Of a DNA stretch of 64,000 nucleotides, positions 1-64,000 are shown in pieces. Location of the stretch: positions 1 to 64,000 of the forward strand of contig UBQX01000004.1 in the NCBI GenBank assembly GCA_900467685.1, given 5' to 3'. The position numbers and the translations under genes were made by a program. The number at the start of each line of letters is the position of its first letter. The stretch's first letter is position 1. The notes beneath the pieces are model-generated. The model was given only the letters and a program-made list of their open reading frames with translations. It searched no databases and was not told the DNA's origin. The DNA comes from Hyphomicrobiales bacterium. GTDB lineage: Bacteria; Pseudomonadota; Alphaproteobacteria; Rhizobiales; Rhizobiaceae.

Positions 1-231
1 TCGCGCTGGCGCTCCGCCGTATTTTTAAACTACCAATCAGGGCGGCGCGTCAGCGTGGCTCTCCGGAAGCTGATGCCCAGAGACAGGGGCGGAAGCGATA
101 GAACCGGAGGCAAACTCGGGAGAGGTTTTTTCCGAGGGTTTTGGCGTGGACAATCGGTCACCTCACCCCTTGAAAACCTTGTCGACAAAAAATATACAGA
201 AGGCATATCTAAAATTCCGCAGCAGGCCATC

Positions 232-1464
232 ATGAAAATCGCGATCATCGGAGCAGGGGTCATTGGGGTGTCGACAGGCCTGCAACTGGCTGTGCGCGGA
301 CACGACGTGACGATCTTCGATCGCGAAGGTGTGGCGTCTGCCACCTCGCAGGGCAATGCCGGAGCCTTTGCATTCACCGATGTCGCGCCGCTGGCGACGC
401 CCGGCGTCATGCGCAAGGCGCCGAAATGGCTGCTCGATCCGCTGGGGCCGCTCTCTATCCCGCCGGCCTATGCGCTCAATATTGCGCCCTGGCTGCTGCG
501 CTTCTGGCGCGCCAGCTGGCCGGATCGCTATGAGGCAGCCCTTGCAGCCCAGGTCTCGCTGATGACGCAATCGCGCAACGCGCTGGAGCGGTTGGCCAAG
601 GATCACGGCATGGAGGCGTTTCTCCGCCGCGAGGGTCAGCTGCAGCTCTACGAAGGCGAGGCGCAATTCGAGGCGTCGCAATCGGAGTGGCGCGAGCGCG
701 AGCGCCATGGCGTGCGCTTCCGCCTGTTGAAAAGTGCTGCCGAGATCGCCGAGATCCAGCCCGGTATTGCGCCCCGCTTCACCCATGCCGGCTTCACGCC
801 CGACTGGTCGAACGTCACCGATCCCAAATGCTGGGTCGAGGAACTGGCAGTGCGCTTCCGCGCGGCCGGCGGGCGCGTCGAGATTGCGACCGTGCAGGCC
901 GTGCGCCCGGCCGAGGGCGGCGTCTGGATCGAGGGGGGGCGTATCGACGGCATCTACGACCGCGCCGTGATTGCGGGTGGCGCCTGGTCGAAGTCCTTGA
1001 CCGCGCGCCTCGGTGACGCCGTACCGCTCGAAACCGAGCGCGGCTACAACACGACGCTGCCGGCCGGCGCCTTCGATTTGAAGACCCATGTCACCTTCTC
1101 CAACCATGCCTTCGTTGTCAGCAAGATCGGTGAAGGTGTGCGCGTCGGCGGTGCGGTGGAGCTCGGCGGGCTGAAGCTTGCGCCCAACATGAAGCGCGCC
1201 GAATTCCTGCTGGCCAAGGCGAAGACCTTCCTGCCCGGGCTGAAGACCGAAGGCGGCGTGCAGTGGATGGGCTACCGCCCCTCCATGCCGGACAGCCTGC
1301 CGGTCATCTCGCCCTCGTCGGCCACGCCTGCTATTGTCTACGCCTTCGGTCATGGCCATCTGGGCCTGACGCAATCTGCGGGCACGGCGGAAGTCGCCGC
1401 CGATCTCGTCGAGGGCAAGACACCCGCCATCGACATGAAACCCTTCCGCGCCCAGCGCTTCTGA
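232..1464 (+). CDS. FAD-dependent D-amino-acid (D-hydroxyproline) dehydrogenase
   Basis: A 410-residue DadA/glycine-oxidase-type flavoprotein. The N-terminus opens with a Rossmann FAD motif (GAGVIG, residues 7-12), which fixes the start at 232; the open frame extends further upstream but that part has no protein-like content. A C-terminal FAD segment (GHGHLGLT) is present. Enzymes of this family oxidise D-amino acids at the membrane. The next gene, 17 bp downstream, is a 4-hydroxyproline 2-epimerase, so the likely substrate is cis-4-hydroxy-D-proline, giving the imine that enters hydroxyproline catabolism. The substrate is inferred from context only. Confidence 0.85.
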   Translation: MKIAIIGAGVIGVSTGLQLAVRGHDVTIFDREGVASATSQGNAGAFAFTDVAPLATPGVMRKAPKWLLDPLGPLSIPPAYALNIAPWLLRFWRASWPDRYEAALAAQVSLMTQSRNALERLAKDHGMEAFLRREGQLQLYEGEAQFEASQSEWRERERHGVRFRLLKSAAEIAEIQPGIAPRFTHAGFTPDWSNVTDPKCWVEELAVRFRAAGGRVEIATVQAVRPAEGGVWIEGGRIDGIYDRAVIAGGAWSKSLTARLGDAVPLETERGYNTTLPAGAFDLKTHVTFSNHAFVVSKIGEGVRVGGAVELGGLKLAPNMKRAEFLLAKAKTFLPGLKTEGGVQWMGYRPSMPDSLPVISPSSATPAIVYAFGHGHLGLTQSAGTAEVAADLVEGKTPAIDMKPFRAQRF

Positions 1465-1481
1465 AACCTCTCGAGGACATC

Positions 1482-2483
1482 ATGGCCAACCACACGTTCC
1501 AATGCATCGACGGCCACACCTGCGGTAATCCTGTCCGTCTGGTCGCCGGCGGTGGCCCGCGCCTCGAAGGCGCCAACATGATCGAGAAGCGCGCCCATTT
1601 CCTCGCCGAATATGACTGGATCCGCACCGGCCTCATGTTCGAGCCGCGCGGCCATGACATGATGTCCGGCTCGATCCTCTATCCGCCGACACGCCCCGAT
1701 TGCGATGTCGCCGTCCTCTTCATCGAGACCTCCGGCTGCCTGCCCATGTGTGGCCACGGCACGATCGGCACGGTGACGATGGCCATCGAAAACGGCCTCG
1801 TGACACCGAAGGAGCCGGGCGTGCTGCGTCTCGACACGCCGGCTGGCCTCGTCGTCGCCACCTACAAACAGGAAGGCCGTTTCGTTGAGGAAGTGCGCCT
1901 CACCAACGTCGCCTCCTTCCTATACGAAGAAGGCCTGACGGCAGAGGTCGAGGGGCTGGGCGAGGTGAGGGTGGATGTCGCCTATGGCGGCAATTTCTAC
2001 GCCATCGTCGACCCGCAGGACTGCTTCCGCGACATCGCCGACTACACGGCCGGCGAACTGGTCGGCTACTCACCGAAGCTGCGCAAGGCGCTGAACGAGA
2101 AATACAAGTTCGTCCATCCGGAAAACCCGGAGATCAATGGTCTGCGTCACATCCTCTGGGCAGGCGCGCCGAAGCATCCGGAAGCCACCGCCCGCAACGC
2201 CGTCTTCTACGGCGAAAAGGCCATCGACCGCTCGCCCTGCGGCACCGGCACCTCGGCCCGCATGGCGCAATGGGCCGCCAAGGGCAAGCTTAAGGTCGGC
2301 GACGATTTCATCCATGAAAGCATCATCGGCTCGCTCTTCAAGGGCCGCGTCGAGGCCGCCGTCAAGGTCGGCAACCGCGACGGCATCATCCCCTCCGTCG
2401 GCGGCTGGGCCCGGCAGACGGGCTTCAACACGATCTTCATCGACGACCGCGATCCGTATGCACATGGGTTCACGGTGATCTGA
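1482..2483 (+). CDS. 4-hydroxyproline 2-epimerase (proline racemase family)
   Basis: A 333-residue proline-racemase-family protein. Both catalytic cysteines are present: C90 in PMCGHGT and C253 in SPCGTGT. This pair marks an epimerase/racemase; the related trans-3-hydroxyproline dehydratases lack one cysteine. It would interconvert trans-4-hydroxy-L-proline and cis-4-hydroxy-D-proline in the cytoplasm, feeding the upstream dehydrogenase with which it forms an operon (17-bp gap). Other hydroxyproline genes, if present, lie to the left of the window. Confidence 0.88.
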   Translation: MANHTFQCIDGHTCGNPVRLVAGGGPRLEGANMIEKRAHFLAEYDWIRTGLMFEPRGHDMMSGSILYPPTRPDCDVAVLFIETSGCLPMCGHGTIGTVTMAIENGLVTPKEPGVLRLDTPAGLVVATYKQEGRFVEEVRLTNVASFLYEEGLTAEVEGLGEVRVDVAYGGNFYAIVDPQDCFRDIADYTAGELVGYSPKLRKALNEKYKFVHPENPEINGLRHILWAGAPKHPEATARNAVFYGEKAIDRSPCGTGTSARMAQWAAKGKLKVGDDFIHESIIGSLFKGRVEAAVKVGNRDGIIPSVGGWARQTGFNTIFIDDRDPYAHGFTVI

Positions 2484-2505
2484 GGGTATAGCTCTCAGGG
2501 CACGG

Positions 2506-2699
2506 CATCCCCCTCTGGCCTGCCGGCCATCTCCCCCGCAAGGGGGGAGATCGGCAGAGAAGCGCTCACTCGCGTCACTGTGACCATAGGAATTCATGAG
2601 TAGGGGTCGGATGTGGAGACGTTCAGCGAGGCAGCCTGTCGCGTCTATCCAATCTCCCCCCCTTGCGGGGGAGATGCCCGGCAGGGCAGAGGGGGGTAT
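2506..2699. repeat. Inverted pair of rhizobial-type palindromic intergenic elements
   Basis: Two copies of a roughly 50-bp element face each other at 2506-2556 and 2651-2699. Each holds a GC-rich palindrome of the form ATCTCCCCC-GCAA-GGGGGGAGAT next to a conserved CTCTGGCCTGCCGG-like flank, and the second copy is the reverse complement of the first. Short palindromes like this (RIME-type) are common between rhizobial genes. The pair fills the convergent gap after the epimerase gene and could act as a bidirectional terminator. Confidence 0.75.
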
Positions 2700-2701
2700 G
2701 T

Positions 2702-3103
2702 TCACCCACCCACCTGCGCGATCCAGTCGCTGAGATTGTAGTAATTCGTCACCCGCGCCACCTTGCCGTCGCGAATGTCGAAAAACGCGCCAGCCGGCAG
2801 CCGATATGTCTGGCCGTTGGCCTCCGGCAGGCCTTCGTCGGTGGCAAGATATTGACCATTGACGATAAATTCCGCCGATGCCCGCTTGCCATCGGTGCTT
2901 GTCATGATCACCATATCGGTGAGCAGTTCCTTGTAGCAGCGGTTCATATGCGCCATGAAGGTGGCGAAGGCTTTTTTGCCGGTCTGGAGCTCGCCCTGGT
3001 TGATGTCGTGGGCGACATCGTCGGTGAGCAGCGACAGGAAGCGGTCCATATCGCCGGCGTTGAAGGCATCGTAATAGGCGGCAATGAGGTCTGCGGCTTG
3101 CAT
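2702..3103 (-). CDS. NTF2-like/ketosteroid isomerase-related protein
   Basis: A 133-residue single-domain protein of the SnoaL/NTF2-like fold: an N-terminal helix (AADLIAAYYDAFNAGDMDRF), a central GKKAFATFMAHMN segment, and terminal strands ending in FFDIRDGKVARVTNYYNLSDW. The start at 3103 is chosen because homologous sequence begins at MQAADL; the frame upstream looks non-coding. Such proteins are small isomerases, hydratases or ligand binders, and the substrate cannot be read from the sequence. It is monocistronic, divergent from the GNAT gene. Confidence 0.75.
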   Translation of the reverse strand: MQAADLIAAYYDAFNAGDMDRFLSLLTDDVAHDINQGELQTGKKAFATFMAHMNRCYKELLTDMVIMTSTDGKRASAEFIVNGQYLATDEGLPEANGQTYRLPAGAFFDIRDGKVARVTNYYNLSDWIAQVGG

Positions 3104-3281
3104 CAAGGGAACTCCGGTTGCTTTTTCGGATTGGGATATAGAGTTTGTCAGGGAAAAGTGGAACCCGGTTTTCCCGGAAAGACAAACGAAAACAAGGAAT
3201 CTGGAGAGGTTCCAGCGTGTGTGAAAACCGGTATCGCGTTGTGAATTTGTCGGAATGAACCGTTCGGGAGGGGAAAACGCC

Positions 3282-3872
3282 ATGACATTGACGATCAAGA
3301 CTTTCTCCGGCCCCGCCGCGGTGCCCTATTTCGATGACGTGGCGCGGCTGCGCATCGAGGTCTTTCGCGCATTCCCCTATCTCTATGAGGGCTCGAAGGA
3401 CTACGAGCGGAAATATCTCTCCACCTATGCCCGCTCGCCGGGCTCGGTCTTCGTTCTCGCCTTCGATGGCGACGAGGTCGTGGGGGCAGCGACCGGCACG
3501 CCCATGAAAGGCGAGACCCGCGAGGTCAAGGCCCCCTTCGTGGTTGGCGGCTACAACACGGACTCGATCTTCTATTTCGGCGAATCCATTCTCCGCTCGA
3601 GCTATCGGGGCAGGGGCATCGGCGTGCGCTTCATCGAGGAGCGCGAGGATCATGCGAAAAATCTCGGCGGCATGACGCATTGCACCTTCTGTGCCGTCGA
3701 GCGCCCGGAAGATCATCCGCGCAGACCCGCCGACTATGTGCCGCTCGACGAGTTCTGGCGCAATCGCGGCTACCTGCCGCGTCCGGATCTGCGCACGACC
3801 TTCAGCTGGCAGGATCTGGATGAGGCGGAAGAAAGCCCCAAGCCCATGTCCTTCTGGATCAAGGAACTCTGA
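3282..3872 (+). CDS. GNAT-family N-acetyltransferase
   Basis: A 196-residue GNAT protein. The acetyl-CoA loop region is visible as ILRSSYRGRGIGVRFIEER (RGRGIG, about residues 112-117). The start at 3282 is preferred over an in-frame ATG at 3255 because a GGAGGGG ribosome site lies 8 bp before it. The aromatic-rich C-terminus (DEFWRNRGYLP) resembles the substrate-recognition end of small-molecule acetyltransferases. It is followed 46 bp later by a nitrilase-type hydrolase on the same strand, and the two may be cotranscribed. Substrate unknown. Confidence 0.8.
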   Translation: MTLTIKTFSGPAAVPYFDDVARLRIEVFRAFPYLYEGSKDYERKYLSTYARSPGSVFVLAFDGDEVVGAATGTPMKGETREVKAPFVVGGYNTDSIFYFGESILRSSYRGRGIGVRFIEEREDHAKNLGGMTHCTFCAVERPEDHPRRPADYVPLDEFWRNRGYLPRPDLRTTFSWQDLDEAEESPKPMSFWIKEL

Positions 3873-3918
3873 GTCGGCGCAATAGCGACCTCTGGAAATG
3901 CAAGGAAGACTGCCTGCG

Positions 3919-4782
3919 ATGGTGAAACTCGCCGCCTGCCAATATGCCATCGATCTTATCGAGAGCTGGGATGCCTACGCCCATCATCTGACGGTGCTGG
4001 TCGGCGAGGCGGCGGGCCAAGGCGCTGAGCTGGCGCTTCTGCCGGAATATGCCGCGATGGTTCTGGCCGGCCAGCTGGACGCAGAGACCCGCTCCGATCT
4101 CCACGGCTCGATTGGCGGCATCCAGCCGCTCATCCCGCGCTGGGTGGAACTCTGCGCCGAGATTGCGGCGAACCACAATATTCTCTTCTCGCCCGGCTCC
4201 GCGCCGGTTCTCGATGCGGATGGCAAATACCGCAACCGCGCCTTCCTCTTCGGCCCGCAGGGTCTGATCGGCGTGCAGGACAAGCAGATCATGACCCGCT
4301 TCGAGCGCGAAAAGTGGTTCATCGCGGAGGGCATTCACGGGCTGAAGACCTTTGAAACACCGATCGGCAGGCTCGGCATTCTCATCTGCTACGACAACGA
4401 ATTCCCGATGCTGGCCCGCAAGCTCGCCGAAGACGGCGCCGATCTCATCCTTGCCCCCTCCTGCACCGATACGCTCGCCGGCAGCTATCGCGTCCGGATC
4501 GGGGCTCAGGCAAGAGCGCTCGAGAACCAGATCGCCGTGCTCGCCTCGCCGACCGCCGGCAACGCGCCCTGGTCGCCCGCCATGGATGAAAACAAGGGCC
4601 GCGCCGCCCTCTATGTGCCGCCGGACTACGGCATGCCGCCCTCGGGCGTCTTCGCGGAAAGCCCGGAAGAGGATGTCGCAAGCTCGAGCTGGCTGGTCAC
4701 GGAGATCGACATGGCCGAAGTGATCCGGCTTCGCAAGGAAGGGCAGGTGGCGACGCGGCGCGACTGGCCGGAGCAGTTCTGA
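3919..4782 (+). CDS. Carbon-nitrogen hydrolase (nitrilase superfamily)
   Basis: A 287-residue nitrilase-superfamily amidohydrolase with the full Glu-Lys-Cys triad: E44 in LLPEY, K122 in VQDKQIMTRFE and C157 in LICYDNEFP. Family members hydrolyse amides or nitriles in the cytoplasm through a cysteine thioester. The start at 3919 (MVKLAACQ) is chosen because the conserved first strand begins there and AAGGAAG lies upstream; an ATG at 3898 is possible. Pairing with the GNAT gene suggests a small amide-metabolism unit, but the substrate is not determinable. Confidence 0.87.
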   Translation: MVKLAACQYAIDLIESWDAYAHHLTVLVGEAAGQGAELALLPEYAAMVLAGQLDAETRSDLHGSIGGIQPLIPRWVELCAEIAANHNILFSPGSAPVLDADGKYRNRAFLFGPQGLIGVQDKQIMTRFEREKWFIAEGIHGLKTFETPIGRLGILICYDNEFPMLARKLAEDGADLILAPSCTDTLAGSYRVRIGAQARALENQIAVLASPTAGNAPWSPAMDENKGRAALYVPPDYGMPPSGVFAESPEEDVASSSWLVTEIDMAEVIRLRKEGQVATRRDWPEQF

Positions 4783-4807
4783 CGGCGGCGGGCTGAGGAG
4801 CGCGGCA

Positions 4808-5698
4808 TCAGCTCAGATAGGCGGCGAGTTCCTCTGGCGTTCCCTGCGGGAAGGCCTGTCTCAGATGTTCGAGAAACGCCGAAACGCGCACGCTGAGCAG
4901 TCTGCGGGACGGATAGAGCGCCCAAAGCGCGACTTTCACCCCCTCGACATCGCCCCAAAGCGCCAGCCGCCCGGCGGCGAGATCGCCGCTCACCAGCGAA
5001 AGCGGCAGGCGCGCCACGCCGGCGCCTTCCAGGACGGCATCGCGTACCATCGTGTTGGCCGACATGGCCAGAACCGGCATGACTGCAAGCTCGCGGGGTC
5101 CGTCCGGCGTCGTCACCTTCCACCTGTCGGATTTGCGAACCACGCCCCGAACGATGGCCGGGACTTCAGCCCCTTCGGCGGGCCATGCAAAACCGGGCGG
5201 CGCCACGACGACTTGCCGGTCATGCAGGAAGGGCCGGCCGACGAGATTGATGTCAGGCTCGGGATTGACGCGGATGACCAGATCATAGGCCTCCTCGATC
5301 ATGTCCACGGGACGGTCCTCGACCACGATTTCAACCCGCATATCGGGATATTGCATCACAAAGCCCGCCGCGAGCTTGCCCAGCGCCGCCTGCGAGAACA
5401 TCAGCGGCGCACTGATCCGCAGACGTCCGCGCGGTGTTTGACCGCCGGAGGCGATGGCGGTTGCCGTTTCTTCCAGTTCGGTCAGCAATTGGCTGGTGCG
5501 CTCGTAAAGCGCACGGCCCTCTTCGGTCAGCTTGAGCTTGCGGGCACCGCGTTCGAAGAGCCGCACATCCAGCTGCGCCTCGAGATCAGCCACACGGCGC
5601 GAAAGCGTGGCCTTGGGCCGCCCCGTGACGCGCGCCGCCTTGCCAAACCCGCCATGCCGGGCAACCAGATTGAAATCTGCCAGTGCGAGAAGATCCAT
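4808..5698 (-). CDS. LysR-family transcriptional regulator
   Basis: A 296-residue LysR regulator. Residues 1-60 form the winged HTH (FNLVARHGGFGKAARVTGRP...LSRRVADLE), followed by a linker helix and a periplasmic-binding-like effector domain. The ATG at 5698 has GGTGG upstream; a GTG at 5707 is an alternative. It is divergent from the ene-reductase gene, with 137 bp between starts, the classic arrangement in which a LysR protein controls its neighbour, often in response to an electrophile. The inducer is unknown. Confidence 0.88.
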   Translation of the reverse strand: MDLLALADFNLVARHGGFGKAARVTGRPKATLSRRVADLEAQLDVRLFERGARKLKLTEEGRALYERTSQLLTELEETATAIASGGQTPRGRLRISAPLMFSQAALGKLAAGFVMQYPDMRVEIVVEDRPVDMIEEAYDLVIRVNPEPDINLVGRPFLHDRQVVVAPPGFAWPAEGAEVPAIVRGVVRKSDRWKVTTPDGPRELAVMPVLAMSANTMVRDAVLEGAGVARLPLSLVSGDLAAGRLALWGDVEGVKVALWALYPSRRLLSVRVSAFLEHLRQAFPQGTPEELAAYLS

Positions 5699-5835
5699 AT
5701 GTTCCACCAGTGAGACGAATTGTCCAGATTTGACGGCTATCGGAGCGAATTTGGATCATTAAATTGAAGATTGTCTTCGGGCAACCCGCCTTGCCCGTTC
5801 TTCAAGTTTCAAGTCCCTTTCGCAGGAGAAGCAAA

Positions 5836-6903
5836 ATGACCGATCTCTGGAGCCCTCTCAAACTCGCAACCTTCACGCTGCCGCATCGTCTCGCCATGGC
5901 GCCGATGACCCGCAGCCGCGCCAAGCCCGACGGCACGCCGGGCGATCTCGCGGCAGACTATTACGCCCAGCGTGCCTCGCTCGGCCTGCTGATCAGCGAA
6001 GGCACGCAACCGTCTGATGACGGGCAGGGCTATCTCGCAACGCCGGGCATCTACACGGACGCCCATGTGGCCGGCTGGCGCAAGGTTGCGGATGCCGTGC
6101 ACGCCGCCGGCGGACGCCTGTTCATTCAGCTCATGCATGTCGGCCGTCGCGCCCATCCCGACAACACGCCGCATCACCGCCAGCCCGTGGCGCCCTCGGC
6201 CATCGCGGCCGGAGAGGACATGTTCACGATGACGGGAATGCTGCCGGTGCCGGTGCCGCGCGCACTGGAAACGGAAGAGGTTCGCCAGACGATCGCCGAC
6301 TTCGCCTACGCCGCCAAGCGGGCGATCGAAGCCGGTGCCGATGGTGTCGAGATCCATGGCGCAAACGGCTATCTGGTACACCAGTTCCTGGCGCCCGACG
6401 CGAACCAACGGACGGACGCTTATGGCGGCTCCATGGAAAACCGGGCACGCTTTGCCCTCGACGTCGCCCGCGCCGTCGCGGATGCCATCGGCCCGGAAAA
6501 GACGGCGATCCGCCTCTCGCCCGGCGTGCCGACGGGCGGCATCGCCGAAGGCGAGGGCAATGACGATCTCTATCGCTATCTGGCGGCTGAACTTGGCAAG
6601 ATGAAGCTCGCCTATCTCCATATCCTGCATGTCCGCAGCGATGCGTTTCTGGAGGAGATCCGCCGCGCCTTCGGTGGTCCGCTGGTTCTGAACCGCCCCG
6701 GCCGCCCGCGCGATCAGATCGGCGCCGATGTCGCCGCAGGCCGTGCGGATATCGAGGCGCTCGGTTCCATGGCGCTCGCCAATCCCGATCTCGTGCAGCG
6801 CGTCAAGACCGGGGCCCCGCTCAACGAGCCGAACCGGGCCTTCTTCTACGCTGGCGGTGGCGCGGAAGGCTATACGGACTACCCGGTCATCAACGCCGCC
6901 TGA
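5836..6903 (+). CDS. Old-yellow-enzyme family alkene reductase
   Basis: A 355-residue FMN-dependent NADH:flavin oxidoreductase of the OYE/NemA type. Visible motifs are LAMAPMTRSRA near the N-terminus, the substrate-binding pair in VEIHGANGYLVHQFL, and RTDAYGGSMENRARF in the FMN barrel. These enzymes reduce activated C=C bonds of enones, nitro-alkenes and similar electrophiles. The start at 5836 follows a CAGGAGAAG ribosome site; the longer upstream frame is not needed. It is probably regulated by the divergent LysR gene. Confidence 0.9.
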   Translation: MTDLWSPLKLATFTLPHRLAMAPMTRSRAKPDGTPGDLAADYYAQRASLGLLISEGTQPSDDGQGYLATPGIYTDAHVAGWRKVADAVHAAGGRLFIQLMHVGRRAHPDNTPHHRQPVAPSAIAAGEDMFTMTGMLPVPVPRALETEEVRQTIADFAYAAKRAIEAGADGVEIHGANGYLVHQFLAPDANQRTDAYGGSMENRARFALDVARAVADAIGPEKTAIRLSPGVPTGGIAEGEGNDDLYRYLAAELGKMKLAYLHILHVRSDAFLEEIRRAFGGPLVLNRPGRPRDQIGADVAAGRADIEALGSMALANPDLVQRVKTGAPLNEPNRAFFYAGGGAEGYTDYPVINAA

Positions 6904-6974
6904 AGCCAAGGCCTGGCGGGTGGCTGACACTTCGCCGGGCTTGCCACGTCTCCCGTAGCTGCCCGATGTTCCGG

Positions 6975-8207
6975 TCAAGCATCCGAAAGCGCTGCCCGCC
7001 GCGCGGCAAGATAGCGCCATTCCGCCTCGCCGGGCCCCAGCTCCAACGCGCGGTCGAAGGCGGCACGCGCTGCCGTCGTGTCGCCAGCGCGGGCGAGCAG
7101 ATCGCCCATGAGGGCTTGATAGGGCAGGAAGGTCGCAAAACGCTCCGGCTCAAGTGCGGCGATGGCCGCCAGCGCCGCATCCGGACCCTCGACCTCCGCC
7201 AGCGCCACAGCCCGGTTGATCGTGACGATCGGATTGTCCTGAAGAGCCAGCAGCATGTCGTAAGCCGAGAGCACCGCCTTCCACGGCGGCGGGTCGTCGA
7301 GGCTCCTGCGGCCGCACCAGAGCGCATGGATCATCATGTTGAGAATGCGCGGCGCCGGCAAGCCGATGGAAAGGGCGCGCCCACAGTAACGTCGCGCATC
7401 CGTAATCAACTCGGTCGACCAGCGCGCAGGGTCCTGTTCGGACAGCGGGATCATGCTGCCATCTGCGCCAAGCCTTGCGGGCCGACGCGCCTCGGCAAAG
7501 CGGATGATGGCGGCGAGCGCCTGCACCTCCGCCTCGTCCGGCATCATCGAAGCCAGAAGCGCCGTCAGACCCAACATCTCGGCCGCAAAGCCGGCGTGGC
7601 GACCAGAGCCGGCCGCATCCTCATGTGCCTTGGAATAGGCGACTTCGAGCGTCGAGAGAACAGCGCTAAGCCGTTCCGCCCAATGCTCCGGCCCCGGCAC
7701 CTCGAAGCTCACGCCGGCCTCGCGGATCTTGCGCTTGGCCCGCACCAGCCGCTGCTGGAGCGCAATGTCGTTTGTCAGGAAAGCCCGCGCGATTTCGGCA
7801 ATCTCCAGCCCGCAGACGAGCCGGAGCGTCAGCGCCGCCCGGCTGTCCGGCGCAACAGCCGGATGGCAGCAGATGAAAATGAGCCGCAGCCGCTCCTCGG
7901 GGATGTTCGCGTCATCGGAACTCATCAGGTCCTCCGCATTGGGTTCCGGCTCCGGCGGCTCGGGCAGAAGGGTCTGGCGAACCTGCCGCCGCCGAACCAT
8001 GTCGAGGGCGGCGCGTTCGGCGGTGCGGTAGAGCCAGGCAGACGGCGCATCCGGCGGACCGGACCCCGGCCACACCTTCGCCGCCCGCGAGCAGGCCTCG
8101 GCCAGGGCCTCCTCTGCAAGGTCCAGGTCGCGGAACCGTGCGGCAAGCGCGGCGATGATGCGCCCGCCTGCCGATCGATAGGTCTGTTCCAGCAGCGCCG
8201 ATGCCAT
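6975..8207 (-). CDS. ECF sigma factor, ECF42 (TPR-extended) type
   Basis: A 410-residue sigma factor. Sigma region 2 is at the N-terminus (LDLAEEALAEACSRAAKVWP; PSAWLYRTAERAALDMVRRR). Region 4 follows around residues 120-170 (RAALTLRLVCGLEIAEIARAFL...QRLVRAKRKI). A 230-residue helical extension of the DUF6596/TPR kind, unique to ECF41/42-like groups, makes up the rest. ECF42 factors have no classical anti-sigma and sit beside DGPF proteins; here the DGPF gene ends 4 bp upstream. The target promoters are unknown. Confidence 0.87.
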   Translation of the reverse strand: MASALLEQTYRSAGGRIIAALAARFRDLDLAEEALAEACSRAAKVWPGSGPPDAPSAWLYRTAERAALDMVRRRQVRQTLLPEPPEPEPNAEDLMSSDDANIPEERLRLIFICCHPAVAPDSRAALTLRLVCGLEIAEIARAFLTNDIALQQRLVRAKRKIREAGVSFEVPGPEHWAERLSAVLSTLEVAYSKAHEDAAGSGRHAGFAAEMLGLTALLASMMPDEAEVQALAAIIRFAEARRPARLGADGSMIPLSEQDPARWSTELITDARRYCGRALSIGLPAPRILNMMIHALWCGRRSLDDPPPWKAVLSAYDMLLALQDNPIVTINRAVALAEVEGPDAALAAIAALEPERFATFLPYQALMGDLLARAGDTTAARAAFDRALELGPGEAEWRYLAARRAALSDA

Positions 8208-8211
8208 GCCG

Positions 8212-8583
8212 TCAGCGCTGTACGGAAACGCCCGGTGGCATCGCGATCAGCGGGCGAATCTCGATCGCCCCATCCCGTCCGAGCGGCACCTGCTTGGCGA
8301 TCGCGATCGCCTCGTCGAGATCGGCGGCTTCCACCACGTAATAGCCGCCGAGCTGCTCCTTCGCTTCCGGAAACGGGCCGTCGTGAATGGTCTGTGCGCC
8401 ATCGACGGTGCGAACCGTGGTGGCATAGGCCGTGCCTTTCAGGCCGCCGCCGGCCACCCGCTTGTCGCCAAGGTTCGAAAGGAAGTTGAAATGCCGCACG
8501 CGGATATCCGCCATGGCCGGGCCGTCCTTCTCCGGCCCGCCGAAAACCTCTTCATTCTCATAGATCAGAAGCATGTATTGCAT
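8212..8583 (-). CDS. DGPF (YciI-like) domain protein, ECF42 partner
   Basis: A 123-residue YciI-like protein carrying the signature HDGPFPEAKEQLGGYYVVE. The start at 8583 is supported by an AAGGAGGGG ribosome site, and the codons further upstream are unlikely to be translated. Proteins of this family are genetically tied to ECF42 sigma factors, and the sigma gene begins 4 bp downstream, so the two are translationally linked. The biochemical role of DGPF proteins is not settled; a sensory or enzymatic role upstream of the sigma factor is inferred. Confidence 0.88.
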   Translation of the reverse strand: MQYMLLIYENEEVFGGPEKDGPAMADIRVRHFNFLSNLGDKRVAGGGLKGTAYATTVRTVDGAQTIHDGPFPEAKEQLGGYYVVEAADLDEAIAIAKQVPLGRDGAIEIRPLIAMPPGVSVQR

Positions 8584-8769
8584 GAATTCCGCCCCTCCTT
8601 GGGCTTGTCTGCGGCCCCGCCCATCGGCGCCGTCGACAAAGAGACGCGCCACCCGGAACGGAATCGACATCACTCAAGAAAAAAATGCAATCGCCTGTCT
8701 CCGACTTGTCGAAGGCCGCGATCTCCGATTAATGTTGATATCAACAAAAGATGGAGAGGGGGCCTCCGC

Positions 8770-9174
8770 ATGCAGCACAAACCGTGGATGATCTGGACCG
8801 GACGGGCCTTGAGCGCTCTTTTCGTGCTCTTCATGCTGGGAGCCTCCGTCGCGCCCAAGCTGCTGGGCATGGCCGTGGCGGAGGACACGCTGGCGGCGCT
8901 TGGCTGGCCACATGGCTATGCGCTGATGATCGGGTTGATCGAGCTGGCTGGCACCGTGCTCTACGTCGTCCCCGCCACCAGCCTGCTCGGCGCCATCATC
9001 ATGACCGGCCTGTTCGGCGGGGCGATTGCCACGCAGGTGAGGGCGGAAAGCCCGCTCTTCTCGCATACCCTTTTCAGCTTCTATCTCGCCGCCTTCATGT
9101 GGGGCGGGCTGTGGCTGCGCGATGCCCGCATCCGCTCCATTCTGCCCTTCCGGCGCATGACGGGCGAAAATTGA
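8770..9174 (+). CDS. DoxX-like membrane protein
   Basis: A 134-residue protein with four hydrophobic segments (about residues 8-28, 48-68, 72-92 and 100-118), as in the DoxX_2/DUF6069-like families. The sequence GLIELAGTVLYVVPATSLLGAI contains the membrane-embedded glutamate typical of DoxX proteins. It is an inner-membrane protein of uncertain role, sometimes linked to redox stress. It is divergent from the DGPF/ECF42 pair; the 186 bp between the starts would hold both promoters. Confidence 0.75.
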   Translation: MQHKPWMIWTGRALSALFVLFMLGASVAPKLLGMAVAEDTLAALGWPHGYALMIGLIELAGTVLYVVPATSLLGAIIMTGLFGGAIATQVRAESPLFSHTLFSFYLAAFMWGGLWLRDARIRSILPFRRMTGEN

Positions 9175-9255
9175 GGGCGCCAAGCCCTCATTAACCACGC
9201 AAAGCCCTATGATTCCGCTTTTCCAGGGTCTGGACCGCTGCTATATGCCCGGACC

Positions 9256-11082
9256 ATGAGCACAGATTCGACCCGCATTCCCCTCGACCATATCCGCAAC
9301 TTCTCCATCGTCGCCCATATCGACCATGGGAAATCGACGCTGGCCGACCGCCTGATCCAGACCTGCGGCGGCCTTGAAGCGCGCGAGATGTCGGAACAGG
9401 TTCTCGACAACATGGATATCGAGAAGGAACGCGGCATCACCATCAAGGCCCAGACCGTGCGTCTGAAATACAAGGCCAACAATGGCGAGGACTATATCCT
9501 CAACCTCATCGACACGCCCGGCCATGTCGACTTCACCTATGAAGTCTCGCGCTCGCTGTCGGCCTGCGAAGGCTCGCTTCTCGTCGTGGACGCCTCTCAG
9601 GGCGTGGAAGCCCAGACGCTCGCCAACGTCTACCAGGCCATCGACAACAATCACGAGATCGTCACGGTCCTCAACAAGGTCGACCTGCCGGCGGCAGAGC
9701 CTGACCGCGTGAAGGAACAGATCGAAGAAGTGATCGGCATCGACGCTTCAGAGGCGGTCCTGATCTCTGCCAAGACCGGCTTGGGCATTCCCGACGTTCT
9801 CGAAGCCATCGTCCACAAGCTGCCTGCGCCGAAGAGCGAGAAGGGCGCGGATGCGCCCTTGAAGGCGCTGCTGGTCGATAGCTGGTACGACACCTATCTC
9901 GGCGTCATCGTTCTGGTCCGCATTCTCGACGGCGTGCTGCGCAAGGGCATGACGATCCGCATGATGGGCACGGACGCCAAGTATGGTGTCGAGCGCGTCG
10001 GCGTCATCACGCCCAAGATGGTCAATGTCGAGGAACTCGGCCCCGGCGAGATCGGCTTCATCACCGCCTCCATCAAGGAAGTGGCCGATACCCGCGTGGG
10101 CGATACGATCACCGAGGATAAGCGTCCGACCGACAAGGCTCTGCCGGGCTTCAAGCCGGCCCAGCCGGTGGTCTTCTGCGGCCTATTCCCTGTCGATGCC
10201 GCGGACTTCGAAGACTTGCGCGCCGCCATGGGCAAGCTGCGCCTCAACGACGCGTCCTTCTCTTTCGAAATGGAATCGTCTGCAGCTCTCGGCTTCGGCT
10301 TCCGCTGCGGCTTCCTCGGCCTTCTGCATCTGGAAATCATCCAGGAACGTCTGGAGCGTGAATTCAATCTCGACCTCGTCGCAACGGCTCCCTCGGTTGT
10401 CTACAAGATCCGCATGACGGACGGCACGGAGCGCGAGCTGCACAATCCGGCCGACATGCCGGATGTCGTCAAGATCGACGAAATCCATGAGCCGTGGATC
10501 AAGGCGACGATCATGACGCCGGATGACTATCTCGGCTCGATCCTCAAGCTCTGCCAGGACCGCCGCGGCATCCAGACCGACCTGTCCTATGTCGGCGCCC
10601 GCGCCATGGTGTCCTACGAGCTGCCGCTCAACGAAGTCGTCTTCGACTTCTATGACCGCCTGAAGTCGATCTCCAAGGGCTATGCCTCCTTCGACTACAA
10701 TCTGGCCGACTATCGCGAAGGCGATCTCGTCAAGCTCAACATTCTGGTCAACGGCGATCCGGTCGATGCGCTCTCCATCCTCGTTCACCGCTCGGCGGCG
10801 GACCGTCGCGGCCGCGCCATGTGCGAGAAGCTGAAGGAGCTGATCCCGCCGCACATGTTCCAGATCCCGATCCAGGCCGCCATCGGCGGCAAGGTGATCG
10901 CCCGAGAAACCGTCCGCGCGCTCCGTAAGGACGTAACCGCCAAGTGCTACGGCGGCGACGCCACCCGCAAGCGCAAGCTTCTGGAAAAGCAGAAGGAAGG
11001 CAAGAAGCGCATGCGGCAGTTCGGCAAGGTCGAGATCCCGCAGGAAGCGTTCATTGCAGCGCTCAAGATGGAAGAGAACTGA
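9256..11082 (+). CDS. lepA: Elongation factor 4 (LepA), ribosomal back-translocase
   Basis: A 608-residue translational GTPase of normal LepA length. G1 is [10 protein letters not shown]3 DTPGHVDF and G4 NKVD. The switch I/effector region ([16 protein letters not shown]) and the LepA-specific C-terminal domain ([20 protein letters not shown]) are intact. It binds stalled or aberrant ribosomes and affects elongation and biogenesis. The start at 9256 gives the expected N-terminus ([14 protein letters not shown]). The downstream gap is about 600 bp, so it appears to be the last gene of its unit. Confidence 0.98.
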
Positions 11083-11473
11083 GCGTACTTTTCCTGGCGC
11101 GGCTCTCCGATGGTTCGGGGAGCTGCGGAGCTTACCGTCACGCACAGGTTGTAAAACCGCCATCCTTGCCGAACCCCGATTCGGGGAGTGGCGACCTTTT
11201 TGGCGTGCGAAGTGTGCAGTGCGATCCCAAACCGGAACGGCTGACGGCGTCTTTTTTAGCGGATTATCCCAGTAAAATCATTGGACCGAAATTTGGCGTA
11301 CTTGTAACGTCACGCCTGTCCATAAGCTTTGAGACATAAACTCGGACGCTAATTTTTGCAGTGCAGCATGAAACAGTTTCGGGTTCTTCGCCCTTTTACG
11401 TAGATCGTTAAGTGCCATTTCCTCAAAGTTACGGGCCTATATTTAGGTTTTCACAAAGAATATCTTTGAAAGT

Positions 11474-11495
11474 CCAAAAATAGCCTTATTTTTGG
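11474..11495. promoter_or_regulatory. AT-rich intergenic region with a 9-bp inverted repeat upstream of the sugar transferase
   Basis: The 597-bp gap 11083-11679 holds no convincing gene. Its right half is clearly AT richer than the surroundings. Inside it lies a perfect inverted repeat, CCAAAAATA-GCCT-TATTTTTGG, about 185 bp before the sugar transferase start. It could be an operator or a site for an AT-preferring regulator such as those controlling rhizobial exopolysaccharide genes; the regulator is not known. Confidence 0.4.
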
Positions 11496-11679
11496 AAAAA
11501 TATTTCTACGTATATTGATGATCTATACCGTAATGGTTAACGAATATCGGAAGAATAAGATGAATGATCCGTAAAAAATAGTTGCCACGTCATGGGGGCT
11601 CGGTTATGGTTCTGCAATCCGGTGCTCAAATTGGCCGGAAGAATTGTATTCACTTTACATTTCAACCTAGGATTTTCGG

Positions 11680-12402
11680 ATGACGGTCAAGGACCTGGAT
11701 TTTGCTCGTCACGAAACGGTGGTGCAGGTGAGGAGCGCACGGGCGATCGGTCGCTCGCGGCCCGAGCATCGCCCTTTGAAGCGTATCGATGAAAAGCCGG
11801 TGCAAATGGCGCTCAAGCGCGCCATGGACATCGTGGTCGCGTCCTCGGCGCTTCTCGTGCTCCTGCCTGTGTTGCTGATGATCGCTCTCCTGATCAAGAT
11901 GACCAGCCCTGGGCCGGCCCTGTTCTCGCAGCTTCGCTGGGGCAAGGATTGCAAGAAGATCAGGGTCTACAAGTTCCGTTCGATGTACTCGGATCGCGCC
12001 GACCAGACGGGTGTGACCCAGACGCGCGTCGGCGACAGCCGTATCACGCCCCTTGGCGCTGTCTTGCGGAAGACCAATCTGGACGAGTTGCCGCAACTGC
12101 TCAACGTGTTGAAGGGCGACATGTCGCTCGTGGGCCCCCGCCCGCACGCCATCGGCATGCTTGCTGCCGGCGTTCTCTATGAGGATCTGGTTCCGGAGTA
12201 TCACAAGCGCCACCGCGTGCGCCCCGGTATAACCGGTCTTGCGCAGATGCGCGGTCTGCGCGGCCCGACGATTCTCGCCAGCAAATCCCGCGCAAGGGCA
12301 GCTGCCGACCTTCATTACGTCGACAACTATTCGCTGATGCTGGATATCAACATCATCGTGGGTACGCTTCGCAACGAAGCCTTTGGTGGCTCCGGCTTCT
12401 GA
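11680..12402 (+). CDS. ExoY-like undecaprenyl-phosphate sugar transferase
   Basis: A 240-residue bacterial sugar transferase (polyprenyl-phosphate hexose-1-phosphate transferase). After a variable 45-residue cytoplasmic leader comes one membrane helix (DIVVASSALLVLLPVLLMIA). The catalytic domain then shows KFRSM, the LRKTNLDELPQLLNVL segment, MSLVGPRPHA and RPGITGLAQM. These enzymes load the first sugar on the lipid carrier for exopolysaccharide or O-antigen synthesis. No other polysaccharide genes are adjacent, so it is an orphan initiator with a long regulatory leader and a strong terminator. Confidence 0.88.
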   Translation: MTVKDLDFARHETVVQVRSARAIGRSRPEHRPLKRIDEKPVQMALKRAMDIVVASSALLVLLPVLLMIALLIKMTSPGPALFSQLRWGKDCKKIRVYKFRSMYSDRADQTGVTQTRVGDSRITPLGAVLRKTNLDELPQLLNVLKGDMSLVGPRPHAIGMLAAGVLYEDLVPEYHKRHRVRPGITGLAQMRGLRGPTILASKSRARAAADLHYVDNYSLMLDINIIVGTLRNEAFGGSGF

Positions 12403-12426
12403 CGATTGCTGATTTAGACTTTTTGG

Positions 12427-12454
12427 AAGGGCGCGCCTTTGGTGCGCCCTTTTT
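12427..12454 (+). terminator. Rho-independent terminator after the sugar transferase
   Basis: A 9-bp GC stem (GGGCGCGCC pairing with GGTGCGCCC, loop TTT) is followed by a run of five T, 25 bp after the stop codon. Confidence 0.85.
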
Positions 12455-12489
12455 CGCCTCTGGCGCGGGCGGATGAAGGGTCGTGAGTG

Positions 12490-12948
12490 TTACTGGCAGA
12501 CGTCAATCCATTGCGCCGATGTCAGATCGGCAATGCGTTGCGACGCAATCCTGACGGCCGCATTGATGGCGCCTGCGGCGGGAACAACCTCTTCATAGGC
12601 CTGCAGCGAGACGTCGCAATAGACCGGTATCGGGTGTGGCAGACCGAAGGGGCAAACGCCGCCGACCGGGTGCGAGGTTTCCGCCTCGACCTCCTCCAGA
12701 GGCAGCATGCGCGGCTTGCCGCCGAAGATCGCCTTGAACTTCTTGTTGTCGATCCGGGCGTCGCCACGCGCGACGATCAGCATGACGCCCTGTTCTGTCC
12801 GGAAGGCGAGCGTCTTGGCGATCTGGCCGGGCTCGACCCCATGCCCTTCGGCGGCCAGCGCCACGGTTGCGGTGCTGGTCTCAAGTTCGATGACCGAAAT
12901 GTCGGGTGCGTGGGCTGCGAAGAAGTCCTTGACGGATTGAATGCTCAT
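12490..12948 (-). CDS. YbaK/ProX-type aminoacyl-tRNA deacylase
   Basis: A 152-residue single-domain protein of the YbaK/Cys-tRNA(Pro)-deacylase fold. Visible landmarks are the conserved lysine in QIAKTLAF, ARGDARIDNKKF, and VGGVCPFGLPHPIPVYCD near the C-terminus. The family hydrolyses mischarged tRNAs in trans; ProX-like members act on Ala-tRNA(Pro). The start at 12948 (MSIQSVKDFF) is where the family homology begins. It is monocistronic and convergent with the sugar transferase. Confidence 0.85.
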   Translation of the reverse strand: MSIQSVKDFFAAHAPDISVIELETSTATVALAAEGHGVEPGQIAKTLAFRTEQGVMLIVARGDARIDNKKFKAIFGGKPRMLPLEEVEAETSHPVGGVCPFGLPHPIPVYCDVSLQAYEEVVPAAGAINAAVRIASQRIADLTSAQWIDVCQ

Positions 12949-13197
12949 GGGAAATGCGATCTTGACCTTGCCAGCGTTACGCCGCCAAGTTTTCCCGGCA
13001 ATCCGAATGAAGTCAATGCTCTCGCCGCCCAGGACGATGCGCCAATCGCTGAACCGGCGCATCGCAGTTGCGTCGGTTCATCATGTGTCTCCGGCCATGC
13101 GGCGCGGTGTGAGACAGCTGGACCGAGGGCATCGCCGGCCGCGTCGATCCTCGCCGGATCACGCCGCTCTCCGCGATGTCCCTCTCGATGGGGCCAA

Positions 13198-13311
13198 TCA
13201 GAACACTGGGTCTACCGGTGCCTTTCTGCCGCTATCGATGGAGACAAGAAGGGAGAACGCTGCCAGGGTGAAGGTGGCGATAAGCGTTGCGCTCATTCCA
13301 AGAACAATCAT
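13198..13311 (-). CDS. Small single-pass membrane protein (37 aa)
   Basis: A short frame encodes 37 residues beginning MIVLGMSATLIATF, with one continuous hydrophobic helix (residues 1-23) and a charged tail (SIDSGRKAPVDPVF). AAAGGA lies 8 bp before the ATG. It is the only coding-like stretch in the gap 12949-13706. No family assignment is possible; small membrane proteins of this type are common and often missed in annotation. Confidence 0.5.
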   Translation of the reverse strand: MIVLGMSATLIATFTLAAFSLLVSIDSGRKAPVDPVF

Positions 13312-13622
13312 TGCTCATTCCTTTGATGACATCATTGTCATTTTGCAGCCCGACAATATTTCGGGTCGCTTGTCTGTAGCTTGCGTATATTTTCGAGCTT
13401 AATACAGGAAAAGCTCCGGTTTCCACTTGTTAACGAAAGGTTAACTCACTTTCATCTGTGCCGTGGGCGAGCCGGGTCCTGGCACCCGAAAGACGCGAAT
13501 GGAAGCGGACCATTGGCGGGCCGGTGCAGTAGCCGTTCTGACGAAGAACGGATCTCATGCTCCAAAACGGCAAGCCAAGGAGGTGGAAATTTCCCCAAAC
13601 CTTGAGAAACGGGATAAAAATA

Positions 13623-13641
13623 GTCTACTAATATTATAGAC
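13623..13641. promoter_or_regulatory. Operator 1 of a GTCTA-N9-TAGAC regulon
   Basis: The sequence GTCTACTAATATTATAGAC is an interrupted palindrome 65 bp before the Lrp-family gene. The same 19-bp architecture recurs at 14282 and 16726, both beside or upstream of genes of this locus. The resident Rrf2 regulator is the likeliest binder. Confidence 0.7.
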
Positions 13642-13706
13642 AATAGGGCTATCATCCGTCTGATACGGGCACGACCCGAAACCGGAGCAGTACGGGAGAT
13701 ACGCCC

Positions 13707-14171
13707 ATGGACCTAATCGACAGAAAGATCATCGCCGCCCTCCAGGCCGACGCAACACTTTCCGTCGCCCAGATCGCGGAGCAGGTGGCGCTGTCGCAGA
13801 CCCCCTGCTGGAAGCGCATACAGAAGCTGGAGCAAAGCGGCATCATCCTGCGCCGGGTGGCGCTGGTTTCGCCGGAAGCGGTCGGGCTTGGGCTGACGGT
13901 CTTCGTCGCCATCGAGGCGGCCGATCATAGTCCCGCCTGGCGCGACAGCTTCTCCCAAACGATCGGCGCGATGCCGGAGGTTATGGAAATCCACCGCATG
14001 GCGGGCGAGATCGACTACATGCTGAAGGTGGCTGTCGCGGACATGGCCGCCTTTGATGCCTTCTATCGTCGTCTCACCGAGGCGGTTGCCTTGAAGAACG
14101 TCACCTCGCATTTCGCCATGGAGCGGATCAAGAGCACCACCGCCTATCCGGTCGATACGCTGACCCGTTAG
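13707..14171 (+). CDS. Lrp/AsnC-family transcriptional regulator
   Basis: A 154-residue Lrp-type protein. The N-terminal HTH spans residues 1-50 (DLIDRKIIAALQADATLSVAQIAEQVALSQTP...KRIQKLEQSGII). The RAM ligand-binding domain follows (VFVAIEAADHS... HRMAGEIDYMLKVAV). Such regulators respond to amino acids. The gene has an upstream copy of the operator shared with the Rrf2/FMN-reductase locus, suggesting that it belongs to the same sulfur-source response. Confidence 0.88.
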   Translation: MDLIDRKIIAALQADATLSVAQIAEQVALSQTPCWKRIQKLEQSGIILRRVALVSPEAVGLGLTVFVAIEAADHSPAWRDSFSQTIGAMPEVMEIHRMAGEIDYMLKVAVADMAAFDAFYRRLTEAVALKNVTSHFAMERIKSTTAYPVDTLTR

Positions 14172-14281
14172 CGCCGCCTGCGTCGTGAGGACGCAGAAGG
14201 CGCGATGCGCGAGACACGCCGCCGTTTCGCCGCAAAGGAGATGAATTTTCTCTTAATCGCGGCAGAAAGAGAATTTACAAA

Positions 14282-14300
14282 GTCTACAAGTGTACTAGAC
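14282..14300. promoter_or_regulatory. Operator 2 of the GTCTA-N9-TAGAC regulon
   Basis: GTCTACAAGTGTACTAGAC lies 45 bp before the GTG start of the 49-residue membrane protein and upstream of the Rrf2 gene. Both arms match the other two sites, so autoregulation of the Rrf2 gene is likely. Confidence 0.7.
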
Positions 14301-14345
14301 TATCTCGTGTTGAAGACAGCATTCACCCCTGAATGGGAGGTTGCC

Positions 14346-14495
14346 GTGACGACAAGACAGACAACGAATTCGCCTATCAAGATGAGTCAGACTTTCAGCA
14401 GGGCAGCGTTGATGCGCGCCTTGGGCTGGATGGCGTTCCTGGCTGCCTATGGCGTGGTTACGGTTCTGGTTCTGATGCCCGGAGCGTTTTTCTAG
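14346..14495 (+). CDS. Small membrane protein (49 aa) upstream of the Rrf2 regulator
   Basis: The GTG start at 14346 is set by a GGGAGGT ribosome site 5 bp before it. The 49-residue product has a polar N-terminus, then a single membrane helix (LGWMAFLAAYGVVTVLVLMPGAFF) at its very end. The frame continues upstream without a good start. It lies immediately after operator 2 and 185 bp before the Rrf2 start, so it is probably the first gene of the Rrf2 transcript. No homology is recognised. Confidence 0.5.
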   Translation: MTTRQTTNSPIKMSQTFSRAALMRALGWMAFLAAYGVVTVLVLMPGAFF

Positions 14496-14680
14496 ACGGG
14501 CAGAGGCGGGGCAGCGGCCGCTAAGGCCGCGTTCGCCTTGCAAACCGCAATTATCGCCAGGCAGCCGCGACAAGTGGCGGAGACCTGCGATGCACGAGTT
14601 CGAGACGAGAGTGACGAAAGGCGATGTTCGGGCGTTTTCAGCGCGCCCGCGGCCTTGTTGTGATGAGGATAAGCAGACCA

Positions 14681-15139
14681 ATGCTCACCATGAAGGGCAA
14701 ATATGGTTTGAAGGCGCTTCACTATCTGTCGGGCATCCCGCAAGGGACCGTCGCCCAGTCGGTGGAGATTGCCGAAACTTACGGCATGTCGAAGAAGTTT
14801 CTCGACGCGATCCTCGCCGATCTGCGCAATGGCGGTTTTGTCGAGACGCGCAAGGGGAGAAGCGGAGGCTATCGCCTGGCGCATCGTCCCGAAGAGATCA
14901 TGGTCGGCCATGCGCTTCGGGTTCTCGACGGTCCTCTCGCGCCAATCAGCTGCGCCAGCCGCACGGCCTATGCGCGGTGCAGCGACTGTGCCGACGAGGC
15001 GACCTGCGCGGTGCGCCTGTCGATGCTGGAGGTCCGCGAGGCGATCGCCTCCGTACTGGATACGAAATCACTGGCCGACATGCGGTCGATGGTCGAGGCG
15101 GCGAGCCTCGAGCAAGACGAGTTTCTGGAAATATCCTGA
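14681..15139 (+). CDS. Rrf2-family transcriptional regulator
   Basis: A 152-residue Rrf2-family protein: MLTMKGKYGLKALHYL start, winged HTH with recognition helix (GMSKKFLDAILADLRNGGFV) and the RKGRSGGYRL wing. Four cysteines follow in a C-X8-C-X2-C-X5-C arrangement (residues about 88-106), suitable for an Fe-S cluster or thiol sensing. The start at 14681 matches the family N-terminus. It is the most likely binder of the three 19-bp operators around it and so the presumed controller of the FMN-monooxygenase operon. Confidence 0.87.
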   Translation: MLTMKGKYGLKALHYLSGIPQGTVAQSVEIAETYGMSKKFLDAILADLRNGGFVETRKGRSGGYRLAHRPEEIMVGHALRVLDGPLAPISCASRTAYARCSDCADEATCAVRLSMLEVREAIASVLDTKSLADMRSMVEAASLEQDEFLEIS

Positions 15140-15179
15140 GCGGAGCCATGCGGTTTCCGCTCCAACCCGGGAGGCGGAA

Positions 15180-16535
15180 ATGACGCATCACATCGTAATT
15201 GCAGGCGGCGGAGCCAGCGGAGCCATCATGGCGGCCAATCTCTTCCGGCTTGGCGATGGCGCGCTGCGCGTCACGCTGGTCGAGGCCAGCGGCGAGATCG
15301 GCAAGGGGCTCGCCTATTCGACGACCAACCCGTCGCATCTCTTCAATGTCCGTTCCGGGCAGCTCAGCGCCTTTTCCGGCACGCCCGATCATTTCGACCG
15401 ATGGCTGGCGATCCATCATCCCGAACTCACCCGCAACGGCCCCTTCGTTCCCCGCGGCATCTATAGCGAATATCTGGAAGCGGCGCTCAGGGAGACGGCA
15501 CCCGTGGGCAAGCTTCGCATCCTGCCGCAGGCCTGCGTTGGTATGCGCGAGCTGGAACATGGCGTCGAGGTGACGCTGGCGGACGGTTCGTCTTTGCCTG
15601 CCCACTTTGCCATCGTGGCCACCGGCTTCGGCACGAAACAGGAGGGCGAGGGGCTTCTCTCCAATCCCTGGACCGATCCGCTTCCGGAAGACAGGGACGC
15701 GCGCGTGCTGATCATCGGCACGGGCCTGACCATGGTCGACACCGTCCTGTCGCTTCTCGATAACGGCCACCGGGGCAGGATCGTCTCCGTGTCGCGGCGC
15801 GGTCTGCTGCCGCAGCGCCATGCGCTGCACCGTCCGCTCCAGCTATCGACCGCCGACATTCCGCTCGGCGCCAGCCTTCATTATCTCTGCCGCTGGCTGA
15901 CAGATCTCGTTCGCACCCATGTGGCGAGTGGCGGCGACTGGCGCGATGTCATGGACGGCATGCGCCCGCATATCCAGACGGTATGGAAGAACCTGCCGAC
16001 GGAGTCGCGCCAGCGCTTCCTGCGCCATGCGGCCTCCTTCTGGGACGTTCATCGCCACCGTATGCCGCCGGCCCAGGCCGAGCGCATTGACGCTGTGCTG
16101 GAAAGCGGCCAGCTCGAAATCGTCAAGGGCCGCTTCCTCTCCGCAGAGCAGCGCGGCGACCGCCTGTTTGCCAATGTCATGCGCCCCGGCTGGGATGAGC
16201 CCGGCCCGTTCAAGGCCGACGTCATCTATGACTGCCGCGGCGTCCGCCGTCGCGCCGACCAGGACCTGCCGGGTCTTGCCGGTGCACTCGTCGAAAGTGG
16301 CGCGGCGCGTCTCGAAAAGCTCGGGCTCGGCCTCGAATTCGACCGCAATTGTGCCCTCGTCAACATGCATGGCGAACCCTCCGCCCGCATCTTCGGGATC
16401 GGTCCGGTGACGCTGGGCACCTTCTGGGAATCCATTGCCGTTCCGGATATCCGCGAACAGGCCCGCCAGATTGCAGATCGCATTGCCTCTGGCGGGCGTT
16501 CGGCGGCACGCGGATCCATCGCTCGCCTGCCGTAA
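15180..16535 (+). CDS. FAD/NAD(P)-binding protein (COG4529-type oxidoreductase)
   Basis: A 451-residue flavoprotein: an N-terminal FAD Rossmann motif (GGGASGAIMAANL), the family segment KGLAYSTTNPSHLFNVR, and a second nucleotide-binding motif (VLIIGTGLTMVDTVLSLL) in the middle. This architecture is that of the HI0933-like/COG4529 proteins, often annotated as hydroxyacylglutathione hydrolase-like, with no firmly known reaction. It starts 41 bp after the Rrf2 stop, so they are cotranscribed; a role in the same sulfur or redox response is inferred. Confidence 0.8.
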   Translation: MTHHIVIAGGGASGAIMAANLFRLGDGALRVTLVEASGEIGKGLAYSTTNPSHLFNVRSGQLSAFSGTPDHFDRWLAIHHPELTRNGPFVPRGIYSEYLEAALRETAPVGKLRILPQACVGMRELEHGVEVTLADGSSLPAHFAIVATGFGTKQEGEGLLSNPWTDPLPEDRDARVLIIGTGLTMVDTVLSLLDNGHRGRIVSVSRRGLLPQRHALHRPLQLSTADIPLGASLHYLCRWLTDLVRTHVASGGDWRDVMDGMRPHIQTVWKNLPTESRQRFLRHAASFWDVHRHRMPPAQAERIDAVLESGQLEIVKGRFLSAEQRGDRLFANVMRPGWDEPGPFKADVIYDCRGVRRRADQDLPGLAGALVESGAARLEKLGLGLEFDRNCALVNMHGEPSARIFGIGPVTLGTFWESIAVPDIREQARQIADRIASGGRSAARGSIARLP

Positions 16536-16562
16536 GATCGCGCCGGACAGGAAACAAAGATC

Positions 16563-16607
16563 ATCGGGGTCTGGATCCGGAGCGGGATTCTGGCCCCGAT
16601 TTCTTTG
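16563..16607 (+). terminator. Rho-independent terminator after the FAD protein
   Basis: ATCGGGG pairs with CCCCGAT across a 24-nt loop, followed by TTTCTTT, 28 bp after the stop. It separates the Rrf2/FAD transcript from the FMN-reductase operon, which has its own operator. Confidence 0.65.
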
Positions 16608-16725
16608 CGGCAAATCGCTCCAAAATCGCGGAGAGAAATTCTATCGCGAGGGCCGCGCTGGAGAGATCACCGCATCTCTTTCGGCCCCTGAATATGGAAT
16701 GGACGGACATGCTTTCGTGAGATTA

Positions 16726-16744
16726 GTCTATTTACAAGATAGAC
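16726..16744. promoter_or_regulatory. Operator 3 of the GTCTA-N9-TAGAC regulon
   Basis: GTCTATTTACAAGATAGAC, with a perfect 6-bp inverted arm GTCTAT/ATAGAC, lies 21 bp before the FMN-reductase start codon. A site this close to the start would block transcription, so repression by the Rrf2 protein is likely. Confidence 0.75.
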
Positions 16745-16765
16745 AATTAAACGAAGGAGATGCGC

Positions 16766-17386
16766 ATGTCCGCCCACCCGTCAAAGCCCGGAATTGTTGG
16801 CCTTTCCGGCAGCTTCAGCTCTCCCTCCAAGACCCGCGCGCTGGCGGAGGAAGCCGTTCGCCGCGCTGCGGACCGGTTCGGCCACGCGTCAGAAGTCTAC
16901 GATCTCGGCCAGTTCGGGCCGGAGCTTGGCCTTGCCCGCAGCTTCAGCGATCTCGGAGAGGAAGCCCGCCGCATCGTCGACCGGATCGTCCAGGCCAAGG
17001 CGCTGGTCATCGCAAGCCCCGTCTACAAGGGCAGCTATCCGGGTCTCTTCAAGCATCTTTTCGATCTCATCGACCCGACCTGGCTTGCCGGCAAGCCGAT
17101 CCTGCTGGCGGCGACCGGCGGCGGCGAGAAGCATGCGCTGATCATCGAGCACCAGCTGCGACCGCTCTTCGCCTTCTTCGAAGCCCAGACGCTGGCAACC
17201 GGCGTCTATGTCTCCGAACGCGATTTCATCGACGGCCGGCTTGCCAGCAAGACCGTTCTCGACCGGCTCGACCGCGCCGTCGAGCAGTTCGCGCCCTACC
17301 TTCCGCAACACCGCCAACAGGAGCGCAGCTTCGCGCCCGTGAGCCACCTGTGGCTTCATCAGGAAGCGGTCGCGGCAGGCTTCTGA
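16766..17386 (+). CDS. NAD(P)H-dependent FMN reductase (SsuE/MsuE type)
   Basis: A 206-residue flavodoxin-fold FMN reductase. GLSGSFSSPSKTRALAEEA is the FMN-phosphate loop, SPVYKGSYPGLFKHLFDLI the SsuE/MsuE-specific region, and LAATGGGEKHALIIEHQLRP the flavin-edge segment. It supplies reduced FMN to the two-component monooxygenase encoded 85 bp downstream. The start at 16766 is chosen over 16760 because the AAGGAG ribosome site ends at 16759. First gene of the operon, just after operator 3. Confidence 0.9.
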   Translation: MSAHPSKPGIVGLSGSFSSPSKTRALAEEAVRRAADRFGHASEVYDLGQFGPELGLARSFSDLGEEARRIVDRIVQAKALVIASPVYKGSYPGLFKHLFDLIDPTWLAGKPILLAATGGGEKHALIIEHQLRPLFAFFEAQTLATGVYVSERDFIDGRLASKTVLDRLDRAVEQFAPYLPQHRQQERSFAPVSHLWLHQEAVAAGF

Positions 17387-17471
17387 ACACCCGACAAAAA
17401 CATCCGAGAAGCGGCGTCCGCGCGGAGAGGCGAGGCCTGCCGACACCCTTAACTCCACGGAGATCACGATC

Positions 17472-18824
17472 ATGACACGCAAGATCAGACTAGGTGCATT
17501 CCTTCCCGGCGGCGGCCAGCACATTGCGGCCTGGCGCCACCCCGACCAGCCGGCCGATGGCGCGACCAGCTTCGAGTTCCACAAGCAGCTGGCGCTGACG
17601 GCCGAACGCGGCCTCTTCGACGCCTATTTCCTCGCGGATGGCCTGGCGATTGCCTTCGGTGGCGGCATAGAGGGCGGCAATGCGAAGGTGGCGGGCTTCG
17701 AACCCGTGACGCTCTTCTCGGCGCTCGCACCGCTGACGACCCATCTCGGCTTCATCGCCACGGCTTCCACGACGTATGAGGAGCCCTACAATCTCGCCCG
17801 CAAATTCGCCTCGCTCGACCTCATCTCCGGTGGTCGCGCCGGCTGGAACGTGGTGACGACCGCGACAGAGTCCGCCGCCCAGAACTTCAACCTTGACCAT
17901 CAGCATCCGCACGCCTTCCGCTACAAGCGCGCCGGTGAGTTCGTCGAGGTGGTCAGGAAGCTGTGGGACAGTTTTGAGGATGATGCCTTCATCCGCGACC
18001 GCGAAAGCGGCCGCTTCTTCGATCCCACGAAGGTGCATTACACCAACCATCGCGGCGAGCATTTCAAGGTGCGCGGCCCTCTCAACGTCTCGCGCTCGCC
18101 CCAAGGGCATCCGGTGATCGTGCAGGCCGGCCAGTCGGATGACGGACGCGGGCTCGCCGCCCAGACGGCGGAAGTCATCTTCACCGCTCACCAGCACATC
18201 GAGACGGCGCAGGAATTCTATCGCGACATCAAGGCCCGTGCCCGTGGTCTCGGCCGCAATCCCGACCATGTCCTGATCATGCCCGGCGTCTCTCCCTTCG
18301 TTGGCCGCACGCTGGACGAGGCGAAGGAGAAATACGAACGCCTGACGAGCCTCATCCTCGAAGAGGACGGCCTCGCGCTGATCAAGGGCCTCACCGGCGG
18401 CGAGCTCGACCTCACCGGCGCCGACCTCGACGGACCGCTGCCGCCGGCCCCGCCGACGGAAGGCATGAAGAGCCGCCAGGCGCTCATCCGCCAGATCGCG
18501 GACGAGAACAACTTCACCATCCGCCAGCTCTACCAGTGGGTCGCCTCGGCGCGTGGCCATTTCACCATCGTCGGCACGCCGGTAACGATCGCCGACACGC
18601 TGCAGGAATGGTTCGAGAATGAGGCCGCCGATGGCTTCAACATCCTGCCGCCATGGCTGCCGACCGGCCTCAACGACTTCGTCGATCTGGTCATACCGGA
18701 GCTGCAGCGTCGCGGTCTCTTCCGCACGGAATACGAGGGCCGGAAATTGCGCGAAAATCTCGGCCTGCCGTTCCCGCAGAACCGCTGGACGCTGGCGCAA
18801 GGCGCAGTCCAGGCCGCCGAATAA
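17472..18824 (+). CDS. FMN-dependent LLM-class monooxygenase (NtaA/DszA/DmoA type)
   Basis: A 450-residue bacterial luciferase-like monooxygenase of the NtaA/SnaA/DszA/DmoA subgroup, recognised from its length and from GAFLPGGGQHIAAWRHP, SGGRAGWNVVTTATESAAQNF and GHPVIVQAGQSDDGRGLAA. These enzymes use FMNH2 from a partner reductase to oxidise organosulfur compounds, nitrilotriacetate or similar chelators. Together with the reductase and the Ssu-like transporter, an organosulfur substrate (sulfone, sulfide or aryl sulfonate) is the best guess. The exact substrate is not readable. Confidence 0.88.
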   Translation: MTRKIRLGAFLPGGGQHIAAWRHPDQPADGATSFEFHKQLALTAERGLFDAYFLADGLAIAFGGGIEGGNAKVAGFEPVTLFSALAPLTTHLGFIATASTTYEEPYNLARKFASLDLISGGRAGWNVVTTATESAAQNFNLDHQHPHAFRYKRAGEFVEVVRKLWDSFEDDAFIRDRESGRFFDPTKVHYTNHRGEHFKVRGPLNVSRSPQGHPVIVQAGQSDDGRGLAAQTAEVIFTAHQHIETAQEFYRDIKARARGLGRNPDHVLIMPGVSPFVGRTLDEAKEKYERLTSLILEEDGLALIKGLTGGELDLTGADLDGPLPPAPPTEGMKSRQALIRQIADENNFTIRQLYQWVASARGHFTIVGTPVTIADTLQEWFENEAADGFNILPPWLPTGLNDFVDLVIPELQRRGLFRTEYEGRKLRENLGLPFPQNRWTLAQGAVQAAE

Positions 18825-18854
18825 CCGACAGACACCAGATCAGAGGACATCCCC

Positions 18855-19721
18855 ATGGCGCTCGATATCGAACAGTCCTATCCGCTGAACAACAGCCCGT
18901 CCAAAACGGGCAGACTGACCTCCGGACAGGCCGGCCCCGCCTCCTCCACGGGCGCGCTCGGTCGGCTTGTCCGGGGCGGCGTTGAGGGCGCAGTCGTGCG
19001 TTACGGCTCGATCATCGCGCTTGCCATCCTCTGGCAGGTGTCGGCAACCGCCGGGTGGGTAAACCCGGCGGTCATCCCGCCGCTCGACCGCATCTTTGAC
19101 GCGGTGGTCAACGGCCCGCTCTGGCGCGATGTCACCATCAGTCTACAGCGCGCCGGCATCGCTTTCGCTGCAGCCGTTGCGCTCGGCATTCCGCTCGGCC
19201 TCTTCATGGGCGAGATCCGCATCGTCGAACGCGCGCTCGATCCGATCCTGCAGCTTCTGCGCCAGACCTCGGCGCTGGCGCTTTATCCGGTCTTCATCCT
19301 GCTGCTCGGCCTCGGTGAAACCTCGAAGGTCTTCGTCATCTTCTGGGCGACGCTCTTCCCGATCCTGCTCGCCACCATTGGCGGCGTGAAGCAGGCCGAG
19401 CCTAAGCTCATCGAAATGGCCCGCGTCTACGGCGCCCGCCGGAGCCACATCTTCCGCAGCGTCGTGCTGCCGGGCGCGCTGCCGCAGATCTTCGTCGGCC
19501 TGCGGCTCAGCGCCACCACTGCGCTTCTTCTGCTCATCGCTGCGGAAATGATTGGCGCCAATAGCGGCCTCGGTTTCCAGGTGATGAACGCGCAATACAA
19601 TTTCCAGATCCCGCTGATGTTCGGCGCGATCCTGCTGCTCGCAGCCCTTGGCCTCGCCGCCAACGCCATCCTGGAAACACTTCAGAAGCGACTGTGCCGC
19701 TGGGCCCCCGCCAAGCCCTGA
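18855..19721 (+). CDS. ABC transporter permease (SsuC/TauC type)
   Basis: A 288-residue inner-membrane permease with a polar 50-residue N-terminal leader and about six membrane segments. The coupling EAA-type loop is EMARVYGARRSHIFRSVVLPGALPQIFVGLRL. The hallmark EMIGANSGLGFQVMNAQYNF places it with sulfonate, taurine and nitrate permeases. It lies 30 bp after the monooxygenase and partners the binding protein and ATPase that follow. Confidence 0.9.
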   Translation: MALDIEQSYPLNNSPSKTGRLTSGQAGPASSTGALGRLVRGGVEGAVVRYGSIIALAILWQVSATAGWVNPAVIPPLDRIFDAVVNGPLWRDVTISLQRAGIAFAAAVALGIPLGLFMGEIRIVERALDPILQLLRQTSALALYPVFILLLGLGETSKVFVIFWATLFPILLATIGGVKQAEPKLIEMARVYGARRSHIFRSVVLPGALPQIFVGLRLSATTALLLLIAAEMIGANSGLGFQVMNAQYNFQIPLMFGAILLLAALGLAANAILETLQKRLCRWAPAKP

Positions 19722-19758
19722 ACAGCCGCACCACCCCATTGATCAAGGAGACACCATC

Positions 19759-20763
19759 ATGACCACCATCAACCGCCGCCGCTTCAACGCGCTCGCCGCC
19801 CTGTCCGCCAGCCTCTTCCTCTCGACCCCTATGGGCTTTGCCTTCGCCGCCGGTCCGGAAGAGGTGAAAATCCGCTACCTCGCCGATCAGGGCGGCCTGT
19901 CCGGCCATGAACTTGCCGCTGCACTCGGCTATTTCGACGGCACCGGCATCACGATCGAAAATGTCGGCTATGCCCAGGGTGGCCCGGCCTCGCTCTTCGC
20001 GCTGGCCTCGGGCAATGTCGAACTTGGCAGTGCCGCGACCTCTGCCGTGCTGAACTCGATTGCCGGCGGCAACGACTTCGTGGCGGCCTATCCGTCCAAC
20101 GGCATCAACCAGAAGACGGAAAGCATCTTCTATTCGCTGGATGGCAGCCCGATCAGATCGATCAGGGATCTGGCCGGCAAGACGATTGCCGTCAACACGC
20201 TGGGCGCCCATCTCGACTACACGGTGCGCGAGGCGCTCCACTCCGTCGGCCTGCCGGAAAATGCCGCCAAGCTGGTCGTCGTGCCGGGCCCGCAGCTGGA
20301 GCAGGTTCTGCGCTCGAAACAGGTGGACGTGGCTGCCTTCGGCTACTGGCAGAAGACCTTCGAGGGTGCGGCCCTGAAGACCGGCGGCCTGCAGAAGATC
20401 TTCGGCGATACGGACGTCCTCGGCGAAATCGCCGGCGGCTTCGTGGTGCTGCGCCGCGACTGGATCAAGGCCCATCCGAAGGCGGCGCAAATCTTCGTCG
20501 AACAGTCGCAGCGCGCGCTCGACTACGCTCAGAACCATCCGGAAGAAACGAAAAAGATCATCGCCAAAGTCCTGACCGCGCGCGGTGGCAACGGCGAGAT
20601 TGCCCAGTATTTCACCGGCTACGGCCTGCGTCCCGGCGCCAAGGCGACCGATCGCGACATTCAGTTCTGGATCGACATCCTCGTGCGTGGCGGCCAGATC
20701 AAGAAGGACCAGATCAAGGTCGAGAACGTGCTGTACACGCCGGAGCGCTTCGCCAGCAACTGA
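19759..20763 (+). CDS. Periplasmic substrate-binding protein (SsuA/NrtA type)
   Basis: A 334-residue solute-binding protein. The leader MTTINRRRFNALAALSAS has a Tat-like RRRF motif before a hydrophobic stretch and a cleavage-type AFA-AG site near residue 32. The mature part shows the aliphatic-sulfonate binding fold (GNVELGSAATSAVLNSIAGG; LRSKQVDVAAFGYW). The start at 19759 follows AAGGAG. It gives the transporter its specificity, presumably for the compound oxidised by the LLM monooxygenase. Confidence 0.9.
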   Translation: MTTINRRRFNALAALSASLFLSTPMGFAFAAGPEEVKIRYLADQGGLSGHELAAALGYFDGTGITIENVGYAQGGPASLFALASGNVELGSAATSAVLNSIAGGNDFVAAYPSNGINQKTESIFYSLDGSPIRSIRDLAGKTIAVNTLGAHLDYTVREALHSVGLPENAAKLVVVPGPQLEQVLRSKQVDVAAFGYWQKTFEGAALKTGGLQKIFGDTDVLGEIAGGFVVLRRDWIKAHPKAAQIFVEQSQRALDYAQNHPEETKKIIAKVLTARGGNGEIAQYFTGYGLRPGAKATDRDIQFWIDILVRGGQIKKDQIKVENVLYTPERFASN

Positions 20764-20774
20764 CCGCCCATGAA

Positions 20775-20803
20775 AGGCCGGCGCATCGAGCACCGGCCTT
20801 CTT
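20775..20803 (+). terminator. Intercistronic stem-loop between binding protein and ATPase
   Basis: GGCCGG pairs with CCGGCC around an 11-nt loop and is followed by TTCTTT. Placed after the binding-protein gene inside the operon, it probably acts as a partial terminator or mRNA 3-prime protector, giving more binding protein than ATPase. Confidence 0.5.
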
Positions 20804-20824
20804 TCCCAGGAAGCGAGGTTTGAC

Positions 20825-21598
20825 ATGACGACGACTGCATCTGAATCCCTCCGCGGCGAGGTCACGATCCGCGATCTCTCCAAGACTTTCAACATCAACG
20901 GCCGCGCGCTGAACGTGCTGAAGGGCGTCAACCTCCACATCCGCGGCGGCGAATGCCTCGCCATCGTCGGCGCCAGCGGCTCCGGCAAGACCACGCTGCT
21001 GCGCGTGCTGGCCGGTCTGGAAGAGGCCGACGAAGGCCGCGTGCTGATCGACGGCGAGCCGGTGCACGGCGTCGGCACAGAACGCGCCGTCATCTTCCAG
21101 GAGCCGCGCCTGTTCCCTTGGCGCACCGTGATCGAAAACGTCGCCTTCCCGCTGGAGGTGCGCGGCCTCTCCCGCGACGAGGCCCGCAGGCGCGCCCGCC
21201 GCTATGTCCAGCTCGTGGGCCTCGGCGACTTCATCGAAGCCTATCCCGCGCAACTCTCCGGCGGCATGGCCCAGCGCGTCGGCATCGCCCGCGCACTCGC
21301 CATCCAGCCCGAAATTCTCCTCCTCGACGAGCCGCTCGGCGCGCTCGACGCCATGACCAAGCTCACCATGCAGGAAGAACTCACCCGCATCTGGCGCGAG
21401 GAAAAGGTCACCATGGTCATCGTCACGCACGATCTAGAAGAAGCCATCTACCTCGCCGACCGCGTGCTCGTCCTGCCGAAGGACAAGGGCGGCCGCATCA
21501 GGGAAATCGAGGTGAACCTGCCAAGGCCGCGAAACCGCAGCGAGGGCGGGTTCGTGAAGCTGCGAGAGGAATTGCTGGGGGAATTCGGCCTGCATTGA
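20825..21598 (+). CDS. ABC transporter ATP-binding protein (SsuB/TauB type)
   Basis: A 257-residue nucleotide-binding subunit with Walker A GASGSGKT, Q-loop FQEPRLFPWRTV, signature LSGGMAQR and Walker B ILLLDEP followed by the D-loop and H-loop VTHDLEEA. The closest type is the sulfonate/nitrate/taurine ATPases. It completes the transporter in the order reductase, monooxygenase, permease, binding protein, ATPase. Confidence 0.92.
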   Translation: MTTTASESLRGEVTIRDLSKTFNINGRALNVLKGVNLHIRGGECLAIVGASGSGKTTLLRVLAGLEEADEGRVLIDGEPVHGVGTERAVIFQEPRLFPWRTVIENVAFPLEVRGLSRDEARRRARRYVQLVGLGDFIEAYPAQLSGGMAQRVGIARALAIQPEILLLDEPLGALDAMTKLTMQEELTRIWREEKVTMVIVTHDLEEAIYLADRVLVLPKDKGGRIREIEVNLPRPRNRSEGGFVKLREELLGEFGLH

Positions 21599-21744
21599 GG
21601 GTCCCACACGGCCGTTGAACGATGCACTCCATGCTGGCCCCGCGACGTCATCCGCCGGAGGGCTGGTTGCGGTCCGACGGGATCCGGTTCATCCGGACCG
21701 TTAAGCCCGCTGACCGCTATCTGACCTGAGCCTGAAATGATGAC

Positions 21745-21765
21745 GCGGCGTGGAACTCACGCCGC
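21745..21765 (-). terminator. Stem-loop at the end of the TrpA/TrpB-like operon
   Basis: GCGGCGTG pairs with CACGCCGC around a 5-nt loop, just beyond the stop codon of the last gene of the minus-strand operon. There is no clear T run, so it may work as a weak or factor-assisted terminator. The rest of the convergent gap 21599-21744 shows nothing else. Confidence 0.45.
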
Positions 21766-21769
21766 CCTG

Positions 21770-22618
21770 CTACCCCAAGGTCGCCAAATCGATGGCGTCC
21801 CGATAGCTCTTGATCGTATCAGCAACGTGGAGGTGAAAGACCGCGTCGGTCGGTTGTTCGCGTTTGAACTCGAGGAACCGATCAATCAGAGCTGTGGCGA
21901 CGATCACGCCGTCGGCGACCTTCGCGACATCCGCAGCAAGTTCCGGCGTCTTCACGCCAAAGCCTACCATGATGGGGAGACTGGATTGCCGGCGGCAGCG
22001 TTCCACGGCCTGGGCAATCACTTCCTTCGATGCGGACGGGCCACCTGTCGGACCAACGACTGGGATGCAATAGAGAAAGCCACCGATGCCCGGCTTTTCG
22101 ACCGCAAAATCGCGCGCTTCGAGCGTCGGCGCGGCAAGCGGGATCATGTAGAGCCCGTGCTTTGCCAGCGCCTTGACCAGATCGTCGGCCTCGCGCAGAG
22201 GAAAGTCGGCGGCGATCAGGCCATCGATGCCGGCTTCCGCTGCGGCTTCTGCAAAGCCCTCGTAACCCATGGTAATGACGGGATTGGAATAGCCCATCAG
22301 GATCAGCGGCGTGCGGTCGTCCGTTTCCCGAAAGGCGCGGCAGAGGTCCAAGGTGCGACGTAGGTTCCCACCCGCCGCGAGAGCGCGCCGGTTCGCCTTC
22401 TGGATCGTCGCGCCGTCGAGAATGGGATCCGAAAAGGGGTGTCCGATCTCGATCAGGTCGATGCCCGATGCGGCGAAGGTCTTGAGCCTTTCGAGGCTTT
22501 CGTCAAAGCTCGGATCGGAGGCGACGGTGAAGGTGACGAAGGCCTTGCGATTCTCGTTACGGAGCCGTTCGAACATGGCGTCGATGCGGTTGATGCGTTT
22601 CGGGGCGCTTTTGGCCAT
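21770..22618 (-). CDS. TrpA-like retro-aldolase, copy 1 (last gene of a sugar-type catabolic operon)
   Basis: A 282-residue TIM barrel of the tryptophan-synthase alpha family. Both catalytic acids of TrpA are kept: E57 in LIEIGHPFSDP and D68 in LDGATIQ, 11 residues apart as in E. coli TrpA (E49/D60). The barrel-end phosphate region (IMVGFGVKTPE; DGVIVATALI) is recognisable. TrpA cleaves indole-glycerol phosphate to indole and glyceraldehyde 3-phosphate. Here the gene sits next to a TrpB-like gene but in an operon with a sugar ABC transporter and kinase, so a catabolic retro-aldol on another phosphorylated glycerol-type side chain is inferred. Confidence 0.82.
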   Translation of the reverse strand: MAKSAPKRINRIDAMFERLRNENRKAFVTFTVASDPSFDESLERLKTFAASGIDLIEIGHPFSDPILDGATIQKANRRALAAGGNLRRTLDLCRAFRETDDRTPLILMGYSNPVITMGYEGFAEAAAEAGIDGLIAADFPLREADDLVKALAKHGLYMIPLAAPTLEARDFAVEKPGIGGFLYCIPVVGPTGGPSASKEVIAQAVERCRRQSSLPIMVGFGVKTPELAADVAKVADGVIVATALIDRFLEFKREQPTDAVFHLHVADTIKSYRDAIDLATLG

Positions 22619-22619
22619 G

Positions 22620-23807
22620 TCAGCTGTCCTGCCAGAGAATGTCGATGTCCTTGTCGCCGGAGGAGGGGGTCATGACGACGACCGCCTCGTGCGGCTCCAT
22701 GGTGCGGGCCACATGTTCAGCCGCCGCCAGCGCGTGGCCCGCCTCCAGGCAGATAAGCACGCCTTCCGTTTCGGCGAGCCGCCGCACCGCCCGTTGGGCC
22801 TCCGCGTCCGTGGCCGTCATGGTTTCAACGCGGCCGCGCGAGACGAGATCCGCCAGCTGCGGCGCAGAACCCGGATAGGCGAGCCCCGGCGCAATGGAAT
22901 TGGCGGCCAGGATCTGTCCCTCCGCGTCAGCCAGAACCAGCGTTTCGGCACCGTGGAAGATGCCGCGCCGGCCTTGCGAAAGTCTAGCCGAATTCGGCGC
23001 GCCGGCCTCTCCGGAGCCTGCGGCCTCCACGGCGATCAGCCGGATCGACGGGTCGGAGACGAAGGAGGAGAAAAGGCCGATGGTGGACGAGCCGCCACCA
23101 ACCGCCGAAAGCACGGCGGAAGGCAGCACGCCGCCTTCGACCAACTGCAGCCGGGTTTCCTTGCCGATGACCTGCTGGAAGGCCGCGACCATTTCGGGAT
23201 AGGGATGCGGTCCGATCGGCGCGCCGGCGACATAGGCGTCGGTGTCGGAATTTCCCATCCAGTGGCGGATGGCCGCACTTGTCGCGGAGCTGAGCGCCCG
23301 GTCGGCGTCCTCGACGATTTCCAGCTTCGCGCCGAAAAGCCGCATCTTCTTGCATGCCTGCGGCTGGGCCGCCGCATCGCGCGCGCCCATGTAGATCGTG
23401 CAACGCATGCCGAAGCGGGCGGCAACGGCGGCCGTCGCGATGCCGTTCTGGCCCGACCCCGTATCAGTCACGACAGCCGAAAGGCCCATCCGCCGGGCGA
23501 GTAGGCATTGGCCGACCGCCGAGTTGGCATAGTTGCCGCCGTTGAAGGTCAGGTCGTCGCGCTTCAGCACGATGCGCGCGCCGCCGGACCAGCTCGGGAA
23601 GGCCGGAATATCGAAGAGCGGCGTCGGCCGTCCGACGAAGCGGTTGAGCAGATGCGTAAGCTCTGTGTGAAAGGCCGGATCGCTCCAGGCGCTGCGGAAA
23701 CCTGCCTCCAGCCGGTCGAGCACCGGCAGAAGGACGGGTGCCACGAACTGTCCGCCAAAGGAGCCGTAGCGGCCGGGACGGCTTTCGACCTTCAATGCAC
23801 GTGCCAT
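22620..23807 (-). CDS. TrpB-like fold-type II protein lacking the PLP lysine
   Basis: A 395-residue protein clearly homologous to tryptophan synthase beta: RYGSFGGQFV, LKRDDLTFNGGNYANS, DTGSGQNGIATA, YMGARD, GPHPYPEMVAAFQQVIG, the PLP-phosphate loop VGGGSS and a C-terminal SSGDKDIDIL. In TrpB the segment GGAHK holds the lysine that forms the Schiff base with PLP; the aligned segment here is GGNYA, so Y93 replaces that lysine. The helper glutamate of ETGAGQ is aspartate (D115). Normal tryptophan synthesis therefore looks impossible. It overlaps no gene but is packed between the permease and TrpA-like copy 1 with 1-2 bp gaps, consistent with one complex. Confidence 0.85.
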   Translation of the reverse strand: MARALKVESRPGRYGSFGGQFVAPVLLPVLDRLEAGFRSAWSDPAFHTELTHLLNRFVGRPTPLFDIPAFPSWSGGARIVLKRDDLTFNGGNYANSAVGQCLLARRMGLSAVVTDTGSGQNGIATAAVAARFGMRCTIYMGARDAAAQPQACKKMRLFGAKLEIVEDADRALSSATSAAIRHWMGNSDTDAYVAGAPIGPHPYPEMVAAFQQVIGKETRLQLVEGGVLPSAVLSAVGGGSSTIGLFSSFVSDPSIRLIAVEAAGSGEAGAPNSARLSQGRRGIFHGAETLVLADAEGQILAANSIAPGLAYPGSAPQLADLVSRGRVETMTATDAEAQRAVRRLAETEGVLICLEAGHALAAAEHVARTMEPHEAVVVMTPSSGDKDIDILWQDS

Positions 23808-23809
23808 GG

Positions 23810-24742
23810 TCAGGCTCCCTGCTTGCCGGCGCGGCGGACGAGAACCGCGGCCAGGATGATCGTGCCGGTGATGATGTCCTGCAGGAAGGTCGACACGCCA
23901 AGGATTGTCAGGCCGTTGCCGATGACGGCGATAATGGCGGCCCCAACCAGCGTCCCCGGCACGTTGGCCTCGCCCTCGCGAAACGCCGTCATGCCGAGGA
24001 AGACGGCGGCATAGGCGGAGAGCAGATAACCGCCACCACCCGTTGGATTGGCCGAGCCGATGCGGGCCGTCAGGAGAATGCCGACCAGCGCGGAGAGAAC
24101 GGCGCTGACGATGAAGGCGAACATCGTGTTCGGGACGATGCGCACGCCGGCAAGGCGCGCCGCCTCGCGATTGCCGCCGATGGCATAGAGCCGCCGGCCG
24201 ATCTCGACCTTGTCGAGGATGATCCAGGCGCAGGCGGCGACGCCGATCAGCCACCAGGTCAGGGTCGGCAGGCCGAGCATCGTGCCGCGCCCGATATCGC
24301 GGAATTCAGCAGGGATGTTGCCGAAGAGCGTCGCGCCCTCGCAGAGCCAGAAGGTGATGCCTCCGATGATCGTGCCAACGGCAAGCGTTGCGATGAAGGA
24401 GAGAACTTCGAAACGCGAGACCACGAAGCCGGAGACCGCGCCGAAGACGGCAGCGGCGGCCAGAACTGCCAGACACGCAATCGGGGCGGGGACGCCGACC
24501 TTGAACAGGAAGACGACGAGGATGCCGCCGAAGGAAACGATCGAGGCGGTCGAAAGGTCGAATTCTCCGACAGCCATCACCACAGTCGCGCCGATCGCAA
24601 CGATTGCCAACAGGGTCATCTGCTGCGTGATGTTGATGAGGTTGCTGGGCGAGCCGAAGGCGCCGGGCGATGCGATGGAGAAGGCGATGATGATGATGAC
24701 GAGGGCGGCGAGCGTGCCGAAACGTCTGACAAAACCGGTCAT
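23810..24742 (-). CDS. ABC transporter permease, ribose/CUT2 family (RbsC-like)
   Basis: A 310-residue inner-membrane permease with about eight to ten hydrophobic segments. It is of the RbsC/CUT2 type (FDLSTASIVSFGGI; GNREAARLAGVRI, the coupling region; FREGEANVPGTLVGAAIIAVIGNGL). It imports a pentose, polyol or similar small sugar-like solute together with the ATPase, whose stop overlaps its start by ATGA, and the binding protein. Confidence 0.9.
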   Translation of the reverse strand: MTGFVRRFGTLAALVIIIIAFSIASPGAFGSPSNLINITQQMTLLAIVAIGATVVMAVGEFDLSTASIVSFGGILVVFLFKVGVPAPIACLAVLAAAAVFGAVSGFVVSRFEVLSFIATLAVGTIIGGITFWLCEGATLFGNIPAEFRDIGRGTMLGLPTLTWWLIGVAACAWIILDKVEIGRRLYAIGGNREAARLAGVRIVPNTMFAFIVSAVLSALVGILLTARIGSANPTGGGGYLLSAYAAVFLGMTAFREGEANVPGTLVGAAIIAVIGNGLTILGVSTFLQDIITGTIILAAVLVRRAGKQGA

Positions 24743-26259
24743 GCTGCGGGATCTTTCCGTGACTGATGCTGGAATGCGGCGTCGATGATGCGCGCCGGCG
24801 TGAGGGAGGGGCCGGTGAGTTCGGCGGTAACTTCGCCGCCGGCGAGAACGAGGACGCGGTTGGCAAGGGCCAACAGCTCGTCCATGTCGGATGTCGTCAT
24901 GAGCACGGCAGCGCCCTCGTCGGCAAAGCGGCGGGCGACGGCATGGATTTCCGCCTTCGCGCCCACATCGACGCCGCGTGTCGGCTCGTCGAGGATCAGC
25001 AGACGGATCGGCCTGCCGAACCAGCGGCCGAAGAGAAGCTTCTGCTGGTTGCCGCCCGAAAGCGTGAGCGGCTTGGCAAAGGCCGAACTCATCTTGACCG
25101 ACAGGGCCGACTTCACCTCTTCCGCGCGCCGTTTCAGCGCCGCGAGGCCCACCCAGGGCAGAGATGGCGCGACACGCACGGCCTTGAGATTGGCAATGGC
25201 GAGGTTTTCGGCGATCGTGCGGCTGACGATCAGGCCCTCATGGCGGCGATCTTCCGGCACATAGGCGCCGCCGGCAGCGATCCGGTCGCCGATATGGCCC
25301 GGTCGCAACGCCCGGCCTTCGAGCGTGATCGTGCCTTCGCGATGGGACGTCGCGCCCCAGACGATCTTCATCAGCGATGTGCGTCCTGCGCCGACGAGCC
25401 CGTAAAGCCCGAGAATTTCGCCTGCCTTGATCTCGAAGGCGATGCGCGAACCGTGGTCGCCGAAGGGCAGGTCGGAGACCTTGAGCGCAACCGGGCTTCC
25501 GCCCGGTGTCGGTCTGGCGATCAGCTCCGCCTCCTCGCGGCCGGACATCAGCCGCACAAGGCCGGGGCGATCGATGTAGGAAATGTCGCCCGCTCCGGCC
25601 GTCGCGCCGTTGCGCAACACCGTATAGCGGTCGCAGATCTCCATCACCTCATCCAGTCGGTGCGAGATGAAGATGACGGCCACCCCGCGCTCGGCCAGCC
25701 GGCGCACGGCCTTGTGCAGGCGGCGCGCCTCGCCATCGGAAAGCGAGGCCGTCGGTTCGTCCATGACGACCAGTCGCGCTGGCTCGCCGATCAGCGCGCG
25801 GATGATTTCCACCAGCTGCTTCTGCCCGGTCGTCAGCCGTGCGGCGGGCACGTCGAGCGGCAGATCGGGGGCGATGTCGCGTGCTGTCTCCGCAATCGCG
25901 CGGGCCATCGCGGCCCGGTCGATGAAGGGGCCGCGTTTCGGATAGGCGCGGCCGACAAAGGCGTTCTCGACCGCGGTGAAATGCGGAACGAGGCTCAGTT
26001 CCTGATGGATAAAGCGAAATCCGAGCTCTTCGGCGTGGCGCACGCTCTCGATCGTCACGGGCTTCCCGTCGATCAGGATTTCGCCGGCATCGGGAGTCAC
26101 GAGTCCGGACAGCGTCTTGATCAGCGTCGACTTTCCCGCGCCGTTTTCGCCGAGCAGGCCATGAACGGAGCCCGCTGCCACATCAATATTCGCGCCGGCA
26201 AGCGCGCGCGCGCCGCCATAGCGCTTTTCAAGCGCCTTGATGCTGAGCAACATGGTCAT
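24739..26259 (-). CDS. Sugar ABC transporter ATP-binding protein, CUT2 family (RbsA-like)
   Basis: A 506-residue protein with two fused ATPase domains, as in RbsA. The first has GENGAGKST and the VVMDEPTASLS Walker B; the second has LSGGNQQK and LLILDEPTRGVDVGAK with a degenerate Walker A (LYGLVGAGRTSL), normal for this family. ATG at 26259 or 26253. It energises uptake through the downstream permease, with which it overlaps by 4 bp. Confidence 0.92.
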   Translation of the reverse strand: MTMLLSIKALEKRYGGARALAGANIDVAAGSVHGLLGENGAGKSTLIKTLSGLVTPDAGEILIDGKPVTIESVRHAEELGFRFIHQELSLVPHFTAVENAFVGRAYPKRGPFIDRAAMARAIAETARDIAPDLPLDVPAARLTTGQKQLVEIIRALIGEPARLVVMDEPTASLSDGEARRLHKAVRRLAERGVAVIFISHRLDEVMEICDRYTVLRNGATAGAGDISYIDRPGLVRLMSGREEAELIARPTPGGSPVALKVSDLPFGDHGSRIAFEIKAGEILGLYGLVGAGRTSLMKIVWGATSHREGTITLEGRALRPGHIGDRIAAGGAYVPEDRRHEGLIVSRTIAENLAIANLKAVRVAPSLPWVGLAALKRRAEEVKSALSVKMSSAFAKPLTLSGGNQQKLLFGRWFGRPIRLLILDEPTRGVDVGAKAEIHAVARRFADEGAAVLMTTSDMDELLALANRVLVLAGGEVTAELTGPSLTPARIIDAAFQHQSRKDPAA

Positions 26260-26278
26260 AATTCCAATGAGTAAGGAT

Positions 26279-26304
26279 GGCCGCCCCGTTCATCCGGAGC
26301 GGCC
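26279..26304 (-). terminator. Intercistronic stem-loop after the binding-protein gene
   Basis: GGCCGCCCC pairs with GGAGCGGCC (one mismatch) around an 8-nt loop between the binding-protein stop and the ATPase start. No T run follows. Such loops typically stabilise the upstream binding-protein message. Confidence 0.5.
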
Positions 26305-26313
26305 GTATGCCGG

Positions 26314-27231
26314 TCAGGGGCACTTCGCGCCGAGCGTTTCCGGTGTCAGCATGACCGCCGGGACATACATTTCGTCGCTGTCGGCCTTGCCGCCCTTCAG
26401 GATCTTGTCGAGCTGTTCGGCGCCCAGCGTCGCCATCTTCGGGAAGTCCTGGCGGAAGGTCGCCTTGTAATGCGTGCAGGACTTGATCATGTCGACGGCC
26501 TGGGCGTTGCCGTCGATGCCCATGATAATCAGCTTGGACTTGGGCAGCTCGGATTCGGTCGCCAGTTCCGCGCCAATGCCCGGATCGTCGAAGGCGGCCC
26601 AGACGCCGTCGATCTTGTCACCATGCTGGCGGAGGATGTTTTCCATCGCCACGCGACCGTCATCGACCGGACCCGGCACCTTCACGAAGTGATCGGCAAT
26701 GATCTTGATGTCGGGATACTTCTTCAACGTGGCGTCGAGGCCGAGTTCGCGCTGGTGAACGCCCGGATGGGCGGAGTGGAAGAACTTGACGATGTTGCCC
26801 TTGCCGCCCATCGCCTTGAACAGCGCCTCGGAGAGCTGCTGGCCGAGCTCGAAATTGTTCGACGTCACGTTGACGGCGACGTTGTTGCGCTTGGAGCCGT
26901 CGAGCGAGATCACAGGGATGCCGGCCTTGGCGGCCATGTCCACCTGATCGCCCACCTGGCCCGGATCGGTGGAGATGAGCACGATGGCGTTCGCCTTGGC
27001 GTTCACCGTGTCTTCCATGCGCGAGGCGAGTTGGCCGAAATCGTTGCGGGTGTCGATGATCGTCACCTTCCAGCCGCGCTTCTCGCCTTCGGCCTTGAAG
27101 CTCTGCGCCATCTCGTTGGTCGGGATGGAGCTGATATATGGCGTCAGAATGGTTACGTCGGTTGCAAGCGCGGCTGTGGAGCTGGCCAACGACAGCGCCA
27201 GCGCTGCAAGGGTCATCTTGATGGATTTCAT
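26314..27231 (-). CDS. Periplasmic sugar-binding protein, CUT2 family (RbsB-like)
   Basis: A 305-residue binding protein with a Sec signal peptide (MKSIKMTLAALALSLASSTAALA, cleavage after ALA near residue 23). It has a periplasmic-binding-protein-like fold (VTILTPYISSIPTNEMAQSF; DAIVLISTDPG-like segment; IIMGIDGNAQAVDMIKS). The start at 27231 follows GAGAGGAA. It provides the substrate specificity of the system; the ligand cannot be predicted beyond a sugar, polyol or glycoside-like compound. Confidence 0.9.
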   Translation of the reverse strand: MKSIKMTLAALALSLASSTAALATDVTILTPYISSIPTNEMAQSFKAEGEKRGWKVTIIDTRNDFGQLASRMEDTVNAKANAIVLISTDPGQVGDQVDMAAKAGIPVISLDGSKRNNVAVNVTSNNFELGQQLSEALFKAMGGKGNIVKFFHSAHPGVHQRELGLDATLKKYPDIKIIADHFVKVPGPVDDGRVAMENILRQHGDKIDGVWAAFDDPGIGAELATESELPKSKLIIMGIDGNAQAVDMIKSCTHYKATFRQDFPKMATLGAEQLDKILKGGKADSDEMYVPAVMLTPETLGAKCP

Positions 27232-27273
27232 GGGACTGTTCCTCTCGTCTTGTTGTTTCATTTCATGAGCGCT

Positions 27274-28749
27274 TTAGCGGTGCGGCTCGCCCGTCTCGAT
27301 GATCCCGAGCGGCTTCAGCGCGTCGATGGCCTTCAGATAGGCCTCGAACATGCGGTCGTAACGTTGCTTTCGCTTGGGATCTGGTTCGAAAATCGTCTGC
27401 ACGGATGTCATGGCTGGCACGGCCTCCGCAATGGTGGAGAAGGCGCCGACGCCAACGGCGGCCATGATGGCGGCCCCCAGGCATCCGACGTCGTTATAGC
27501 TGAAACGGTGCAGCGGCACGCCGAGGCAGTCGGCGCGGATCTGGCTCCACAGATCGGAGCGCGCACCGCCACCGCCATAGAGCAGCCAGTCCGGCCGGTA
27601 GCCGGCAGCCTCCGTCAGCGCATTGAAAAGATGACGTGCAGACAGCGCCACGCCTTCCATGACGGCCAGCGCGAATTCCGGTCCGCCGGTGCGGCTGTCG
27701 AGCCCGATGAAGGAGCCGCGGATATCGGCGTCCCACAGAGGGGCCCGTTCGCCTTCGAGATGCGGCAGGAAAAGAACCGGCCGCCCGTTGCGATCCGCCT
27801 TGCCGGCGAGTTCAGCAACATCGCCCGGCTCGATCCCGACCGTATTGCTCCACCAGCGCAGCGAATCCGCCCCGCTCTGCGTCGGACCGGCATTCACGAC
27901 GAGGCCGTCAACGGTCGCAAACGTGACGACGCCCGGCGCACCGATGCGCTGCGATCCGGCGAGCGCCAGGATTTCGCTGGTGCCGCTGACATACATGCCC
28001 TGGCCGGGCTTGAAGACGCCGCAGCCAAAGAGGTTGCCCCAGGCATCCATGGTCCCGACTGTGACCGGCACCCGCCGCGCATGGCTGCCGAGTTGCATCT
28101 CGCCGGCAATATCCGTGAAGAAACGCAGCGGCGGCAAGCGTTCGGCCGCCCCTTCGACGCGCGAAATCAGCGGCTCAATATAGCTGAGATCGAGACCAAC
28201 ATGGCCGAAGGAGGCGATGGGGTCCGCAACCGCCGCACCGGTCAGCCGGAGAAGGCAATAGTCCTTCGGCGACAGCACGTAGCGCGTCTTCTCCCAGAGG
28301 TCCGGATGGTGCTTCTTGAACCACATCATCTTGGCCAGCGCATGGCTTGCGCCGACCGGCATCTCCGCGCCCCACCATGCCTGCTTGTCGGCCGGCGAAA
28401 TGGCGCGGTCGAGCGCCTCCGCCTCCCGGGCGGCGCGCACGTCCTGCCAGACGATCGCGGGCGCCAGCGGCTCACCATCGGCATCAACGAAGACGTCAGT
28501 GTTGACCTGGCTGCAGAGCCCGACGGCGACCACTCGGTTGGGTTCGCGCCCGACGAGAAGCCCGTCGATGGCATCGCGCACGCCGTTCAGCCAATCCTGC
28601 GGGTTCTGTTCGACGAGGCCGGGGCCGGGGCGGGCGGTCCGATAATTGCGGCTCCAGTGGTCGACCACGTCGCCGGCAAGCGTAAAGAGCCCGGCCTTGA
28701 CGGCGGTCGAACCGATATCGAATCCGATCACATAGGCGTCTTCACGCAT
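27274..28749 (-). CDS. FGGY-family carbohydrate kinase
   Basis: A 491-residue FGGY kinase: N-terminal ATPase motif VIGFDIGSTAVKAGLF, substrate-side CSQVNTDVFVD and VWQDVRA, catalytic-aspartate segment VGTMDAWGNLFGCG, and C-terminal LYGGGGARSDLWSQIRADCLG. It is closest in type to xylulose/polyol kinases. It would phosphorylate the imported compound in the cytoplasm. Its ATG overlaps the stop of the upstream TrpA-like gene by 8 bp, so translation is coupled, which ties the kinase to the aldolase-like proteins. Confidence 0.9.
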   Translation of the reverse strand: MREDAYVIGFDIGSTAVKAGLFTLAGDVVDHWSRNYRTARPGPGLVEQNPQDWLNGVRDAIDGLLVGREPNRVVAVGLCSQVNTDVFVDADGEPLAPAIVWQDVRAAREAEALDRAISPADKQAWWGAEMPVGASHALAKMMWFKKHHPDLWEKTRYVLSPKDYCLLRLTGAAVADPIASFGHVGLDLSYIEPLISRVEGAAERLPPLRFFTDIAGEMQLGSHARRVPVTVGTMDAWGNLFGCGVFKPGQGMYVSGTSEILALAGSQRIGAPGVVTFATVDGLVVNAGPTQSGADSLRWWSNTVGIEPGDVAELAGKADRNGRPVLFLPHLEGERAPLWDADIRGSFIGLDSRTGGPEFALAVMEGVALSARHLFNALTEAAGYRPDWLLYGGGGARSDLWSQIRADCLGVPLHRFSYNDVGCLGAAIMAAVGVGAFSTIAEAVPAMTSVQTIFEPDPKRKQRYDRMFEAYLKAIDALKPLGIIETGEPHR

Positions 28750-29533
28750 CGAGGCCGCTCCTCAGGTCAAGAAGCAGCGCTTGGAGTTCATCCGATCCTG
28801 AAAGTGCGGCGCGCAGCACCTGCGAGCCGACCACGACGCCATCGGCATCGAGATCGCAGGCTTCTCGGGCCTGCGCGCCGCTGGATATGCCGAAGCCGAG
28901 CAGGATGGGGGCGGTGACGCCGGCTGCCTTGAGGCTCGAGATCCGCGCGGCATTGCCGGGGTCGACTTCCTTGCGCGGTCCGGTCGGGCCGTCATTGGAT
29001 TGCAGCATGACGTAGAATTCAGCCCGTCGCGCCCGTGCCATGCCGTTGTCGCTCAGCGGAAGCGGCAGAAATGCGGAGGGTGAAACGCCTGCCGCCGTCG
29101 CGGAGTTCTCCAGCCTGACCGCCAGCGGGTCGCCTTCCTGGGCAACCACGAGAAGGCTATCGAGCCCGCGCCACAGACCCGTGTCCGCAAAGGCCGGATG
29201 CGCTTCATCGGCATAGGTCATGAGAAGCGTGCGCGGCGGAACGCGAAACCGCGAGAGCCGGTCGAACACGGCATCTAGATCGCGCCGCCAGGACGCGCGG
29301 TCCGCGCGCGCCATGGAGGCACGAACATCGGCGCCGTCCAGGAACGGTTCGGGCGAGGCCATGCCGATCTCGATCACATCCACGCCCTCCCCGGCATAGA
29401 TGTCCAGAAGCTCGACGGGGACGGCCGGATCTCCCAGAGGAAAATAGCAGCTCAGCAGCGGCTTTCCTGCTTGCGCCGCAAATGGCGCGTCTCGTCTTGA
29501 TGTGGCGGTTCCCGTCGGCATGTCTGTCATCAT
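28742..29533 (-). CDS. TrpA-like retro-aldolase, copy 2 (first gene of the catabolic operon)
   Basis: A 263-residue TrpA-family barrel, divergent from copy 1. The catalytic pair is kept as E55 (VIEIGMASPEP) and D66 (LDGADV), again 11 residues apart. The phosphate-side loops are present (LLGFGISSGAQ; DGVVVGSQVL). It is the promoter-proximal gene and overlaps the kinase gene. Having two TrpA-like enzymes flanking a transporter, kinase and TrpB-like protein points to successive or alternative C-C cleavages rather than tryptophan synthesis. ATG at 29533 or 29530; no strong ribosome site is visible. Confidence 0.78.
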   Translation of the reverse strand: MMTDMPTGTATSRRDAPFAAQAGKPLLSCYFPLGDPAVPVELLDIYAGEGVDVIEIGMASPEPFLDGADVRASMARADRASWRRDLDAVFDRLSRFRVPPRTLLMTYADEAHPAFADTGLWRGLDSLLVVAQEGDPLAVRLENSATAAGVSPSAFLPLPLSDNGMARARRAEFYVMLQSNDGPTGPRKEVDPGNAARISSLKAAGVTAPILLGFGISSGAQAREACDLDADGVVVGSQVLRAALSGSDELQALLLDLRSGLDA

Positions 29534-29664
29534 TCCATATGCATCGCTCTATGTGGCGGCGTCGGGAGGAAGATGAAACAAGGTCATGGAATTGTCATGC
29601 GCCAAAATGTGCCCAAAGGGACAGCCAGGTTACAATTCCGCAGGATATGGATAGTGATTTCAGG

Positions 29665-30621
29665 TCAGTGCCGGTTTGCTGCGTCAGCAGAGGGTAGCAC
29701 GCCGAAGAAATCCCGATAGGCGGAGGAGAATCGCCCCAGATGCCGGAAACCGGCCTGGCTTGCCGCCTCGGCGACGGTCAAGCCTTTGGACCTGATGAGG
29801 CTCCGCGCCTTTTCCATGCGGATACGCGTCAGCATGTCGTAGGGTGTCGTCTGGTAGAAGCGCTGAAAACCTTCGTAGAGCGCGCGTTCGGAGACACCCA
29901 TTTCCTCCGCGATATCGGGGATGGAGAGGCGCTCTGCAAATCGCGCATGGAAGAGCTCCAGGGCACGCTTCACATGCCGCGGCGTTGCCGTTACGCGCTC
30001 CGGCACCACGGCGTCGGCCTTCACGAACGGGATGTTGCCGATGAGAAGATCGACGATGCGGTTCGTCAGCGCATCGCGCCGGATCCCATCGGCCTGCTCC
30101 GGAGCCGCGAAATCCCGCGCAAGCGAATTGAACATGGAAACGAGTTGACGGCCGTGGCTGGTGCGGAGATCTACGACCGGGTTGAACACCGGCAGGTCGC
30201 TAATGTTGCGGTGGGTGAGGCGGGCGAGCCGCTCCTCAAGCCGTTCAGCCTCGACCTGCAGCATCCATTGCCGCGTATTCGCGCGCCAACGGGAGCGGAA
30301 TTTCGGTCCAGGCGACAGAAGCAGCGCCTTGCCGGGGCTGGAGCGGATATCATCCGATCCATAAGAGATCTCGACTCCGCCGGTCAGCGGCATCTCAAGC
30401 ATGTAGAACCGGTCGAACCCGTCCGAGCGAACTTCGATATCGGTGCCATATTCCAGACTGTTGAATGCTCCGTTCGGCATGGAAAGGCCCATATGCCTCA
30501 TGCCGACGCGGCTGCCCGCAAGCGCTTCCAGTCGGTGGCTGCAGAATGTATGCGTCATGTAGTGCTCCGCCTCCAGCGGATCACTCGCGACGTAGCTGAT
30601 GACACTCCCCTCGGCCAGCAT
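29665..30621 (-). CDS. AraC-family transcriptional regulator
   Basis: A 318-residue regulator. Residues 1-190 form an AraC-binding-like ligand domain (FDRFYMLEMPLTGGVEI), and the C-terminal 100 residues form the double HTH (LSIPDIAEEMGVSERALYEGFQRFYQTTP; TVAEAASQAGFRHLGRFSSAYRDFFG). The ATG at 30621 is preferred because the frame upstream is low quality. It lies 131 bp upstream of the TrpA-like operon on the same strand and is the obvious candidate activator of it. Confidence 0.87.
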   Translation of the reverse strand: MLAEGSVISYVASDPLEAEHYMTHTFCSHRLEALAGSRVGMRHMGLSMPNGAFNSLEYGTDIEVRSDGFDRFYMLEMPLTGGVEISYGSDDIRSSPGKALLLSPGPKFRSRWRANTRQWMLQVEAERLEERLARLTHRNISDLPVFNPVVDLRTSHGRQLVSMFNSLARDFAAPEQADGIRRDALTNRIVDLLIGNIPFVKADAVVPERVTATPRHVKRALELFHARFAERLSIPDIAEEMGVSERALYEGFQRFYQTTPYDMLTRIRMEKARSLIRSKGLTVAEAASQAGFRHLGRFSSAYRDFFGVLPSADAANRH

Positions 30622-30743
30622 GCTTTCCGATCTATTTTGCTTGAACTCGCCGGCGGTCCCGTTGCCAGCCTCTTCCCTGTTCACATATTGAAAGCACAGT
30701 GTTTCCGAAAAGACAATCAGACTGCTTACGGGCCAACGCCTCG

Positions 30744-31124
30744 TCAACCTGAGAACCGCGACAGCAACTGCAATCGACGGAGCCGGTTTGCCGTCAGTTC
30801 CGGCACTGCACCATCGTGTAGTTCTCGCAGAGCTGCAATCCACGCATTTTCTGCAGTGTCGCTCGCGTCAGCACGGAAGCACTGCGCGATCTGATCCGAA
30901 ACCTCGTCGCCATACCAGTCGCGAAGCGCCATCGACATCAACTGTCTCTCGTTGCAGTCCAGCGCCGCCGCCAACGCTTTGACCATTCCGACAGGCACTT
31001 TTCGTCGGCCTTCGATGATACCGTCGATCTGTCCAGGGTCGGAAACGCCGCAGAGCAAGGCAATCTCAACGCTGCTATAGATCGAAACTTTTGCATGCGT
31101 GATCAGGAAATCGGCGATCGACAT
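30744..31124 (-). CDS. Hypothetical protein with a possible Cro-type HTH (126 aa)
   Basis: A 126-residue protein. Residues 15-60 (YSSVEIALLCGVSDPGQIDGIIEGRR... VGMVKALAAALDCNERQL) read like a degenerate Cro/XRE helix-turn-helix. The rest is helical with no motif I recognise. The ATG at 31124 is the only good start. It stands alone at the transition from host genes to the mobile region and may be accessory. Confidence 0.55.
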   Translation of the reverse strand: MSIADFLITHAKVSIYSSVEIALLCGVSDPGQIDGIIEGRRKVPVGMVKALAAALDCNERQLMSMALRDWYGDEVSDQIAQCFRADASDTAENAWIAALRELHDGAVPELTANRLRRLQLLSRFSG

Positions 31125-31364
31125 TGGTTCTGTCTTCGTTTGGTTCGGGCTCTCTCGTGCGTGCTCGCAGCTAGCTTATAGCGTGAAGCGAGATGGGACT
31201 GCTCGGCTGCCTGTGTTTAGCCGCTCCCGATCTCAGCGTTCCCATCGCCCCGCCAGCTATATTGATAGGTGAGTAGTCTGTCGGCGCCGCTGATTTGAAG
31301 CCGGCATTATCTTCGGCGGTTGCCACGGCCAGACTATCCAGCCAACAAACAAAGGATATTGCCG

Positions 31365-31781
31365 ATGAAGAATAACCATCCTGGTGCAAAAAGGGCGATG
31401 AGCGATGATGTGCGTCTGAAGCTCGGTGTCGGCCTTTGGGGCGTAGTCAAGAACGCGCTTACCGCCGGCCTTGCCGACCGCGGCATCAAGCTCGCCGACG
31501 AAGAAGTGAGGTTCGTCGCACGCTTTATGCTAGAGCATCTGGAGGCCAAGGGGCAGCGCATTGTTCCGGTTAAGGCGACGCTCGACATGCATGAGGCGAT
31601 GCGTGTGGCGTTGGACGAAGGCAAGCGCATGTCGCTGAAATGGGTTCAGGGGAAGGCAAAACAGCGCTGGCGATATCAGGCGGCCCTAGATGCGGCACCG
31701 GATTGGCGTCTTGGCTACGAGCAGGAAAGGGAGCGAGTTGTAGCAGAAGCCTCGGCGGCAACTGACCTTCAATCGACTTAG
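31365..31781 (+). CDS. Hypothetical protein (138 aa) near the left end of the integrated element
   Basis: A 138-residue basic, helix-rich protein with no recognised domain (LGVGLWGVVKNALTAGLADR; KWVQGKAKQRWRYQ). The start at 31365 follows AAAGGA. It lies outside the left direct repeat of the element at 32020. The following gap 31782-32148 contains no gene, only that repeat. Confidence 0.55.
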   Translation: MKNNHPGAKRAMSDDVRLKLGVGLWGVVKNALTAGLADRGIKLADEEVRFVARFMLEHLEAKGQRIVPVKATLDMHEAMRVALDEGKRMSLKWVQGKAKQRWRYQAALDAAPDWRLGYEQERERVVAEASAATDLQST

Positions 31782-32019
31782 CTGCTGGATCAGCCGCGCA
31801 AAGGGCCAAGGTTCGTATGATTTGACGCGGCGACCGCCTTCCCATCAAGACGTTGACGCGGCCGCCTGACATTCTTACGAGATTTCGAGATCGACGCGAT
31901 GTCTACGTTGGCACCTTCGGATGCTTAACTCCAAACATAAAGGCCTTTGCCGAAAGTGGGCCAGGCGGTAGGTCAGAAGCATCTAGAGCGAATAATTTCT
32001 CAATGAATTCAATTGGAAA

Positions 32020-32034
32020 TGGCGGACAGAGAGG
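32020..32034. repeat. Left direct repeat of the integrated element (attL candidate)
   Basis: TGGCGGACAGAGAGG occurs here and again at 42823-42837, just past the integrase gene. The flanks also share GTGCCAACA shortly after the repeat (32037 and 42851). The reverse complement, CCTCTCTGTCCGCCA, resembles the 3-prime end of a serine tRNA, although no complete tRNA gene is present at either copy. Confidence 0.65.
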
Positions 32035-32148
32035 TTGTGCCAACAGCCTTGAAAATCAGCCGTTTGAGCTTCCCAACCGGGCCTTTTCATCCTTTGATTT
32101 TTCAGGCGATTTTCTGGCGGCGTCCAACCGTTTTTCGGCGGTGCTGTC

Positions 32149-33429
32149 ATGAGCATTTCCGTGATGACGACGGTTTGGATGAAGGCTCCAGTCGAGGGCG
32201 GCGAGCTGCTGCTGTTGCTGGCGCTGGCGGACAACGCGAACGACGACGGCATCGCCTTTCCGAGTGTGTCGTATCTGGCCCGCAAGGCCAGAATGACGGG
32301 CCGAAACGTGCAGCTCTGCCTCCGCAAGCTCGAAAGCAAGGGCCTGATGCGGGTGATCCCGAACGCGGGAATGAGCGGAACGAACAAGTACCGGCTCGAA
32401 CTCAAGACCATTGAACAGTTCCGGAATGTCCAGGACAGCGCCGAAGATGCAGGGGGTGAAAATATTTCACCCCCCAAAACCCTAAAATCAGGGGGCGAAA
32501 AATTTTCACCGGGGGGTGAAGCCCACTTCACCGGGGGGGTGAAAAATGACGCACAAGGGGGTGAAGCCCACTTCACCCTAACCGTCATAGAACCATCAGA
32601 TAACCTCTCAGACGCGCATGCGCGCGTGAGAGAGCCGGATGATCCGTGTCCAGATTCTGGACACGGCTCTGCCTCGCCTGACGAAGAGCAGCCCGAAGAT
32701 CGGCGATTGCTTCGACGAGCGTTTCAGGCGCTGGTCAACGGCTGGCCTGGCTTCCAAGGCATGTCGCTTGAAGGGGCATGGAAGCAGTATCAGGCTCTAA
32801 CGCCTCAAGAGCGGCAGGACGCGGCACGGCGGAAAGATGCTTGGATCAAACTTCTCCGATCGCAGGGCAAGGATCACACGCCGGCACCATCGACCTATTT
32901 CCGAGACCGGCTTTGGGAGGCTGTGCCTGATCGGATCGAAACGCCAGCATCAGCGCAACAGATGGCAGCGCCCTTCGGCAAGCTCTGGAGCTACCACGTC
33001 CTGAAGCTTCTGAAAGCGCCACCGATCGAGCCGCCACCGCCATCGGCTTTCATCCGGCAGGTCATCGAAGGCGGGGGAGAGGCCGCCCGGCGGGCCATCC
33101 GAGATCGGAAGGCGGCTTACGGATGGCCGCAGGTCAACAGGATCTTGGAAACGGCCATGGACGGACGCGGATGCGCTGCTAGCGCAGCCGAGGCTGCCGA
33201 GCTTCCTGAGATGGAGGCCGTGGAAAAGAACTCACGCACCTTCGACGCATGGCGCATCGCCTTCACCGAAGCGGGCCTGCCGTTCATGCGAGTGCCCGAC
33301 CAGGTGCAGTTCGTCTGGCTGCCGAAGGCCGGACCTGCCGAGTGGGCGGGGGTGGGCGCGGGTCCTTCCCCGGCCCCTGCCGCCTGCGGCCCCGGAGGAC
33401 CCCGAGCGCGCGCTAGTGAGACCGCCTGA
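32149..33429 (+). CDS. Phage-type replication initiator with N-terminal winged HTH
   Basis: A 426-residue protein. Residues 1-90 form an HTH_36-type winged helix (VEGGELLLLLALADNANDDGIAFPSVSYLARKARMTGRNV...LESKGLMRVI). A repetitive GGE/GGV-F-SP linker lies at residues 100-145, and the C-terminal half is helical with no clear catalytic motif. It is the first gene inside the left repeat, as expected for a replication gene of a small phage or satellite. The linker codons form the palindromic repeats listed separately. Confidence 0.65.
   Translation: MSISVMTTVWMKAPVEGGELLLLLALADNANDDGIAFPSVSYLARKARMTGRNVQLCLRKLESKGLMRVIPNAGMSGTNKYRLELKTIEQFRNVQDSAEDAGGENISPPKTLKSGGEKFSPGGEAHFTGGVKNDAQGGEAHFTLTVIEPSDNLSDAHARVREPDDPCPDSGHGSASPDEEQPEDRRLLRRAFQALVNGWPGFQGMSLEGAWKQYQALTPQERQDAARRKDAWIKLLRSQGKDHTPAPSTYFRDRLWEAVPDRIETPASAQQMAAPFGKLWSYHVLKLLKAPPIEPPPPSAFIRQVIEGGGEAARRAIRDRKAAYGWPQVNRILETAMDGRGCAASAAEAAELPEMEAVEKNSRTFDAWRIAFTEAGLPFMRVPDQVQFVWLPKAGPAEWAGVGAGPSPAPAACGPGGPRARASETA
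32452..32578. repeat. Iteron-like palindromes inside the initiator gene (candidate origin)
   Basis: Within 127 bp there are five copies of a GGTGAA/TTCACC-based motif. Three are near-perfect palindromes: GGGGTGAAA-ATA-TTTCACCCC at 32453-32473 and two GGTGAAG-CCCA-CTTCACC units (about 32515 and 32560). They alternate with G-runs. Origins nested in the initiator gene are established for lambda O and many small phages, so this is the likely replication origin of the element. Confidence 0.6.
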
Positions 33430-33471
33430 AAACCTGACCTGACAACCCTTACAAGGGACTGACTGCCTGAC

Positions 33472-34086
33472 ATGGAAGCCGACAGAGAAGATATTCCTAG
33501 CGATGCCGTATGGATGACGGTTGCCGAGTTGGCGCGGGTGAAGGGCGTCAAACGGCAGTCGCTTTCGGAGCGGATCGACCGGATCGAGAGAGATGGGGCC
33601 GTCGTCACGAAACGGAACGGCCGCTCCCGCCTCGTCGATGTGGCCGCCTATGATCGTGCGGTCGGACAGATCGGCGACGCCTTCCGGGAGCAGGCGACGG
33701 CCACCCGAATGAACGATGGAGGGTCCGCGTCGCCGAAGCTCCGCGACGCGCAGACCGACAAGCTCAACTACGAGGCCCGATTGAAGGCACTCGACCTTGC
33801 TGAACGCACGGGGAAGCTGGTTCCGCGGATGGGAGAAAAGGGCGTCGAAACGGCACTCGTGAAGATCACCGGAGTGCTGCTTCAGATCTTCGGAAACCCC
33901 ATGGAATGGACGGCCGAACTCATGGACGCCGCCCGCAAGGGCGAACCGGAGTTGCGCCGGCTCCTCCGGTCGAAGATCCGGGATCAACGCAGTCTCGCCT
34001 CTCAAGAGCTGCTGAAACTCGCCGGCGCTGCCGAAGCCGAAGACGCCGCAACCGGCGTGTACATCGATATAGATTTTGAAGACTGA
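33472..34086 (+). CDS. Nu1-like terminase small subunit / DNA-packaging HTH protein
   Basis: A 204-residue protein with an N-terminal HTH (DAVWMTVAELARVKGVKRQSLSERIDRI) and a helical segment typical of Nu1-type small terminases (AQTDKLNYEARLKALDLAERTGKLVPR). Nu1 proteins recognise the packaging site and recruit the large terminase. No large terminase is encoded in the element, so it would redirect a helper enzyme. Start at 33472, 42 bp after the initiator gene. Confidence 0.6.
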   Translation: MEADREDIPSDAVWMTVAELARVKGVKRQSLSERIDRIERDGAVVTKRNGRSRLVDVAAYDRAVGQIGDAFREQATATRMNDGGSASPKLRDAQTDKLNYEARLKALDLAERTGKLVPRMGEKGVETALVKITGVLLQIFGNPMEWTAELMDAARKGEPELRRLLRSKIRDQRSLASQELLKLAGAAEAEDAATGVYIDIDFED

Positions 34087-34104
34087 TCAGAAAAGGAAAC
34101 GATC

Positions 34105-34467
34105 ATGACCATCGTAAAACTCTCCCGCACCTACACCGCCCACGGAAAGACCTTCGACACGGTCGAGCTGCGCGAACCGACCTATAACGACGTGTTCGTC
34201 AAGGGGCTCGGCATGCCCTTCGAATGGCAGGTCAGCCCGGCCGGGACACCGATGCGGGTTTCCTATCCGCTTGTCGTCGACGCCTACATTTCGCGCCTGG
34301 CGAAGAGCCCGTCCGCCGAATGCCTGACTGACCTCGTCGCGATCGACGCGCTCAAGCTGGAGGCGGCGCTTATCGGTTTTTTTATGGACTTGGCGACCAG
34401 CTCGCCGACGCCGGCGACATCCTCGTCTTCCGAGCCGGGTTCGACGCAGCAACCGTCGGCAGCATGA
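34105..34467 (+). CDS. Tail assembly chaperone, zero-frame product
   Basis: A 120-residue protein of the tail-assembly-chaperone type (lambda gpG/Mu gp41-like): a short beta-rich start (TIVKLSRTYTAHGKTFDTVELREPT) and a helical end. It lies directly before the tape measure gene, the position conserved in siphophages and myophages. The zero-frame tail after residue 93 is low complexity (SSPTPATSSSSEPGSTQQPS), which suggests that the natural long form continues in another frame (see the slippery site at 34377). Confidence 0.72.
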   Translation: MTIVKLSRTYTAHGKTFDTVELREPTYNDVFVKGLGMPFEWQVSPAGTPMRVSYPLVVDAYISRLAKSPSAECLTDLVAIDALKLEAALIGFFMDLATSSPTPATSSSSEPGSTQQPSAA

Positions 34468-34535
34468 CAATCGGCGAAATCGTCCACTGGATTACCCGCC
34501 TCGCGGGTTTCCAGAAGCGCAGCGGCAAATCTTGA
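34377..34535 (+). other. Programmed -1 frameshift: T7 slippery site and -1 extension of the tail chaperone
   Basis: Codons GGT TTT TTT at 34375-34383 give the canonical heptamer T-TTT-TTT (34377-34383). Slipping by -1 continues as YGLGDQLADAGDILVF and ends after a helical segment (MTIGEIVHWITRLAG) at the TGA of 34533-34535. The fusion would be 143 residues. Its stop lies 9 bp before the tape measure start, whereas the zero-frame stop leaves a 77-bp gap that would otherwise be unexplained. This is the standard G/GT arrangement of tail chaperones. Confidence 0.75.
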
Positions 34536-34544
34536 GGTGAGACA

Positions 34545-36476
34545 ATGGCAAATCGGACAGTCACAGCCGAACTTGAAATGAAGGGGCGGGACTCGACAGG
34601 CCCCGCCTTCAAATCCGTCGCGGCCCGAATGGGTCAGATGGAAAAACAGTTCTCACGGTTCAACCAGACCGCTGCCGCGTTCAACGCCCGTGTCAGCCAG
34701 ATCGAGCGGACCGCCACCGCCATGAACCGCGTCCAGAAGGCGAGCACTCAGATGCAGGCGGCGACGGAAAGCAAGGCCAGCATGTTTGCGACGAGCATCA
34801 AGGGCCTCAGCGTCCTTGCGGCCGGCTCGGTCCTCAAGGACGCGGTTGTTTCCTTCGCCGACATGGAACGGCACATGACGCGCATCGGCATCACGGCCGA
34901 AGCATCGAAAGAGGAGGTGACTGGGGCGACGCAGGAGGTCAAGCGCCTCTCCATGCAACTCGGCTATGGCAGCTTTGAGCCGGCGATCACTGCGCTCGAC
35001 ACGCTGGTTTCATCCGGCATGTCCTTGAAAGAGGCTATGGCCTTCCTTCCGTCAGTCATGGCAACGGCGCAGGCTTCCGGAGCGGCGACAGAGGATATCG
35101 CAAACTCTGGCCTGAAGGCCGCCTCGGCATTCAAAATACAGGCGGAAGACCTGCAGACGGCTTTCGACCACATGGCCTATTCCGGAAAGCTGGGACAATT
35201 CGAGCTGAAAGACATGTCGCTGTACTTGCCGAAGTTGGCAACGTCCTTCGCCACCCTCGGCTATGAGGGGCAGGGTGGCCTTGATCGCCTGCTGGCGATC
35301 ATGCAGGTCATCCGGGGGCGTTCCGGAACGGCTGAAAACGCCGCTGCGAATGCGACCGATCTGTTCGGCAAGATCTACTCGCCGGAGACGATCAACAAGT
35401 TCCGTAAGCTTGGCGTCGACCTCAACAAGGAGCTGAAAAAGGCGAAGGCGAACGGCGAAGACCTCATGTTCGCATTCGCCCGGTTGACGCGGGAAACGGT
35501 CCATGGCGACCTCTCGAAGCTACCGCAGCTTTTCCAGAATCAGGAAGCCCGTCTGGCGATCACGGCGCTGATCGAGGATCTGCAGAAGGCTCAGGATCAA
35601 GTCGACGCCCTGAACTCCAAACAGGTCAAGGGAACGGTCTTGCGGGACGTCAACACCGTCCTGGGAGACACACAGACGAAGCTCGACCGTCTTTCTCTCA
35701 GTTGGGATAATTTCCTCAAATCGGTCGGCGCGGCCGCCTCCGGCCCGGCCGGATATCTCATGGACAGTGTCACCGGAGCGCTCACTGACGGGCAGGCGAT
35801 CAGCCTTGGCCTCGATCGCCTGGGTTATTCCAAGGTCGGCAAGATGGCCTGGCTCGCCCGCCACAACGGCCCGCAGGGCGATCCTTACGAGATCAACAAG
35901 GCGAAGTATGCGGGCGATCCGACCAACCCGGATTATCAGGCGGCGCGCCTTGCAGACATCTATAACGAGGGCCGTGGTCGCAAATATGCCGCCGGATCGT
36001 CCGCCGCCGGCGCTGGCGAGGCGGTCGATATGATCAACGGCATCCCGGTTCCGACCGCCCGTCCGATCGACGGAACGCCGCGCATGATGGACGATGCGAC
36101 AAAGGTATTCATCGAAGCCACGATCCGGCGCGAAGCGCAGCTTAACAGCTACGCTGTCGTTCCGAACTCGGAAAACCCCACGACCATGTCACCCAACAAC
36201 CCGGCCGCGATCATGCAGAGCTACTGGGACGCGGTCGACCTGGAGGAGAAAAGCCAGAAGGCGGGCAACACCTTCTCCGATAGTGCCGGCTCCGGGCTGC
36301 TGGACAGGGCGGCGGAAGCGGGAAGCGCCTTCGGTCGCGCGGCAGCGGATGCGTTCAACGGCGCGATCCGGGGTATCCAGACCACATTCATCTCGCCACC
36401 GGGCAACCAAGGCGTCAATGCCGATGTCGGAAGGCCTGGGACGGTGACGGGTCCGGCGAAGTTTGGACGGAACTGA
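34545..36476 (+). CDS. Phage tail tape measure protein
   Basis: A 643-residue TP901-type tape measure: an N-terminal coiled-coil region (MGQMEKQFSRFNQTAAAFNARVSQIERTATAMN), then the conserved core (FEPAITALDTLVSSGMSLKEAMAFLPSVMATAQASGAATEDIANSGLKAA; LGYEGQGGLDRLLAIMQVIRGRSGTAENAA), and a polar C-terminus. Tape measures set tail length. A tape measure without the other tail genes is unusual and implies use of a helper tail tube. The start has a GAGGTGAG ribosome site. Confidence 0.85.
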   Translation: MANRTVTAELEMKGRDSTGPAFKSVAARMGQMEKQFSRFNQTAAAFNARVSQIERTATAMNRVQKASTQMQAATESKASMFATSIKGLSVLAAGSVLKDAVVSFADMERHMTRIGITAEASKEEVTGATQEVKRLSMQLGYGSFEPAITALDTLVSSGMSLKEAMAFLPSVMATAQASGAATEDIANSGLKAASAFKIQAEDLQTAFDHMAYSGKLGQFELKDMSLYLPKLATSFATLGYEGQGGLDRLLAIMQVIRGRSGTAENAAANATDLFGKIYSPETINKFRKLGVDLNKELKKAKANGEDLMFAFARLTRETVHGDLSKLPQLFQNQEARLAITALIEDLQKAQDQVDALNSKQVKGTVLRDVNTVLGDTQTKLDRLSLSWDNFLKSVGAAASGPAGYLMDSVTGALTDGQAISLGLDRLGYSKVGKMAWLARHNGPQGDPYEINKAKYAGDPTNPDYQAARLADIYNEGRGRKYAAGSSAAGAGEAVDMINGIPVPTARPIDGTPRMMDDATKVFIEATIRREAQLNSYAVVPNSENPTTMSPNNPAAIMQSYWDAVDLEEKSQKAGNTFSDSAGSGLLDRAAEAGSAFGRAAADAFNGAIRGIQTTFISPPGNQGVNADVGRPGTVTGPAKFGRN

Positions 36477-36509
36477 AAAAACATTCCGATCGGGAACGTT
36501 TTCGGGAAA

Positions 36510-36540
36510 CGAAAAGGTCCGGACTCCGGACCTTTTCGTC
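36510..36540 (+). terminator. Strong rho-independent terminator of the tape measure operon
   Basis: GAAAAGGTCCGG and CCGGACCTTTTC form a perfect 12-bp stem with a 3-nt loop, 34 bp after the tape measure stop. The A and T ends of the stem make it functional in both orientations. Confidence 0.85.
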
Positions 36541-36550
36541 GCCTAAAATC

Positions 36551-36694
36551 CCCGAAGTTTGGGCATTTAAATGTCCGAAGTCTGGACATCTGCCGACAGG
36601 AGGTCCGAGGTCTGGACCTCCGGTGTCATGCCACCCGAAGTTTGGGGAGCAGCTGTGAGAGGCCCAAAGTTGCTGCCGGCATGTGCCGGCAGCA
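36551..36694. repeat. Array of about 30-bp-spaced palindromic repeats plus an 11-bp hairpin
   Basis: Four units of the form YCCGARGTYTGGR start at 36551, 36574, 36604 and 36634, with a degenerate fifth at 36663; the last spacings are 30 bp. Each unit is itself an imperfect palindrome. The array ends in a perfect hairpin, TGCTGCCGGCA/TGCCGGCAGCA, at 36671-36694. It is non-coding and sits between the tail module and the regulatory genes. It could be a packaging site, an origin, or a structured RNA. The rest of the gap to 37163 shows nothing else. Confidence 0.6.
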
Positions 36695-37163
36695 TGTCCC
36701 ATACCCTCAGCAACGGTCAGAATTGCCGTCTATTTTTCAAAATATTTCGTGATAGAGGTCGACGAGAATTTTGATGATCACGATGATCAATTTGATCTTT
36801 CGGAGGATCACCACAAAACGGTCGGACCTCGGACGAGCTCTAGGCATCGTTTGAGTTCCTGCTTCAGTTTTTGCGGTGTCACTCACGAGGTGACCGTAGG
36901 AGGGCTGGCTCCTTTACGTGCTCGGCCCGAAGATGTAGCCGTTTGTTCAATGCGACCATCTTCGCACGAGAAAAATGATCAGGTTTCACTCAAAAGTCAA
37001 ACCCATATCCCGTGGATAACGGTAGCACGAAACCGCCCATCGGTTCTGCGATCTCAGTTCCGAAAATATCAGGTTATCGGAAGTCAGCAAGCACTCGCAA
37101 CTGGCGAAATTCGCCGGTTGGAAGGAGTCGAATGAAAGAACTCGCGATAGCGAATCCTTTCAT

Positions 37164-37529
37164 TCAGGGACAAGGCCATGCTTTCCTCAAAGCCGAAGAG
37201 GTGAGACTAGGTGCTGTCCTGTTGCGGGTTGCCGGCTCGGTCGCAAGTGACTGGCAGATAACGTCGGTGATTTGTTCACTGTCCACGTTTTTTGGAAGAC
37301 AGAAGTAGCGCACCTTGGTTGAGCGTTGGATATAAAGGAAAGTATCGGTCAATCCGATGATGTAGCTCGACGCCGTTCCTTTCTCTTCCCGACAGAGGTC
37401 GTGAAGCTTATTCCCGGAAAGGAAGCTCCCCTCGGCGAATTCCTCCGCCCTAGCGGCTGAACCAACGGCGGTCGCAGCAGTGGTTGAAATGACAACAAGC
37501 AGGGGAACGAGGCGCAGGAACCCTTTCAT
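37164..37529 (-). CDS. Secreted Rap1a/Tai-like protein
   Basis: A 121-residue protein with a Sec signal peptide (MKGFLRLVPLLVVISTTAAT... ARA). The Rap1a/Tai pattern follows: GNKLHDLC, SYIIGLTDTF, FCLPKNVDSEQITDVICQ and a terminal ALRKAWPCP. Family members are periplasmic immunity proteins against Tae/Ssp amidase toxins. Its stop region overlaps the repressor gene by 4 bp, so it is expressed with the repressor, presumably in the integrated state. Its role in a satellite is unclear; a lysogenic-conversion function is possible. Confidence 0.65.
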   Translation of the reverse strand: MKGFLRLVPLLVVISTTAATAVGSAARAEEFAEGSFLSGNKLHDLCREEKGTASSYIIGLTDTFLYIQRSTKVRYFCLPKNVDSEQITDVICQSLATEPATRNRTAPSLTSSALRKAWPCP

Positions 37530-37771
37530 TCGGCAGCGTCGAGTGTTTTGCGGAGGCGAACGCCTGGCCCCTCGCCATTCTCGGCAACGAAGATTACCCC
37601 GGCGGATTCCAGCGCAATCTGTATAGCATCGAGCGTGACCACTCTCGGTTCACGCGCGCCACGCTCAAAATCAACAATCGTCCTGAGTGCAACTTTTGAA
37701 TGCTCCGCGAGCTGGTCTCGCGACCAGTCGATAAGCGCACGTGCAGCCCGACATTGTGCTGAAGTAATCAC
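37526..37771 (-). CDS. XRE-family repressor of the element
   Basis: An 81-residue protein consisting of a Cro/CI-type HTH (AQCRAARALIDWSRDQLAEHSKVALRTIVDFERGARE) with a short tail. It is divergent from the rightward genes and begins 16 bp from a 12-bp perfect palindrome. That makes it the likely master repressor of the element. There is no peptidase domain, so relief would need a helper factor, as in other satellites. Confidence 0.75.
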   Translation of the reverse strand: MITSAQCRAARALIDWSRDQLAEHSKVALRTIVDFERGAREPRVVTLDAIQIALESAGVIFVAENGEGPGVRLRKTLDAAE

Positions 37772-37786
37772 GAAAAGACCCCAGTT

Positions 37787-37814
37787 GCACTTTTTATGTT
37801 GACATAAAAAGTGC
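37787..37814. promoter_or_regulatory. Perfect 12-bp inverted repeat operator with promoter
   Basis: GCACTTTTTATG and CATAAAAAGTGC flank a 4-nt TTGA spacer. A TTGACA -35-like hexamer (37799-37804) lies inside the palindrome and points rightward toward an AT-rich stretch (CATAATATG). A repressor bound here would block both the repressor promoter and the rightward promoter. Confidence 0.7.
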
Positions 37815-37924
37815 TGTATTGCACATAATATGTCTACTTAACACGGACAAAAATCAGGATCAACGTGAATTGCCGCCCGCAATCTCGCGACGGCGAAGCT
37901 TTATCAAAAAAAGGGGATGCAGAC

Positions 37925-38632
37925 ATGAAAACCGAAAACACCCGCCGTAACTTCCTGAAGATGGCCCCGGCCGCAAGCGCTGCCGCCGTGCTGGCGACCG
38001 ATGCGGCCGCCGCGCCCGCCGCGGTCTCCCCGGAACTTGCCGACCTGATCGCGCGCTATTGCCAGATCAACGATCGGGAGAATTCCGCAAGAGAAGAGAT
38101 TTGCAGGATCGAGGAATCGGATGAATTCGAGAGGCTGGGCCAGATCAAGCTGATCGAGGTGGTGCGAAACGCTTCTGAATATCCGGATCGGTTGCTTCAT
38201 GTTCCGATCGGAAGCGAACGCGCGATTGAGGAGTTCTTTGAATACATGAACGGCATGGTTCGCTCTGTGACGAGGATCAGCAACCATCCCATTTTCGGCA
38301 CATCGAAAGAAGAAGCCTCTCTTCAGATGCGACGCGGGGACGATTTCACGCGTGCCATGGACCTGCTGAAACAGCGGAAGGCCGAAAAAGAGCATTGGCT
38401 CCAGTCGATCGGCTGGGAAGATCTTCAAAACCTTTCGGACAGCCGGGACGGAAGCCGCGACGAGGCACTGAAAGAACTGCTCGCCTTTCAGTGCCGGTCC
38501 TATGCGGATGTTCTGGCGAAGGTCGAACTGGCAGTCGAGCGTCTCGACGAGGACTGGCCGTCCGATGAACTGTTCGAGCTGATCAAATCCATGATCCCGG
38601 CGCGCCCGGAAGCCCAGCCTCTCCACGCCTGA
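37925..38632 (+). CDS. Hypothetical protein with a Tat-like leader (235 aa)
   Basis: A 235-residue protein starting MKTENTRRNFLKMAPAASAA, a twin-arginine-type leader (TRRNFLK) followed by an Ala-rich stretch. The remainder is charged and helical with no domain I recognise. Start at 37925; an upstream in-frame GTG/ATG is less likely. It is the first rightward gene after the operator. Similar Ala-rich leaders occur in phage-encoded hypothetical proteins, so real export is uncertain. Confidence 0.6.
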   Translation: MKTENTRRNFLKMAPAASAAAVLATDAAAAPAAVSPELADLIARYCQINDRENSAREEICRIEESDEFERLGQIKLIEVVRNASEYPDRLLHVPIGSERAIEEFFEYMNGMVRSVTRISNHPIFGTSKEEASLQMRRGDDFTRAMDLLKQRKAEKEHWLQSIGWEDLQNLSDSRDGSRDEALKELLAFQCRSYADVLAKVELAVERLDEDWPSDELFELIKSMIPARPEAQPLHA

Positions 38633-38758
38633 CCTATCACCCGCACTGGCAATTCACAGTGCGGGCGTCCCCAAGATTTCGCAGAAATCACATGCGTAGT
38701 TGACACGGCGCGAAACTGTGCGACTATGCATGCTAAATCTGCGTATAGGAGAAAACTA

Positions 38759-39322
38759 ATGGAACTTCGACTTTCTGATTTCGCCGATGCTCTCAAGACC
38801 ACCACCGGGGCAGTGCGTAACCGGATCCAGCAGAGAACACTTCCCTGGCCCGACCGCAACATTGCAGGTTTGGGCGAGGGGACAGTCTCCGAACGGGAGG
38901 CAGCTCTCTCGGCTTACGGGCTGCGCCGCCTCTACAGCGTGGCCGATGCTTTTGCCTGGTATCTGGCCGACTGCCTCACGGGACGGCTCGCCATCGCTCC
39001 CGGCAGGGCAGCGTATTACGTTCGCGGCGCGGGTTTCGCGGGATCGGCGATCCCGGCCTATGTGAAACACCGGCTGAGCGGCGCGGCCAAGGCAGGCCAT
39101 GCGCTTGCGATCGGCGAGGAATTGAGCGCCCCCGAAAACGTCGATTTTCAGGATGTCGTGATCGGCGATCAGGGGACCGGCGATCTTACCAAGTTTCCGT
39201 TCGTCGTCATGGTCAACCTCGATCCGATCTTCGATCGCTTCCGGGATGATCTCCTTTTGCGTGGCTGGAAAATCTCGGAGCTCGGCTTTGAGAAGGTTGC
39301 AACGCCCGATCAGCCGGAGTGA
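38759..39322 (+). CDS. Putative HTH-containing hypothetical protein (187 aa)
   Basis: A 187-residue protein. The first 60 residues (MELRLSDFADALKTTTGAVRNRIQQR) resemble a MerR-like or AlpA-like winged helix in which a DNA-binding helix follows LSDFADAL. The C-terminal half is mixed alpha/beta with no known motif. Start at 38759, after ATAGGAGAAAA. The preceding interval has a spaced inverted repeat (ATGCGTAGT...ACTATGCAT, 38692-38731) that may be its operator. It overlaps the start region of the protease-capsid gene. Confidence 0.55.
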   Translation: MELRLSDFADALKTTTGAVRNRIQQRTLPWPDRNIAGLGEGTVSEREAALSAYGLRRLYSVADAFAWYLADCLTGRLAIAPGRAAYYVRGAGFAGSAIPAYVKHRLSGAAKAGHALAIGEELSAPENVDFQDVVIGDQGTGDLTKFPFVVMVNLDPIFDRFRDDLLLRGWKISELGFEKVATPDQPE

Positions 39323-39354
39323 CCGGCGCGAACTGGTCGGACGAGGGAAAGCCA

Positions 39355-41394
39355 ATGGTGAGCAAACTGATCAAGGGCAATGAACTGCACCTCTATGGCG
39401 CAGTTGGCGGCGACATCACCTGGGGCGAAGACGGGCTGGAGTCGACCGGCTTCACGGATGAACAGGTGAATTCCGCTCTTGCCGAAATGTCCGGCGACAT
39501 CGTGTTGCGGCTCAATTCCGCCGGCGGGATCGCCGTGCAGGGGATCGCGATCTATAACGCGCTGAAGACCTACGCCGGCAAGGTCACGGTCTACATCGAC
39601 GCGCTGGCGGCTTCCGCCGCCTCGCTGATCGCCATGGCGGGCGACACGATCATCATGCGCACCGGCTCGCTGCTCATGATCCACGATCCATCGACGATCA
39701 CCTTTGGCACGTCCGGCGAGCTGCGCAAGACGGCCGATGTTCTCGACGAAGTGGCGGCGGCGGCGGCGGAAATCTACGCTGAGCGCAGCGGTCAAACCAA
39801 CCAGCGCGTTCGCGCGCTGATGGCCGATGAGACGTGGATGCGTGGCGACCTGGCCCGCAAGCTCGGCTTTGCCGATCGCCTCGACGAGGAGGCCGCGACC
39901 ATGGCGGCCCCGGTCTTCAAATACGCACTCTTCAAGCATGCGCCGGCCGAACTTCTCGCGCCGGCCGCGATCCGCGCCGCGGCGGCACCCGGCAACACTC
40001 CGGCGAGTTTCGCCACAACAGAGAGGGTCATCATGACAGGCTCCCAGATGGCGGCAAATCCGGCCGCATCCGCATCGTTCCGCGATGCCACTGACGACAT
40101 TTTCAGCCGCTGCCGTTCGGCCAAGCTGACGATGGACGAGACGAACGAGATCATCCTCGCCGCGAACGGCAATCCGGAAAAGGCGCGTGATTTGATCATC
40201 GACATGCTCGCCTCGCGCGACGAAGCGCCGAACCTATCGACGCATCTTCCGGGCGGTTACGGCGCACCTTCCGCCGGCATGGAAAAGGACATTACCGACG
40301 CACTGACGCTGAAGTTCGGCGGCAAGGTGGCGGGCGCTTCGATCAACGCGATGCAGCTTTCCGAGCGGTCGCTGACCGAAATCGGGCGGTCCTATCTGAT
40401 GCAGACCGGCGCGAAGATCGGCGGCGCATCCGACAAGACCGTCGTCGACATGATGATGAACGGTTATGACGCCGCCAAGACGCGCGGCGGCGGTCCCTTC
40501 GTCAAGATGGGCGGAATGCACAGTACGTCTGATTTCCCCAATCTGTTCGGTACCGCAATGTATCGCGTCATCCAGGACCGTTTCCGCTTCATGGCCTCGC
40601 CGCTGAAGCAGCTTTCGATGGGGCGTAACGCGCTTGATTTCCGGCCCGTGCAGTATGTGCGGCCTGGCGAGGCGCCGCTCCTGGAGAAGGTGGGTGAAGC
40701 CGCCTCCGTGACCTATGGCACATCCGAAGAGGAAAAGATCCCTGAGTTCAAGGTCGAGACCTACGCCAAGATCTTTGCAATCTCCCGGCAGATGATCATC
40801 AACGATGACTTGGGAGCCTTCACGGACTTCCTCCGGGCTTTCGCCGATGCATCCGCAGGAACCGAGAATGCACTGTTCTTCGCCCTGCTTTCGGCCAACA
40901 GCTACGGCGGGATGAAGCTCAGCGACGGCAAGAACCTGTTCCATGCCGATCACAACAACAAGGCTTCAGCGGGGGGCGCGCCGAGCGTCGCCACTCTTTC
41001 CGCCGCGCGGCTCGCCATGCGGACGCAGAAGAACGTGAACGGCACTGCGCCCGCTGGCGTGGTTCCCCGCTATCTGGTGGTCGGCCCGGCGCTTGAAACC
41101 ACGGCACAACAGGTTGTGGCGGAAATCAACGCCACCAAGACCGAAGACGTGAACCCGTTCTCCGGTCAGCTCGAGGTGATGGTCGAAAACCAGTACAGCG
41201 GCAACGGCTGGTGGCTGTTTGGTGACGCTGCCATGCGGCCGGCCTTCATCCACGGTTATCTGAACGGCGCGACCGGCCCCATGGTGGAGTCTCGCGACGG
41301 CTGGGACGTTCTCGGACGCGAATTCCGCTGCGTCCTCGACTTCGGTTGCAGCGTCTATGACTGGCGCTCTGCCTACTTCAATCCGGGCACTTAA
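39355..41394 (+). CDS. Fused ClpP-type prohead protease and major capsid protein
   Basis: A 679-residue fusion. Residues 1-200 form a ClpP/S14-like prohead protease with the serine at S87 (LAASAASLIAMAG) and histidine at H110 (LLMIHDPS). A linker follows, and residues about 300-679 are an HK97-like Mu-type major head protein (FRFMASPLKQLSMG; LFHADHNNKAS; WWLFGDAAMRPAFIHGYLNG). Fusing protease and capsid guarantees equal delivery and is known in several phages. The ATG at 39355 has GAGGGAAA; a GTG at 39319 is possible. It suggests that the element builds its own, perhaps smaller, capsid. Confidence 0.82.
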   Translation: MVSKLIKGNELHLYGAVGGDITWGEDGLESTGFTDEQVNSALAEMSGDIVLRLNSAGGIAVQGIAIYNALKTYAGKVTVYIDALAASAASLIAMAGDTIIMRTGSLLMIHDPSTITFGTSGELRKTADVLDEVAAAAAEIYAERSGQTNQRVRALMADETWMRGDLARKLGFADRLDEEAATMAAPVFKYALFKHAPAELLAPAAIRAAAAPGNTPASFATTERVIMTGSQMAANPAASASFRDATDDIFSRCRSAKLTMDETNEIILAANGNPEKARDLIIDMLASRDEAPNLSTHLPGGYGAPSAGMEKDITDALTLKFGGKVAGASINAMQLSERSLTEIGRSYLMQTGAKIGGASDKTVVDMMMNGYDAAKTRGGGPFVKMGGMHSTSDFPNLFGTAMYRVIQDRFRFMASPLKQLSMGRNALDFRPVQYVRPGEAPLLEKVGEAASVTYGTSEEEKIPEFKVETYAKIFAISRQMIINDDLGAFTDFLRAFADASAGTENALFFALLSANSYGGMKLSDGKNLFHADHNNKASAGGAPSVATLSAARLAMRTQKNVNGTAPAGVVPRYLVVGPALETTAQQVVAEINATKTEDVNPFSGQLEVMVENQYSGNGWWLFGDAAMRPAFIHGYLNGATGPMVESRDGWDVLGREFRCVLDFGCSVYDWRSAYFNPGT

Positions 41395-41512
41395 TCTTAC
41401 GGGCGCTTGGATGAAAGCTGCGGGCCGGTTCGTGACCTCCTTTCCGACTGTCCGCAGCCGCCCCTTCCCGAGGTCCGCCGGGAAGGGGCCCCCTCCCACA
41501 AGGTTTAATGCG

Positions 41513-41701
41513 ATGGCGAACAAGACTTCACAGATAAAGCAGAACGACGCGAAACGGATCTTCAGAGCCGCGATCGACGCGGGCTTTGACGCCGCCCGGA
41601 TCATCTACCACCCAGACGGCAGGCTTGAGGCGCTGGCGACCTTTGAAGGATCGCAGAAGCCCGCCGGTGGCGAAAACTCCTGGGATGATGTGCTGAAATG
41701 A
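41513..41701 (+). CDS. Small protein coupled to the integrase (62 aa)
   Basis: A 62-residue protein (MANKTSQIKQNDAKRIFRAA...) whose stop overlaps the integrase ATG by 4 bp. It shows one basic helix and a short beta hairpin (RIIYHPDGRLEALATFE). Small genes in this position often encode integrase-associated or excision factors, but no homology is certain. Confidence 0.6.
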   Translation: MANKTSQIKQNDAKRIFRAAIDAGFDAARIIYHPDGRLEALATFEGSQKPAGGENSWDDVLK

Positions 41702-42792
41702 AAGGCAAGCGCCGGAATGGACTGCCGAGGCATTGCTCCCTTGTGATCGATCGTCACAAGAAGAAGCGCATCCGTTTCCGCGCGCGCGGCGTCGACACCT
41801 ATCTTCCCTATCCGCCCGCGGGTGCGGAATTCGAGAGCGCCTATGCCGACGCGTTATCGGGCATTTTGGAATTCCGCAAGAACATCGGCGCGGGCCGGAC
41901 GCGGGCAGGATCTTTCGACGCGCTTGCGGTGTCCTATTACCGGAGCCCTAAGTTTCTGGACCTCAGAGACAGCACCAAGAACACCTATCGGCGGATCATT
42001 GAGAACTTCCGAAAGGATCACGGAAAACGCGCAATTCGGGATCTGCAACGCGAACACGTCAAGGCGATCGTCGGCAAGATGGCCGATCGGAAGCAGGCTG
42101 CCAATCGGCTGCTTTCTCTCCTGAAGATCATGCTAGACCACGCTTTGGATAATGGATGGATCAAGGCCAATCCGGCCGTAGGCGTGAAGGGTTACTCGAA
42201 AAAGACCAAGGGCTTCCACACTTGGACCGAAGACGAGATCGCCGCATACGAGGCGAGGCACCCGCCGGGCAGCAAGGCGCGCCTGGCTCTGATCCTCTTT
42301 CTCTACACGGCGCAGCGCAAAGGCGACGTCGTTACGCTTGGCTGGGAGAAGATCAGGGGCAAGGTCATTGTCGTGAAACAGTCAAAGACTGGCGCTGAAC
42401 TTGACCTCTTCATGCTTCCACAGTTGCTGGAGGCAATCGAGCCTCTTGATCGGGGCAAACCGACGTTCCTGACAACCCAGTTCGGAAAGCCATTCACTGC
42501 CAATGGCTTCGGCAACTGGTTTCGGGAGCGGTGCGACGAAGCGGGATTGCCTCAATGTGCGGCGCACGGCCTTCGGAAAGCGGCCGCCCGGCGCATGGCT
42601 GAAGGCGGCATGAGCGGCGACATCATCAAGGCCGTGACCGGACACAGCGACCTGAAACAGGTCTCTGTCTACACCGCCGCCGCCAATCAACGTGCGCTCG
42701 CCGAGAAGGGCCTTAAGGCCATTGCCGGGAAGAAAAAGCGAACAAATTCTGTCCAACCTTCCCAAAAAGTTGGACAAACGAAAGGTAAATAA
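41698..42792 (+). CDS. Tyrosine recombinase (integrase)
   Basis: A 364-residue phage integrase with the catalytic set R207 (YTAQRKGDV), H290-x2-R293 (AHGLRKAAARRM), H316 (TGHSDLKQV) and Y325 (SVYTAA). An N-terminal SAM-like core-binding domain spans residues 65-155. The right direct repeat lies 30 bp after its stop, the usual int-attR layout. It inserts and, with an accessory factor, excises the element. Confidence 0.92.
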   Translation: MKGKRRNGLPRHCSLVIDRHKKKRIRFRARGVDTYLPYPPAGAEFESAYADALSGILEFRKNIGAGRTRAGSFDALAVSYYRSPKFLDLRDSTKNTYRRIIENFRKDHGKRAIRDLQREHVKAIVGKMADRKQAANRLLSLLKIMLDHALDNGWIKANPAVGVKGYSKKTKGFHTWTEDEIAAYEARHPPGSKARLALILFLYTAQRKGDVVTLGWEKIRGKVIVVKQSKTGAELDLFMLPQLLEAIEPLDRGKPTFLTTQFGKPFTANGFGNWFRERCDEAGLPQCAAHGLRKAAARRMAEGGMSGDIIKAVTGHSDLKQVSVYTAAANQRALAEKGLKAIAGKKKRTNSVQPSQKVGQTKGK

Positions 42793-42822
42793 GATGGCAA
42801 ATCAACAACTTGTTGAACGGGG

Positions 42823-42837
42823 TGGCGGACAGAGAGG
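42823..42837. repeat. Right direct repeat of the integrated element (attR candidate)
   Basis: Second copy of TGGCGGACAGAGAGG, 30 bp past the integrase stop. The following 9 bp differ from the left copy before GTGCCAACA resumes at 42851. The gap 42838-43103 contains no gene; it is AT richer and has a small GCCAA/TTGGC hairpin near 42853. Confidence 0.65.
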
Positions 42838-43103
42838 CTGTCGAATAGAAGTGCCAACATGCTGAAATTGGCTCAGAAAAATCGACGTAAATGCGCTCCG
42901 TACCCGCAATTATACCCGCTTTTTCGACTTCAGAATTTCGGCCTCAGATATCCTCCATCGAGGCCAAAATCTGAAAACTAGATAGCATGAGTATCCGGAA
43001 ACGATCCAGAGCGTGCATGTTGGCGCAGCTGATACTATCAAGCGTTTGAGCAGCTCTCGCATTTCAAACTTTCGGCACTTCCTCAAATGAGGTGGAATAG
43101 ATG

Positions 43104-44456
43104 CTAGAAGCGACCATTCTTCAAAGCACGTTCCAAAGTGGAAACGTCCCATCCAAAGCCGATCTGGCGAGGGTCATCGTTCGGGTCGCCGCTGTAGACG
43201 GCCAGCTCGTTGTTCGGGATGATCTTGCCGAAGCGGAGGATGGCTTTCTTCCGGAAGCGGTCGAAAGTCATGCCTCGCGCCATGCTGTTGATCTGGTTGA
43301 GCCTGCCGTTCAAGTTCTCGGTCATGTTGTTCGTCCACCGCTCCGGCATCTCGAAGTGGTTGAAGATTTGCGGCTGCCAGTTCTTCATCGACGTGGTGAG
43401 CGGGCGATAGAACCGCTTCAGGTGCGGCGGCATGGTGGCGACCAGGCGGTCATATTCCTTCTCCGCCTCGGCACGGGTCGCGGAGTCGTATATCATGTAG
43501 AAGCGTTCCTTCCAGACGTAAGCGTCGTTGAGGAACGGATGGTCTTCGAGGATTTCCGCCAGCGTGTCCTGCGAGGTGCTGTGCATGCCGTCCCAGCGGG
43601 CAAGGAACATGCGGTGCTTGTTCTTCAGGCTGCGCCGGTCCTCGTTCTCCAGCTTCGTCTGGTACCATTTGCGGGCGTCGGCCATGCCGTCATTTGCCAT
43701 GCGCACGACGTGGAACTTATCCACGATGTTCAGGGCCTTGGGGAACATCTGCTCCGCGACGTTGCGGTAGCCGCGCCACATGTCCTGCACGAACACCTTG
43801 ACGTAGAACTTCCAATGCAGCTCGGCGAAGAACGCCATGACAGCGGCTTCCGTTCGGACTGGCAGGAGGTCGAGGATTTGGCCCGTCTCCAGATCGGCGG
43901 CGACGAAGCGCATGCCGCCGAGGAGGTTGTTCTCGTCCACCCCAAGAACCTCCGGCAGGTTCGTGTGATAGTGCTCCAGCTTCTCGGTGGCGAACTCGTC
44001 GAAGAGCCGGATGATGTAGCTGTCATCAACGCCGTTGAGGTTCGCCGCGTCCTGAAAGTTGCGCTTGACGGATGCCAGTTGGAGCTCCCGTTTGAAGCGG
44101 TGCGTGATGTACCATTTGTGATCGAGGTCGGCGTCCATCGCTTCCAAAACAATGGCCCCGCAGTGGTGGCATTTGTACCTCTGGCGCTCCACGATCAGCA
44201 CGGTCGGCATGGGTTCGATTCGCCGATCTCGGTAGCGGACCTTGACCTTGTCGTGGCGCTTCAGGACGCCCGCCAGGCAACATATCCGCTCCGGTGGGTT
44301 CGGGTGCGGATAGGTCGCGACGGGTATGTGATACTCCTGCTTGCCCTTGCGCTCGACGATCTGAGGCTCGGCGGAAGCCCTAAGTTCCTTGAGGTTCAGC
44401 CAGTTCACGAGCCAGCCGTTCCAGACCTCACTTCTCTTCTTTGGTTGCCTTGGCAC
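43104..44456 (-). CDS. ISL3-family transposase
   Basis: A 450-residue DDE transposase of the ISL3 type: an N-terminal zinc-ribbon-like part with CHHCG (RQRYKCHHCGAIV), a central HTH, first aspartate in LGVDENNLLGG, second in NIVDKFHVVRMAND, and a C-terminal half ending in NNMTENLNGRLNQINSMARG. The reading frame is intact. I see no terminal inverted repeats around it. It is coupled to a ribbon-helix-helix gene (29-bp overlap), so it may be a phage-resident or domesticated copy rather than a free insertion sequence. Confidence 0.85.
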   Translation of the reverse strand: MPRQPKKRSEVWNGWLVNWLNLKELRASAEPQIVERKGKQEYHIPVATYPHPNPPERICCLAGVLKRHDKVKVRYRDRRIEPMPTVLIVERQRYKCHHCGAIVLEAMDADLDHKWYITHRFKRELQLASVKRNFQDAANLNGVDDSYIIRLFDEFATEKLEHYHTNLPEVLGVDENNLLGGMRFVAADLETGQILDLLPVRTEAAVMAFFAELHWKFYVKVFVQDMWRGYRNVAEQMFPKALNIVDKFHVVRMANDGMADARKWYQTKLENEDRRSLKNKHRMFLARWDGMHSTSQDTLAEILEDHPFLNDAYVWKERFYMIYDSATRAEAEKEYDRLVATMPPHLKRFYRPLTTSMKNWQPQIFNHFEMPERWTNNMTENLNGRLNQINSMARGMTFDRFRKKAILRFGKIIPNNELAVYSGDPNDDPRQIGFGWDVSTLERALKNGRF

Positions 44457-44598
44457 GCCGCTTCAATTCCCTCTCGATTGCAGCGCGTATCAGGTCGAGC
44501 CGATCTTCTCCCGGCTCAAGAGCAGCATCCATCCTTGCCTTCGCCCCTTCAGGCAAGGTCAGGTTTACGTTCTCTGCCCATAGCTTCTTGCGCCCCAT
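44428..44598 (-). CDS. Small ribbon-helix-helix-like protein (56 aa)
   Basis: A 56-residue protein with a CopG/RHH pattern: a short strand (NVNLTLPEGA) followed by two helices (KARMDAAL; DRLDLIRAAIERELKRR). The start at 44598 (MGRKKLW) is preferred over 44634. It overlaps the transposase gene and faces four GTAC-centred palindromes, so it probably represses the divergent promoter. Confidence 0.65.
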   Translation of the reverse strand: MGRKKLWAENVNLTLPEGAKARMDAALEPGEDRLDLIRAAIERELKRRAKATKEEK

Positions 44599-44612
44599 AC
44601 GGGATGGAGTTG

Positions 44613-44708
44613 CATGTACATGATTTTGAGTCAAGCTTCACCTATTTCGTGTACGTGATATTGACTTCATATCATGTACGCGTTATCTCTTCAATCACGT
44701 ACACGATT
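44613..44708. promoter_or_regulatory. Four GTAC-centred palindromic operators in a divergent promoter
   Basis: Copies of a CRYGTACRYG-like palindrome are centred at about 44617, 44652, 44677 and 44700, the last being AATCACGTACACGATT. They fill the gap between the divergent RHH gene and the rightward 71-aa gene and are the natural binding sites for the RHH protein. Confidence 0.65.
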
Positions 44709-44720
44709 GGAGATACAAAA

Positions 44721-44936
44721 ATGACCTTTCTTCACATGCATCACGCAATGGCCAACAAGGCTCTCATGCAGGCAAAGTACACTGAAGGATTGGCAGACAA
44801 GCCCGCATCATGCGCTGAACGCATCCGCGAACTCATCCTCAGTGGCGCGGTTGATTACAGGGATCGTTGGCAGCCCGTTGTGGTCACTGACTATGATCGG
44901 CACATGGCCCAGCGGTATCTTTCGGTGACGGCATGA
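44721..44936 (+). CDS. Hypothetical protein (71 aa)
   Basis: A 71-residue protein (MTFLHMHHAMANKALMQAKY...) with no known domain. It is the first gene of a two-gene rightward transcript behind the four operators. Its TGA overlaps the next ATG by 4 bp. Confidence 0.55.
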   Translation: MTFLHMHHAMANKALMQAKYTEGLADKPASCAERIRELILSGAVDYRDRWQPVVVTDYDRHMAQRYLSVTA

Positions 44937-45145
44937 TTTACGCAATCCGCCAAAGGGGACAACGGCAAACACTGGTGGAGATGAGCGCTACCGATCTGAA
45001 TTGGGTGCCGTGGGACCCGTATGTGACGTATTCAAGTGTCAACACTGCAGTCGCGCATCGCTGGGTTCGCGACGGTAAAGAACACGAGACCGGTCTTTTT
45101 GTCGATGACGACGGAAAGCTCCGCTACGCACCCCGAGGAAGCTAA
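44933..45145 (+). CDS. Hypothetical protein (70 aa)
   Basis: A 70-residue protein, beta rich and aromatic (DLNWVPWDPYVTYSSV; HRWVRDGKEHETGLFVDDDGKLRYA). It is translationally coupled to the 71-aa gene. No function is recognised; it may act with its partner as an early phage protein. Confidence 0.5.
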   Translation: MIYAIRQRGQRQTLVEMSATDLNWVPWDPYVTYSSVNTAVAHRWVRDGKEHETGLFVDDDGKLRYAPRGS

Positions 45146-45169
45146 AGCCGAAGGGGAGCTTCATAGCCC

Positions 45170-45219
45170 GTCCGGCCGATCCGCTCCGAGTATTGGAGCA
45201 CTACACGGATCGGCCGGAC
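45170..45219. terminator. Long palindrome between convergent genes
   Basis: GTCCGGCCGATCCG (45170-45183) and CGGATCGGCCGGAC (45206-45219) form a perfect 14-bp stem, and the loop contains a second hairpin (CTCC...GGAG). It sits between the rightward 70-aa gene and the stop of the leftward 120-aa gene. No T run follows, so bidirectional termination is plausible but not certain. Confidence 0.55.
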
Positions 45220-45581
45220 TAGCGTCGGAGCAAGGTACGTATCCACTCATTATGAGGAGCAAGCATGTGGGCACCCCAAGGAACATTTCCACTCAATCTG
45301 AGGAATTGCCAAACTTTCCCACCGGCGATATGTTTCATGATCAGTCGAATGGCTACTTGCGTTGAGAAGTCTTCTTCCATCACCTCAATTTCATGCTGAA
45401 TCTCCGCCACTTCCAGACAACGGATACGCTCTTCGCTTATTGCCTGGGCTATTCGTTGCAGTCTGATCTTCCGCTGCGCCGCGCGGTCCATTTTGGGAGA
45501 TGCGGCGATATCAGCCTCGGCCGCGTCGAGTGCCTGCTTGGCTCGTTCATATATGTCTTGCGGAAACCTCGGTGCGTTCAT
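45219..45581 (-). CDS. Hypothetical phage protein (120 aa)
   Basis: A 120-residue helical protein (FPQDIYERAKQALDAAEADIAAS; AQRKIRLQRIAQAISEERIR) with no recognised domain. The start at 45581 follows GGAG and lies 1 bp after the methyltransferase stop, so they are cotranscribed. Confidence 0.55.
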   Translation of the reverse strand: MNAPRFPQDIYERAKQALDAAEADIAASPKMDRAAQRKIRLQRIAQAISEERIRCLEVAEIQHEIEVMEEDFSTQVAIRLIMKHIAGGKVWQFLRLSGNVPWGAHMLAPHNEWIRTLLRR

Positions 45582-45582
45582 A

Positions 45583-46326
45583 TCATACTCCAATCTTCAA
45601 AAGCGGCGCATCACCCTCGATGCGAGTTCTGATGATGTCTTCGAATGTGTGATCTGCCTCGATGAGGATCGCCTTCATCCCATGACGATCCGCGCAGACG
45701 CCGACTGTTCCAGATCCAGCGAAAATATCGAGCACGATGCCGCCTGGGGGACATGCATAGAGAAGAAGTGGTTCAACGATCGATATCGGCTTCTGCGTTG
45801 GGTGAAGAGCCTTTCCGTGCTCGGATCGACTGAAAAGAACGCTTCTCATCAGCCGCGGCCCGCCGTCCTCGCTACGATACACGGTTTCACCCGTCGCTCC
45901 GATCCACTGTGCTGGTCTGCCCTTCTTGCGCACAGTGCGCGCTCGCGCATCATTGGTATATTGGGGGCACTTATAGACATCCGCCCATCGTGCGTCGTCG
46001 CGATAGAAATGGAGCGCCAGCTCATGGACGCGGCGGAACCGATCGTTGAAGAGACCGGTTCCGTTGTGCTTCTCCCAGACGACATCATGCGACATCTTCC
46101 AGCCGGCAAACTCGGCAGCGTGTTCAAGAAACATCCGTTGGCTTCCGAAACACCACATGGAACCGGTGCGCTTGAGCACGCGTCGAACGGCGGCGGGCCA
46201 GCCATCCGGCCATCTGTCCCAGGCCAATGATGTTTCACCGTATGGCGGATCAGTGAGGATACAATCGACACTCTCGTCTGGCATTTCTGCAAGCGCGCTC
46301 ATGCAGTCTCGGATTTGAATGTCCAT
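45583..46326 (-). CDS. DNA adenine/cytosine-N4 methyltransferase, beta class
   Basis: A 247-residue amino-methyltransferase. Motif IV DPPYGE (from residue 26) precedes the SAM-binding motif I (VLDIFAGSGTVGVCADRHG, about residues 203-221), the beta-class order of N6-adenine or N4-cytosine enzymes. HPTQKPISIVEPLL is the motif X region. No restriction partner is adjacent, so it is an orphan phage methylase, probably for protecting phage DNA or for regulation. Confidence 0.87.
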   Translation of the reverse strand: MDIQIRDCMSALAEMPDESVDCILTDPPYGETSLAWDRWPDGWPAAVRRVLKRTGSMWCFGSQRMFLEHAAEFAGWKMSHDVVWEKHNGTGLFNDRFRRVHELALHFYRDDARWADVYKCPQYTNDARARTVRKKGRPAQWIGATGETVYRSEDGGPRLMRSVLFSRSEHGKALHPTQKPISIVEPLLLYACPPGGIVLDIFAGSGTVGVCADRHGMKAILIEADHTFEDIIRTRIEGDAPLLKIGV

Positions 46327-46658
46327 CACACCCGCTCCTGCGTGCATTCCCACGCCGCCTCAAATTCCTCGAGCTGCTCGGCCGTCTTGAAACCGATCCA
46401 TGTCCAGCCGTGCACTGTGGCGCTGCCTGTTTGCCAGTCGCCGGGCCGGCCATGGATCGGAAAGCATTCGTCCCCGAAATGGTCACGACACCATGTCATG
46501 ATTTCACGCCACCTATTCTCGCCTGGGCTGCCAGTCCGGCAGTTCGTCATGAACGGGGTGTGCTGCCAGATCGCCATTGTGAGTTCCCATCGCTGGGCGT
46601 CCTCCGCCGGCTGCTCGGCGCAGAACTTCATGAATCGTCCGTAGAGCGGAGTGGTCAT
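46326..46658 (-). CDS. Hypothetical phage protein (110 aa)
   Basis: A 110-residue protein rich in Trp and His (TMAIWQHTPFMTNCR; TVHGWTWIGFKTAEQLEEFEAAWE). It overlaps the methyltransferase start codon region. No family is recognised. The start at 46658 is 1 bp from the helicase stop. Confidence 0.55.
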   Translation of the reverse strand: MTTPLYGRFMKFCAEQPAEDAQRWELTMAIWQHTPFMTNCRTGSPGENRWREIMTWCRDHFGDECFPIHGRPGDWQTGSATVHGWTWIGFKTAEQLEEFEAAWECTQERV

Positions 46659-46659
46659 C

Positions 46660-48336
46660 TCACACCTCCCCCAGATACTGCCGCGCCAGCGCCTTGATGC
46701 GCGAGTCGTCGGAAACAACCGCCTCGGCACCGGCAAACGGATCGGTTATGCCGCGCGCCTGGCCGGCTTTCAGACCGAGCATTTCGATCATCGGAGGATC
46801 GCTGCCTTCGTTCGTCAGGCAATAGATCGCGTCGACCGGTTGTTTCTGCCCCGGCCGCCGCAAGCGACCGATGATCTGCTTATGGATCTGCGGAGACCAG
46901 TCGAGTTCTCCGAGGATGATGCGGTTGCAGACTGTCTGCAAACCGTCGAGACCGGCACCCGAGCGCAGGGAGATAATCAGGACGCGGCTATCGCCGTTGA
47001 TGAACGCCTCGCGCATCTTGCGCTTCTGCTTGGCGGTCTCGGTTCCCGTGTACATAAGCGGCTTGAGATCAGCCATGTCACGCAGCCACACGTCATAGAC
47101 GTCACGATGGTAGCCGGCCAGGAGCACAGGCCCAGCATCGGCCATAATGCGTGTCAACGCGGCGACGGACTTCGCTTTGGCAAGCCCCGTCACTCTGCGG
47201 GCCAACAAGTCGAGTTCTCGCGCAGCCTGGCCGCGTTCGGTGAAATCTCCGCTGTGCAACACCTTCATGGCGAGATTGCGCGCCTCATCCATCGTGCCGG
47301 CGGCAACGTCGTGATCGTAGCTGACCCAATGCTTGACGACGTTGGTTGGCGGCAATTGGCGGCCGACATCTTCTTCTGTGCGCCTGAGAAAGACTCCGAT
47401 ATCGCGAAGGTGCGTTCCGAGCGCAGCGGGGTCTTTGACGATATAGTTGCCATTACCCTTGTTGTGGCACCATTCCAGATAGAACTCTGCTCGGCTACCC
47501 AACGCGTCGGTATCGATGAGCCGCAGCACCTCGAAAATCTCGCCGCCGTAATTGTAGACCGGTGTGGCAGAAAGCCCGAGCACGATATCGGCGCCGCCAG
47601 CGAACACCTCGGCGGCTTTGTACTTGGCCGCCTTTTCTCCGGTGCGCATTTGCTGGATTTCGTCGAACACGACGGTTTTGAATATGCCGGTTCCGGCCAG
47701 ATCGACCCACCCTGCAATGTTCGAATATTTGAAAATGTAGATGTCGGCGTCCGGCAGATCGTAAGGACGCGTTCCCTTGATGACGTGCGCCTTGAAGTTG
47801 GTGAATTGCTGGATCGCATCCTCGTCCCACTGTTCGGCGAGATGCGGTTCGACGATGATCGCCGCCGGCAGTCGGCGCGTCCTGGCGATGACGGCGAGGG
47901 ATGAAACCGTCTTGCCTAGACCGACGTCGTCGCCGAGCAGAATCCCGCGGCGCATGGTCATGAGCTCGCCAACCTGGGCCTGATACTGGTAGGGCTGCAC
48001 TTCGGGCAGAAACCCGCCTATGAGCGAAGGCTGCCAGTCACTTCGAAGGATCTGGTCAGCAATCCGCTTCTGCTCGTTATCCCTCTCCCGCCCGGCAACG
48101 AGTAGCGCGGTGCTTTCTTCGTCTATCTCAAGCGGATAACGCTGCATGAACCAAAGAACGTCGGCACACGCTGCTGGGGTTGCTTCGATGATGAAGCTTC
48201 CCGTCTTCCACACCGGCAAACGCGGGAACAGCCGTTTTACTGCCATCGATACATGCGGTGGCAAGCCGGAAATTTCGATCTGGCCGCCGCCGGCCCGGCA
48301 GCGGCCATAGGTGCGAATGGTCATGTGCTGGTTCAT
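46660..48336 (-). CDS. SNF2-type DEAD-box helicase
   Basis: A 558-residue superfamily II helicase. After a 110-residue N-terminal extension, Walker A is GDDVGLGKT (about 135-143), motif II VVFDEIQQM, motif III GLSATPVYNYGG, and the C-terminal core ends with HKQIIGRLRRPGQKQPVDAIY (motif VI). Phages use such SNF2 proteins in replication or recombination. The ATG at 48336 overlaps the upstream nuclease stop by 4 bp and has GGGGAG, which decides the start. Confidence 0.88.
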   Translation of the reverse strand: MNQHMTIRTYGRCRAGGGQIEISGLPPHVSMAVKRLFPRLPVWKTGSFIIEATPAACADVLWFMQRYPLEIDEESTALLVAGRERDNEQKRIADQILRSDWQPSLIGGFLPEVQPYQYQAQVGELMTMRRGILLGDDVGLGKTVSSLAVIARTRRLPAAIIVEPHLAEQWDEDAIQQFTNFKAHVIKGTRPYDLPDADIYIFKYSNIAGWVDLAGTGIFKTVVFDEIQQMRTGEKAAKYKAAEVFAGGADIVLGLSATPVYNYGGEIFEVLRLIDTDALGSRAEFYLEWCHNKGNGNYIVKDPAALGTHLRDIGVFLRRTEEDVGRQLPPTNVVKHWVSYDHDVAAGTMDEARNLAMKVLHSGDFTERGQAARELDLLARRVTGLAKAKSVAALTRIMADAGPVLLAGYHRDVYDVWLRDMADLKPLMYTGTETAKQKRKMREAFINGDSRVLIISLRSGAGLDGLQTVCNRIILGELDWSPQIHKQIIGRLRRPGQKQPVDAIYCLTNEGSDPPMIEMLGLKAGQARGITDPFAGAEAVVSDDSRIKALARQYLGEV

Positions 48337-48686
48337 AGCCACTGCTCCCCGAGCGAAAGGAAGTGCGCGGGCCTTCCGTTGATCGAGAGAGGCAGTCCCA
48401 TTGAGACGGACGAAAGAAGGATGATCTCCTTCACCAGATCGGATTCCGCATAGCGCTTCAACTGCCGGAAGATCGCCAGCTTGCCACCCTTGATCTTGAC
48501 CTCGACAGCGATGCCATCAAAAATCAGGAAATCGACCCGCTCGCGTGGGCCGATGATGACCTCACGCGTGTGCTCTATCCCTGAGCCGTCCAACGCCGCA
48601 GAGACCTGTTCGTGAAGGTCTTTTTCGTCAGAGATTATGAACCTGACCGTCTTGAGCGCATGCAGAACAGAAGCACAGTCCGTCAT
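48333..48686 (-). CDS. PD-(D/E)XK (VRR-NUC-like) nuclease
   Basis: A 117-residue small nuclease. The active-site pattern is visible as ERVDFLIFDGIAVEVKIKGG (D, then E-V-K about 10 residues later), followed by IFRQLKRYAES. VRR-NUC nucleases next to SNF2 helicases are a standard phage pair, likely cutting branched DNA. It overlaps both neighbours by 4 bp. Confidence 0.72.
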   Translation of the reverse strand: MTDCASVLHALKTVRFIISDEKDLHEQVSAALDGSGIEHTREVIIGPRERVDFLIFDGIAVEVKIKGGKLAIFRQLKRYAESDLVKEIILLSSVSMGLPLSINGRPAHFLSLGEQWL

Positions 48687-49039
48687 GCGTCACCGCCTTC
48701 CGGCTTCTTCCTGCCCTTCTCCATTGCGGCAGCGGCGGCTCGGTACGTGTTGGATTCGCCCTGATAGTGTTGCTGCAGTCCACGCAGCGCGCGGGCGAGC
48801 GTGGTATCGCAGAACTCTCCAAGCCAACGCGCTTTCAACCCATGTCCGGCCGATCTGACGCGATATTTGGCTGATCCGGCAACCTCGAACCGATCAACGG
48901 AAATGGTCGATAGGCGATTGAAGCCGCTCGTCTGTTTCCCGGTGGCGCGCAGACCGACATTGCTTACGGGCCGATGGACCGTCCAGTCATAGCCGGGCAT
49001 GATCTTCACCAACTCGGCGCGGAATTCCTTGGCGTTCAT
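48683..49039 (-). CDS. Hypothetical phage protein (118 aa)
   Basis: A 118-residue basic protein (GFNRLSTISVDRFEVAGSAKYRV; LAGALRGLQQHYQGE-like helical end) with no recognised family. Its start overlaps the stop of the coiled-coil/ACP protein by 4 bp and its stop overlaps the nuclease start, so it belongs to the same translationally coupled cluster. Confidence 0.55.
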   Translation of the reverse strand: MNAKEFRAELVKIMPGYDWTVHRPVSNVGLRATGKQTSGFNRLSTISVDRFEVAGSAKYRVRSAGHGLKARWLGEFCDTTLARALRGLQQHYQGESNTYRAAAAAMEKGRKKPEGGDA

Positions 49040-50082
49040 GCCTTTTCCCCCTTCGCCATTTTCGACGCAAGGAGGCGCACCACATCGCCAATCGTGCAGG
49101 TCTTGAAGCCCGGTAACTCGCTCTCGTCAATCAGAAGGCCTGAGACCTTCTCCAGTTCGATCAGCATCTCCACGAAGTCGAGACTGTCAGCGCGCCCGGC
49201 AATCGACGAGATGACCGCGGTGTGCTCGTAGCCGTCGAAATCGCCGTATCCCAATTCGTGGAAGAGCTCACAAACCAGTTTCCATGCTTTCGCCCAGTGG
49301 CGGTCAACCGGCGCGCCCGTCGTGCAATCGAGATCACCCTCAAGCGCGGCCTTGCGCTCCACCCATTCTTTCGTGACCAGCGTCTTGTTCTCCATCGGCG
49401 CGGGAGTGACCATCTGCCAGCAGTTCCGGAACCGGTAGAGCTTCGCCAGTATGCCCTGAAACCGTTCCTTCTCCGGCAGGCTTGCGGCATGCAGCTCCTC
49501 GCAGAACGGCGTCACCGGCCCGTCTACAGCCATGGCGCGCGCCTCGATCATGTCGACGAACTTTCCGAGATCCGCAATCGTTGCGGCTAGGTCTGAGGAG
49601 CCTTCGACCTTCTCCAGCAATATCCCCTGTATGCGCTGCTTCGCATCCTCATTCCGCTCGTCGCGCCGTCTGATTTCGGCCTCAGCCTCCCTCGCACGCG
49701 CCAGATACCGATTGTTCGCCTCGAGCAGATCCTCGCGATGGCGCGACATTGCGTCCAGGGATTCTGTCGCCTTATCGAGCGTCAGCATCGCGCGATCAAT
49801 CGTGGCGCTGTATCGTTGATTCTCGGAGCGCAACTTCACGATTTCATCCGCTGCGCGTTCGGCAGCGGCCTTCAATCGCTCGACGTCAATCGCCGCTACC
49901 GCGGGATAACTTGATTCTGCTATCTGCCGTTCGTGCGGCAGCATCCCATGGGTGTTTCCCGGCGGAGATACTCTGTGTTCAAAGGCGCCCTGCGAGAAAT
50001 CTGCCCGCCAGTAACTCATCCGCGCAGCGTTAAGTTCTTCGACAATGTCTTGGCATGGAATAGTGATTCCAGTCGTGCTCAT
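49036..50082 (-). CDS. Coiled-coil protein with a C-terminal acyl-carrier-protein-like domain
   Basis: A 348-residue protein. Residues about 65-170 are a long coiled coil (VERLKAAAERAADEIVKLRSEN; LLEANNRYLARAREAEAEIRRRDER). The last 60 residues read like an acyl carrier protein: a helix with TAVISSIAG, the DSLD motif with S300, FVEMLIELEKVSGLLIDESELP, and CTIGDVVRLLASKM. In ACPs the serine of DSL carries 4-phosphopantetheine. The start at 50082 follows GGGAGGAA. It lies in the replication-gene cluster. A phage-encoded ACP-like tail on a coiled coil is not something I recognise; function unknown. Confidence 0.65.
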   Translation of the reverse strand: MSTTGITIPCQDIVEELNAARMSYWRADFSQGAFEHRVSPPGNTHGMLPHERQIAESSYPAVAAIDVERLKAAAERAADEIVKLRSENQRYSATIDRAMLTLDKATESLDAMSRHREDLLEANNRYLARAREAEAEIRRRDERNEDAKQRIQGILLEKVEGSSDLAATIADLGKFVDMIEARAMAVDGPVTPFCEELHAASLPEKERFQGILAKLYRFRNCWQMVTPAPMENKTLVTKEWVERKAALEGDLDCTTGAPVDRHWAKAWKLVCELFHELGYGDFDGYEHTAVISSIAGRADSLDFVEMLIELEKVSGLLIDESELPGFKTCTIGDVVRLLASKMAKGEKA

Positions 50083-50083
50083 C

Positions 50084-50326
50084 TCAATTCCTCCCACCGC
50101 CGGCGAGCGCCACGGCCATCTCGATCAGTTTGTTGGAAATGAATTCACGCCCCTCGGCGTCCATCGCCGCGAGGTTTTCAGGTTCCGAGATTTTGATCTC
50201 AAGGATGCCTGCAAGCACGCCAATCGCCATCTCGGCATTTGCCTCGTGCGATTTCAGAACGTCGCTGATCTCGCCGACGATATGCATGGCGGCCAGAGCT
50301 TGCTGTTCCATTTCGGTGGGCGACAT
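50084..50326 (-). CDS. Hypothetical phage protein (80 aa)
   Basis: An 80-residue acidic helical protein (EQQALAAMHIVGEISDVLKSHEAN; GREFISNKLIEMAVALAGG). The ATG at 50326 is placed by coupling to the upstream stop (TGAGATG); GTG at 50335 or TTG at 50341 are alternatives. It ends 1 bp before the coiled-coil/ACP start. No function is recognised. Confidence 0.5.
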   Translation of the reverse strand: MSPTEMEQQALAAMHIVGEISDVLKSHEANAEMAIGVLAGILEIKISEPENLAAMDAEGREFISNKLIEMAVALAGGGRN

Positions 50327-50327
50327 C

Positions 50328-50753
50328 TCAGACACGGCCAACCACCCATTCTATCATCCACCATTCATCGCCGGCGGGGCCGACGATGCCGCTGTTGTCC
50401 AGCGCGGGATCATGAATGATCTGGTCACCTTCGCAGACGACGACATGGCTGCAGCTGTTTCGACTTTTTCCGGTCAGGAGATAAGGCAGTCCACCGGAGG
50501 CGCGGCCGGCAGCTTCGAGCAGACCGTCGAGCGGAACACTGGCATCGAAGTTGATGCTGATCAACGCCATGCCGCGTTCGGCAAGCCAAGCGCGCATGCG
50601 CGGCACGCCGGTCTCGTCGTCAGTGCCATCGTAGACATGCGGGACGTCTGCTGGCTCAAGTCCGAGAACGCATGCAACGGCTGTCCGATAGCAGTCGCCA
50701 TGGATACCGTTCTCCGGATCATGCCGGAACAGCTGTTTGCGGAATATCACCAT
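50328..50753 (-). CDS. Putative C39/papain-like cysteine peptidase fold protein
   Basis: A 141-residue protein with a cysteine-peptidase-like order of residues: Cys in HGDCYRTAVACVLG near the N-terminus, His in SCSHVVVCEGD, and Asp in IIHDPALD. This resembles the small C39-like or papain-fold proteins found in phages. The rest is consistent with a compact alpha/beta fold. Start at 50753 rather than 50771 (GGCGGA upstream). Activity is inferred from the spacing of these residues only. Confidence 0.5.
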   Translation of the reverse strand: MVIFRKQLFRHDPENGIHGDCYRTAVACVLGLEPADVPHVYDGTDDETGVPRMRAWLAERGMALISINFDASVPLDGLLEAAGRASGGLPYLLTGKSRNSCSHVVVCEGDQIIHDPALDNSGIVGPAGDEWWMIEWVVGRV

Positions 50754-50971
50754 GGCAGAAGCATCCGCCATTTGGATACGCGCTTCACAAACCACCGACC
50801 GGCTTTGCCGCACCTGTCTTCGCGGTCTCTATTCTTCCAGCAAGAGACGTTGTTTCGGCTCCAACCGGTCACCAAACTGAGCGCACGCCCGTTTTCAGGT
50901 GCATAGCATTGGTGCGTGTTTCCCGAGCGAACGAAAAATGCGCAGTCTTTGCAGAGCTTTTCTTCGGCCAT
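50747..50971 (-). CDS. Small Cys-rich phage protein (74 aa)
   Basis: A 74-residue protein with a zinc-finger-like CKDCAFF...HQC and further cysteines (SCWKN; DRCGKAGRWF). It is typical of phage early zinc-binding proteins. It overlaps the start of the peptidase-like gene. No target known. Confidence 0.6.
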   Translation of the reverse strand: MAEEKLCKDCAFFVRSGNTHQCYAPENGRALSLVTGWSRNNVSCWKNRDREDRCGKAGRWFVKRVSKWRMLLPW

Positions 50972-50974
50972 CGC

Positions 50975-51199
50975 TCACACCCCAACGGTGGTCGGGCGGC
51001 TGGCTTGCCAGGCGGTGATTTCTGCCTCGACCCAGCGGACGCAATTGCCGGAAAGCTGGCGCGCGGACGGGAACTCGCCGGAGTTCATCTTGCGATAAAG
51101 AGTGCGGATGCTGATCGAGCAACGCTCGGCGACCTCGTGGGCTTTGAGGTAAACGATCGGCTCAGTTTGCTGGGGAGGGATTTTTGCGGGCGCAGACAT
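50975..51199 (-). CDS. AlpA/MerR-like DNA-binding regulator
   Basis: A 74-residue protein consisting of an excisionase/AlpA winged helix: LKAHEVAERCSISIRTLYRKMNSGEFP, RWVEAEITAWQASR. Such proteins control excision or phage gene expression. It is the first gene of the leftward operon whose promoter is at 51237-51266. Confidence 0.8.
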   Translation of the reverse strand: MSAPAKIPPQQTEPIVYLKAHEVAERCSISIRTLYRKMNSGEFPSARQLSGNCVRWVEAEITAWQASRPTTVGV

Positions 51200-51236
51200 A
51201 CATGTCTCCTGTTTGAGGGAGACTGTCCGCGCGATG

Positions 51237-51266
51237 TTCTTAACCTGTTCACGCTGATTTTGTCAA
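51237..51266 (-). promoter_or_regulatory. Sigma70-like promoter for the AlpA-led leftward operon
   Basis: On the minus strand, TTGACA (51261-51266) and TAAGAA (51237-51242) are separated by 18 bp, 38 bp before the AlpA-like start. Just upstream, 51281-51300 holds a tandem TGGCAATTTC repeat that may be a regulator site. Confidence 0.55.
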
Positions 51267-51298
51267 CGGGTGACAGCGCATGGCAATTTCTGGCAATT

Positions 51299-51403
51299 TC
51301 AATGAGGTGCAATGGCGAGGCAGAACATCAAGATCAGAACGGCCACGACAACCGTTCTGACCTGTGTCTTTGCGGCTTGAGCAACGTGGCGGCGCTTGAT
51401 CAT
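51299..51403 (-). CDS. Small membrane protein (34 aa) of the lysis cassette
   Basis: A 34-residue frame: a basic N-terminus (MIKRRHVAQAAKTQVR) and one membrane helix (TVVVAVLILMFCLAIAP). Its ATG overlaps the holin-like stop in an ATGA. Basic-then-hydrophobic small proteins in lysis cassettes can be holin partners or antiholins; that role is inferred from position only. Confidence 0.5.
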   Translation of the reverse strand: MIKRRHVAQAAKTQVRTVVVAVLILMFCLAIAPH

Positions 51404-51741
51404 GATTTCGTGTCCTCCTCGGGCTTCGGCCGCAGTTCATCGCGGCGGAGGCGGAAGGCTTTGAGCATGATTTCGGCGATGACGACACCGCCGATGCCCA
51501 TCAGGAAGCCGCCGGCACCGGCCGAGTTTGATTCCGGTATTGCAATGAATTTGCCGATGCTCCACTCCACCAGCGGCACACCGATCGGCCCGGTGAAATA
51601 GGCTGTGACTGCGCCGATGAAGAACTTGCGCATTCCGGCGGCCCAGCCCGACCATTCCATGGCGACAGACACGGCAGCGCCCGCCGCACCGGCCAGCGCG
51701 ATCTCGCCTTTCGATGTGCTTAGAAAGTCCCAGAATGCCAT
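51400..51741 (-). CDS. Putative holin (113 aa)
   Basis: A 113-residue protein with three hydrophobic segments (about residues 14-30, 38-60 and 78-96) and a charged C-terminal tail (RLRRDELRPKPEEDTKS), the pattern of a class I holin. It lies next to spanin and lysozyme genes. Holins form the timed holes that let endolysin or the proton collapse trigger lysis. Confidence 0.65.
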   Translation of the reverse strand: MAFWDFLSTSKGEIALAGAAGAAVSVAMEWSGWAAGMRKFFIGAVTAYFTGPIGVPLVEWSIGKFIAIPESNSAGAGGFLMGIGGVVIAEIMLKAFRLRRDELRPKPEEDTKS

Positions 51742-52037
51742 TAATGCGTCCCCGCCTTATATTGCTTGCCGAACTCGTCGCAGTTCGCGGCCTGGCGGTC
51801 GCGGGCATCGGCGGCGTCACGCCAGCGCTGTTCCTGCCAGCGTGCCGGCTGGCCGACGATGGGCGGCGGAGGCCGGCGCACCTTTGCGATGCAATCATCC
51901 GGAAATTCCGGAAGGATGGTCTGGGCCTCGGCAACCGCTTTGGCGGCAGCGGCGGCGGCAACCTTCTCGGCGTCCGATTGGCAGGACGCGAGGAGCAAAA
52001 GGCTCATGATCGTGATGTTTATCGGCCGCCGAGCCAT
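51741..52037 (-). CDS. Outer-membrane spanin lipoprotein (Rz1-like)
   Basis: A 98-residue protein starting MARRPINITIMSLLLLASCQ; the lipobox LLAS-C19 marks lipid attachment. The mature part is Pro/Ala/Gln rich (RRPPPPIVGQPARWQEQRW), as in Rz1 proteins. The gene begins inside the inner-spanin gene in another frame, the classical nested Rz/Rz1 arrangement. The two spanins fuse inner and outer membranes at the end of lysis. Confidence 0.72.
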   Translation of the reverse strand: MARRPINITIMSLLLLASCQSDAEKVAAAAAAKAVAEAQTILPEFPDDCIAKVRRPPPPIVGQPARWQEQRWRDAADARDRQAANCDEFGKQYKAGTH

Positions 52038-52486
52038 TGGATATCCTCCTCTGTCCAGCGGGCGCATCCCTTGCACGCGTCTTTCGAAATGCGTTCGTCG
52101 GTGGCGCGCTGCGCGGCAACGTCCTTTTCGTGGGCTTCCATCGCCCGCTTGAAGGCGGCGTCTTTGAGCATCGTCACCAGGGCGATGTCATCCTGCAGCT
52201 TCTTGATCTGCGCTTCGCGCGCGGCGAGATCAGATCCAGCGACTAGTTCACGCGTTGCCGACCTCGCTGCTTCCATGGCTGCACTATGCTGGTTCAGCCA
52301 CGCATAAAGCACGAGGCCCGCAATAACGAAGACGGGCAGGGGAATGCGGAAGGTCAGGATTTTGCGTGCAATTCCGCCGTCCGGCAGCAGCATGGCGAAG
52401 AGGGGAGAGGCAAAGACCAGCGCCGGCCCGAGCACCTTGAGGTACGCCAGGACGATGGGCCAGAGGAGAGAGCCGGCGCCGAACAT
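52019..52486 (-). CDS. Inner-membrane spanin (Rz-like)
   Basis: A 155-residue protein with N-terminal hydrophobic segments (WPIVLAYLKVLGPALVFASPLFAMLL; PVFVIAGLVLYAWL) and a periplasmic coiled coil (EAARSATRELV; REAQIKKLQDDIALVTMLKDAAFKRAMEAHEKDV). This fits an Rz-type spanin, although with two membrane segments instead of one. The outer spanin starts within its last codons. Confidence 0.68.
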   Translation of the reverse strand: MFGAGSLLWPIVLAYLKVLGPALVFASPLFAMLLPDGGIARKILTFRIPLPVFVIAGLVLYAWLNQHSAAMEAARSATRELVAGSDLAAREAQIKKLQDDIALVTMLKDAAFKRAMEAHEKDVAAQRATDERISKDACKGCARWTEEDIQWLGGR

Positions 52487-52489
52487 TGT

Positions 52490-52756
52490 TCAGGCCTGCG
52501 CGGGCGTGAAGTCGACATAGAACGTGTCGCCGTTCTGAAACTTCCCGAAGAGGGCCGGATTGGCGATGACAATATTCATGTTCACGGCAGGCGAGAATTT
52601 CGCGAACGTGTTGTCCTCATCGCTGCCGTCGGCCGGGTAGGCGCTATTCTTGGCAACACCGTGAAAATAGAGCGTCTCGTTGATGGTCTCGCCCGTTTCC
52701 GGATGGCGATACGGCATCACGGCACCGACTCGTAGTTTTGCGCGCATTGTCGTCAT
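52490..52756 (-). CDS. Hypothetical phage protein (88 aa)
   Basis: An 88-residue beta-rich protein (MRAKLRVGAVMPYRHPETGETINETLYFHGVA; NGDTFYVDFTPAQA) with no recognised family. The start at 52756 follows GGAGC. It lies between lysozyme and spanin genes. Similar small beta proteins occur near phage lysis modules. Confidence 0.55.
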   Translation of the reverse strand: MTTMRAKLRVGAVMPYRHPETGETINETLYFHGVAKNSAYPADGSDEDNTFAKFSPAVNMNIVIANPALFGKFQNGDTFYVDFTPAQA

Positions 52757-52788
52757 TGAGCTTGCTCCTGTTTGACGTTCGGTTTGGG

Positions 52789-53610
52789 TCAGATCCCGAT
52801 CAAGCAGAGGCGCTTTTCGTCCTTGCGGCGCTCGAGGAGGCCACGCACTACGCGCCCGCCCGCCTTGCTGAACCAGGTGATTGCCTCGCACCCACCGACG
52901 ATGTTGCCCGCATTGAGCCGCTTCACTGCAGTGCTCTTGCCAATACCAACGATCCCGACATTGAAGGTAAGGGAGGTGTAGGCTGCATCGCGCGTCGGCG
53001 GCAGGCGGTTAAGGATCGTCACCTGCGTGAAATAGCGGTGGATCCCGTTCCGATAATCGGCAACCTGCTTTCGCATTTCAGCAATACAATCGGCCATGGC
53101 CATAGACATGCCGAGACGCACAGGCTTGCCATTGAGCGTCGTCAGGCCGCCGCAGAGAGTTGGGACGCCGACGATATCGAGATAGGCAATAAGCCTAATG
53201 CCTTCCTTCTTCATGATGTACGGAACAGCAATATCGAGCGTTTCCTGCTCGGTCGCCGGCGCCTTATTGCCGGGTGCAGCATCGGCTTTCGACGCAAGGA
53301 GAAATGCAAGAGCGATCACGACGAGGATAACGCCGCCAATGCGAAGCCATTCACGCCAGATCGAAATACCCTGCTGAAAAAGGCGACCGACAAGGCCAGC
53401 CAGCAGAAGGCCGACGCTCAGCCACCAGATGAAGAAGGGATTATAATCCTCTCCCGTGAAGCCGAAATACGCCTCGGGAATGACCAGTGCAAGGAGCCCC
53501 GCCACCTGCATCCAGAACGACAACGAGACGGAAACAATGCGCTGCCAGTCGGCGACGAAGCGGGAGAATACGATGTTGATGAGATAGCTCAGAAGCGATG
53601 CGGGGGACAT
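52789..53610 (-). CDS. Membrane-anchored GH24 lysozyme (endolysin)
   Basis: A 273-residue protein. Residues 1-108 carry three strong membrane segments (about 33-47, 58-78 and 91-108). The C-terminal half is a T4-type lysozyme with E136 (KKEGIRL), D145 (AYLDIVG) and T151, whose spacings of 9 and 6 match T4 E11/D20/T26 exactly. The rest of the fold is present (AAYTSLTFNVGIVGIGKS; AVKRLNAGNIVGGC). Most GH24 endolysins have at most a signal anchor, so the triple-pass N-terminus is unusual. It is divergent from the capsid gene. Confidence 0.82.
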   Translation of the reverse strand: MSPASLLSYLINIVFSRFVADWQRIVSVSLSFWMQVAGLLALVIPEAYFGFTGEDYNPFFIWWLSVGLLLAGLVGRLFQQGISIWREWLRIGGVILVVIALAFLLASKADAAPGNKAPATEQETLDIAVPYIMKKEGIRLIAYLDIVGVPTLCGGLTTLNGKPVRLGMSMAMADCIAEMRKQVADYRNGIHRYFTQVTILNRLPPTRDAAYTSLTFNVGIVGIGKSTAVKRLNAGNIVGGCEAITWFSKAGGRVVRGLLERRKDEKRLCLIGI

Positions 53611-53754
53611 TTGCAGCTCCAGTTTTAGTGGGCTGCACTCCTGCGCAGATCGATGCCTTTCAATATCATATGTGCCTTATTGCAACAACGCCCCAAATCC
53701 AGTATTTAGAAGCGACTGCGCAAGAGTGCTGAAATCCAAATTGGAGCTGCACTC

Positions 53755-54849
53755 ATGCCCACCATTATCCCCTTCGGCGATGCACGCGCCCAGAAGAAGT
53801 GGTCCACGTCCCTTTTCATCGACACGATGAACCAGTCATACTGGTCGAAAAAGTTCATCGGTACGGATGACAGCTACATCATCCAGCAACTGACGGATCT
53901 CGAATCCGGCGCCGGCGACACGATCCAGTACGATCTTTCGATCCGCCTGCGTGCGAAGCCCACCACGGGTGACCAGCAGCTGCAGGGCAAGGAAGAACAG
54001 CTGCGCTTCTACTCTGACTCGGTCTACATCGATCAGATGCGCCACGGCGTCGACGTTGGCGGCAAGATGACGCGCAAGCGCACCGCCCACAATCTTCGCA
54101 CGGTCGGCAAGAACCGCCTGTCCGAATACTGGTCGAAGTACCTCGATCAGATGATCTTCATCTACCTGGCCGGCGCCCGCGGCGTGAACGGCAACTTCTA
54201 CGAAGACACCTCCTGGGTCGGTTTCGCGAACAACACCATCGACACGCCGGACGCCGGGCATCTGCTCTACGGCGGCGCAGCAACGTCGAAGGCCACGCTC
54301 GCATCGACCGACAAGATGTCCAAGGCGCTCATCGAGCGCGCCGAGGTCAAGGCGTCGATGATGGCCGCCACCAACCCGGAAAACCAGCAGATGATGCCCG
54401 TCATGATCAATGGCGAGTCCCATTATGTCTGCGTCATGTCGAAGCTGCAGGCTCACGATCTGCGCACGGCCGATACCTCGGGCTGGATGGACATCCAGAA
54501 GGCAGCGGTGACGGCGGAAGGTCGCAACAACCCGATCTTCAAGGGCGGCCTCGGCATGGTCAAGAATGTCGTGCTGCACGAGCATGAAGACGTGATCCGC
54601 TTCTCGGATTACGGCTCCGGCAGCAACGTCAATGCTGCTCGCGCGCTGTTCCTCAGCCGCCAGGCCGGCGTGATGGCCTTCGGCGCAGCCGGCGGCATCC
54701 GCTTCTCGTGGAACGAAGAAGAGACCGACCACAAGAACAAGATGCTGATCAGCGCCGGCATCATCTGCGGTGTAAAGAAGACGCGCTTCAACTCGAAGGA
54801 CTACGGCGTCATTTCGCTCGATACGGCCGCGGCCGATCCGAACGCTTAA
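53755..54849 (+). CDS. Major capsid protein, N4-gp56 family
   Basis: A 364-residue N4-gp56-family major capsid protein (MNQSYWSKKFIGTDDSYIIQQ; IRLRAKPTTGDQQLQGKEEQLRFYSD; MMPVMINGESHYVCVMSK; FKGGLGMVKNVVLHEHEDV). It has an HK97-like fold. It is transcribed opposite to the lysis genes from a 144-bp divergent gap that holds both promoters. The start follows TTGGAGCTGC. Confidence 0.9.
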   Translation: MPTIIPFGDARAQKKWSTSLFIDTMNQSYWSKKFIGTDDSYIIQQLTDLESGAGDTIQYDLSIRLRAKPTTGDQQLQGKEEQLRFYSDSVYIDQMRHGVDVGGKMTRKRTAHNLRTVGKNRLSEYWSKYLDQMIFIYLAGARGVNGNFYEDTSWVGFANNTIDTPDAGHLLYGGAATSKATLASTDKMSKALIERAEVKASMMAATNPENQQMMPVMINGESHYVCVMSKLQAHDLRTADTSGWMDIQKAAVTAEGRNNPIFKGGLGMVKNVVLHEHEDVIRFSDYGSGSNVNAARALFLSRQAGVMAFGAAGGIRFSWNEEETDHKNKMLISAGIICGVKKTRFNSKDYGVISLDTAAADPNA

Positions 54850-54853
54850 TCTT

Positions 54854-54880
54854 GAGGCCGGCTAGCCCGGCCTCTCCTTG
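54854..54880 (+). terminator. Attenuator-type hairpin after the capsid gene
   Basis: GAGGCCGG and CCGGCCTC form an 8-bp stem with a 5-nt loop, followed by TCCTT. It lies right after the capsid stop and before the next structural gene, giving a probable partial terminator that raises capsid relative to downstream products. Confidence 0.6.
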
Positions 54881-54911
54881 CATTGGCCTTCAGCATCGAA
54901 CGGAGATTGAA

Positions 54912-55373
54912 ATGGCCCTCATTCAGACCGCAGTCGCAAAGCGCCAGATCGTGCCGCCCTTCCCGGAGACGGCGGGCCAGGTCTGCGCCATGCGCTTTTC
55001 CTACGCATTCGCGTCCGCACCGTCGGCAAACGACATCGTTGAACTCGGCGTGATCCCGGCCGGCGCCCGCGTCGTCGACATGATCCTCGACACGGACGAT
55101 CTAGACTCGAACGGGTCACCGACGATGACTTTCGACGTCGGCATCATGTCCGGCAATTTCGGCGACAACGACGCGGCCCGCACCTGCGGCGCCGAGTTCT
55201 TCAGTGGCTCGAATGCCCCGCAGTCCGGCGCTGTCGCACGTCCGACGCTGAAGACTGCTTTCCGCACCGCCGCCACGCAGGCTGATCGCTCGATCGGTCT
55301 CAAGGTCGCCGCAGCCGCTGCGACGTTTGTCGCTGGTTCGGTTGGCCTCACGGTTCTGTACGCCACGCCCTGA
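54912..55373 (+). CDS. Phage structural protein (153 aa), possible capsid decoration
   Basis: A 153-residue, Ala/Gly-rich beta protein (VCAMRFSYAFASAPSANDIVELGVIPAGARVVDMILDT; LKVAAAAATFVAGSVGLTVLY). It directly follows the N4-gp56 capsid gene, where decoration or head proteins are usually encoded. The start at 54912 follows GGAGATTGAA. Family not recognised. Confidence 0.65.
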   Translation: MALIQTAVAKRQIVPPFPETAGQVCAMRFSYAFASAPSANDIVELGVIPAGARVVDMILDTDDLDSNGSPTMTFDVGIMSGNFGDNDAARTCGAEFFSGSNAPQSGAVARPTLKTAFRTAATQADRSIGLKVAAAAATFVAGSVGLTVLYATP

Positions 55374-55394
55374 TCGGCGGCCCTGGCATGCACC

Positions 55395-55433
55395 GAAGGG
55401 GGGCCGCTTTTGCGCGTCCCCCTTCTTTTTTAG
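55395..55433 (+). terminator. Rho-independent terminator within the capsid module
   Basis: AAGGGGG pairs with CCCCCTT across a 16-nt loop and is followed by CTTTTTT. An alternative stem (GCGGCCC with GGGCCGC) ends in TTTT. Either form should slow or end transcription before the next gene. Confidence 0.7.
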
Positions 55434-55445
55434 AGAGGAACCCCC

Positions 55446-55721
55446 ATGCTCATTCAATGCAAGCTCGGACCGCGCGAAGTTGACGCCGGTGGCATGACAT
55501 ACGTGTTTTCCGTCGATGAAAAAGGACGTGCCGTCGCCGAGGTCCACCATGCAGTCCATCAGAAGGTCTTTCTCGCCGTCGAGCATTATGCCGAAGTCGT
55601 CGATGAAGATGAAATCGACATCGTTGACGCTGGCGATAACGGCGAAGGCGAAGAGGCGCCCGAGGGAATGGAAAGCCCGCAGACCGAGCGTCCGAAGCGC
55701 GGCCGCAAGCCGAGGAACTGA
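55446..55721 (+). CDS. Hypothetical phage head protein (91 aa)
   Basis: A 91-residue acidic protein: a beta-rich first half (QCKLGPREVDAGGMTYVFSVDEKGRAVAEV) and a charged tail ending in PKRGRKPRN. It lies in the capsid module and overlaps the next start by one base. No family is recognised. Confidence 0.6.
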   Translation: MLIQCKLGPREVDAGGMTYVFSVDEKGRAVAEVHHAVHQKVFLAVEHYAEVVDEDEIDIVDAGDNGEGEEAPEGMESPQTERPKRGRKPRN

Positions 55722-56827
55722 TGAAAGCTTCCGACATCATGCGTGATGCGGCAGAGCTGCTCCTTGATCAGGAGTTTGTGCGCTGGCCGCTTTCGGAATT
55801 GTCCGGATGGATCGATCGTGGCGTCGAGACGATTGTCACCGCGAAGCCGTCGGCTAAATCGAAAACTCTCGTGTTGACGCTGGCAAGCGGAACGAAGCAG
55901 GCGCTTCCATCCGATCAGAGCATCGTTCAGCTGCTCGATGTTGTCCGCAACATTGCCGCGGACAACACGCCCGGCCGCATGGTTCGGCAGACGGCTCGAT
56001 CGGAACTCGATTCCAACGAACCGAACTGGCACAATCCGGCAAAGGTACCGTACCGCTCGGAAGTTCGGCAGTTCGTGTTCGATGAGATCCTGCCGCAGAC
56101 GTTCTGGGTTTATCCCGGCAATGACGGGACAGGAAAGCTTGAGACCGTCGTATCGTTTTTGCCCGATGGAGTTGTGTCACTCCATACCGGCGATGCGAGC
56201 GACATCGCGACCTGGGATATCGTTGTCGGCCTTGACGATCAGTATCGTGCCGCGCTTCTCGACTATGTCATGTGGCGCGCTCTTTCCAAGGAAGATGTAG
56301 CTGCCACGTTCCAGAAGGCAACGGCATTCTTCCAATCGTTCCAGACCGCCCTGGGCGTGCAGGTTCAGGTCGAAGAGTCGACCGCCGCCGGAAAGAGGCC
56401 TTCATCCGTGCCGCCCATCCGCAGAATGGTCTCCGCCACCGAAATAAACCGTTCGTCCCAGGCAGCGCGCGCCGGCGGCGTCATGTCCGCGACGATGGTC
56501 TCGACAGCGGCCTTGCGGATCTTGGTCGACTTCTTCGGCTTGGCCTTGCCGCGCTTGGTGGCAGGTTTCGTCACCTGCGACTTCGGCGCGCGCGTCCGCT
56601 TCGGCTTCGTAGCTTCTTCCGGTGCGTTCGTGGGCTTGGCTGTCTGCTTCGGCTTGCGGGGTGCCATCAACGCCTCCGTCGTGCCTGACCGAGCTGCAAT
56701 GCGGCAGCGCGGCCGGAAGCCGGATCAGCGAGAGCTTTCAGCAATCGTTGGCCGTCTGACTGCGGTGGACCCGTCTTTCCCGCCCTGTCGCTGCGGCGAA
56801 CGTGATCGACCTCCTCAAGCGCGGTAG
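55721..56827 (+). pseudogene. Phage adaptor protein (DUF6682-type), 3-prime end replaced by antisense sequence
   Basis: Residues 1-224 are a convincing phage adaptor of the DUF6682 type (ASDIMRDAAELLLDQEFVRWPLSELSGWIDRG; LLDVVRNIAADNTPGRMVRQT; YRAALLDYVMWRALSKEDVAATFQKATAFFQSFQTALG). Such proteins normally end a few residues later. Here the frame runs on for about 145 codons through the antisense of two minus-strand genes. The authentic gene therefore stops near 56395, at a rearrangement junction, and the predicted tail is an artefact. Confidence 0.7.
56365..56670 (-). pseudogene. Truncated terminase-small-subunit-like protein (101 aa)
   Basis: A 101-residue product: a basic Lys/Pro/Ala-rich N-terminus (KPKQTAKPTNAPEEATKPKR) and then the start of a small-terminase-type HTH (WDERFISVAETILRMGGTDE), which should continue into a LADFFGVS-like helix. 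Instead it enters antisense of the adaptor gene and stops at 56365. The break is near 56401. It overlaps the DUF1376 gene by 4 bp, as in an intact early-late operon. Confidence 0.55.
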
Positions 56828-57293
56828 AGACAACCTCAAACGTCTCAGTAAGATTCTTATTATATGGCTCTGGTATTGGTATTACAGAGCAATTGCCGAG
56901 CATTTGCTTGTTCACACGATTGAAACCATTATGGTTTTTCGGCTTTTCGTCTGACGTTTGCCCGCGTTTCGAACCGTTTTCAGCCCGTTTTCGAGAGATT
57001 TCCAGCGCATTTCCAATCTCCTTTTCCGCCCGGTGATTGGAGATTTTGCCGTCCGGCGTCAGGTAGATTTTCTGCAGTGTGAGCAGCTCGGAGATCAATG
57101 CGCGGGCCTTTCGGATGCTCACGCAAAGCTCGCCAGCAAGCCACCTATCGTTATTGTCGATCGGGCCGCCATTGTCATAGATCAGGTCGAGCAGCGTCGT
57201 ATAGGCGCCACGCTGCTCCAGCGTGAGCCGCCTGTAGCCCTGCAACGCGTCCTCGTGGTAGCGACGATGATATGGCATGGTCCGACGCGTCAT
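56667..57293 (-). CDS. DUF1376 (YdaU-type) phage replication protein
   Basis: A 208-residue protein whose first 85 residues are DUF1376 (PYHRRYHEDALQGYRRLTLEQRGAYTTLLDLIYDNGGPI; LQKIYLTPDGKISNHRAEKE). The C-terminal part is a charged linker. DUF1376 proteins are found in phage replication modules. The start at 57293 has GAGGTGG and overlaps the upstream stop in ATGA; 57278 is an alternative. Confidence 0.82.
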   Translation of the reverse strand: MTRRTMPYHRRYHEDALQGYRRLTLEQRGAYTTLLDLIYDNGGPIDNNDRWLAGELCVSIRKARALISELLTLQKIYLTPDGKISNHRAEKEIGNALEISRKRAENGSKRGQTSDEKPKNHNGFNRVNKQMLGNCSVIPIPEPYNKNLTETFEVVSTALEEVDHVRRSDRAGKTGPPQSDGQRLLKALADPASGRAAALQLGQARRRR

Positions 57294-57490
57294 CGTGCCA
57301 CCTCGGCGCCCTGGGGCGTGATCAGATAGCGAGAGGGGTCACGGCCATGCGCTGTGAGCCACCCACGCTTGACGCAGTCGGCGGCGATCCAGTCGCGGAG
57401 CGTGCCGGGCTGCACATAGACCTCGCCCAGCGCTGCGGCTTCGCGCAGCAACGGTTCTTCCTGATGATTGGGTGTGGGGTGTTTTATCAT
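57290..57490 (-). CDS. Small phage protein (66 aa), winged-helix-like
   Basis: A 66-residue protein (EEPLLREAAALGEVYVQPGTLRDWIAADCVKRGWLTA...RYLITPQGAEVAR) reminiscent of a short winged helix ending in a TPQG motif. It overlaps both neighbours by 4 bp. No firm function. Confidence 0.55.
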   Translation of the reverse strand: MIKHPTPNHQEEPLLREAAALGEVYVQPGTLRDWIAADCVKRGWLTAHGRDPSRYLITPQGAEVAR

Positions 57491-58488
57491 TCGCAGGCGC
57501 CCCATTGATTGCACGTGGTGGAGAAATCGCGAGCGAGCAGGGAATATTGACGGCCCCCGCGATCCGTTTTAGCCCATTCGACCATGCGACGGATGCCGAA
57601 CCGCGAGTGGGTCGGGTCAAAGTCCGCCATGCTTGTGGGATCTCCGCCGGATGCCAGATATGCGCTCCACTCCTCTTGCATCACGGGATCGTTTACGATT
57701 GTGAAGAAGGTCGAGTGGCCGCGCTTGCATGCTTCTGAAACGAGCGTCTCCCATGTTTCTAATCGCTCGATTTGCTCGGGGAAATGTCGGTCCACAAGCG
57801 CCAGTTCAGCCTTTGAGCAATTTATACATGGGAAGCATCCCACGCGGCGGAGACCCCACCCATATAGCGCGTTTGGCTCGACACCGTGACGCCGCGAAAT
57901 CGCAAAGATGTCTTCGATGCTTTCGACACGCAACAGCGGCCGAAACACAAAGAAATTTCCCGGAAGATCGGCATGGCTTTCCAACCTCTGGAACGCCTTG
58001 AGATGCTTTCGCACCTCACTCTCCGCCGCGCGGACACCCTGCCATGACACAACAGTGGCGCCAGTCGCGAGAAGCGGCCTGGTGACATACTGATCGATCG
58101 GGATGATTTTTAGAAACTCGGTGCAGAATTGGGCTTTCCTGGACGGGAACCGTCCCTTCCATAGGCAGAGATCTAAAAACGGATTACCAGTGGGCCGCAG
58201 AACGTCGAGTGCGCGCTCAACGATATCTGCAGGTACGCCATGGCGTCTCCAATTGTTTTCGATGAAAACACGCTTTCTGGCGATCTCGCGCGAAAAATCA
58301 GCCTTCACCCATTCAACCTTCGGGCCGCCTGTCTTTTCATGCAGGCGGTTCACAGCCTCATATGTAGCAGGGTGTTCGTTACCCGTATCTGCCGCTACGG
58401 CACGAAACGGCAGCCCGCGCTCTATCGCCTTGCAATAGGTCGCGGTGCTGTCCTTCCCGCCGGAGACCGAAACGATGTGGTGCATCAT
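57487..58488 (-). CDS. PAPS-reductase-family (PP-loop) protein
   Basis: A 333-residue PP-loop ATP-pyrophosphatase-like protein: SVSGGKDST near the N-terminus, QFCTEFLKIIP in the middle, and a cysteine-rich GCFPCINCSK late in the protein. The family includes PAPS reductase and DndC; phage members have unknown roles, possibly in DNA or tRNA thiolation. The start at 58488 is placed by ATGA-type coupling to the upstream gene. Both CxxC groups are intact, so it looks functional. Confidence 0.8.
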   Translation of the reverse strand: MMHHIVSVSGGKDSTATYCKAIERGLPFRAVAADTGNEHPATYEAVNRLHEKTGGPKVEWVKADFSREIARKRVFIENNWRRHGVPADIVERALDVLRPTGNPFLDLCLWKGRFPSRKAQFCTEFLKIIPIDQYVTRPLLATGATVVSWQGVRAAESEVRKHLKAFQRLESHADLPGNFFVFRPLLRVESIEDIFAISRRHGVEPNALYGWGLRRVGCFPCINCSKAELALVDRHFPEQIERLETWETLVSEACKRGHSTFFTIVNDPVMQEEWSAYLASGGDPTSMADFDPTHSRFGIRRMVEWAKTDRGGRQYSLLARDFSTTCNQWGACE

Positions 58489-58685
58489 TCCGCAACCTCG
58501 ATTTTCTTCGCCTTCGAAAAGTGCAGACAAGGCGGCGAAACGTAGATCACGACGACTTGACCGATACGACCATGGTCAAGCGGTGCAATCGCATCGACCA
58601 GGTTCGACCCGCGAAGAGCGTCAGGATGGTTGGCTGCGTGGCGCGCAAGCACATCGGGGTTATGATTGACCGGATGGCTCTTCAT
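58485..58685 (-). CDS. Small phage protein (66 aa)
   Basis: A 66-residue protein (MKSHPVNHNPDVLARHAANHPDALRG...VVVIYVSPPCLHFSKAKK) with no known family. It overlaps the PAPS-reductase-like gene start and the methyltransferase-like stop by 4 bp each, so it is part of the coupled cluster. Confidence 0.5.
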   Translation of the reverse strand: MKSHPVNHNPDVLARHAANHPDALRGSNLVDAIAPLDHGRIGQVVVIYVSPPCLHFSKAKKIEVAE

Positions 58686-59839
58686 GCTGCCACCGCCTTG
58701 ACTGCCAGATGGTTGCAGTTGGCGGCGACCAGGGCACGCGCAACAGGAGGGCAAACGCTGTTGCCGACGCAGCTCACCTGCACCTCTTTCGAGAATGGCA
58801 CCCACACCGGCCCGCCATTGTGGCCGATCCGCGTTTTGTCGAAATACCCGTCGATCCGGTAATCGCGCGGGAAGCCTTGCGCGTTGTAAAGCTCGCGCGG
58901 CGTCAACATGCGCATGCCGATATCGACCACCACGAAGGTGACGCCGTCTATATCGATCGTCACGAACTCGCGTTCGTCCCATACGCCATGCGCCCGCAGG
59001 AAGTCGGCGACCTGTCGAGCGCGGCCGGCCTGCGCTTCCGTGAACGGCGGCACATCAATGGTGGCTTCTATATGCCCGAACCTGTCGCGCGTCGTCACGG
59101 TGTGGCCCGCACCATCCTCGCGGCACCCTTCACCCGTGCCATAATAAGATTGCAGGTAAGGCATGATCAGGCGGCTCTTGCCTTGCCCCTCCGGCATGAC
59201 GGTCGCGGCCGGAACATCCACGGCATGCCCCGTCGAAGTGCCGAAATCCCGCGCAACATAGGCAGACACCAACTGCTGATGGCTTCCGGTCTGCGTTATC
59301 GTCGAAGATGCATCATCGAGAGATCGTCCGGGATTGACGCCACCATGTCGACGGCTGTCATTGTTGGCCTGCGCCATATACCCGCAGAACATTGCGTTCT
59401 GGTCCTTGCCGCTGGCCGTGATGGTGTGCGCTTGCCCATCCATCGGCCGGCTTGATCCACCCTGTTGCGCATAGGTCAGAACGGGTGCCAACAGGCCAAG
59501 AGGAGCCGCGCCGCCGGGACGCTTGACATAGCTGTTGGCCGGGATTGAGGTGCTTCCCGGCAGGCTGGAGTTCGGGAGAATAGAGCCCGTCATGTCTTTT
59601 TCCTTCCGGGAAGATGGGGCGGCATGCAGCGGGCAGAAGTCCTTGCGGGGACCGTTTCCGACTGACCAACCCTTGGCCTGAAAATTCTGCTGCGCGGCAA
59701 CCGGTGGCTTTCGCTTGGCGCCGGTCTGATGCGGGAAGTAATCGACGGCACCGCACACGATGCAGCGGATCTCCATCGCCATGACGCGTGTGTCGCCCCT
59801 GACGATGGGAACCTCCGGAAATGTGCGATGCGTGCTCAT
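58682..59839 (-). CDS. C5-cytosine methyltransferase C-terminal half fused to a Cys-rich N-terminus
   Basis: A 385-residue frame. Residues 1-80 hold CIVCGAVDYFPHQTG...KDFCPLHA, a zinc-binding look-alike. From about residue 110 the sequence is that of the target-recognition and C-terminal part of a Dcm-type enzyme (repeated D-x-P-x-x-TIT segments such as SLDDASSTITQTGSHQQL; MLTPRELYNAQGFPRDYRIDG; VQVSCVGNSVCPPVARAL). The catalytic PCQ and ENV motifs and the SAM loop are missing. A good internal ribosome site precedes an ATG at 59593. It is either a remnant or a non-catalytic DNA-binding derivative. Confidence 0.65.
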   Translation of the reverse strand: MSTHRTFPEVPIVRGDTRVMAMEIRCIVCGAVDYFPHQTGAKRKPPVAAQQNFQAKGWSVGNGPRKDFCPLHAAPSSRKEKDMTGSILPNSSLPGSTSIPANSYVKRPGGAAPLGLLAPVLTYAQQGGSSRPMDGQAHTITASGKDQNAMFCGYMAQANNDSRRHGGVNPGRSLDDASSTITQTGSHQQLVSAYVARDFGTSTGHAVDVPAATVMPEGQGKSRLIMPYLQSYYGTGEGCREDGAGHTVTTRDRFGHIEATIDVPPFTEAQAGRARQVADFLRAHGVWDEREFVTIDIDGVTFVVVDIGMRMLTPRELYNAQGFPRDYRIDGYFDKTRIGHNGGPVWVPFSKEVQVSCVGNSVCPPVARALVAANCNHLAVKAVAA

Positions 59840-59849
59840 TCTGATGGGC

Positions 59850-60224
59850 TCAGGCCATGCCGAGCGCAGCCATATAGGCCTGCAGGATCGTCTCTTCCTC
59901 GATCCGCTCGTTGGCGTCCTTCTTGCGAAGCCGGACGATCTTGCGCATAGCCGTCGTGTCGTAGCCACGGCCCTTAGCCTCACCATAGACGTCCTTGATA
60001 TCCCCGCCGATATCGGCCCGTTCCTCTTCGAGGCGTTCAATCCGCTCGATCAAAGAGCGCAGTTCGGCCGCCGCGACGTTCTCAACCTTGGCCGCGCCGG
60101 TTTCCTCGTCCGTGAAAGCCTCTTTCTGGCGACTGTCTTTCTTGACAAGTCCGGCTTCGCGGGCAGAGGCGCCAGCGGCGGCTGCGCGACGTGCGCTCTC
60201 GGGTACTGTCGCGTTGATGTTCAT
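59850..60224 (-). CDS. GapR-family nucleoid-associated protein (DUF2312)
   Basis: A 124-residue protein whose last 75 residues are a GapR core ([70 protein letters not shown]). GapR binds overtwisted AT-rich DNA ahead of replication forks in alphaproteobacteria. The phage version has a 45-residue N-terminal extension. The ATG at 60224 overlaps the upstream stop in ATGA, deciding the start. Confidence 0.88.
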
Positions 60225-60625
60225 GACCATGATCCTTTCGGCTTGCGCTTCATGTTTCGTTCGATGCGCTTGGCGCGACCGCGCACCTCGGCGCGGGTCA
60301 ACAGCTTGAACCGGCGCTTATGTCGCTCTTTCTTGAGATGGACGGTCGCAACGATGCGACTGGGCTGCACGATGCGGAAAATCAGGGCCCCGCAGGACAC
60401 GCGCTTGAACCCAAGCTCCACCGCTTTCGCGAGGCCAGGCGTCCAGAGAATGTCGCGGATCTGATCTATAGACTTCCCAACAGCGCAGGCATGCGCCAGC
60501 GCACGGGCCTTTTCGTCTTTGTAGGGACCGGCATCGTCAACATCGACGTCTTCCGCGCGCTGCACATAGCGGGTCACGGCATGATAGGAGATGCAAGTCT
60601 TGTCGACAGGGCGCGGCTCATCCAC
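60221..60625 (-). CDS. Hypothetical phage protein (134 aa)
   Basis: A 134-residue basic protein ([66 protein letters not shown]). The pattern HAVTRYVQR...VATV resembles small RNase/toxin-like phage proteins, but I cannot assign it. It is coupled to the GapR gene. Confidence 0.6.
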
Positions 60626-60626
60626 G

Positions 60627-60809
60627 TCAGAACCTCCGCGACTGCACAGGCAGAGTTGCTGGTCTAACCCATGTCAATCCGAAACGATCTGGCATCCCCT
60701 CCACATCATCGCGGCAGATGAGATCAAAGACTTCATCCCAATAACTTTGAGGAGGAACGTTGGTTTTGGGCCGATCGCTGAAAGGCCGATAAGACACGAT
60801 TTTGAGCAT
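60627..60809 (-). CDS. Small phage protein (60 aa)
   Basis: A 60-residue protein (MLKIVSYRPFSDRPKTNVPPQSYWDEVFDLICRDD...) tightly packed between two genes of the leftward operon (1-3 bp gaps). No function is recognised. Confidence 0.5.
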   Translation of the reverse strand: MLKIVSYRPFSDRPKTNVPPQSYWDEVFDLICRDDVEGMPDRFGLTWVRPATLPVQSRRF

Positions 60810-60812
60810 ACG

Positions 60813-61082
60813 TCACCCAATCTGCTTCAGCTTGTCGACAGCCTTCACGAGCGCCGCGAACTGCCTCCGGGCTTTCTCGATCTCCACATCCGGTCGCTTC
60901 TTCGACCCGGCCGAGAACTTCTCCAGCCACCAGTGCTTGGAGCGTGCGGCAGCGGTCAGCGACTCGATAACCTGGCCTTTCGTCATGGGCGTGCCGGTGG
61001 CATCCGCCCAAGCCTTACGGAAAGCAGCCTCGTCGGCTTCATGTGCAAGCGCCGTGACGCTGGTCGGCTGCGCCTGTCTCAT
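60813..61082 (-). CDS. Hypothetical phage protein (89 aa)
   Basis: An 89-residue helical protein (HEADEAAFRKAWADATGTPMTKGQVIESLTAAARSKHWWLEKF...) starting at 61082 after CGGAGG. It overlaps the 30-aa membrane protein stop in ATGA. No family is recognised. Confidence 0.55.
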   Translation of the reverse strand: MRQAQPTSVTALAHEADEAAFRKAWADATGTPMTKGQVIESLTAAARSKHWWLEKFSAGSKKRPDVEIEKARRQFAALVKAVDKLKQIG

Positions 61083-61171
61083 GGCAGCCTCCGTACAAAA
61101 GCCCAGAGCGCAGCGCACTGCAGGAATGTCAGGCCGAAGGCCCATGCATACGGGAGGATATGGCCGGCCAT
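61079..61171 (-). CDS. Tiny membrane protein (30 aa)
   Basis: A 30-residue frame (MAGHILPYAWAFGLTFLQCA...) that is one hydrophobic helix ending in RRLP. It begins 1 bp after the upstream stop (TGACATG), and its own stop overlaps the next start, so translational coupling on both sides supports it. Confidence 0.45.
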   Translation of the reverse strand: MAGHILPYAWAFGLTFLQCAALWAFVRRLP

Positions 61172-61172
61172 G

Positions 61173-61820
61173 TCACGCCTCGTCCATCTGCGCCTGCAAG
61201 CGCATGATCGTGGCGTTCAGTTCGGCGCGCTTGAACATGCGCGCCGCTTCCGTGACCCATGACGTCGGCCGGGTGAAAGACGCCTCGAGCAGAGGCGGCC
61301 CGTAGATGGCAAGCATTTCGGAAAAATGAGCGATCGACGGTGAGGACCGGCCTTGCAGCCAGTTATCGACCGTCGCGGCTGGAATGCCGGTATCCGCCTC
61401 AACGTTCACAGAGGTCGAGCGAGGATACCGGCACCGCAGCCAGTCGATCAGCCCGTAGATGTCAAACCGCATCTTTGCGGACTTTTTGCCGCGCGCTTGC
61501 GGCATGAACCCTGCTGAATTGGACGCGCCGGCCGTGCTTTTATCCTCGTGCAAGGACGGATAGAGCACGGAGTCGAGAGGGTGTCTCGCATGGCGGGCGG
61601 CGTGAAGGGCAATCAGGCAGCGCAGGAAAGTGCGGACAGTCGGAAGCGCTGCGATCATGGCCGTGGGCCGGGCAGGGGAGGAGAAGAGGTGGCCGCCCGT
61701 CGAGGGGACGATACGGGCGGCCTTCACCTGCCGCACCAGTGGAACTGGTGGTTGCCCGGCAGGCGCGAAAGAGCAGTCCCGGGAGGAGTTGGGTGCTCTT
61801 TCGAAAATGGAAAACGACAT
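61173..61820 (-). CDS. Phage protein with a C-terminal HTH-like domain (215 aa)
   Basis: A 215-residue protein. The first 115 residues are Pro/Ser/Ala-rich (MSFSIFERAPNSSRDCSFAPAG...). The last 100 include a helix-turn-helix-like stretch (LIDWLRCRYPRSTSVNVEADTGIPAATVDNWLQGRSSPS). The start at 61820 has GGAGG and overlaps the Cro-like stop. It is the second gene of the leftward early transcript; a regulatory role is likely. Confidence 0.6.
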   Translation of the reverse strand: MSFSIFERAPNSSRDCSFAPAGQPPVPLVRQVKAARIVPSTGGHLFSSPARPTAMIAALPTVRTFLRCLIALHAARHARHPLDSVLYPSLHEDKSTAGASNSAGFMPQARGKKSAKMRFDIYGLIDWLRCRYPRSTSVNVEADTGIPAATVDNWLQGRSSPSIAHFSEMLAIYGPPLLEASFTRPTSWVTEAARMFKRAELNATIMRLQAQMDEA

Positions 61821-62074
61821 CAGACGGCCTCCTTCAGGGGGGTGGGAGATTCGAAAAGGTCGGGTCGGGTGAGGTGTTTGGCGAACACGCCGCCGGAAGC
61901 ATTGTGCAGTTTCAGAGCCATCTCGGCCGACATGTTGGCGCCGGGCGTATTCAGCAGCCACGAGATGTACTGCTGGCTGCACCCCATCTCGGCGGCAAGC
62001 GTGACCTGAGACCCGTAATGCGCGATGGCATCTCGGATGACAGCAATGTGCGGCTGTGTGTTCGATTCAGTCAT
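61820..62074 (-). CDS. Cro-like repressor (YdaS-type HTH)
   Basis: An 84-residue protein with a YdaS/Cro HTH (IRDAIAHYGSQVTLAAEMGCSQQYISWLLN). It is the first gene of the leftward early operon and begins directly at the first operator palindrome (62075). It faces the CI gene across a three-operator region, the standard Cro/CI switch. Confidence 0.82.
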   Translation of the reverse strand: MTESNTQPHIAVIRDAIAHYGSQVTLAAEMGCSQQYISWLLNTPGANMSAEMALKLHNASGGVFAKHLTRPDLFESPTPLKEAV

Positions 62075-62146
62075 ACTAGCAAACTAGTGAATGATCGAAA
62101 ACCGGTCAACTAGTTTCCTTGTATGCGTCCCTACAAGCGAACTGGT
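62075..62146. promoter_or_regulatory. Tripartite operator of the Cro/CI switch
   Basis: Three 14-bp palindromes lie between the divergent Cro and CI genes: ACTAGCAAACTAGT (62075-62088, perfect), ACTAGTTTCCTTGT (62109-62122) and ACAAGCGAACTGGT (62133-62146). The consensus ACTAGTTTSCTWGT recurs at 62810 and 62834. Confidence 0.82.
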
Positions 62147-62157
62147 AAAATGCGGGT

Positions 62158-62757
62158 ATGAGCAGATTGGGCGACAACATCAAACGGATGCGGCAGCAAC
62201 AGGGCCTCAGCCAGGTTCAGCTGGCCTCGAAGGCCGGCCTCAGCCAGCAGCTGATTTCGCAGTTGGAGCGCGGCGTCAACACATCGACGACGGAGCTTCC
62301 GGCAATCGCCAGCGCGCTTGAATGCGCGGTGTTCGATCTCGACGAATCATATCTGCCGGATGTGGGTGGCGTGCCCTTGGCCGTCGTTCCGCTGGTGGCC
62401 TGGGTCTCGGCCGGCGCGCTGTTATCACCCGATATCACCGATGAAATGCTCGGGCAGGTCCGGGTGGCGGATCTGCCGGCGGGAGATTGGATTGCTCTGC
62501 GCGTGGAGGGCGACTCCATGGATCAGATTTCGCCACCCAAAAGTATCATCCTTGTCGACCGGAAACGGCGGGCTCTTGTGCCGAACGCCTGCTACGTGAT
62601 CGAGGACGGTGACGGCAACGCAACGTACAAGCGCTATCGCCCGAATCCTGACCGCTTCGAGCCGGTCTCGTCGAACAAGGAACTATCGGCGATCTTCCCG
62701 GATAACACGCCGCGCGTCGTAGGTCGTGTCATGCGGACGTTTCTCGACCTCTTTTAA
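62158..62757 (+). CDS. CI-type repressor with S24 autoprotease domain
   Basis: A 199-residue repressor: an XRE HTH in residues 4-58 (LSQVQLASKAGLSQQLISQLERG), an Ala-Gly cleavage site in WVSAGALL (A85-G86), and a LexA/S24 peptidase with S120 (EGDSMDQI) and K158 (ATYKRYR). RecA-stimulated self-cleavage would induce the prophage. The operator sites before it and after it share one consensus, so it controls two promoters like lambda CI. Confidence 0.9.
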   Translation: MSRLGDNIKRMRQQQGLSQVQLASKAGLSQQLISQLERGVNTSTTELPAIASALECAVFDLDESYLPDVGGVPLAVVPLVAWVSAGALLSPDITDEMLGQVRVADLPAGDWIALRVEGDSMDQISPPKSIILVDRKRRALVPNACYVIEDGDGNATYKRYRPNPDRFEPVSSNKELSAIFPDNTPRVVGRVMRTFLDLF

Positions 62758-62809
62758 CGCCTTGTATTTGCACGAGTGATTCTCCTGAGCGATCGCCTTT
62801 TCATAAAAT

Positions 62810-62847
62810 ACTAGTTTCCTTGTTGACGCGGTCACTAGTTTGCTAGT
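62810..62847. promoter_or_regulatory. Second operator region of CI with overlapping promoter
   Basis: ACTAGTTTCCTTGT (62810-62823) and the perfect palindrome ACTAGTTTGCTAGT (62834-62847), 24 bp apart, repeat the switch operators. A TTGACG/TAGTAT promoter overlaps them and drives the rightward 41-aa, zinc-ribbon and GcrA genes, the equivalent of a second lambda-like operator. Confidence 0.75.
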
Positions 62848-62896
62848 ATTTTGCGACGACTGGTTGTTTTGACCATTTCGTTGCGAGGTACCTCCC

Positions 62897-63022
62897 ATGA
62901 AATTCGGCTTTTGCGCCCTGCTGCTCGCCTTGCTTGCAAGCGTGTTCGGCAACGGCGATGCATCATCGGCCTGCGCCGAGCGCTTCAGCGCCGATACTTG
63001 CTTCCTCACGGAAAATCGGTGA
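62897..63022 (+). CDS. Small secreted cysteine-containing protein (41 aa)
   Basis: A 41-residue frame: signal peptide MKFGFCALLLALLASVFGNG, then a short polar end with two cysteines (SSACAERFSADTCFLTENR). GAGGT lies 8 bp before the ATG. It is the first gene behind the CI operators. No family is recognised; export or a membrane-associated role is inferred. Confidence 0.5.
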   Translation: MKFGFCALLLALLASVFGNGDASSACAERFSADTCFLTENR

Positions 63023-63030
63023 GGCGCGCC

Positions 63031-63327
63031 ATGAAGCTCTTCATTTGCCCGGCGTGCGGTGACCCGCTTCGTTCCAATCTTCTGTGGCCGCAGTGCAGTT
63101 TTTGCAGCGTGCCGGCGCAGTCGGTCGAAGATCGCGATGTTCTGACGGAGCAGGAGCCGGAAGATTTCACGCCGATCGATGCCAAGCTCGGGTTCGAGGA
63201 AGGCTCTGTCTTGCTCTGGCAGCGGGAAGGCCGCGCGCGTTTCCCGCGCCAGAACGACACGATAGACCGTCTTCTTGTCGAGAACCGCCACGAGCAGCTG
63301 ATGCGTCTTTATGGGGCGTCGGCATGA
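63031..63327 (+). CDS. Phage zinc-ribbon-like protein (98 aa)
   Basis: A 98-residue protein whose N-terminus has two CxxC knuckles (FICPACGDPL... PQCSFCSVP) and whose C-terminus is acidic/helical (LLVENRHEQLMRLYG). Start at 63031; a GTG at 63019 is possible. It overlaps the GcrA-like start in ATGA. Probably binds DNA or acts as an adaptor. Confidence 0.6.
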   Translation: MKLFICPACGDPLRSNLLWPQCSFCSVPAQSVEDRDVLTEQEPEDFTPIDAKLGFEEGSVLLWQREGRARFPRQNDTIDRLLVENRHEQLMRLYGASA

Positions 63328-63827
63328 GTGAGTGGTGGAACGAGGAACGCGTTGGGCAGCTGCAGAAGCTCTGGGCTGATGGAAAATCAGCGACGGACAT
63401 TTCACGCCATTTTCGTGGCGAGGTTTCGCGCAGCGCCGTGATCGGGAAAGTCCATCGTCTGCGTCTCGCAGATCGGCCCACCGTCAGCAAGCACACGCCG
63501 AAAACCAGACCGGTGTTCAACCGGCCGCGCCTCGTCGAGAAACAGAAGCCTGTCACGCCGCCGAAGCCTAAGCCGGAATTGCCTGTCTTCGAGAAGGGTG
63601 ACCGGCTCGACATGTCTCGATATCGGCTGCCTGACTGCGAGCCGATCCCCTTCACCGTGGCATTGGAGCGCGGTGGTCGCTGCAAGTGGATCTTGCAGGA
63701 TATGGATGAAAAAGCGGGGCCGGAGACGTTGTGCTGTGGCGCAGCGACCGAGCGCGGTGGTGAGGTCTGGAAACCGTTCTGTGCGGCGCATGCGCAGCTT
63801 GCTTACACGACAGCACCGGTGCGCTGA
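63324..63827 (+). CDS. GcrA-family cell-cycle regulator
   Basis: A 167-residue GcrA-like protein: an N-terminal HTH in the family form (WWNEERVGQLQKLWADGKSATDISRHFRGEVSRSAVIGKVHRLRL), a Pro-rich linker, and a C-terminal Cys-containing domain (GGRCKWILQD; TLCCGAATERGGEVWKPFCAAHAQLAY). Host GcrA binds sigma70 and methylated promoters. The phage copy may redirect host transcription. Confidence 0.87.
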   Translation: MSEWWNEERVGQLQKLWADGKSATDISRHFRGEVSRSAVIGKVHRLRLADRPTVSKHTPKTRPVFNRPRLVEKQKPVTPPKPKPELPVFEKGDRLDMSRYRLPDCEPIPFTVALERGGRCKWILQDMDEKAGPETLCCGAATERGGEVWKPFCAAHAQLAYTTAPVR

Positions 63828-64000
63828 TGGGGAAGCGTTCCAATTTCGCGCGCAAGCCGCAGGACAAATATTACACGCCGCTCGAGGCGGCTTTGCCCAT
63901 TAAGCCATATCTCGCCGGCATTGCGAATTTCGCTGAACCTTGCCTTGGCGATGGGCGCCTGGTCGCGTGGCTGCATTTCATGGGGCTGGAATGCGCCCAT
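63827..64000 (+). CDS. DNA methyltransferase-like protein, 5-prime fragment
   Basis: Only the first 58 residues are in the window (MGKRSNFARKPQDKYYTPLEAALPI...). They include PYLAGIANFAEPCLGDGRLV, the FxEPCxGDGxL form of the SAM-binding motif typical of phage class I methyltransferases. The start overlaps the GcrA-like stop by one base (TGATG). The rest lies beyond the right edge. Confidence 0.6.
   Translation, partial: MGKRSNFARKPQDKYYTPLEAALPIKPYLAGIANFAEPCLGDGRLVAWLHFMGLECAH

Follow-up and report, generated by a model that had tools for sequence, protein, structure and literature searches.

A predicted uptake and kinase operon carrying two TrpA-family lyases and a TrpB-fold protein that lacks the PLP lysine

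Tryptophan synthase is a textbook example of allosteric coupling via a PLP intermediate, while CUT2 transporters and FGGY kinases serve mainly sugars. In this work we are asking what an operon may do that combines relatives of all of them. The locus lies in a stretch of 64,000 nucleotides (hereafter the window) of a Hyphomicrobiales bacterium. The reading that we prefer, and to which we give about even credence, is that the operon serves uptake and salvage or catabolism of indole-3-glycerol or a close analogue by TrpA-type cleavage, with the TrpB-like protein (TrpBx) being non-catalytic.

Gene content and relation to the tryptophan pathway

An araC gene is followed by seven minus-strand genes (21770-29533), all of them open, in the 5' to 3' order AraC, TrpA1, FGGY kinase, CUT2 binding protein, ATPase, permease, TrpBx and TrpA2 (Table 1). 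The seven genes overlap by 8 and 4 bp or are separated by 12, 54, 2 and 1 bp, and the reading frames, strand, spacing and Pfam matches bear out the initial annotation, in which a tightly coupled set of seven behind an AraC regulator had been described. The TrpBx gene start is placed at 23807, as opposed to 24254 in the mechanical ORF, and for the binding protein the family alignment makes the second Met the more likely start.

Table 1. Positions of the predicted features within the window
Feature	Position	Strand	Basis
AraC-family regulator	29665..30843	-	mechanical ORF; Pfam AraC_binding_2 and HTH_18
TATCCATATCCTGC element	29640..29653	-	directly past the araC stop, upstream of trpA1
TrpA1, divergent TrpA-family lyase	28742..29533	-	PF00290, 70 bits (cut-off 27)
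FGGY-family kinase, distinct subfamily	27274..28749	-	Pfam FGGY_N/C, 109/112 bits; SQVNT and TMDAW motifs; tree
CUT2-type periplasmic binding protein	26314..27261	-	Peripla_BP_4, 138 bits
CUT2 transporter ATPase, two ABC domains	24739..26259	-	ABC_tran, 161 bits
CUT2 transporter permease	23810..24742	-	BPD_transp_2, 106 bits
TrpBx, TrpB-fold protein without PLP lysine	22620..23807	-	PALP, 124 bits
TrpA2, TrpA-family lyase, TrpB-docking residues retained	21770..22618	-	PF00290, 233 bits; TIGR00262, 214 bits, over cut-off

The CUT2 importer set is complete in this one operon, and its binding protein, double-ABC ATPase and permease follow the CUT2 sugar importers in families and order; unlike in those systems, the binding protein reaches at best about 105 bits to solved sugar-binding proteins, although sugar/ribose-type binding proteins are its closest solved chains. 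The kinase possesses both FGGY domains and the catalytic Asp, as do FGGY carbohydrate kinases of the xylulokinase branch, and xylulokinase is its closest solved chain. It departs from this branch in that the Met-His signature of xylulokinase (XylB) reads Val-Asn in 20 of the 22 subfamily members aligned, and its score to the XylB equivalog is 261 bits, with a cut-off of 380. Neither of the two subfamily members scanned reaches the cut-off of any NCBIfam model that it matched; for the window kinase there were 10 such models.

A canonical trpB-trpA pair was found elsewhere in the genome, on contig C34, preceded by an ORF called trpF-like from its position and homology, and the IGPS gene (trpC, PF00218) is also present. 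The occurrence of a normal trpBA outside the operon, on which the catabolic reading of the initial annotation depended, was thus confirmed. Since normal trpB-trpA and trpC are located elsewhere, the operon is not the tryptophan pathway. A canonical-type TrpB was also detected elsewhere in all five TrpBx genomes searched (G000, G014, G276, G160 and G570, with Martelella set aside). The operon shares with tryptophan synthase the fold, the catalytic Glu and Asp of TrpA, the docking residues of TrpA2 and the adjacent trpB-trpA order, but TrpBx is devoid of the PLP lysine and many other TrpB catalytic residues, and the operon has a kinase and an importer and lacks trpF and trpC.

The two TrpA copies and TrpBx

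Residue comparison sets the two TrpA copies apart: TrpA2 has the TrpB-docking residues, and TrpA1 has lost most of them. P53, F54, D56, N104, D130 and P132 are all retained in 6/6 TrpA2 proteins, whereas in TrpA1 they are changed in 10, 11, 4, 11, 11 and 8 of 11, respectively, so that D56 is still present in seven; the window TrpA1 is altered at 53-56, 104, 130 and 132. E49 is retained in every TrpA1 (11/11) and TrpA2 (6/6), and D60 in 10/11 TrpA1 (Glu in G279) and 6/6 TrpA2. TrpA1 of the window retains T183, G184, G213, G234 and S235 in addition to both of them. It is 28% identical to the canonical copy and differs from canonical TrpA at 153, 175 and 177; position 234 of TrpA2 is Ala. The residues taken as the hydrophobic ring pocket of TrpA are retained in TrpA2 and still hydrophobic in TrpA1. 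The best PDB sequence match of TrpA1 is BX1, and for its model (pLDDT 86.6) the Foldseek matches listed are TrpA and BX1. Retention of E49 and D60 with loss of most TrpB-contact residues is a likeness to the BX1-type stand-alone indole-3-glycerol-phosphate lyases, and the contact loss is consistent with TrpA1 being a predicted stand-alone lyase of this type. It differs from BX1 in being bacterial and only about 26% identical, in adjoining an FGGY kinase in 11/11 loci read, and in that its activity is a prediction.

TrpBx is, judging from its alignment, a conserved tryptophan-synthase beta subunit lacking the PLP lysine. Position 87 is Tyr in 6/6 orthologs, as opposed to Lys in E. coli TrpB and 10/10 other canonical proteins aligned. 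The replacements in the window copy are K87Y, H86N, E109D, H115N, T190A, N236S and D305A. E109D occurs in 6/6 orthologs, K167 is lost in 6/6, and in the closing pair D305 is lost in 6/6 (Ala or Ser) and R141 in 5/6 (Arg in 1/6); GGGS 232-235 is retained. The AlphaFold model, with an alignment input that contained canonical TrpBs, has a pLDDT of 73.8 and agrees with a TrpB fold, with TrpB chains at TM 0.79-0.86 among the 50 Foldseek matches listed. The kinship to TrpB claimed in the initial annotation therefore stands, but a plain TrpB relative it is not, with the PLP lysine gone in all six orthologs. Decay into a pseudogene was ruled out: the frame is open in 6/6 and dN/dS to the window copy is 0.03-0.24, which indicates purifying selection, the ratios being rough because dS is 0.84-1.30 in four of the five pairs.

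A plant TSB-like pseudoenzyme, in which E is replaced by A/S/P and D by E, is described in PMC12727527 as activating TSA for indole release. TrpBx resembles it as a TrpB paralogue from which tryptophan formation is not expected and which has a TrpA partner alongside, in the replaced equivalent of E109, and in lacking catalytic residues in a genome that has a normal TrpB as well. It differs in the K to Y change at the PLP lysine, in Asp at 109 and in Ala or Ser at 305, where D to E holds the TSB-like active state. Moreover, TrpBx is bacterial and lies within a kinase/transporter operon, and its activation of TrpA2 is only proposed here, the docking residues of TrpA2 being retained but K167 on the TrpB side lost. 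As D305 and K167 are lost in every ortholog and R141 in 5/6, any activation of TrpA by TrpBx must differ in some way from that by TrpB or plant TSB-like.

Two other roles for TrpBx have to be weighed against that of a scaffold. A spare tryptophan synthase, in which TrpA2-TrpBx still produces tryptophan, could be argued from the TrpBx score, which exceeds the NCBIfam TrpB cut-off (407 vs 392 bits), but it is very improbable, as the catalytic lysine is missing in 6/6 orthologs, E109, H86, H115, D305 and R379 are replaced, and trp genes exist elsewhere in the genome; the loss of K87 and the presence of these genes likewise ruled out the whole operon as a spare trp operon. TrpBx might instead be a new enzyme with PLP-free chemistry by Tyr87, Asp109 and Asn115, its former PLP pocket now accommodating the ring once this is released, or else some other phosphate ligand at the GGGS loop, whose retention fits such a role. 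Out of 37 switched positions, i.e. invariant among the canonical TrpBs aligned and changed in all TrpBx, 23 are fixed in 6/6, including F82, N86, Y87, D109, S112, N115 and A190. This excess is, however, weak (Fisher p = 0.08) and switches 302, 305, 310, 347-348 and 378-379 differ between orthologs, and we consider a new enzyme quite unlikely.

Linkage of the kinase and the proposed pathway

The initial annotation had suggested looking for repeated linkage of TrpA and kinase genes, and TrpA1 and the kinase are indeed adjacent in 11/11 TrpA1 loci read, which exceeds what chance would give. The same kinase/transporter subfamily adjoins three separate TrpA lineages: TrpA1, TrpA2-TrpBx and a second TrpA-TrpB pair. 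The last was found in G055, G112 and G183, where an extra trpA-trpB pair precedes araC-FGGY-SBP-ATPase-permease on the same strand; because these genomes are close relatives, it counts as one event. All checked catalytic residues of this pair are intact, a single position of the pocket, 232, is altered and reads Ala, and another trpB-trpA lies elsewhere in each genome, with a TrpB 85-87% identical to the canonical TrpB of the window genome (for G112 from 99 residues only). The kinases of the three genomes are sister to the TrpA1-linked kinases of G279 and G225 (tree support 100/99). In the TrpA tree, TrpA1, TrpA2 and the operon TrpA form separate clades, which ruled out a single shared origin of the three sets; TrpA1 has a long branch in this tree, and we therefore place no reliance on its joining with E. 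coli TrpA.

Among the 297 genomes sampled from the family, 19 were found to have the kinase subfamily. The top 5-8 candidates per genome were scored here, as in the TrpA, class-wide and phylum-wide searches, in all of which absence is no proof. In 8/19 loci no TrpA homologue stands beside the kinase, the locus of G095 lying at a contig end; six of these eight were fetched, and araC is present in a single one of the six. In G191 and G121, both with the kinase and no TrpA, the adjoining gene resembles by eye a family-43 glycosidase. A contig scan gave 20 loci, two of them TrpA1 (L027 and L028) and 18 with a TrpA closest to the canonical copy. Of the 16 matches from the TrpA search, eight were weak, at 31-35% identity, and were counted as canonical TrpA, G286 alone being checked further. 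The window genome was the only match among 385 class-wide at E <= 1e-35, the phylum-wide search yielded three other matches among 349 at E <= 1e-32, each beside canonical trpB, and in the family of G619 this genome was alone among 20. The plasmid collection gave 15 TrpA1 and 123 TrpBx records, all below 60% identity; the 40 TrpBx matches listed are at 41-44%, with annotated genes named trpB.

Since kinase and transporter adjoin three separate TrpA lineages, the kinase product is expected to resemble indole-3-glycerol phosphate (IGP). We infer the substrate, the reactions, their direction and a TrpA2-TrpBx complex as follows. The substrate would belong to a class in which a glycerol side chain of three carbons is attached to an electron-rich heteroaromatic ring. 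Import of indole-3-glycerol or an analogue would fall to the CUT2 transporter, and the kinase would phosphorylate its terminal hydroxyl to IGP or the corresponding analogue. TrpA1, standing alone, and TrpA2, docked on TrpBx, would then cut the ring-to-C1' bond, with Glu49 as general acid/base and Asp60 holding the ring N-H, to give glyceraldehyde 3-phosphate and the free ring. Devoid of PLP catalysis, TrpBx would have been retained to scaffold and activate TrpA2, in the way that plant TSB-like acts on TSA, and the ring would be set free and not converted to tryptophan. In the sister operons with the second TrpA-TrpB, the same kinase and transporter may supply this pair for tryptophan or an analogue, and in others perhaps the housekeeping synthase. 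The order of import, phosphorylation and TrpA cleavage, already drawn in the initial annotation, remains the best fit to the retained E49 and D60 and to the three TrpA lineages; it does not account for the kinase loci without TrpA, which imply that the kinase can work with another partner, perhaps the housekeeping synthase. The absence from the operon of a gene for further indole use and the sugar-type nearest solved relatives of binding protein and kinase also count against it, and on the occurrence of indole-3-glycerol in these habitats the literature search had nothing on point among the matches listed.

The same chemistry might act on a ring other than indole, in which case a heteroaromatic such as a pterin or imidazole, carrying glycerol as its side chain, would be phosphorylated and then cleaved in the TrpA manner to glyceraldehyde 3-phosphate. 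The low identity of TrpA1 to the canonical copy, its differences at 153, 175 and 177 and Ala234 of TrpA2 would suit another ring, but the TrpA-TrpB of the sister operons matches the housekeeping tryptophan synthase in the catalytic residues checked and has the one pocket change at 232. This favours indole itself or an indole with substituents, and we consider other rings rather unlikely. An ordinary ketose or polyol could also be phosphorylated, TrpA1 having turned into a sugar-phosphate aldolase or isomerase. FGGY substrates are mostly sugars according to PMC3245297, and the eight TrpA-free loci, with the glycosidase-like neighbours in G191 and G121, agree with this. Such a pathway leaves unexplained, however, the second TrpA-TrpB pair and a TrpA2-TrpBx with docking residues retained. 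TrpA is not known to contain a Schiff-base lysine or a metal that could take the place of the ring as electron sink, and we consider the sugar pathway unlikely.

If the indole-3-glycerol reading is true, tryptophan-synthase chemistry could be entered by way of a kinase, and FGGY kinases, known from sugars and polyols, would gain a new role; the reading also suggests what a xylulokinase-like subfamily might act on. In TrpBx, bacteria would have a counterpart of plant TSB-like from which even the PLP lysine has gone, and with a natural beta subunit of this kind and its alpha partner one could test directly to what extent allosteric coupling depends on PLP chemistry. No description of an operon of this type was found in the titles and abstract openings searched, and we only tentatively suggest an unreported bacterial route, with uptake of indole-3-glycerol or a substituted form of it, FGGY phosphorylation and non-trp entry, one lineage of which would use a PLP-free beta partner to release indole.

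The regulator gene and the trpA1 upstream region

The probable start of araC is near 30621; homology to the congeneric locus L027 stops at 30722. Among NCBIfam models the protein comes closest to AndR, a regulator of anthranilate dioxygenase, but its score of 133 bits is far below the cut-off of 350. An ortholog adjoins TrpA1 in 8/11 TrpA1 loci. The TATCCATATCCTGC element has a single exact match within the window and, with up to 2 mismatches, four matches vs 0.68 expected. A similar element was spotted by eye in six of the nine upstream regions printed, and it is a possible candidate operator. Rfam gave 0 matches over 17000-34000 of the window. An inverted repeat is also present upstream of trpA1, common only to the window and the congeneric locus.

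The operon and its genomic setting

Judged by its sequence, the operon is real and conserved, and it includes a TrpB homologue without the PLP lysine (TrpBx). As far as our searches show it is undescribed; among the open-access papers that they listed, none described the operon or an indole-glycerol kinase. The initial annotation had proposed seven minus-strand genes behind an araC gene, and both the genes and their spacing were as reported: from trpA1 to trpA2 they overlap by 8 and 4 bp or are separated by 12, 54, 2 and 1 bp.

Coordinates of the operon genes and the araC gene in the window
Gene	Position	Strand	Remark
araC	29665-30843	minus	real start probably near 30621
trpA1	28742-29533	minus	
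FGGY kinase	27274-28749	minus	
CUT2 binding protein	26314-27261	minus	
CUT2 ATPase	24739-26259	minus	
permease	23810-24742	minus	
trpB-like gene (trpBx)	22620-23807	minus	
trpA2	21770-22618	minus	

Just upstream of the operon (about 32100-34100) lie phage-type genes for a replication initiation protein (32149-33429) and a small terminase subunit (33472-34086). On its downstream side and on the other strand (17472-21598), an NtaA/DmoA-family FMN monooxygenase and a sulfonate/nitrate-type ABC transporter probably form an unrelated scavenging set.

The genome (43 contigs, 5.05 Mb) has three TrpA homologues, two of them in the operon. The third belongs to a trpB-trpA pair on contig C34, which confirms the predicted presence of a normal trpBA outside the operon. 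A trpF-like ORF, so called from its position and homology, precedes this pair, and an IGPS gene (trpC) lies elsewhere. Identity to the congeneric locus L027 (89% over 8.9 kb, window 21789-30722) is nearly coextensive with the block from araC to trpA2 and ends on both sides, so that the operon occupies different places in two related species; it may be transferable as one unit.

Recurrence of the gene set

Among 297 genomes of the family, 16 TrpA1 matches were obtained at E <= 1e-15, eight of which, including the window genome, are true orthologs, with identities of 38-100% and scores of no less than 132 bits; the other eight were weak and were taken as canonical TrpA. An order-level search (E <= 1e-35) detected TrpA1 in 3 of 397 genomes (the window genome, G570 and G619), and no further TrpA1 was found in class-wide (385 genomes, E <= 1e-35) or phylum-wide (349, E <= 1e-32) samples. 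Three other phylum-wide matches were rejected, each lying beside a canonical trpB.

We read 11 TrpA1 loci: the eight family orthologs, the Martelella mediterranea locus L028, G570 and G619. The kinase adjoins trpA1 in all of them and CUT2 genes are present at ten (absent from G619; the G066 contig ends before the permease). An araC gene is found at eight loci (absent from L028, G113 and G619) and the trpBx-trpA2 pair at six, TrpA2 adjoining every TrpBx found. The kinase of G113 nests within the TrpBx-group kinases, while the single TrpB of this genome (E <= 1e-30) is canonical; the pair is therefore losable, and the core is trpA1-kinase-CUT2. Besides the operon copies, one canonical-type TrpB and TrpA occur in 10/10 genomes searched. 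In G619 (L057) the kinase-trpA1 pair (10404-12837) is near a regulator which by eye looks SorC/DeoR-type, and 17 kb of this locus gave no CUT2 matches.

The kinase profile (E <= 1e-110) retrieved 19 of the 297 family genomes; the eight TrpA1 carriers scored 809-908 bits and the remaining 11 scored 602-700 bits. Nine of these 11 loci were fetched; the two left out, G019 and G095, each have a single TrpA, on a different contig from the kinase. In all nine the kinase adjoins a CUT2 set of binding protein, ATPase and permease genes, which in L128 and L129 lie on the other strand. Three sister operons (G055, G112, G183) carry trpA, trpB, araC, kinase, binding protein, ATPase and permease genes on one strand, their TrpA-TrpB being a second copy in addition to another trpB-trpA pair elsewhere; the order trpA then trpB (L125, L127, L130) is the reverse of the housekeeping one. 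All checked catalytic residues are present in both proteins, and the TrpA ring pocket has one change, 232 to Ala (3/3), perhaps for a bulkier, substituted indole. The stretch of the other six loci gave no TrpA or TrpB match, and one of them (G286) has araC. Altogether, a TrpA homologue adjoins the kinase in 11/19 loci.

In the kinase tree, TrpAB-linked kinases are sister to the TrpA1-linked G279 and G225 (support 100/99), Trp-less G286 is sister to TrpA1-linked G066 (95/97), and long branches lead to G619 and E. coli XylB. Val-Asn replaces the xylulokinase Met-His pair in 20 of 22 subfamily kinases; the SQVNT motif is found in 19 (exceptions G619, G163, G278) and MD-A/G-W around the catalytic Asp in 21.

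TrpA1, TrpA2 and TrpBx

In all six TrpA2 proteins E49 and D60 are retained, as are the ring pocket and the TrpB-docking residues P53, F54, D56, N104, D130 and P132. TrpA1 retains catalytic E49 (11/11), D60 (10/11, Glu in G279) and T183, G184, G213, G234 and S235 (11/11); its docking positions 53, 54, 104, 130 and 132 are altered in 10, 11, 11, 11 and 8 of 11 proteins, and D56 is present in 7. The best PDB sequence match of TrpA1 is maize BX1 (66 bits), a stand-alone IGP lyase. These differences suggest a stand-alone lyase in TrpA1 and, in TrpA2, a TrpB-dependent lyase with TrpBx as its partner. The models of TrpA1 (pLDDT 86.6) and TrpBx (73.8), biased towards canonical folds by canonical proteins in their input alignments, matched TrpA and BX1 in the first case and tryptophan synthase beta chains in all 50 Foldseek matches listed (TM 0.79-0.86) in the second; the modelled TrpBx retains the TrpB fold.

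We compared six TrpBx orthologs (window, L027, L028, G276, G160, G570; L027 and G014, of identical coordinates, treated as one record) with E. coli TrpB and ten canonical TrpBs in one alignment. Residue roles follow the tryptophan-synthase literature, those of E109 and D305 being given in PMC12727527 too. K87 is replaced by Tyr in 6/6, as fixed as H82F, H86N, E109D, A112S, H115N, T190A and N236S; all six have Ala or Ser at position 305 and altered residues at 377-379, and Arg141 occurs in one. The GGGS loop (232-235), N89, Y186, E350 and D381-K382 are retained, and the first five orthologs, aligned separately, all read GGNYANS. Values of dN/dS against the window copy (L027 0.03, L028 0.10, G276 0.15, G160 0.24, G570 0.19) indicate purifying selection. 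The stem of this monophyletic clade is very long, at 3.89 changes per column. Columns invariant in canonical TrpBs were retained in all six TrpBx in 82 cases and switched in all six in 37, counts that omit columns where just some TrpBx keep the canonical residue; 23/37 switched columns are fixed among TrpBx versus 113/244 canonical-variable ones (Fisher p = 0.08).

Proposed pathway and its possible regulation

In the proposed pathway, the CUT2 system would import a compound with a glycerol side chain, the kinase would phosphorylate its terminal hydroxyl, and TrpA-type cleavage would give glyceraldehyde 3-phosphate and the ring. TrpA1, TrpA2 and sister-operon TrpA form three separate clades, and their presence beside one kinase/transporter subfamily, which partly supports this previously suggested logic, is hard to explain unless the kinase product is usable by TrpA chemistry. 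The TrpA1 genomes were obtained by a TrpA1 search, so the unselected evidence is TrpA2 and sister-operon TrpA only, and the three TrpAB genomes are probably one event. Against the logic stand the 8/19 kinase loci without an adjoining TrpA homologue, which may use the housekeeping synthase. The same loci would fit a sugar substrate, with the TrpA link as a later twist, as would the nearest solved relatives of the binding protein and the kinase (sugar/ribose-type binding proteins and xylulokinase) and the Trp-less loci L123 and L124, which face a gene that by eye is family-43-glycosidase-like. TrpA works without a metal or Schiff-base lysine and needs the ring as electron sink, which favours an electron-rich heteroaromatic and disfavours an ordinary sugar. 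The retained hydrophobic pocket and D60 indicate indole or a substituted indole, and indole-3-glycerol or an analogue is the leading candidate substrate.

TrpBx would act as a non-catalytic partner of TrpA2, by analogy with plant TSB-like, which according to PMC12727527 activates TSA, leading to release of indole. There the equivalent of Asp305 is Glu, holding the active state, whereas TrpBx has lost this Asp; its mode of activation must therefore differ, or it has another role, such as a new PLP-free enzyme.

A TATCCACATCCTGC-like element at 29640-29653, upstream of trpA1, recurs upstream in L027, L028, L048, L049 and L056 (6/9 upstream regions), directly past the araC stop where araC adjoins, and may be an AraC operator; the window shares an inverted GAATTGT repeat with the congeneric locus only. 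For the AraC proteins of three contexts the nearest NCBIfam model is the anthranilate regulator AndR (window 133, sister-operon L130 90, L122 129 bits, all below the cut-off of 350). In Trp-less L122 (G286), the one of the nine fetched loci that was scanned for them, indolepyruvate oxidoreductase-like genes (13588-17309, other strand) converge on the kinase/CUT2 operon; these genes and the AndR resemblance weakly suggest an effector of indolic or anthranilate-like type.
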